Shown here: one piece after another, positions 1-17,392 of the stretch | How the letters are laid out: each line of letters begins with the position of its first letter | Numbering within the stretch: the stretch's first letter is position 1 | From: an uncultured Pseudomonadota bacterium | GTDB lineage: Bacteria; Desulfobacterota_B; Binatia; UBA9968 | DNA length: 17,392 bases | NCBI GenBank assembly: GCA_946478635.1 | Contig: CAMLCX010000039.1 | Coordinates: forward strand, 1 to 17,392 | Direction of reading: 5' to 3' | Notes under the pieces: generated by a model | What the model saw: the letters and a program-made list of their open reading frames with translations, nothing else | Told to the model about the DNA's origin: nothing | Database searches by the model: none | Translations under genes and position numbers: made by a program

Positions 1-75
1 GGATAAACTTCGTCGAAGGGGCGCCAAGGTCGCAAAGGTCGGATAAGACAAAAAAAGAGTAATCTATGGATGGGA

Positions 76-92
76 TGCCGGACATTCCGGCA
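76..92. repeat. short perfect hairpin downstream of the atypical receiver gene
   Basis: TGCCGG and CCGGCA form a perfect 6-bp stem around the 5-nt loop ACATT. It lies about 40 nt past the stop of the minus-strand receiver gene. Read on the minus strand, a run of T occurs only some 19 nt beyond the stem, so it is not a canonical intrinsic terminator. It may end transcription weakly or be incidental. Confidence 0.25.
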
Positions 93-129
93 CCGTCTGC
101 CGGCGAGTCTTTCCGGAACTCGGATTGAC

Positions 130-552
130 TTACAAAGTCGAGAGGGATTGCTTGATTGTTGGCGACGCCGGGCGGCGGCGCAGATAATGGCGGATGTGAT
201 TCATTAGATCGATCATTTGGACGGGCTTTTGTAAAAAATCATCGCAGCCGCCATAGAGCGCTGCGGTTTTCAGGTAACCAAATATACTCATCGCGACGAT
301 CGGAATTTTCTGCAGTTGCGCCTTCTCTTTCACCAAGGCTACGAACTGTAACCCGTTCATATCCGTAAGATCGAGTTCGAGCAGGATCAAGTCGGGATGA
401 AGCTCCAGCGCTTTCCGAAGGCCGCCTTCGCCGGTAACAGCGACCATGGGGCGCAAGCCCGCAAACATCACCTGCTTTACCAAAAGCTGAGTGTAATTGG
501 GCTGCTTCTCGACTATGAGTACGGCTTGCTGGCTTTGCCTTAAGTTTTCCAT
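130..552 (-). CDS. stand-alone receiver-domain protein with degenerate phosphorylation site
   Basis: This is a single response-regulator receiver (CheY-like) domain of about 140 residues with no output domain. The ATG at 552 is preferred because GGGGGGTGA lies 5 nt upstream; in-frame starts at 612 (ATG) and 615 (TTG) lack a good ribosome site. The fold is recognisable: strand 1 'AVLIVEKQP', strand 3 'DLILLELDLTDMNG', strand 4 'IPIVAMS', and the conserved Lys-Pro in 'FLQKPV'. The usual acidic pair is reduced to Glu15-Lys16, and the phospho-accepting Asp appears as Glu59. The switch Ser89 and Lys109 are kept. A Glu here can mimic phospho-Asp in other receivers, so the protein may be constitutively 'on' or act as a phosphorylation-independent partner. 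The tail 'RRRPASPTIKQSLSTL' is basic and probably disordered. No kinase gene is adjacent. Confidence 0.85.
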   Translation of the reverse strand: MENLRQSQQAVLIVEKQPNYTQLLVKQVMFAGLRPMVAVTGEGGLRKALELHPDLILLELDLTDMNGLQFVALVKEKAQLQKIPIVAMSIFGYLKTAALYGGCDDFLQKPVQMIDLMNHIRHYLRRRPASPTIKQSLSTL

Positions 553-557
553 GCCGG

Positions 558-566
558 TCACCCCCC
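558..566 (-). promoter_or_regulatory. ribosome binding site deciding the receiver start
   Basis: On the minus strand GGGGGGTGA lies 5 nt before the ATG at 552. No comparable site precedes the upstream in-frame starts at 612/615, so this site sets the start choice. Confidence 0.45.
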
Positions 567-757
567 TGTTTGGAGCAACTAGCATGCCCAAAGGGGACTT
601 ATGGAGGGACATCAACCGGCGTTTACTTCAGGGCGACGGCTTGCTTCTTTTGTCCTGGGTTTCTCATTTTCAGCAGCCGCCCTGGAGCGGTGCAAAATTG
701 TTACGGAGCGAATAGTGTGCGTCCGGGCATTTTTGAGCTGCGAAAGATGTTCTGACG

Positions 758-1024
758 CTATTTAACGGTCCGGCCGTTCATTACTACGCCGCGCGGATCG
801 GTACAGTCGCAGGGCTCCCCGGCAGGTCCGAAACCATAGGGACAGCTGAACCTGGCAACGCGGCACTCCCGCTCGGTTAAATTATCCGCCAGCCTGTCGA
901 AAAAACCACGGGGCGGCTCGGACTGGGCCCTGGAACGGGAGGTCACAGGCTCGCTAGTAGTGGTACATGTGGATAGCCACAGAGCCGCCAGGCTCAAAAA
1001 AAGAAGCTGCAATATTTTTTTCAC
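758..1024 (-). CDS. small Cys-rich secreted or lipoprotein-like hypothetical protein
   Basis: An 88-residue protein is read from a GTG start at 1024, chosen because GGGAG lies 6 nt upstream and because it places a signal peptide at the N-terminus. The frame is open to 1141, but the extra residues look non-coding. The start 'VKKILQLLFLSLAALWLSTC' has two Lys, a hydrophobic core and a possible lipobox LSTC; Thr at -1 is atypical, so lipidation is uncertain. The mature part has four more Cys, in 'ECRVARFSCPYG' and 'EPCDCTDPRG', which could form two disulfides in the periplasm. It ends in 'MNGRTVK'. No family is recognised. It is divergent from the SBP1 gene, sharing a 180-nt upstream region. Confidence 0.6.
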   Translation of the reverse strand: MKKILQLLFLSLAALWLSTCTTTSEPVTSRSRAQSEPPRGFFDRLADNLTERECRVARFSCPYGFGPAGEPCDCTDPRGVVMNGRTVK

Positions 1025-1030
1025 ATTTAG

Positions 1031-1035
1031 CTCCC
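1031..1035 (-). promoter_or_regulatory. ribosome binding site for the GTG start at 1024
   Basis: GGGAG on the minus strand, 6 nt before GTG. It supports the short, signal-peptide-bearing form of the Cys-rich protein over the longer open frame. Confidence 0.5.
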
Positions 1036-1168
1036 AAGGCAGAACAAGCCTCACAGCGCCGATTGTACGCCCCGTGCATCGATTAGGAAAGGACTCGGCA
1101 TTTTTGGCGCCGTGGGCCAATGCCGCTACTCTCCTCCTCACGCGTCAATGCCCAGAAACCAACCCTTC

Positions 1169-1198
1169 TTGACACAGGAAAGCACCATCCCCTATGGT
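1169..1198 (+). promoter_or_regulatory. candidate sigma-70-type promoter of SBP1, possibly leaderless
   Basis: TTGACA at 1169-1174 matches the -35 consensus exactly. TATGGT at 1193-1198 matches four of six -10 positions, with an 18-nt spacer. A start about 7 nt downstream would fall on or beside the ATG at 1205, giving a leaderless or nearly leaderless mRNA. This fits the absence of a Shine-Dalgarno before that ATG. The promoter is predicted from motif match only. Confidence 0.4.
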
Positions 1199-1200
1199 GC
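1182..1200. promoter_or_regulatory. perfect 7-bp inverted repeat overlapping the SBP1 -10 region (operator candidate)
   Basis: GCACCAT (1182-1188) and ATGGTGC (1194-1200) are exact reverse complements separated by CCCCT. The right arm overlaps the proposed -10 element and ends 4 nt before the SBP1 start codon. Size and position suit a dimeric repressor site; as RNA it could instead form a 5' hairpin. No regulator gene is in the window. Confidence 0.4.
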
Positions 1201-1204
1201 CGGC

Positions 1205-2188
1205 ATGAAGACGTCGATCCCAACTGCGCTGCTCATGCTCTTCCTGACGGCCGCATCGGCCTGGGCGCAACCCCGGACTAAATTGCACGTCATCTACCCT
1301 GCCATCAGTGGCATCAACGCGCCGCTTTGGTACGCGACCGACATGCATCTCTTTCAGAAGTACGGCATCGAGGTCGAGCTGATCTACATTCCCACGGCGC
1401 TGCAAGTCACCCGCGTCGTTTTGACCGGCGAGTCGGAAATAGCCTTTTCCGGCGGAGCACCGGTGGTCAATGCGACCCTCAGCGGCGCCGATCTCGTTTT
1501 CATCGGCGGCGTCGCCAACGTGCCGGCGTTTTACATGATGGCGCTTCCGGAGATCAAAAGCGTGGCGGACTTGAAGGGGAAAACCGTCGGCGTCACGCGC
1601 TTCGGCTCGTCGACCGATTTCGCGCTGCGCTATCTCGTGCAGAAAAACGGCTTTAACCCCGACAAAGATATCAACATCCTCCAACTCGGCGGCATGCCCG
1701 AGCTGGCCGCGGCGCTTTCCAAGCGCCTGATCGTCGCCGCGCCGTTGTCCGCGCCGACGCATATCCGCGCGCGGGCAGCGGGCGCCCAACCCCTGCTCGA
1801 CATGGCCAAAGCCGGAGTTTACTTTCCGCACACGGCGGTTATCACCCGCCGCGCTTATTTGAAAACCAACCGGGAAACCGCGCTCAATTTTTTTCGCGGC
1901 TATGCGGAAGGGCTGCAGCGCTTCACCCAAGATAGAACCGCGGCGAAAAAGATCATTCAAAAGTACACCCGCGACAGCGCCGAGGACATCATCGAAGCGA
2001 CCTATCAATACGCCGTCGACTACGTGGTCCGGCCGCCCTATCCAAACCGCGAAGGCATTGTCGAAACTCTCAAGCTGAGCCAAAATCCCGAAGCGAAAAA
2101 AGCCAACCCCGACAGTTTCCTCGACGGCAGCATAGTGAAGCAACTCGAAGATCAGGGGTTTCTCAGACAAATCGGCATGCAGAAGTAG
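1205..2188 (+). CDS. periplasmic substrate-binding protein, NitT/TauT type (SBP1)
   Basis: This is a 327-residue extracytoplasmic solute-binding protein of the NMT1/THI5-like (SsuA/TauA) family. The ATG at 1205 is chosen because it starts a typical Sec signal peptide, 'MKTSIPTALLMLFLTAASAWA', cleaved near residue 21; the frame is open further upstream without a better start. Family marks include 'LHVIYPAISGINAPLWYATD' (strand 1 and ligand loop), 'GESEIAFSGGAPVVNA', and 'KGKTVGVTRFGSSTDFALRY' (hinge and second lobe). It should capture a small ligand in the periplasm, but ligand identity cannot be inferred. No permease or ATPase gene is adjacent. It is convergent with OCD1, echoing the SBP2-OCD2 pairing further right. 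No strong Shine-Dalgarno precedes the start. Confidence 0.9.
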   Translation: MKTSIPTALLMLFLTAASAWAQPRTKLHVIYPAISGINAPLWYATDMHLFQKYGIEVELIYIPTALQVTRVVLTGESEIAFSGGAPVVNATLSGADLVFIGGVANVPAFYMMALPEIKSVADLKGKTVGVTRFGSSTDFALRYLVQKNGFNPDKDINILQLGGMPELAAALSKRLIVAAPLSAPTHIRARAAGAQPLLDMAKAGVYFPHTAVITRRAYLKTNRETALNFFRGYAEGLQRFTQDRTAAKKIIQKYTRDSAEDIIEATYQYAVDYVVRPPYPNREGIVETLKLSQNPEAKKANPDSFLDGSIVKQLEDQGFLRQIGMQK

Positions 2189-2231
2189 CGCGTTGTAAGG
2201 TTTCGTGACGCCCGTTTAGTTCGAGATCAAT

Positions 2232-2271
2232 ACCTGGCCACGAAGAATAGGTTGGTCTCGCCCAGGTTTTT
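2232..2271 (+). terminator. weak terminator-like hairpin after SBP1
   Basis: ACCTGG (2232-2237) pairs perfectly with CCAGGT (2262-2267), followed at once by a five-T run. The stem is only 6 bp and the loop is 24 nt, so efficiency as an intrinsic terminator would be modest. Its place between the convergent SBP1 and OCD1 genes fits that role. Confidence 0.3.
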
Positions 2272-2355
2272 AGGCCTCTGAGTGGCTTTGTCGCAATCCT
2301 CGACCCGAGACCTGCCTTCAACTCAAGACTCCAAACCCGGAACCCGCAACTTTTC

Positions 2356-3456
2356 CTATGGATGCACCGTCTCCAGAAACCAATCCGTCGGAATCTCTCT
2401 GCCCAGTCCTTGTGTCTTGGCATCGTCGAGCACCGCTTTACCAAGCGCGGCGAACTGGATTCCCAGACCGATATTATTGTTGAAGCAGCTGATCTCTGTC
2501 GCCGATTGGCGGCCAGGAGCCTTTCCCGCTATCACATCTTTAAGCTCCGGGGCGCCCAGCCAAAAAGGCGGCTTTGGCGCAACGCTCGATCCCCTGCCGC
2601 CCTCCGTTAATAAATCAATCGGATCATGCGCCTCGACTTTCTCGTCGTTAAACCCGGTGATGTAATTGTCCGGCGCCCACTTTCGGGTATGGATCACCAA
2701 CCGATCGAATTTACGCAGCGTCTCTTCACCGAGTTCGGTAATCTTCACGCAGGTCACGTGCATGCCGGGCTTCAGCCAATCAGGTGGCACCACTCGCGAT
2801 ACCGAATTCGTAGCCGCCACCAGAATGTCCGCGCGCTCCGCAAGCGCCGCCCCGGAGACAGTCGCGTCCACAGGAATTCCCAGCTCTTTTTCTATTTCAA
2901 CGGCGAACTTCTCGCGATTGGCCTTGGTCGGACTGTAAACAAGTATCTTCTTGACGGCGCGGACGGCGCACATCGCCTTGGCATGGGCGCGCGCCTGCCA
3001 GCCCGATCCCAATATACCGATAACCTCGGCATCCTCTCGCGCGAGAAATCGCGCCGCCAGGGCGCTGCTCGCCGCCACGCGAATACCTTGAATGACGCCG
3101 TCCGGCAAGATCGCCAGCGGCTCTCCGGTTTCGGCAGAGAACAGCAGCACGAGGCCGACCCACTTATTGCCCGGCGCTGCCGGCACTTTATCTTTGATGA
3201 TGCGCCCGGCCTTCTCTTGCCACTTGATAACGTCCGAATTAAGGCGCAATGCGACAACTTTTTCACGCGTGAGGCCGCCTTCCATGGTTTTGAAACAATA
3301 AACCCCGCCGGTGGTCGTCGCAGGTAAGTAGAGGTCACTGCGTGGCCGATTGACCGCCTCGCCTTCGGATAGTTCTTTGTACGCCGATTCGAGATGCCGC
3401 AGGCAATTTTCCATCGACAGCAGCTTGCTGACTTCTTCGTTATTCAAGATTAGCAT
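2356..3456 (-). CDS. ornithine cyclodeaminase/mu-crystallin family NAD(P)-dependent enzyme (OCD1)
   Basis: The protein is 366 residues, the usual length for this family, which includes ornithine cyclodeaminase, alanine dehydrogenase, ketimine reductases and siderophore-type amino-acid synthases. The N-terminal catalytic part holds 'GEPLAILPDGVIQGIRVAAS' (residues 111-130), with the conserved Arg126 expected to bind the substrate carboxylate. The Rossmann dinucleotide loop is 'VIGILGSGWQARAHAKAM' (145-162). At the position of the family Lys ('GxKxV') this protein has Arg71 in 'VVALRLNSD', shared with OCD2, so classical ornithine deamination should not be assumed. AGGAG lies 13 nt before the ATG. 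It is divergent from the CheY-like gene and convergent with SBP1. Cytoplasmic. The family is clear; the substrate is unknown. Confidence 0.9.
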   Translation of the reverse strand: MLILNNEEVSKLLSMENCLRHLESAYKELSEGEAVNRPRSDLYLPATTTGGVYCFKTMEGGLTREKVVALRLNSDVIKWQEKAGRIIKDKVPAAPGNKWVGLVLLFSAETGEPLAILPDGVIQGIRVAASSALAARFLAREDAEVIGILGSGWQARAHAKAMCAVRAVKKILVYSPTKANREKFAVEIEKELGIPVDATVSGAALAERADILVAATNSVSRVVPPDWLKPGMHVTCVKITELGEETLRKFDRLVIHTRKWAPDNYITGFNDEKVEAHDPIDLLTEGGRGSSVAPKPPFWLGAPELKDVIAGKAPGRQSATEISCFNNNIGLGIQFAALGKAVLDDAKTQGLGREIPTDWFLETVHP

Positions 3457-3738
3457 GGGCTTTCACAATCTCCTTCGACTTACCCTCTTATCGCGGACAC
3501 CAAGGAATCAGTCAAGCCGAGACGGCTGGGGGCCGCACTTTCAGAGACGAGCAGATGCGCGAAAATATACCCACAGCAATCAAACTGTGATAATAGATCG
3601 ACGGTGCTCGCCGGGTGGTGCAACGATTGGGTGTCGAGCTCGGCAAGTAGGCGGACGCAAGATCGGGCTTTCGATCGATTTTCGGCAATCTGACGGGTTG
3701 CGCAACACTGAAACAGCAGAGAATGAAAGCTTCAACCT

Positions 3739-4110
3739 ATGCCGCATGAGTCTATCCTGATCGTTGACGACCAACCGGTGGACGCGAAACTAATCCAGAG
3801 GGTGCTTGACGATGAAGGTTATAGAGTGACTATAGCCGCAAATGCGCCAGAGGCGCTGCAGGGTGTGAAAGACTCGAAACCCGACCTAATCTTGATGGAT
3901 ATCCATCTCCCCGGCATGGGCGGCATGGAGTTGACCAAGTTTCTAAAATCGAATCCAGAATCACGGCACATCAAGATTATTGCCATCTCCGCCTATGCCT
4001 CGACGGAAGATCAACAGCGAGCTATTACTACCGGTTGCGACGGCTACATTGCGAAGCCAGTCGACATCCGAACCTTTGCGAATTCTATCCGAGAATACCT
4101 GAACAAATAA
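3739..4110 (+). CDS. single-domain response regulator, CheY/DivK-like
   Basis: A 123-residue protein consisting only of a receiver domain. All hallmark residues are present: acidic pair Asp10-Asp11 in 'ILIVDDQP', phospho-acceptor Asp54 in 'DLILMDIHLPGMGG', switch Ser84 in 'IAISAYA', and Lys106-Pro107 in 'GYIAKPVD'. It should take phosphate from a histidine kinase or phosphotransfer protein in the cytoplasm and act through protein contact. The 'P-D-L-I-L-M-D-I-x-L-P-G-M' pattern is typical of the DivK/PleD-type receivers often annotated as cell-cycle or polar-growth regulators, but a role cannot be assigned. Only a weak purine-rich stretch precedes the ATG. A TGTGATAAT extended -10-like sequence about 150 nt upstream is unproven. 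No kinase is nearby. Confidence 0.9.
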   Translation: MPHESILIVDDQPVDAKLIQRVLDDEGYRVTIAANAPEALQGVKDSKPDLILMDIHLPGMGGMELTKFLKSNPESRHIKIIAISAYASTEDQQRAITTGCDGYIAKPVDIRTFANSIREYLNK

Positions 4111-4161
4111 GATGGTCGTAGCGGCACAATCCAGGCAGCTGCTTCGCTCCGGTTCGAACCT

Positions 4162-4197
4162 ATTGAACGATTTGAACGGCTTGAACGATTTGAACGC
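4162..4197. repeat. four tandem 9-bp units NTTGAACGN
   Basis: The units ATTGAACGA, TTTGAACGG, CTTGAACGA and TTTGAACGC follow each other without gaps between the convergent CheY-like and amidohydrolase genes. On the minus strand a chance translation gives an 'FKSFKPFKSF' pattern. No stem-loop is evident within the array. It may be a simple-sequence expansion, an intergenic repeat family of the genome, or a protein-binding array. Confidence 0.6.
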
Positions 4198-4208
4198 TTT
4201 CTGTTCGC

Positions 4209-5684
4209 TTAGCCTCGTGACCCGCCGTTCCGACGCAGCCAATTCAGGAATTCGCGCCGCGTTTTCGGCCCGTACGTAAGAAAGTGCGGCTCGGGATGCT
4301 CGCCGTAAGCGAGCCGCTCGTGAGATAACCGGTCGGCCCGGGTGTGTTTCTTCACCTCCTCGGCGCTGATGGCATAAACCTTCGTCGCGTTCAGCCCGAA
4401 GATTTTGGCGCGCAGCACCGGGGTAATCTCGGGATAGCCGTACATCGCGCGCAGCTCGGGCGCGATCTGGAACGTGCGAAAGGCCTGGATCTGGTCCTGC
4501 GGCGAGCCGTACCAGATCGAGTCCGTGCCCCACAGCACGTTGTTTTCGCCGCAATATTTGATGAGCTTGCCCAGCGCATGGGCCGCGCTGGTGGGATCGC
4601 GCATGAGAAAACGCCAGGTGCTGCCCAGTTCAGCGTAAACGTTGCTGTTCGGTTTGATGCCGTTGTCGAGGAGCGAGCGGATGAGCGTGTCGATGCCGTC
4701 GCTCGCGCCGCGCCCGCTATACGCGCGCTCCTGAACGCCGGCGACAAAACCCGAATGGTATACAAGAAAACTCACGTCCGGGAAACGCTTGGCCACGACT
4801 CCGATGTCGCTGCACTGGCTGTGCTCGTAGGACTGCCTGCCGAAGGGCAACCCCTTGTGCACGCAGATCACCTTGACGCCGAGAGCGCGCGCCTTCTCGA
4901 TGAAGCGCGTGCCGACGTCGTCCGACAAAAAATAACCTTTGCCGTCCACGCCCCACTGCGTGTAGGTCTTCCACGCCGACACTTTCCAGCGCTCTTTCAG
5001 CTCGTCCATGAACTCGAGATCGCCCGGCTGATTGGGATTGACCCGGCCGTGAATCAGCAATCGATGGGTGCCTTCCGTGCGGTCAACGATGCGGCGCACC
5101 GCATCGGCCGCCTGGATCGTCAACGGCTCAGCATCGCGGCGCGACGGCACGAACGAGAGCACCATCATGTCGGTATCGCTGTCGAGAAATACGTCTTTGA
5201 CGAATTCCTCGGGTCCGAGGCAGTTGAGATAGCTGAGCGCGCCGGGTTTGGCAGCAAGGCCGCAGCCTGCTTTGGGCGACCACTTGAACGAATCGGCGGG
5301 CACTGTCTTTACCCAGGCTCCGGTCGGATCGACGAAATGCCCCTGCACGTCGAAGATAAACTCGCCTTTGCCGCCGACCCGCGCCTGCGCAAGCTGCGGC
5401 TCGAGCGCCGCTTCCGGTTCGATCTCGAAGAATCCGCCGAGCTTTCCCGTTGCCCCGTTCGCCGCGTTAAAAGCCAGTAACGCGCTCGCCGCGCCGCATG
5501 CCGAAATCAAAAAATCGCGGCGACCGATCCCCAGGCGTCTCGCATTCTCGCTCGCCGCTGCATGCGCCAGTTGATTGCCGGCGCGGTTCGCCGGGGAAAG
5601 CGGGACAGGCTCGAACTCCCCATTCGAAGTCGTATCTAGCTTGATCGGCAACCGCAGCCCTTCCGGATCGATCGTGTGTTTCAT
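4209..5684 (-). CDS. Tat-exported metal-dependent amidohydrolase (amidohydrolase_2 type)
   Basis: The protein is 491 residues and has a twin-arginine motif 'RRDFLISA' (Arg55-Arg56) followed by an Ala-rich hydrophobic stretch to about residue 80, indicating export of a folded metalloprotein. The 54 residues before the twin arginines are unusually long, but no internal Met offers a shorter start. The body is a TIM-barrel hydrolase of the PF04909 kind: 'FDVQGHFVD' (111-119), 'VICVHKGLPFG' (272-282), 'FLVYHSGF' (306-313) and 'WGTDSIWYG' (385-393). Likely ligands are His116, His276, His310 and Asp388. The expected first His of the HxH pair is Gln114. Relatives act as hydrolases or nonoxidative decarboxylases; which applies here is unknown. 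It lies 303 nt downstream of SBP2 in the same direction and may be a separate transcription unit. Confidence 0.88.
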   Translation of the reverse strand: MKHTIDPEGLRLPIKLDTTSNGEFEPVPLSPANRAGNQLAHAAASENARRLGIGRRDFLISACGAASALLAFNAANGATGKLGGFFEIEPEAALEPQLAQARVGGKGEFIFDVQGHFVDPTGAWVKTVPADSFKWSPKAGCGLAAKPGALSYLNCLGPEEFVKDVFLDSDTDMMVLSFVPSRRDAEPLTIQAADAVRRIVDRTEGTHRLLIHGRVNPNQPGDLEFMDELKERWKVSAWKTYTQWGVDGKGYFLSDDVGTRFIEKARALGVKVICVHKGLPFGRQSYEHSQCSDIGVVAKRFPDVSFLVYHSGFVAGVQERAYSGRGASDGIDTLIRSLLDNGIKPNSNVYAELGSTWRFLMRDPTSAAHALGKLIKYCGENNVLWGTDSIWYGSPQDQIQAFRTFQIAPELRAMYGYPEITPVLRAKIFGLNATKVYAISAEEVKKHTRADRLSHERLAYGEHPEPHFLTYGPKTRREFLNWLRRNGGSRG

Positions 5685-5820
5685 GGGAATGAATATAGAC
5701 CAAGAGGTGATCGGTGGCGAGATGCCTAACCTGCCGCGACGTCAGCCGCGGACGTGTTCTAGCGATACAGGCACTATTTGAGGGAGCTTAGGGAACTGTA
5801 ACAGCTGATTCGCGCCTAAA

Positions 5821-5838
5821 ATCGAAGAACCCTTCGAT
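5821..5838 (-). terminator. 7-bp hairpin, weak terminator candidate downstream of SBP2
   Basis: ATCGAAG and CTTCGAT pair perfectly around a 4-nt loop. On the minus strand the stem is followed by TTTAGG, a very short U stretch. It sits about 150 nt past the SBP2 stop and could end the long minus-strand operon, but the U tract is poor. Confidence 0.3.
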
Positions 5839-5850
5839 AAACTCAGGGTG

Positions 5851-5921
5851 AACGGTTAAGGCACACACCGTTCGTGGTGAGGCAGCCTGTCCTGAGCCAT
5901 GTCGAAGGAAACCGTGAACGG
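5851..5921 (-). repeat. dispersed intergenic palindromic repeat, copy 1
   Basis: Read on the minus strand this roughly 70-nt core aligns closely with 17161-17230: both have GTTCAYGGT, TCGAC, CTSWGGACA, a shared TCACCACGAACGG block and GTGCCTTRAC in the same order. CCGTTC (5869-5874) can pair with GAACGG (5916-5921). Beyond the core, to about 5824, it continues into a 'TTCACCCTGAGTTTATCG' segment. Chance translation gives 'SGQAASPRT' and 'VHPEFIEG', a recognisable mark of such repeats. It lies after the SBP2 stop. Confidence 0.7.
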
Positions 5922-5987
5922 CGCGCGCTAAGTTGCTGTTACACGCCACCAGTATGGTCTGGATTGTCAAAACCGAATGATTTCACG

Positions 5988-7010
5988 TCAGGAACCCAGT
6001 TTCCCTTCTTTTCTCAGTTCCTGCTGCGCCGCTTTCAAGATTCTTTCGTCGATCACTTTGTCCACGGTCAGATTTCGATCGACCAGGCCCGCGCGCACGT
6101 CTTCATCGAGCATGACTTTGATGCCGTCCACCGCGACGGACAAATCCGTGGTGAAGCCGCGCGAATAGAGATCGTAGGCTTTGCTGACCGTGTCGGCATC
6201 GCCCTTCAGTCCCGCCTCGAAGCCCGCCCGGATCGCTTCGCTTTTATTGTTGCGCGCGAGCTGCATGCCCAGGATATGGGCCTTGAGAAATCTCTTGGTC
6301 GTCTCGGGATATTTCTCCAGAATCTCGCCGCGGGTAGCGATAACGGCTTGGGGAATCGTCAGGCTATCGCTCAAATTGACAATCAACGGATAGCCTTTGC
6401 TCAGCAACAACACCGCCTCCTCCGGCGAAAACGGCGCTGCCGCGATCAAACCGTTCTCGAGTGCCGCGAGGCGCACCGGCGTCGGTCCGATCGCCCGCAG
6501 GACGACATCGCGATCTGGATCGATGTTGCGATTTTTTAAGAACACGCGGGTCGCAAAGTCGGAGAATGCGCCGGCTCCGGTAACACCGATAATCTTCCCC
6601 TTTAGATCCTCGATGGTTTTGGTGCTCTTGTTGCCGAGAATGACGTAACTCACCCGATTGGAGATCGACCCGATGATCGAGATGTCCACGCCTCGGGCGC
6701 GACTGCGAATAATCGACTGCGCGCCGCCGATGCTGGCAAAATCGACGTCGCCCGATATAACGGCTGCTATCGCCGTCGGCCCGCCGCGGATAAAGATAGG
6801 CTCCACGCTAAGTCCTTGGCTCTTGAAATATCCCCTCGCCATCGCAATGCGAAACGGCAGGGAACTCGTCCAGGTATGGCTCACGAACACGACGCGCACG
6901 GTTTTCTTCTCTTGTGCTCCCGCGGCAGTCGCGGCCGACGCAAGCGCGAGCAAAACGACAGCGAGCCGAGCGAGCAACACCGTCGGTCTATTTGTCGAAC
7001 TCAATTTCAT
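5988..7010 (-). CDS. periplasmic substrate-binding protein, NitT/TauT type (SBP2)
   Basis: The protein is 340 residues. A Sec signal peptide ('LLARLAVVLLALASAATAA', cleaved near 'AGA-QEKK', residue 32) is followed by an NMT1/THI5-like binding protein: 'TWTSSLPFRIAMARGYFKSQ', 'ISGDVDFASIGGAQSIIRS', 'LKGKIIGVTGAGAFSDFATR'. GGGGTGA lies 4 nt before the ATG at 7010, supporting this start. It starts 31 nt after the OCD2 stop and is likely the last gene of the main operon. It is a paralogue of SBP1 and SBP3, but the first-lobe ligand loops differ strongly, so different ligands are expected. No permease or ATPase is encoded in the window. Confidence 0.92.
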   Translation of the reverse strand: MKLSSTNRPTVLLARLAVVLLALASAATAAGAQEKKTVRVVFVSHTWTSSLPFRIAMARGYFKSQGLSVEPIFIRGGPTAIAAVISGDVDFASIGGAQSIIRSRARGVDISIIGSISNRVSYVILGNKSTKTIEDLKGKIIGVTGAGAFSDFATRVFLKNRNIDPDRDVVLRAIGPTPVRLAALENGLIAAAPFSPEEAVLLLSKGYPLIVNLSDSLTIPQAVIATRGEILEKYPETTKRFLKAHILGMQLARNNKSEAIRAGFEAGLKGDADTVSKAYDLYSRGFTTDLSVAVDGIKVMLDEDVRAGLVDRNLTVDKVIDERILKAAQQELRKEGKLGS

Positions 7011-7041
7011 TCAGTCACCCCGCGAATACATTTTGCGTCAT

Positions 7042-8115
7042 TTAATTTCTAATTTTTTGAATGAACCATTCCAGCGGCAGTTCTTGACCAAGCTTTTTCT
7101 CTTGGCAACGCAGATACGCCAGGCGGCCCAGGGCGGCGAACTGCACACCGGTGCCCTCGCTCTTGAACAAATTGATTTCCGCCGGCGACTCGCGTCCCGG
7201 CGCCTTGCCCAGGAGCAAATCGGCGAAACGAACCCGCTGGGTATTCGCGGACGAAGTTACCAACCGATCGTGATCCGGGCCGGCGCCGCCCAGGGTTCGC
7301 GGGCGATGCTCTTCCGAGGTCGTAAACAGATTGATCGCATGCCCGCTCTGGTAACTGACGTATCGATCCAGACGCCGGTATACTTCCTTGTCGGCTTCGC
7401 GATGGTTGACGGTCGTCACATGCATGCCTTGATCGAGCCACTTACCGAAAAGGACAGCTTCGCCGGTGTCGGTGCAACTGGCGACGATGTCGGATTTTTC
7501 GACGGCGATCTCCGGTCGCTCCACCGCTAGGATTTCAAAAGAAAACTCCCGGCTCATTCTCTTTGCCAACTCTTCCCGATGTTCGCGATTCGGACTGTAA
7601 ATTTTGACAAGGCGCAGCGGCCGGATCTCCGCATAAGCGCGCAGGTGCGACTCGGCCATTCCTCCTGAGCCAAGGATACCGAGCACGGAGGTATCTTCGC
7701 GAGCCATGCGTTTCGCGGCAATGGCCGCGGTGGCGCCAACCCGGAGGTGTTGGATAACTCCGTCATTCAAGATCGCCAGCGGCTCGCCGTTCTCGGCGCG
7801 AAAGAGCAAAATCAATCCGCAGAAGCGCTCCGGCTCCATGCAATAGTTGTAGCTTCGCACCTTGCCATAGAGCGTCGGCCAGCACAGCACATCCGATTTG
7901 ATGCGAATCGCCACCACGCCCGCATGAGCGAGCCCGCCTTCCGCCGAACTGAACCTGTACCACTTATCAGGGTCATTAGTATGAACATGCATCTGGGACT
8001 TGGTCCGATTAGCTGCGCTGCCCGCGGCTTCCTCTTTGTAGGCGTCCTCGAGCGCGCTGATGCAATCCGCCATATTGAGCACTTGACCGGCGGTATCGTT
8101 ATCGATCAATAGCAT
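7042..8115 (-). CDS. ornithine cyclodeaminase/mu-crystallin family enzyme (OCD2)
   Basis: The protein is 357 residues and paralogous to OCD1 over its whole length (shared 'GEPLAILxDGVIQ', 'APGRxSxxEI', 'QFAALG', and a common C-terminal 'LGxExPxxWF'). Its Rossmann loop is 'VLGILGSGGMAESH' (144-157). Conserved Arg125 in 'VIQHLRVGATAA' should hold the substrate carboxylate, and Arg71 in 'VVAIRIKSD' sits where ornithine cyclodeaminases carry a Lys. It is predicted to be a cytoplasmic NAD(P)H/NAD+-dependent oxidoreductase or deaminase/imine reductase on an amino or imino acid. The start at 8115 has only a weak ribosome site. It lies 51 nt after the Mo-hydroxylase small subunit and 31 nt before SBP2, so it is probably cotranscribed. 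Confidence 0.9.
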   Translation of the reverse strand: MLLIDNDTAGQVLNMADCISALEDAYKEEAAGSAANRTKSQMHVHTNDPDKWYRFSSAEGGLAHAGVVAIRIKSDVLCWPTLYGKVRSYNYCMEPERFCGLILLFRAENGEPLAILNDGVIQHLRVGATAAIAAKRMAREDTSVLGILGSGGMAESHLRAYAEIRPLRLVKIYSPNREHREELAKRMSREFSFEILAVERPEIAVEKSDIVASCTDTGEAVLFGKWLDQGMHVTTVNHREADKEVYRRLDRYVSYQSGHAINLFTTSEEHRPRTLGGAGPDHDRLVTSSANTQRVRFADLLLGKAPGRESPAEINLFKSEGTGVQFAALGRLAYLRCQEKKLGQELPLEWFIQKIRN

Positions 8116-8166
8116 TTGGGATTCTTAGAAATACGGGAGCCACGCGCGCGCCTTCAATGTCATCAA

Positions 8167-8673
8167 TCAGCGCGCGTTTCGATCAGGCAGACCGGCAGCC
8201 GCCTCTTGCACCGACGCGACGATGGCCGGATAGGCGCCGCAGCGGCAGATATTGCCCGAAAGCCATTCGGTGATTTGCTCTCTTGTCGGCGACGGGTTGG
8301 CCAACAGCAAGCCTTTCGCGGACATGATCTGACCCGGCGTGCAAAAACCGCATTGGGCGCCGATGTTGCGCATAAACGCTTCCTGCAAGGGGTCGAGGAC
8401 ATCGTTCCTGGACAGGCCCTCGATGGTCAGCACCGCTTTTCCATTCGCTTCGCAGGCCAGATAGTTGCACGAGCTGATCGGTTGCGCATCGACCAATACC
8501 GTGCACGCGCCGCAAACCTGGGATTCGCAGGAGCGCTTCGTTCCTGTGAGACCCAGCCGCTCGCGGATAAATTCCAAAAGCGTTTCCTGCGCCGGGATTT
8601 CGCCCTGCCACGTCCCGCCATTGACGTCGATGCGCACCGCCAGCATCTGCATGTCATCGGTTTGTTCAGCCAT
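8167..8673 (-). CDS. molybdenum hydroxylase small subunit, 2x[2Fe-2S] ferredoxin
   Basis: The protein is 168 residues, the usual size for CoxS/XdhC-type small subunits. The N-terminal plant-type cluster is bound by Cys49, Cys54, Cys57 and Cys69 ('SCESQVCGACTVL'). The second, helical-domain cluster is bound by Cys108, Cys111, Cys143 and Cys145 ('QCGFCTPGQ', 'NICRCGAYPA'). All eight ligands are present. It passes electrons from the Moco centre to the FAD subunit. The start at 8673 is chosen over the longer frame to 8739 because it overlaps the FAD-subunit stop by 8 nt (translational coupling) and has AGGA about 9 nt upstream. Cytoplasmic heterotrimer subunit. Confidence 0.95.
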   Translation of the reverse strand: MAEQTDDMQMLAVRIDVNGGTWQGEIPAQETLLEFIRERLGLTGTKRSCESQVCGACTVLVDAQPISSCNYLACEANGKAVLTIEGLSRNDVLDPLQEAFMRNIGAQCGFCTPGQIMSAKGLLLANPSPTREQITEWLSGNICRCGAYPAIVASVQEAAAGLPDRNAR

Positions 8674-9550
8674 TCTTGCCATCCTGTTTTTTATCGACGC
8701 TCCGGAGCGCTTGAGCCAGCGCGCGCTCCAATAAGACACCGGCGATATAGATCTTATATTCCGCCGAACCCAAGAGATCGTCTATCGGTTGAAGAGTTTT
8801 CTTCAGGTAAGTTTTCGCTTCTCGAATTATTCTGTCGCTATCGTTCGGATCGCCGCCCCGGATCTGCGCTTCGAGCTCGGTCAGTCTGAGCGCGGTGGGA
8901 CCGACGCATCCCACAGCCAGGCGAACGTCTTCGATGGCGCCGTTGCGGCGCGACGCCGCGGCGGCGACAGTCAGTGTCGGCCGCTGCAGCCGGTGAATGC
9001 GCATGTAGGAACTGCCGAACTCAGCTGGTAAACATGGTACGTCGATGGACACGAGCATCTCGTCGGCCTCCAGCGCGGTCGCATACATGCCGCGCAGGAA
9101 TTGGTGCAGCGGCATCTGTCTCGCTCCAGCCGGCCCCTGGACGGTCACGCTTGCGTCGTAGATCAACAGCGCGGTGGCGGGATCCGAGTGCGGGTCGTTG
9201 AAGCATAGATTGCCGCCGATCGTGCCCTGACCGCGGACGCGAATATTGGCAACTTGCGATTCGGCGCCGGCGAGCATCGGCAGCTTTGCGCGAATGGTCG
9301 CATCCGCTTCCAGGCGCCGATGCGTCACCGAAGCGCCGATGCGCACGGATTTGTCATTGCCGCGAATCTCACCCAATTCGACGATGGGTTTGATGTTCAG
9401 TAGATAATCCGTTCGGAGCAAATTATGTCGCAGCAAGATCAACAACTCGGTGCCGCCGCCATAAACCTTCGCCTGATCGCCGAGACGCACCAACTCACGG
9501 ACGGCATCGCTCACCGAGTTCGTGTTCAATATTTTAAATGGCGGAAGCAT
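8666..9550 (-). CDS. molybdenum hydroxylase medium subunit, FAD-binding (CoxM-like)
   Basis: The protein is 294 residues from the ATG at 9550, the normal family length; the frame is open to 9814 but that part overlaps the large-subunit gene in another frame and is not family-like. FAD pyrophosphate-binding motifs are visible: 'VYGGGTELLILL' (29-40) and 'TIGGNLCFNDPHSDPATALL' (110-129). The start 'MLPPFKILNTNSVSDAVREL' is typical ('fpPFeyhrP.sl.eAl..L'). It transfers electrons from the [2Fe-2S] clusters to the final acceptor. It lies 22 nt after the large subunit and overlaps the small subunit by 8 nt. The ribosome site before 9550 is weak, consistent with coupling to the upstream gene. Confidence 0.95.
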   Translation of the reverse strand: MLPPFKILNTNSVSDAVRELVRLGDQAKVYGGGTELLILLRHNLLRTDYLLNIKPIVELGEIRGNDKSVRIGASVTHRRLEADATIRAKLPMLAGAESQVANIRVRGQGTIGGNLCFNDPHSDPATALLIYDASVTVQGPAGARQMPLHQFLRGMYATALEADEMLVSIDVPCLPAEFGSSYMRIHRLQRPTLTVAAAASRRNGAIEDVRLAVGCVGPTALRLTELEAQIRGGDPNDSDRIIREAKTYLKKTLQPIDDLLGSAEYKIYIAGVLLERALAQALRSVDKKQDGKNG

Positions 9551-9572
9551 GATTCGTTCGAATTCCCGTGCA

Positions 9573-11867
9573 TCATGTAAGTTTGCCGAGGGCGGCGAGG
9601 ATCTTTTCCGGAGAAATCGGTAGAGATCGAACCCGCGCTCCGACAGCGTCGTAGATGGCGTTACCGATCGCCGGCGCGACCGTAACGATGGTCGTTTGCG
9701 ACATTCCTTTGGAGCCGAAGGGGCCGGGACCGTCGCCGCCCTCCATGACTGACGTCTGCATCGAACTCGGCAGGTCCTTGGAAACCGGCAGGCGGTATTG
9801 AAAAGGATCACCATTCAAAATCTGGCCGTCGGAGTACACCACCTCCTCGAACAGGGCATGGCCGAACCCCATTACGGCGCCGCCGAGGAGCTGGGCAATC
9901 GCCGATTTATAATGAAGCATCTCACCGGCGTCGACGGCTACCGCGTATTGAAGCACTTCAAACTCCCCCGTGTCCGGGTCCACTTCCACTTCGGCGATGG
10001 CTGCGCTGGGCGCCCAATGATCCATACCGGCAAACGAAGAGGAATCGACCTGCACCGGCGGCGCACGATAGGCGCCCATGCTTTTGATCGTCGCGTCCGG
10101 TCCAAGCAGACGGACAATTTCACCGAACGAAAAACTGCGCTCGGCGCGGCAAACATGCCCTTGCACCACGGTCCACTCCTCGGCACTCCCGCCCTTCAGC
10201 TGCGCCGCCGTCCGGATCATTTCCTGTTTCAAGTTTTCACAGGCGTTGTAGACCGCCGTTCCCAGTTGAATCGTGGTGCGCTGCGAGTTCACTCCCATGA
10301 ACGCGAGCCGCAAAGAGGTGTCCGGCATGGCGACGGACACCTGTTCCTGCGGAATATCCAGAGACCGCGCCGTAATGACGCTGATGAGATTGAAGATGCC
10401 TTGTCCCAGGTCGGGCGCGTTATGGCGCATGGTGATCGTGCCGCTCGCATCCACGACCGCCATGGCGTCCGTTTGCCCGCCGCCGAAGGATCCGTGCCGC
10501 AGCGATAAAGCCATCCCTTTGCCGCGCCTGCGTCCGGATCGAGTTGACTGCGGATTTTCTCCGTTGGCAGCGTCGCCGGAGCTTGCGGTCGCCGACGTCA
10601 CCCTATCGATCAGCTCCAAAAAATCGGTGTCCATGTGCGGCGTGCCCTTGGTAACGAATTCCCCTCGGACCAAAACGTTTTTCCGCCGAAATGCCACGGG
10701 GTCGACGCCGAGTTGACGCGCCACGCTGTCCATCATGCATTCCACCGCCCAGGTGGTCTGCACCTTTCCCGTGGCGCGCGTGTGTCCCGCCGGAACTTTG
10801 TTGGTATAGGCGCACCGTCCATACACCCTCAAGTTCGGAATTCGGTAGCAACCCCATCCTGAAATGACCGCGTTATGGGTCGCCGTCGCCGCGCCGGTGG
10901 TATAGGCTCCGGTGTTCACGACCAACTCGACGTGCAGGGCCGTGATCGTCCCATCGAGCTTCACGCCGATCTTCGCCTCGAAGAGCATCGCGTGACGGGA
11001 ATTTTGCAGAAAGCTTTCCTGCGCGGAAGGAACCAGCTTGATCGGCCGCCCGCCGATTTTTTGCGATAGGTACAAAGCAGCCAGGTGCGCGTTGATGATA
11101 TTCTTCGAGCCGAAGCCGCCGCCGATGTAGGGCACCCGCAGGCGCACGTTCTCCGGAGCAAGTTTGAAGAAATGGGCGATTTCATTGCCATCGCGATAGG
11201 GCGCGTTGGTCGGCACTAACAAGTCGATTTTGTCGTCGGCGAATTGAGCGATGCAGCCGCCGACGTTTTCCATGGGATGATGAAACATCGCCGGCGAAGT
11301 GTAGGTCTCTTCGAAGACGCGCTCCGCCTCTTTAAATCCGCGCTCCATATCGCCCCACTCGAGCTTGTCTTCGAGAAGAAGGTTGCTGCCTTTCTTCTCA
11401 TGCAGCAGCGGCGCGCCCGGACCGAGCGCCTCGCGGCCGTCGTAAACGTGCGGCAGCGGCTCATAGCTGACATTGATGAGATCGACCGCTTGCTGGGCCG
11501 CGCGCAAACTTTCCGCGGCGACAATGGCGACGACTTCGCCGTTGAACCGGACTTTGTCGATGGCGATGAAAGGCTGATCTTCGGTCAGCTTGAAATGCTC
11601 GTTTCGCGGCAGCGGCCGCAAGGGGTGAAAGTCCCCCAGATGATCTCGGTGCAAAACGCCGACAACGCCGGGGAATCGTTCCGCTTCGCTGGAGTCGATG
11701 GAAATAATTCTTGCGTGGGAATAAGGGCTAGTCAGCACCGCGCCAAAGAGCATACCGGCGGGCTCGGGCAGATCTTCGATGTATTTCGCGCCGCCGGTTA
11801 CCTTCGGTCGCATGTCGATGCGCGGGGCGTGCTGTAAACGTTCCTTCGCTTCCGTGTTCGCAGACAT
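9573..11867 (-). CDS. molybdenum hydroxylase large subunit, molybdopterin cofactor-binding (xanthine dehydrogenase family)
   Basis: The protein is 764 residues from the ATG at 11867, preferred over 11900 because AGGAG lies 9 nt upstream. The N-terminal part ('DMRPKVTGGAKYIEDL', 'SPYSHARI') is typical. Moco-binding motifs are 'YIGGGFGSKN' (247-256), 'TRATGKVQTTWAVECMMD' (363-380), 'APDLGQGIF' (484-492) and 'NSQRTTIQLGTAVYNA' (527-542). The C-terminal catalytic loop reads 'GPFGSKGMSQTTIVTVAPAI': where the family usually has 'GVGEP' with the catalytic Glu, this protein has Gln724 (codon CAA at 9696-9698). The 'TQxP' Gln near Mo also appears as Asn221 ('PTNAPY'). It lacks the VAYRCSFR signature of form I CO dehydrogenase. 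Relatives hydroxylate N-heterocycles, aldehydes or aryl-CoA. The substrate is unknown, and activity should not be assumed. Confidence 0.93.
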   Translation of the reverse strand: MSANTEAKERLQHAPRIDMRPKVTGGAKYIEDLPEPAGMLFGAVLTSPYSHARIISIDSSEAERFPGVVGVLHRDHLGDFHPLRPLPRNEHFKLTEDQPFIAIDKVRFNGEVVAIVAAESLRAAQQAVDLINVSYEPLPHVYDGREALGPGAPLLHEKKGSNLLLEDKLEWGDMERGFKEAERVFEETYTSPAMFHHPMENVGGCIAQFADDKIDLLVPTNAPYRDGNEIAHFFKLAPENVRLRVPYIGGGFGSKNIINAHLAALYLSQKIGGRPIKLVPSAQESFLQNSRHAMLFEAKIGVKLDGTITALHVELVVNTGAYTTGAATATHNAVISGWGCYRIPNLRVYGRCAYTNKVPAGHTRATGKVQTTWAVECMMDSVARQLGVDPVAFRRKNVLVRGEFVTKGTPHMDTDFLELIDRVTSATASSGDAANGENPQSTRSGRRRGKGMALSLRHGSFGGGQTDAMAVVDASGTITMRHNAPDLGQGIFNLISVITARSLDIPQEQVSVAMPDTSLRLAFMGVNSQRTTIQLGTAVYNACENLKQEMIRTAAQLKGGSAEEWTVVQGHVCRAERSFSFGEIVRLLGPDATIKSMGAYRAPPVQVDSSSFAGMDHWAPSAAIAEVEVDPDTGEFEVLQYAVAVDAGEMLHYKSAIAQLLGGAVMGFGHALFEEVVYSDGQILNGDPFQYRLPVSKDLPSSMQTSVMEGGDGPGPFGSKGMSQTTIVTVAPAIGNAIYDAVGARVRSLPISPEKILAALGKLT

Positions 11868-11876
11868 AAGTTCGGA

Positions 11877-11881
11877 CTCCT
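11877..11881 (-). promoter_or_regulatory. ribosome binding site for the Mo-hydroxylase large subunit
   Basis: AGGAG on the minus strand, 9 nt before the ATG at 11867. It favours this start over the in-frame start 33 nt upstream at 11900, for which the site would be internal. Confidence 0.5.
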
Positions 11882-11907
11882 GAAAAGCCGGTTGAACCAA
11901 TCGTCGT

Positions 11908-12897
11908 CTACTTCGTCACGCCCAGCTCTCTTTGCGCCTCGCGCAGAAAACTATCGTCGACGATCTCGCTGCTCGGAATGGCGCGCGTGATGCCCAAGGA
12001 ATTGCGAAAGCCGTCGATCACGACGCGCAGCCCGTCTTCCGGGATGTTCGCGTCGTGGCTGAAGAACTCCCATGACGAATCATAGGAGGCCGCCGCCAGC
12101 TCGGGCTTCGTCTTCGTCCAGTCGATCAATACGCGGATCGTTCCATCGCGATTCTTGCGAATGTAGTTGTTTGCCTTGATCAGCGCGCGAATCGCGCGTT
12201 TGACCTGATCGGGCCGCTCTTTGATTTTTCTCGTGTTGGTTCCTAGTCCATTGTAAGGGAAGGTAAAAATATCGCCGGCTCGCGCCAGGACATGGAAGCC
12301 CAGCTTTTTCCCCTCATAATCGGTCGGCGGTGCGACGATGATCGCATCGACAATTCCTTCCTTGAGCGCCGCCAGCCGGGAAGCATCGGTGGGCAGGCCG
12401 ATCGCTTTGATCTCCTTTTCCGGATCCACACCGAAGTGTTTGAGCACCATCCTGCCCACCACGTCCGGTGTTGACCCAAAGGATGGGATGCCGATGGTTT
12501 TCCCGCGCAATTCCTTGATGGATTTGATACCGGGCTTGGCGACAAACACGATCGGCGTTCGATCCTGCGAGCACGCGACCAGCTTCAACGGCGCACCTTT
12601 GATCGCCGCGCCGATCAAAGAGCCGATGAGCGCCGAAAAGTCCACATCCCCCGTGACCGCCGCCGTGGTCGCGACGTTCGGATTCATGCGGATCACTTCC
12701 GAGTCGAAGCCCTCCTCTTTAAAGAAACCTCTCGAGTGAGCGACGCCCATCGAGAGGCTCGAAAGATTATAGTTCGACACGGCGATCCGAAGCCGTTCGG
12801 CGCTGTAAAGATCGGCGGGCAATAAAAGCGTCAGTAATAGTAGGCAAAAGCATCTACCGGATTGCAACATTGCTGCTCGCGGCCTCCACGCTGTCAT
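11908..12897 (-). CDS. periplasmic substrate-binding protein, NitT/TauT type (SBP3)
   Basis: The protein is 329 residues from the ATG at 12897, selected because GGGAG lies 7 nt upstream; an in-frame ATG at 12930 overlaps the preceding gene's stop by 8 nt and is an alternative. The signal peptide ends near 'LLLPADLYSA' (residue 33). Family marks: 'LSMGVAHSRGFFKEEGFDSE' (strand 1 region), 'TGDVDFSALIGSLIGAAIKG', 'LRGKTIGIPSFGSTPDVVGR', and a C-terminal 'VDDSFLREAQRELGVTK'. It lies within the operon, 40 nt before the Mo-hydroxylase large subunit and 25 nt after the HDO-like gene. This ties its ligand to the catabolic enzymes more strongly than for SBP1. Ligand unknown. Confidence 0.93.
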   Translation of the reverse strand: MTAWRPRAAMLQSGRCFCLLLLTLLLPADLYSAERLRIAVSNYNLSSLSMGVAHSRGFFKEEGFDSEVIRMNPNVATTAAVTGDVDFSALIGSLIGAAIKGAPLKLVACSQDRTPIVFVAKPGIKSIKELRGKTIGIPSFGSTPDVVGRMVLKHFGVDPEKEIKAIGLPTDASRLAALKEGIVDAIIVAPPTDYEGKKLGFHVLARAGDIFTFPYNGLGTNTRKIKERPDQVKRAIRALIKANNYIRKNRDGTIRVLIDWTKTKPELAAASYDSSWEFFSHDANIPEDGLRVVIDGFRNSLGITRAIPSSEIVDDSFLREAQRELGVTK

Positions 12898-12904
12898 TCT
12901 TGAA

Positions 12905-12909
12905 CTCCC
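12905..12909 (-). promoter_or_regulatory. ribosome binding site for SBP3
   Basis: GGGAG lies 7 nt before the ATG at 12897 and supports that start rather than the overlapping ATG at 12930. Confidence 0.5.
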
Positions 12910-12922
12910 ATGGCTGGGAATT

Positions 12923-13594
12923 CTAGACATAGGCTTTGTACATCCCCTCGAACTTCATGATATTGAGCCGCACGATCCAATCGGCGACATCGCGAACGAT
13001 CTGCTCTTCGCCGAGAGCACAGTGCCTCATGATATAGTCCGCCGCGTCCCGGGTATGCTCTTCGTCGGCAATTTTGTGCATCATAAAAAACTGACAGCCT
13101 TGGTCATTGAGACCATAGTGCTTGCGAAGATGCGTGTCGAATTCGTCGGAATAGCGAGTGAGAATCGTCTCGTTGGTAAATCCCGACACTCGGGTTTCGA
13201 TGGGCGATCCAAGGTAGCGGTTGCGCAACACCACGCTCATATGCATGAGGTTCTCGAAGGTCGGACGCGCGGTCGTAAAATCTTCCTCTTTGAGCCCCAT
13301 GGCGAAGCCAAAGCGTTTGACCAGACTGGGATGTTGTTGCTCCTCCGCGAACTTGCCGGCGAAGGCGCCATAGAGCTCGGGATCGTGGGCGTACTTGAAC
13401 ATGCAGATCACCTGTCCCTTGGCGATGGAGATGTTGTACAGATAATGCTCCAGGGCCCAGGCTTGAATCCGTCGCCGCGACAGTTTGCCGGAACGAAGCT
13501 CAGTGAAATAAGGCGTTTCCAACAATCGCTTTATGCCCGGCTCGATAATATCGCCCATGACCTCGCCGATTATATTGTTTTTTTCCGCTTTCAT
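12923..13594 (-). CDS. heme-oxygenase-fold protein, probable di-iron oxidase/oxygenase (HDO-like; PqqC/TenA superfamily)
   Basis: The protein is 223 residues, predicted all-helical, cytoplasmic, without a signal peptide. It belongs to the TenA/PqqC/heme-oxygenase-like fold, shown by 'FAEEQQHPSLVKRFG' (82-96), 'GFTNETILTRY' (138-148) and 'CQFFMMHKIADEEHTRDAADY' split as CQFFMMHKIAD (167-177) and EEHTRDAADY (178-187). The last gives His173-x3-Asp177-x2-His180, the third-helix ligand pattern of heme-oxygenase-like di-iron oxidases such as CADD, UndA and BesC. His88 and Glu142 are also in place, with Glu84 or Glu85 as the sixth ligand. No TenA-type catalytic Cys context is apparent, so thiamine salvage is unlikely. 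AAAGGAGA lies 10 nt before the ATG. Such enzymes use O2 to cleave or oxidise small acids and amines. It sits directly after the bicupin gene (36 nt). Confidence 0.88.
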   Translation of the reverse strand: MKAEKNNIIGEVMGDIIEPGIKRLLETPYFTELRSGKLSRRRIQAWALEHYLYNISIAKGQVICMFKYAHDPELYGAFAGKFAEEQQHPSLVKRFGFAMGLKEEDFTTARPTFENLMHMSVVLRNRYLGSPIETRVSGFTNETILTRYSDEFDTHLRKHYGLNDQGCQFFMMHKIADEEHTRDAADYIMRHCALGEEQIVRDVADWIVRLNIMKFEGMYKAYV

Positions 13595-13604
13595 CTCAAT
13601 CGAT

Positions 13605-13612
13605 TCTCCTTT
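13605..13612 (-). promoter_or_regulatory. strong ribosome binding site of the HDO-like gene
   Basis: AAAGGAGA on the minus strand, 10 nt before the ATG at 13594. It is one of the two best Shine-Dalgarno sequences in the window. Confidence 0.55.
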
Positions 13613-13630
13613 GTCCGAGCTGAACCGACA

Positions 13631-14644
13631 CTATTCTTTTATTCCCTCTTCCCGATAATAGCCAAGGGCGTCAAGCGCGGGCTTGTTGCTCAGGACGAAC
13701 AAAATCGCCGGCTCGGCAAAGCGGTCCTCGTGATAATGAAACCGCCAAAGTGGCACCGACAAGGTATCGCCCGCCTGCCACTCGTAACGCACATCGTCGA
13801 TCACCGTCACGCCTGCGCCGCGAAACACATAATATACGGTGGAGCTGGTGTGACGATGCGAGCGCGTCTTTTCACCGGGCCGGAGCATTTGGATGGCGCA
13901 GGACAAGGTCGGGAGCGTGGGCCCGCCGGTGAGCGGATTGACGTACTCGAGGAAAATCGCGTCGAAAGGATCACCTGGTTTTTCACCCAAAGTTTTTAAC
14001 GCCTTTTCTGTTTCCAGCCAGGCGTAACGATAGCCGGGAGGATGGATGGAGTGCGATTGCACCCGGGTGGGACGGATGGACCTCAGCTCGGCGCGGGTCG
14101 TGCCTTCGGGTTTGGAAATGACCTGCTTACCCGTTTCATGGGGCTCATGAAAACCGACTTCAAGAAATCGCATCAAGGGAGAATCCAACGCATCGATCCA
14201 CAGCACGGGTTCATTGGAATGATTCACATGCTCATGCCAGGTCCAGTGCGGATTGGTGAGAAAGTCGCCCTCCTCCATGGCGAACGACTCGCCTTCCACG
14301 ACGCACCGAGCCCCTCTTCCTTTAATCACGAAGCGGACGCCCGCTTGGGTGTGACGGTGCGCCAGCGCATGCTCTCCGGGCTGAAGCATTTGCAGGTTGA
14401 ATTGAAAGGAAGGGGCGGTGGTTCCCTTGCCGGGACTGCATAGCCGGATCACTCTCCTCGACACCATTTCCAGACCGATGACCTCGCCCGCCTGGATGAT
14501 TGCGTCATTGATATCCTGCCGTTTCCACAAGCACGGTTCGTAGGTGGCGGCCGGCTCGCGGTACGATTCACCCTCCGCCGTTTCCCAGTAGCCCGCCAGG
14601 TTTTTCTGCTTAAGTTCCGCATTGAACTGTTTGAGATCCTTCAT
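13631..14644 (-). CDS. bicupin ring-cleavage dioxygenase, gentisate 1,2-dioxygenase-like
   Basis: The protein is 337 residues with two cupin domains and the overall layout of gentisate 1,2-dioxygenase, 1-hydroxy-2-naphthoate dioxygenase and salicylate 1,2-dioxygenase. The N-terminal cupin carries the expected Fe(II) ligands: His96 and His98 in 'EHALAHRHTQAGVRFVIKG' (91-109) and His137 in 'NPHWTWHEH' (131-139). The C-terminal cupin has a second intact 'HRH' (263-265) and 'FHYH' (302-305), so it might also bind metal. The expected reaction is O2-dependent opening of a hydroxylated aromatic acid ring, in the cytoplasm. GAGG lies about 8 nt before the ATG at 14644. It is the first gene of the minus-strand operon, so its upstream DNA should hold the operon promoter. 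Exact substrate open; gentisate is only the default guess. Confidence 0.9.
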   Translation of the reverse strand: MKDLKQFNAELKQKNLAGYWETAEGESYREPAATYEPCLWKRQDINDAIIQAGEVIGLEMVSRRVIRLCSPGKGTTAPSFQFNLQMLQPGEHALAHRHTQAGVRFVIKGRGARCVVEGESFAMEEGDFLTNPHWTWHEHVNHSNEPVLWIDALDSPLMRFLEVGFHEPHETGKQVISKPEGTTRAELRSIRPTRVQSHSIHPPGYRYAWLETEKALKTLGEKPGDPFDAIFLEYVNPLTGGPTLPTLSCAIQMLRPGEKTRSHRHTSSTVYYVFRGAGVTVIDDVRYEWQAGDTLSVPLWRFHYHEDRFAEPAILFVLSNKPALDALGYYREEGIKE

Positions 14645-14654
14645 GGTATCAGCC

Positions 14655-14668
14655 TCGCCGCACGGCGA
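14655..14668. repeat. small hairpin next to the bicupin ribosome site
   Basis: TCGCC-GCAC-GGCGA is a perfect 5-bp stem with a 4-nt loop, 11 nt before the bicupin ATG and touching its GAGG. In mRNA it could partly mask the ribosome site. It is short and may be incidental. Confidence 0.25.
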
Positions 14669-14678
14669 TGTAAAAGGG

Positions 14679-14798
14679 TCAACGCGACGGCAATCCTTTC
14701 AGCGCCTCCGACAAGAAACTTTGATCGATATACTTTTCTGGCACACTGGCGGGTTTCGGAGGATTGGTCTCGTTGTAGATCGCGATGGTAGTCGTCAT
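14679..14798 (-). pseudogene. remnant resembling the C-terminus of a NitT/TauT-type binding protein
   Basis: A 39-codon minus-strand frame reads '...YNETNPPKPASVPEKYID' then 'QSFLSEALKGLPSR' and stops at 14679. The motif 'YIDQSFLSEALKGL' closely resembles the C-terminal end of SBP3 ('IVDDSFLREAQREL'), the last helix of these binding proteins. No upstream binding-protein sequence precedes it: the in-frame DNA further 5' soon runs into the end of the secreted-protein gene in a different frame. It is best read as the 3' stump of a fourth binding-protein gene cut off by rearrangement. It is too short to be certain. Confidence 0.45.
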
Positions 14799-14854
14799 CC
14801 CTCCACTGCAACCGCAGCAAAGCTCGATTGGGATTTGATTCGACCAGGAATAAA

Positions 14855-16990
14855 TTAAAGCGTCACATCAGTGACGACCGCAGCGCCCAGAGAACCGTCG
14901 GGATTTTTCCCGCCACAACCTTTGTCCTTGATCCCCTTCGAGGGCGGCAACGAGTCGACCCCGCCTTCGAGTGCCTGCCGGGGACAGACATCGTCTTCAT
15001 CGTGAATGTCCGCCGACCCGTCCAAAACCTCGCGATGCACCGCCGCCGAGAAACTGTAATCGCCGCGCGTGGAGTCGTTCGCGTTAGCCGCAAGCGCTCC
15101 GGCGCACTGCAATGTCACCAGATAGGCGACGTTCAGGGTCTTCTTGGGCGCGATAATTTTGCTGCCGCCGCTGCCGAACAAACCTGCGTTTCTTCCGGCG
15201 TCGAGGGCGACAACCGGCGCCTGGCACTGCTCCGAGTCGTTGTCCGTCGTGGTCACGGTCAATCGAACCAGTCCGGTGCTCACGCCGTTTCCCAGGTTCG
15301 CCTGCGTGATGGTCTCGCTGTGATCACTGCGGCTTTGAATGGTTACCGTGACTGCCGCGGTCACCGCGCCCGTGCCTTTGACCGTCCCCGGAGCGACAAG
15401 GTTGGTGATCGCGAGATCATGAACACCGATCGCAAAACAGGCGATCCAGGTCCCCCAGTTGTCGGACTTTTTGGAAGTAGCGTACTCATTGGCCGCGCAG
15501 AACATGTTGGAGAAATTCGGATCTATTGAAATGCCGCTGTAATCGCCGGCTCGGCAATCATCGACAAAAACCGAGCCGATGGCACAGTCGAAAGCCTTAT
15601 AGGTTCGTTGACCCCCTCTGGCAAGAAGCGGCGTGCGCATTTGTCCCGGCGCGTCTGCCGAATTTTGCCCGGTCACGTACATCGACATGAACTGCGCGCT
15701 CGAAGACTGCATGAAAGTCATCCCGACATCGCCGTTGGGCGCGATTTCGATGGACGGATAATAGGTGTGAATCCCGACGCCGGGATTGAGCGTTCCCTGC
15801 TGGGTCAAAGTGGGCGAGCCGCCGGAGGTGCGGAATTCATACCAGCGGACATGAGACTGCGTCGTCGCCGCAAGCCCGATGTTGTGAGTCGCGAGCAAAC
15901 GGCCGTCGCGCCAGACCACGCTGATAATGCTTGAGTCGTTGGTGTCGATTCGCCCGAACGCGCCGCTTCCCGGTTGCTCGGCATTGGGCGGAAACTCGTA
16001 AGCGTCGACGGTCACATCGGTTTCCGAGAAGCCCGGCGAATCCAAGACGTCGGTCATCTTGACGATGCGGATGTCCGAGCCAAGTGCGTCGCCCGATTCC
16101 ACGACAAACCACATGGGGTCACCGCTACTCGCTTCATGCATAAATGCGGGCGTCAGTGTGAAATCGACAGGGTCGCGCTCGACCTGCGAAGTCGACAAGG
16201 TCGAACTATTTCCATCCAGCGCGGTGCTTTTGTCGATGATGATGACTTTCACATGATCGAACTCCTGGCTGTCGGCGCCGAACATGTTGACAGTGATGAC
16301 GTGAATATCAGCGTTCCATCCAAGTTTCGGAAAATCGGGCAGCACGGTTTCATCCAACACCGCGCCATTGTCGGTTATATCGATGCGGTGCATTTCGCTG
16401 AAACCGTCGAGAGGATTAGAAGTATTGGAAACCGCATAGAGCAGAAAACCCGTTTTAGCAACATCGTTGTCATCAACCATCGTGACGACGAACCTTTCCG
16501 CGATATCGTCATAGGTGATCACCGGGTCGAAGCCGAAACTCACGGGACCCGTGGGCGCAAAGAACAGGTAGAGGTCTTGAAGGAAAACTCGTTTGCCGGT
16601 AACCCGGCTGTAATACGCGATGGTGGTGTTGGTGACTTCCACGATATGCGTGGGACCCGTCGCGACTTGAGTGTCGGGTGGCACCGAGCCGAAGCTGTTC
16701 GGAAAGCCGATTCCATCAAAGCCTTTGACGATACGCAGAGTATCGGTCGCCGGCGATTTCGCAGATTGAATGCCGGATGGTGCCGGCTGCGCGCGCGCCA
16801 CGCCGCTGTCGCGCTCGCGGGAAAGTTTTCCCTCGCGCTGCAATCTTGGATGCAAGCCCCGCGGAGCGATCATTTTCCTGTCCGAATCCTCGGCTTGTGC
16901 AAGCGTGGTAAATGCGAGACTGAAAAGCAGACTAAGACCAACAAACATCGAAACAAAGAATCGCGGGTGGAAATTAGTTATTTGCGGCAC
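14855..16990 (-). CDS. large secreted protein with beta-propeller-like and Ig-like regions, function unknown
   Basis: The protein is 711 residues from a GTG at 16990, chosen because AAGGAGGG lies 7 nt upstream and because it yields a Sec signal peptide ('FFVSMFVGLSLLFSLAFTTL' followed by AQA, cleavage near residue 33). A Pro/Arg-rich linker precedes a long beta-rich region beginning 'FDGIGFPNSFGSVPPDTQVA' with 'GPTHIVEVTNTTIAYYSR', a pattern seen in bacterial secreted proteins related to sialidase/BNR-type propellers, but no catalytic Asp-box set was identified. The last 200 residues ('HDLAITNLVAPGTVKGTGAV' onward) look like a CARDB/DUF11-type Ig sandwich, with paired Cys and a final 'CGGKNPDGS' stretch. 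It has no metal or catalytic motif and is probably unconnected with the neighbouring operon. Released, periplasmic or surface-attached location is likely. Confidence 0.88.
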   Translation of the reverse strand: MPQITNFHPRFFVSMFVGLSLLFSLAFTTLAQAEDSDRKMIAPRGLHPRLQREGKLSRERDSGVARAQPAPSGIQSAKSPATDTLRIVKGFDGIGFPNSFGSVPPDTQVATGPTHIVEVTNTTIAYYSRVTGKRVFLQDLYLFFAPTGPVSFGFDPVITYDDIAERFVVTMVDDNDVAKTGFLLYAVSNTSNPLDGFSEMHRIDITDNGAVLDETVLPDFPKLGWNADIHVITVNMFGADSQEFDHVKVIIIDKSTALDGNSSTLSTSQVERDPVDFTLTPAFMHEASSGDPMWFVVESGDALGSDIRIVKMTDVLDSPGFSETDVTVDAYEFPPNAEQPGSGAFGRIDTNDSSIISVVWRDGRLLATHNIGLAATTQSHVRWYEFRTSGGSPTLTQQGTLNPGVGIHTYYPSIEIAPNGDVGMTFMQSSSAQFMSMYVTGQNSADAPGQMRTPLLARGGQRTYKAFDCAIGSVFVDDCRAGDYSGISIDPNFSNMFCAANEYATSKKSDNWGTWIACFAIGVHDLAITNLVAPGTVKGTGAVTAAVTVTIQSRSDHSETITQANLGNGVSTGLVRLTVTTTDNDSEQCQAPVVALDAGRNAGLFGSGGSKIIAPKKTLNVAYLVTLQCAGALAANANDSTRGDYSFSAAVHREVLDGSADIHDEDDVCPRQALEGGVDSLPPSKGIKDKGCGGKNPDGSLGAAVVTDVTL

Positions 16991-16997
16991 CGATTTG

Positions 16998-17005
16998 CCC
17001 TCCTT
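16998..17005 (-). promoter_or_regulatory. near-perfect Shine-Dalgarno for a GTG start
   Basis: AAGGAGGG lies 7 nt before the GTG at 16990. It decides the start of the secreted protein, whose frame is open 117 nt further upstream without a comparable site. Confidence 0.7.
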
Positions 17006-17160
17006 GGCGGCCTTACATAGTATGCACCAAGATATCTCATAGCCGACTGAAATCCCAGGAAAATTCGGTGTCGTACCATGAAACTTGATGCAGGGGCGCG
17101 GAAGCAACGATACAGTTGATCGATATCGTCGGACTTGTCCGTGTCCGTAAATTCTTTAAA

Positions 17161-17230
17161 CCGTCAAGGCACGAGGCCGTTCGTGGTGACGCGGCTTGTC
17201 CAGAGCGAAGTCGATGGACACCATGAACGG
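17161..17230 (-). repeat. dispersed intergenic palindromic repeat, copy 2
   Basis: This aligns with 5851-5921 in the same orientation (shared TCACCACGAACGG block and 'GTGCCTTRACSGTT' end). CCGTTC near 17177 can pair with GAACGG at 17225-17230. It begins 12 nt after the stop of the edge gene, just as copy 1 follows the SBP2 stop, so both could fold at mRNA 3' ends. The 9-bp flanking inverted repeats of copy 1 are absent here. Confidence 0.65.
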
Positions 17231-17242
17231 CACTTTGTCTCG

Positions 17243-17392
17243 TCACTTAACGAGCAGGGGAATGAGCTTGGAAGCGTCGTCGAAGGTTTCCAAGCGGTCC
17301 ACCGCTTCGATCAATTTTTCGATGCGCTCTTCGGTTAATACCGCGCGGGCCATCTTGCGAAACTTCGTTCGCAGCACCTCGCGGCTCACCAT
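17243..17392 (-). CDS. C-terminal part of an unrecognised protein, cut by the window edge
   Basis: A minus-strand frame runs from the last base of the window to a TGA at 17243-17245, giving 49 visible residues: 'MVSREVLRTKFRKMARAVL' at the edge, then 'TEERIEKLIEAVDRLETFDD' and 'ASKLIPLLVK'. An ATG lies exactly at the edge and may be the start or an internal Met. The segment is helical and charged, with heptad-like Leu/Ile spacing ('RIEKLIEAVDRLETF'), suggesting a short coiled coil or helical hairpin. No family is recognised. The dispersed repeat follows directly downstream. Confidence 0.45.
   Translation of the reverse strand: MVSREVLRTKFRKMARAVLTEERIEKLIEAVDRLETFDDASKLIPLLVK

Follow-up and report, generated by a model that had tools for sequence, protein, structure and literature searches.

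What is the function of a gene array in which a bicupin, an HDO, a molybdenum (Mo) enzyme, an ornithine-cyclodeaminase/mu-crystallin-family (OCD) protein and two periplasmic binding proteins (SBPs) stand together? We found such an array in a window of 17,392 nucleotides (the whole stretch of DNA analysed here) from an uncultured bacterium of the Binatia. Our preferred answer, which we hold to be marginally probable, is that the array is a catabolic operon with an HDO-bicupin module at its core, which serves the aerobic breakdown of an unspecified aromatic or heteroaromatic acid. The genes of the array and those around it are as follows (numbers with the prefix L are our handles for loci):

13631-14644, minus strand: bicupin, probable gentisate/salicylate-type ring-cleaving dioxygenase, first gene of the array (Pfam Cupin_2; PDB 2d40)
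12923-13594, minus strand: HDO (predicted CADD fold; 3H/3C ligands)
11908-12930, minus strand: SBP1, NMT1/SsuA-type periplasmic binding protein (PF09084; 85% identical orthologue in L084)
9573-11867, minus strand: MoL, Mo-binding large subunit of the xanthine-oxidase family with Gln735 (MoCoBD_1/2; PDB 1rm6 closest)
8666-9550, minus strand: MoM, FAD-binding medium subunit (PF00941, PF03450; GGGTEL and TIGGN motifs; likely start ATG 9550)
8167-8682, minus strand: MoS, two-[2Fe-2S] small subunit (Fer2, Fer2_2; both Cys motifs; likely start ATG 8682 or 8673)
7042-8115, minus strand: OCD1, ornithine-cyclodeaminase/mu-crystallin family (PF02423; PDB 6t3e best)
5988-7010, minus strand: SBP2, NMT1/SsuA-type periplasmic binding protein (PF09084; 81% identical orthologue adjoins OCD1 in L084)
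4209-5684, minus strand: Amidohydro_2-family hydrolase or decarboxylase (PF04909; Tat-like leader by eye)
2356-3456, minus strand: OCD2, a further OCD paralogue (PF02423; 37% identity with OCD1)
1112-2188, plus strand: third NMT1-type binding protein, just outside the array

The first-pass annotation had described eight compact minus-strand genes with short gaps or overlaps and had named their enzyme and binding-protein families. Both descriptions hold: the eight open reading frames (ORFs) between 5988 and 14644 all lie on the minus strand, Pfam matches the named families, and the coordinates and start codons give junctions of -17 to 51 bp. The bicupin and HDO genes are separated by 36 bp, HDO and SBP1 overlap by 8 bp, SBP1 and MoL are 40 bp apart (given ATG 11867 as the MoL start), MoL and MoM 22 bp (given ATG 9550 for MoM), MoM and MoS overlap by 8-17 bp, and gaps of 51 and 31 bp separate MoS from OCD1 and OCD1 from SBP2. 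The likely starts of MoL, MoM and MoS lie inside their ORFs, which open further upstream. The eight genes are presumably cotranscribed. The Amidohydro_2 gene is the next one downstream, 303 bp from the array and with a promoter-like match directly 5' of it, and is possibly a separate unit; it is uncertain whether OCD2 belongs with the array. A terminator-like stem (14876-14861) lies ahead of the bicupin gene. Such matches are weak evidence here, with 10 promoter-like sites against 4.8 in shuffled sequences and 19 terminator-like sites against 13.4. Family scans of the window proteins found no ABC permease or regulator of known type beside the array, and no gentisate-pathway isomerase or hydrolase was seen among the scanned proteins. 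The literature searched yielded no described pathway with this combination of genes, in keeping with the earlier remark that an HDO-fold and an OCD-family enzyme in one operon fit no standard pathway that could be named.

We asked what the first gene of the array encodes. Aligned to SDO, the bicupin has the Fe ligands H96, H98 and H137, and its R63, Q85, R104, H139, W149 and D151 are the equivalents of Arg83, Gln108, Arg127, His162, Trp172 and Asp174; it thus has the three-His iron site and the catalytic residue set of GDO/SDO-class bicupins. These ligands and residues are those reported as conserved in gentisate dioxygenases in the accessible parts of two papers (PMC11264262, PMC10306065). 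The protein matches PDB 2d40 (E 5e-61) and probably cleaves an aromatic ring in the gentisate/salicylate manner. It shares its family, iron site and six catalytic residues with the gentisate, salicylate and MabB dioxygenases, but differs from those systems in two changed pocket residues (Trp104 to Gln81, Gly106 to Asn83), in its HDO partner and in its sub-cutoff scores: 288.2 bits against a cutoff of 650 for its best NCBIfam model, MabB (NF049978, 5-aminosalicylate 1,2-dioxygenase), and 260.2 against 442.1 for the gentisate 1,2-dioxygenase equivalog (TIGR02272). An ordinary gentisate pathway is supported neither by these scores nor by companion genes in the window. The window bicupin falls in neither of the two groups that its relatives form in a phylogenetic tree. 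Of the four bicupins at the shortest tree distance from it, three (L093, L114 and L097) have a same-strand OCD gene nearby. The 209 plasmid records that matched the bicupin were all below 60% identity, and the viral contigs searched with it gave no match. A search of 395 genomes of the phylum, with up to five candidates scored per genome, gave matches at E <= 1e-30 only in G002 and G140, which are also in the class-level list described below.

The second gene encodes a protein with a predicted CADD-type, heme-oxygenase-like seven-helix fold, as in the HDO superfamily. Among its 3H/3C ligands, E85, H88, H173, D177 and H180 are invariant in 51 aligned rows and E142 in 29, and 49 of the 51 aligned HDOs match PF14518. 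TenA thiaminase II has a catalytic Cys and is without a metal site; the metal ligands of the window HDO would therefore count against that identity. CADD-type self-sacrificing pABA synthesis was rejected because the sacrificial Tyr and Lys are absent: Tyr27 and Lys152, to which the accessible part of PMC13108848 assigns sacrificial roles in CADD, are aligned by HMMER with Phe30 and Phe152, and the protein scores 48 bits against the CADD model (cutoff 200). GTDB contigs scanned with the single window HDO sequence gave no relative, and a scan with an HDO alignment gave 36 loci, all at 51% identity or less to the window HDO. Close relatives share 74-94% identity with the window in the HDO and 80-93% in MoL. 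Neither the window HDO nor that of L152 had a plasmid match; the plasmid matches of the L096 HDO are PqqC genes, at about 30%.

We then asked how often HDO and bicupin genes occur together. A class-level bicupin search, with up to 14 candidates scored per genome, yielded at least 236 hits at E <= 1e-40, spread over 55 of 148 genomes. From these we took 60 Binatia loci. Of these, 59 come from the 63 bicupin places that scored best; the last, L152, was added out of rank because an HDO match had already been seen beside it. Of the other four places among the 63, G140:C23 is L087, fetched apart, and three were skipped. The iterative bicupin HMM also recruited a second two-cupin kind that lacks the N-terminal iron site, and the two kinds were told apart by H96/H98/H137. 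The counts leave out the proteins resembling bicupins that accompany HDOs in Chloroflexi (L027-L029, L031 and L032), which are of the kind without the iron site. An HDO gene lies within 3 kb of 37 of the 69 bicupins with a gentisate-type iron site (36 of 68 without L152), on the same strand in all 37 cases; 14 of the 32 bicupins without such a neighbour are near a sequence end. When the second kind is included, 42 of 77 bicupins have an HDO nearby. The full site is absent from eight of the 77, namely L149, which as aligned lacks one ligand, and seven bicupins of the second kind; five of these eight have an HDO, all on the same strand. In 29 of the 42 pairs the HDO gene is the upstream one; in the other 13 it is downstream, as in the window. 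The order bicupin-HDO-SBP is also found in L095, L096, L102 and L104. The pairing is kept despite wide divergence of the HDOs, which are 12-50% identical to the window HDO.

In seven related genomes, a set partly chosen for already known pairs, an HDO lies within 500 bp of 21 of 81 bicupins, against 0.98 expected; this excess over uniform placement is about 20-fold at 500 bp and about 9-fold at 3 kb, and in all 26 pairs both genes share a strand, although uniform placement is a weak null because catabolic genes cluster anyway. These genomes hold 13-33 HDO matches and 8-15 bicupins each, and 121 of the 150 HDOs listed, out of 169 matches, are not near any bicupin. No description of the HDO-bicupin pairing, or of the Gln-type Mo enzymes discussed below, was found in the literature within reach, which excluded most subscription papers.

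The neighbours of the pair bear on whether it is catabolic. Bicupins are frequently accompanied by binding proteins, UbiD-type decarboxylases (26 of 77 have one at 6 kb or less) and hydrolases; the bicupin-bearing L093, L097, L106 and L002 also carry Amidohydro_2 genes, shorter than the window's. According to the accessible part of PMC13108848, characterised HDOs act in natural product biosynthesis, and the HDO and bicupin might likewise be tailoring enzymes for a cofactor or an aromatic natural product. We consider this very improbable, given these usual neighbours, the ring-cleavage residues kept in the bicupin and the fact that the scanned window proteins include no biosynthetic core enzyme. 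Unlike CADD/4-aminobenzoate synthase, UndA, SznF and HrmI, the window HDO has an operon context that looks catabolic. The wider neighbourhood that the first-pass annotation proposed to search for recurs in parts: bicupin and HDO are often together in other Binatia, but OCD and MoL genes lie within 6 kb of only 3 and 2 of the 77 bicupins, respectively. Bicupin, HDO and Mo genes share one strand in L107, while L097 combines bicupin, SBP, OCD and Mo genes and L114 bicupin, HDO and OCD.

The three Mo-enzyme subunits have, by Pfam and motifs, the Mo-binding domains and the FAD and two-[2Fe-2S] subunits of the xanthine-oxidase family. Their L/M/S make-up and FAD and 2Fe-2S motifs are like those of 4-hydroxybenzoyl-CoA reductase and 6-hydroxypseudooxynicotine dehydrogenase. 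Unlike those enzymes, MoL and every close homolog examined carry Gln at the position of the family's conserved catalytic Glu. In MoL this is Gln735 (numbered in the 775-residue ORF 9573-11900), and the same residue is found in all 120 aligned homologs, which are the best of 2850 and therefore the nearest to MoL (121 of 121 rows with the window), as well as in 10 of 10 Binatia copies; 10 Mo paralogues of the same or related loci keep Glu. The conserved residue is Glu869 in DgAOR and Glu1261 in the bovine enzyme (PMC4726530), and mouse AOX1 E1265Q is inactive (PMC2671166), as stated in the accessible parts of these sources. Because the catalytic Glu is Gln, ordinary hydroxylation is disfavoured. 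The earlier label of Mo hydroxylase therefore stands as to subunits and family domains, whereas the residue argues against an ordinary hydroxylase. NCBIfam scores of MoL are about half of the cutoffs or lower, including 420 bits against 994.55 for the 4-hydroxybenzoyl-CoA reductase alpha subunit (TIGR03194). A long open frame in L167 that resembled a Mo-subunit fusion was discarded, because it begins with an arginine-rich region that looks spurious.

A bicupin of either kind is near 7 of the 10 Gln-type Mo genes. Four of the ten (L155, L163, L168 and L170) have a gentisate-type bicupin and an HDO at a distance of no more than 10 kb, both on the opposite strand, unlike in the window; the second bicupin kind is on the same strand as the Mo gene in L163, L164, L165 and L171. 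In five genomes with 24-34 Mo large subunits each, a gentisate-type bicupin is near 3 of 5 Gln-type subunits versus 9 of 129 others.

OCD1 shares its Pfam domain and NAD-binding motif with the OCD/mu-crystallin family (pyrroline-2-carboxylate reductase, alanine dehydrogenase), and its best PDB match is the pyrroline-2-carboxylate reductase 6t3e (E 7e-28). It differs from the equivalogs of that family in its best score, 117.9 bits against a cutoff of 417 for the ornithine cyclodeaminase family protein model NF006379. OCD1 is likely a reductase of imines or keto compounds that uses NAD(P). Imines are substrates of OCD enzymes, and picolinate-type pathways resemble the set of Mo hydroxylase, ring-cleaving dioxygenase and amidohydrolase; picolinate and nicotinate degradation clusters share with the window a Mo enzyme, a ring-cleaving dioxygenase and an amidohydrolase-type gene. 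To our knowledge, the ring is cleaved by other enzymes in the known clusters, which have no HDO. The array could be read as degrading an acid of the nicotinate, picolinate or aminosalicylate type, with an N-heteroaromatic ring or an amino substituent, much as the first-pass annotation had suggested, and the PDB match of OCD1 and the bicupin's best NCBIfam model, at less than half its cutoff, would fit. However, the bicupin's gentisate dioxygenase score is nearly equal, the Mo enzyme has Gln for its catalytic Glu, and we found no nitrogen-specific feature and nothing else pointing specifically to such a substrate, which we regard as improbable.

Are the eight genes parts of one pathway? In L084, an 8.3 kb contig, OCD1, SBP2 and SBP1 are kept together at 80-85% identity (80% for OCD1); UbiD and class II aldolase genes adjoin them, and neither bicupin nor HDO nor Mo genes stand between the three. 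Because L084 holds these three genes without the oxygenases, the array may join two modules. Scattering in related genomes had been named beforehand as evidence against a joint function; L084 is partly such a case. Since Binatia genomes hold many copies of these families, the parts of the array could even be co-located modules with no common pathway, in which only bicupin-HDO and OCD-SBP2-SBP1 are true functional units. The high copy numbers of HDOs, bicupins and Mo large subunits, the separation in L084, the varying partner sets of bicupin loci, their rare OCD and MoL neighbours and the four loci with Mo genes opposite in strand to the bicupin-HDO pair all agree with this. We nevertheless judge it unlikely, in view of the tight gaps and overlaps of the window array, the more frequent presence of a gentisate-type bicupin near Gln-type than near other MoL genes of the same genomes and the OCD genes that adjoin three of the four nearest bicupins.

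We therefore return to the catabolic operon. From the genes we infer a route whose substrate, step order and chemistry of the HDO, Mo enzyme and OCD are all conditional. The two SsuA/NMT1-type binding proteins would capture the substrate, which the molybdo-flavo-FeS enzyme and the HDO-type dimetal oxygenase would oxidise to a ring bearing oxygen and carboxylate groups in ortho position. The bicupin would open this ring with O2 by gentisate/salicylate-dioxygenase chemistry, and the OCD-family reductase, perhaps together with the downstream amidohydrolase, would process the ring-opened product. The recurrence of the gene pair suggests that HDO and bicupin handle consecutive intermediates. A single fixed pathway is disfavoured, since the oxygenases are missing where OCD and the two binding proteins recur in L084, and few other bicupins have OCD or Mo genes nearby.

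More broadly, we tentatively propose that Binatia have a large and so far unrecognised catabolic branch of HDOs that work with gentisate-type bicupins on diverse aromatic acids, in many paralogous sets per genome, and that beside some of these sets the Gln-type Mo enzyme carries out a non-hydroxylating redox step (dehydrogenation or reductive dehydroxylation) new for its family. As HDOs are so far described as biosynthetic (PMC13108848, in its accessible part), finding them repeatedly beside ring-cleaving dioxygenases suggests that HDO chemistry has a new branch, with many untested enzymes. A Mo-hydroxylase clade with Gln throughout would test the role of a Glu that is thought essential, and the numerous HDO matches in each of the seven Binatia genomes may bear on how these bacteria use aromatic matter.

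Eight genes on one strand (positions 5988-14644 of the window) form a compact array, which by Pfam assignment is transcribed in the order bicupin, HDO (heme-oxygenase-like dimetal oxygenase), SBP1, MoL, MoM, MoS, OCD1 and SBP2. MoL, MoM and MoS are the large, medium and small subunits of a xanthine-oxidase-family molybdo-enzyme, SBP1 and SBP2 are both NMT1-type binding proteins, and OCD1 belongs to the ornithine cyclodeaminase (OCD) family. With likely start codons, the junctions range from an overlap of 17 bp to a gap of 51 bp, and we infer that the array is cotranscribed. A sequence scan found a terminator-like stem before the bicupin gene and a promoter-like match before an amidohydrolase gene. 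Such scans are weak evidence: this one gave 10 promoter-like and 19 terminator-like sites, where shuffled sequences gave 4.8 and 13.4. The located features are as follows.

130-615 (-), stand-alone response-regulator receiver domain
1112-2188 (+), NMT1-type binding protein
2356-3456 (-), second OCD gene, same strand as the array after a larger gap
3739-4110 (+), stand-alone response-regulator receiver domain
4209-5684 (-), Amidohydro_2 gene, same strand as the array after a larger gap
5988-7010 (-), NMT1-type binding protein (SBP2)
9573-11900 (-), MoL, 775-aa ORF
11908-12930 (-), NMT1-type binding protein (SBP1)
12923-13594 (-), HDO
13631-14644 (-), bicupin
14855-17107 (-), 750-aa protein directly upstream of the bicupin, with no Pfam match

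Neither an ABC permease nor an ATPase for the three NMT1-type binding proteins was seen in the scanned window proteins.

We asked how often these genes are neighbors elsewhere. Bicupin searches of 148 genomes from the class to which a Candidatus Binatia genome belongs gave at least 236 matches in 55 of them, and 60 neighborhoods, nearly all chosen by score, were annotated with iterative HMMs. Counting both bicupin kinds, an HDO gene lay less than 3 kb from 42 of 77 bicupins, on the same strand in all 42 pairs and with a gap below 250 bp in 33. When only gentisate-type bicupins, sorted by their iron site, were considered, 37 of 69 had an HDO within 3 kb, again always on the same strand (37/37), and 14 of the 32 that had none were close to a sequence end. 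In seven whole genomes (G001, G002, G003, G127, G129, G130 and G136), 21 of 81 bicupins had an HDO within 500 bp against 0.98 expected under uniform placement, and 26 had one within 3 kb, all same-strand, against 2.77 expected. Each of these genomes carries 13-33 HDO matches and 8-15 bicupins, and 121 of the 150 HDOs among the matches listed are away from any bicupin. The window's order of bicupin, HDO and binding protein recurs at four loci (L095, L096, L102 and L104); in 29 of the 42 pairs, however, the HDO gene precedes that of the bicupin, unlike in the window. The HDO subtypes vary strongly by locus, with 12-50% identity to the window HDO, and the pairing therefore outlives HDO replacement.

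A second bicupin kind, which lacks the N-terminal iron site and has three histidines in its C-terminal cupin, was also seen near HDOs (L118, L119, L122, L146, L147, L148, L151, L163-L165 and L171) and, in Chloroflexi, about 1-3 kb from an HDO (L027-L029 and L032). The pairing may thus span two bicupin kinds. Immediately ahead of bicupin-HDO at four loci (L096, L102, L104 and L107) stand genes for a pyruvate-kinase-like protein, an alpha/beta hydrolase and an SBP_bac_5 transporter protein; these were Pfam-checked in L096, while the other loci and the permeases were judged by eye and length.

The window bicupin scored 288 bits to the 5-aminosalicylate dioxygenase MabB and 260 bits to gentisate dioxygenase, both far under the curated cutoffs, and it matched solved gentisate dioxygenase structures. 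Alignment to salicylate dioxygenase (SDO) placed its iron ligands at H96, H98 and H137, and the SDO substrate and proton-relay residues Arg83, Gln108, Arg127, His162, Trp172 and Asp174 at R63, Q85, R104, H139, W149 and D151. According to excerpts of two papers, those SDO residues contact the substrate, and gentisate dioxygenases share most of them (PMC11264262, PMC10306065). The C-terminal cupin domain keeps three histidines (H263, H265 and H303). Two pocket positions are changed: Gln81 replaces SDO Trp104, where other enzymes have Phe or Tyr, and Asn83 replaces Gly106. Because of these changes, the ring substrate is probably other than gentisate itself. Both positions vary between bicupin groups among relatives, as expected if every paralogue has its own substrate.

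When MoL was aligned with 4-hydroxybenzoyl-CoA reductase and 6-hydroxypseudooxynicotine dehydrogenase, Gln735 occupied the family's catalytic Glu position. This Glu takes a proton from Mo-OH to start catalysis (excerpt of PMC4726530), and mouse AOX1 E1265Q is an inactive variant (excerpt of PMC2671166). Gln was found in all of the best 120 of 2850 MoL homologs (60-93% identical), with Binatia names among those listed, and in 10 of 10 close matches from 8 of the 148 genomes; the ten more distant Mo subunits aligned at this position have Glu. With FAD and 2Fe-2S motifs in place, the enzyme seems to have a working electron chain.

Of the ten Gln-type genes, four have a gentisate-type bicupin and an HDO at most 10 kb away, in every case on the opposite strand (L155, L163, L168 and L170), and for four the second kind of bicupin is found in this range on the same strand (L163, L164, L165 and L171). 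Three have no bicupin, and for two of these the contig breaks off on one side (L166 and L169). In five of the seven genomes, which carry 24-34 Mo large subunits each, a bicupin lay within 10 kb of 3 of 5 Gln-type genes versus 9 of 129 other Mo subunits, or 12 of 132 with three omitted tandem partners included. Five of the ten are tandem neighbors of a Glu-type large-subunit gene (L163, L165, L168, L169 and L170), which suggests either that the two large subunits share their small and medium subunits or that one complex holds both. The window has the Gln-type subunit only, which is therefore not merely partner to a neighboring Glu-type subunit.

Within 6 kb of 77 bicupins, OCD genes occurred only 3 times and MoL only twice, with UbiD-type decarboxylases at 26 and NMT1-type binding proteins at 33. 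The bicupin tree places the window as sister to a 14-member group (support 0.99), within which L093, L097 and L114 form a subgroup (support 0.99); L093 is nearest to the window bicupin in tree distance, L114 second and L097 fourth. All three have same-strand OCD genes nearby, arranged as bicupin-OCD (L093), bicupin-HDO-OCD-OCD (L114), and bicupin-SBP-OCD followed by OCD and MoL (L097). Amidohydro_2 genes accompany the bicupins of L093, L097, L106 and L002, and L107 has MoM, MoS, a Glu-type MoL, bicupin and HDO all on a single strand, together with genes that look permease-like by eye. At L084 (G134), orthologues of OCD1, SBP2 and SBP1 (80, 81 and 85% identity) adjoin a class II aldolase and UbiD, with no oxygenase genes between them on the 8.3-kb contig, which counts against a single fixed pathway. 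G134 belongs to the class searched, and this, taken with the Binatia names among the MoL homologs, suggests that the window comes from a Binatia-like source.

In the open-access literature searched, we found no account of a partnership between HDO and bicupin, nor of Mo enzymes of the Gln type. The first-pass annotation's proposal of a new degradation route is borne out in part, while its nitrogen-containing substrate gained no specific support. The array is most simply read as an aerobic pathway that acts on an aromatic or heteroaromatic acid, and we infer both this substrate and the order of steps: the binding proteins would deliver the acid, the Mo enzyme and HDO would modify it, the bicupin would open the ring, and OCD1 would reduce an imine or keto product.
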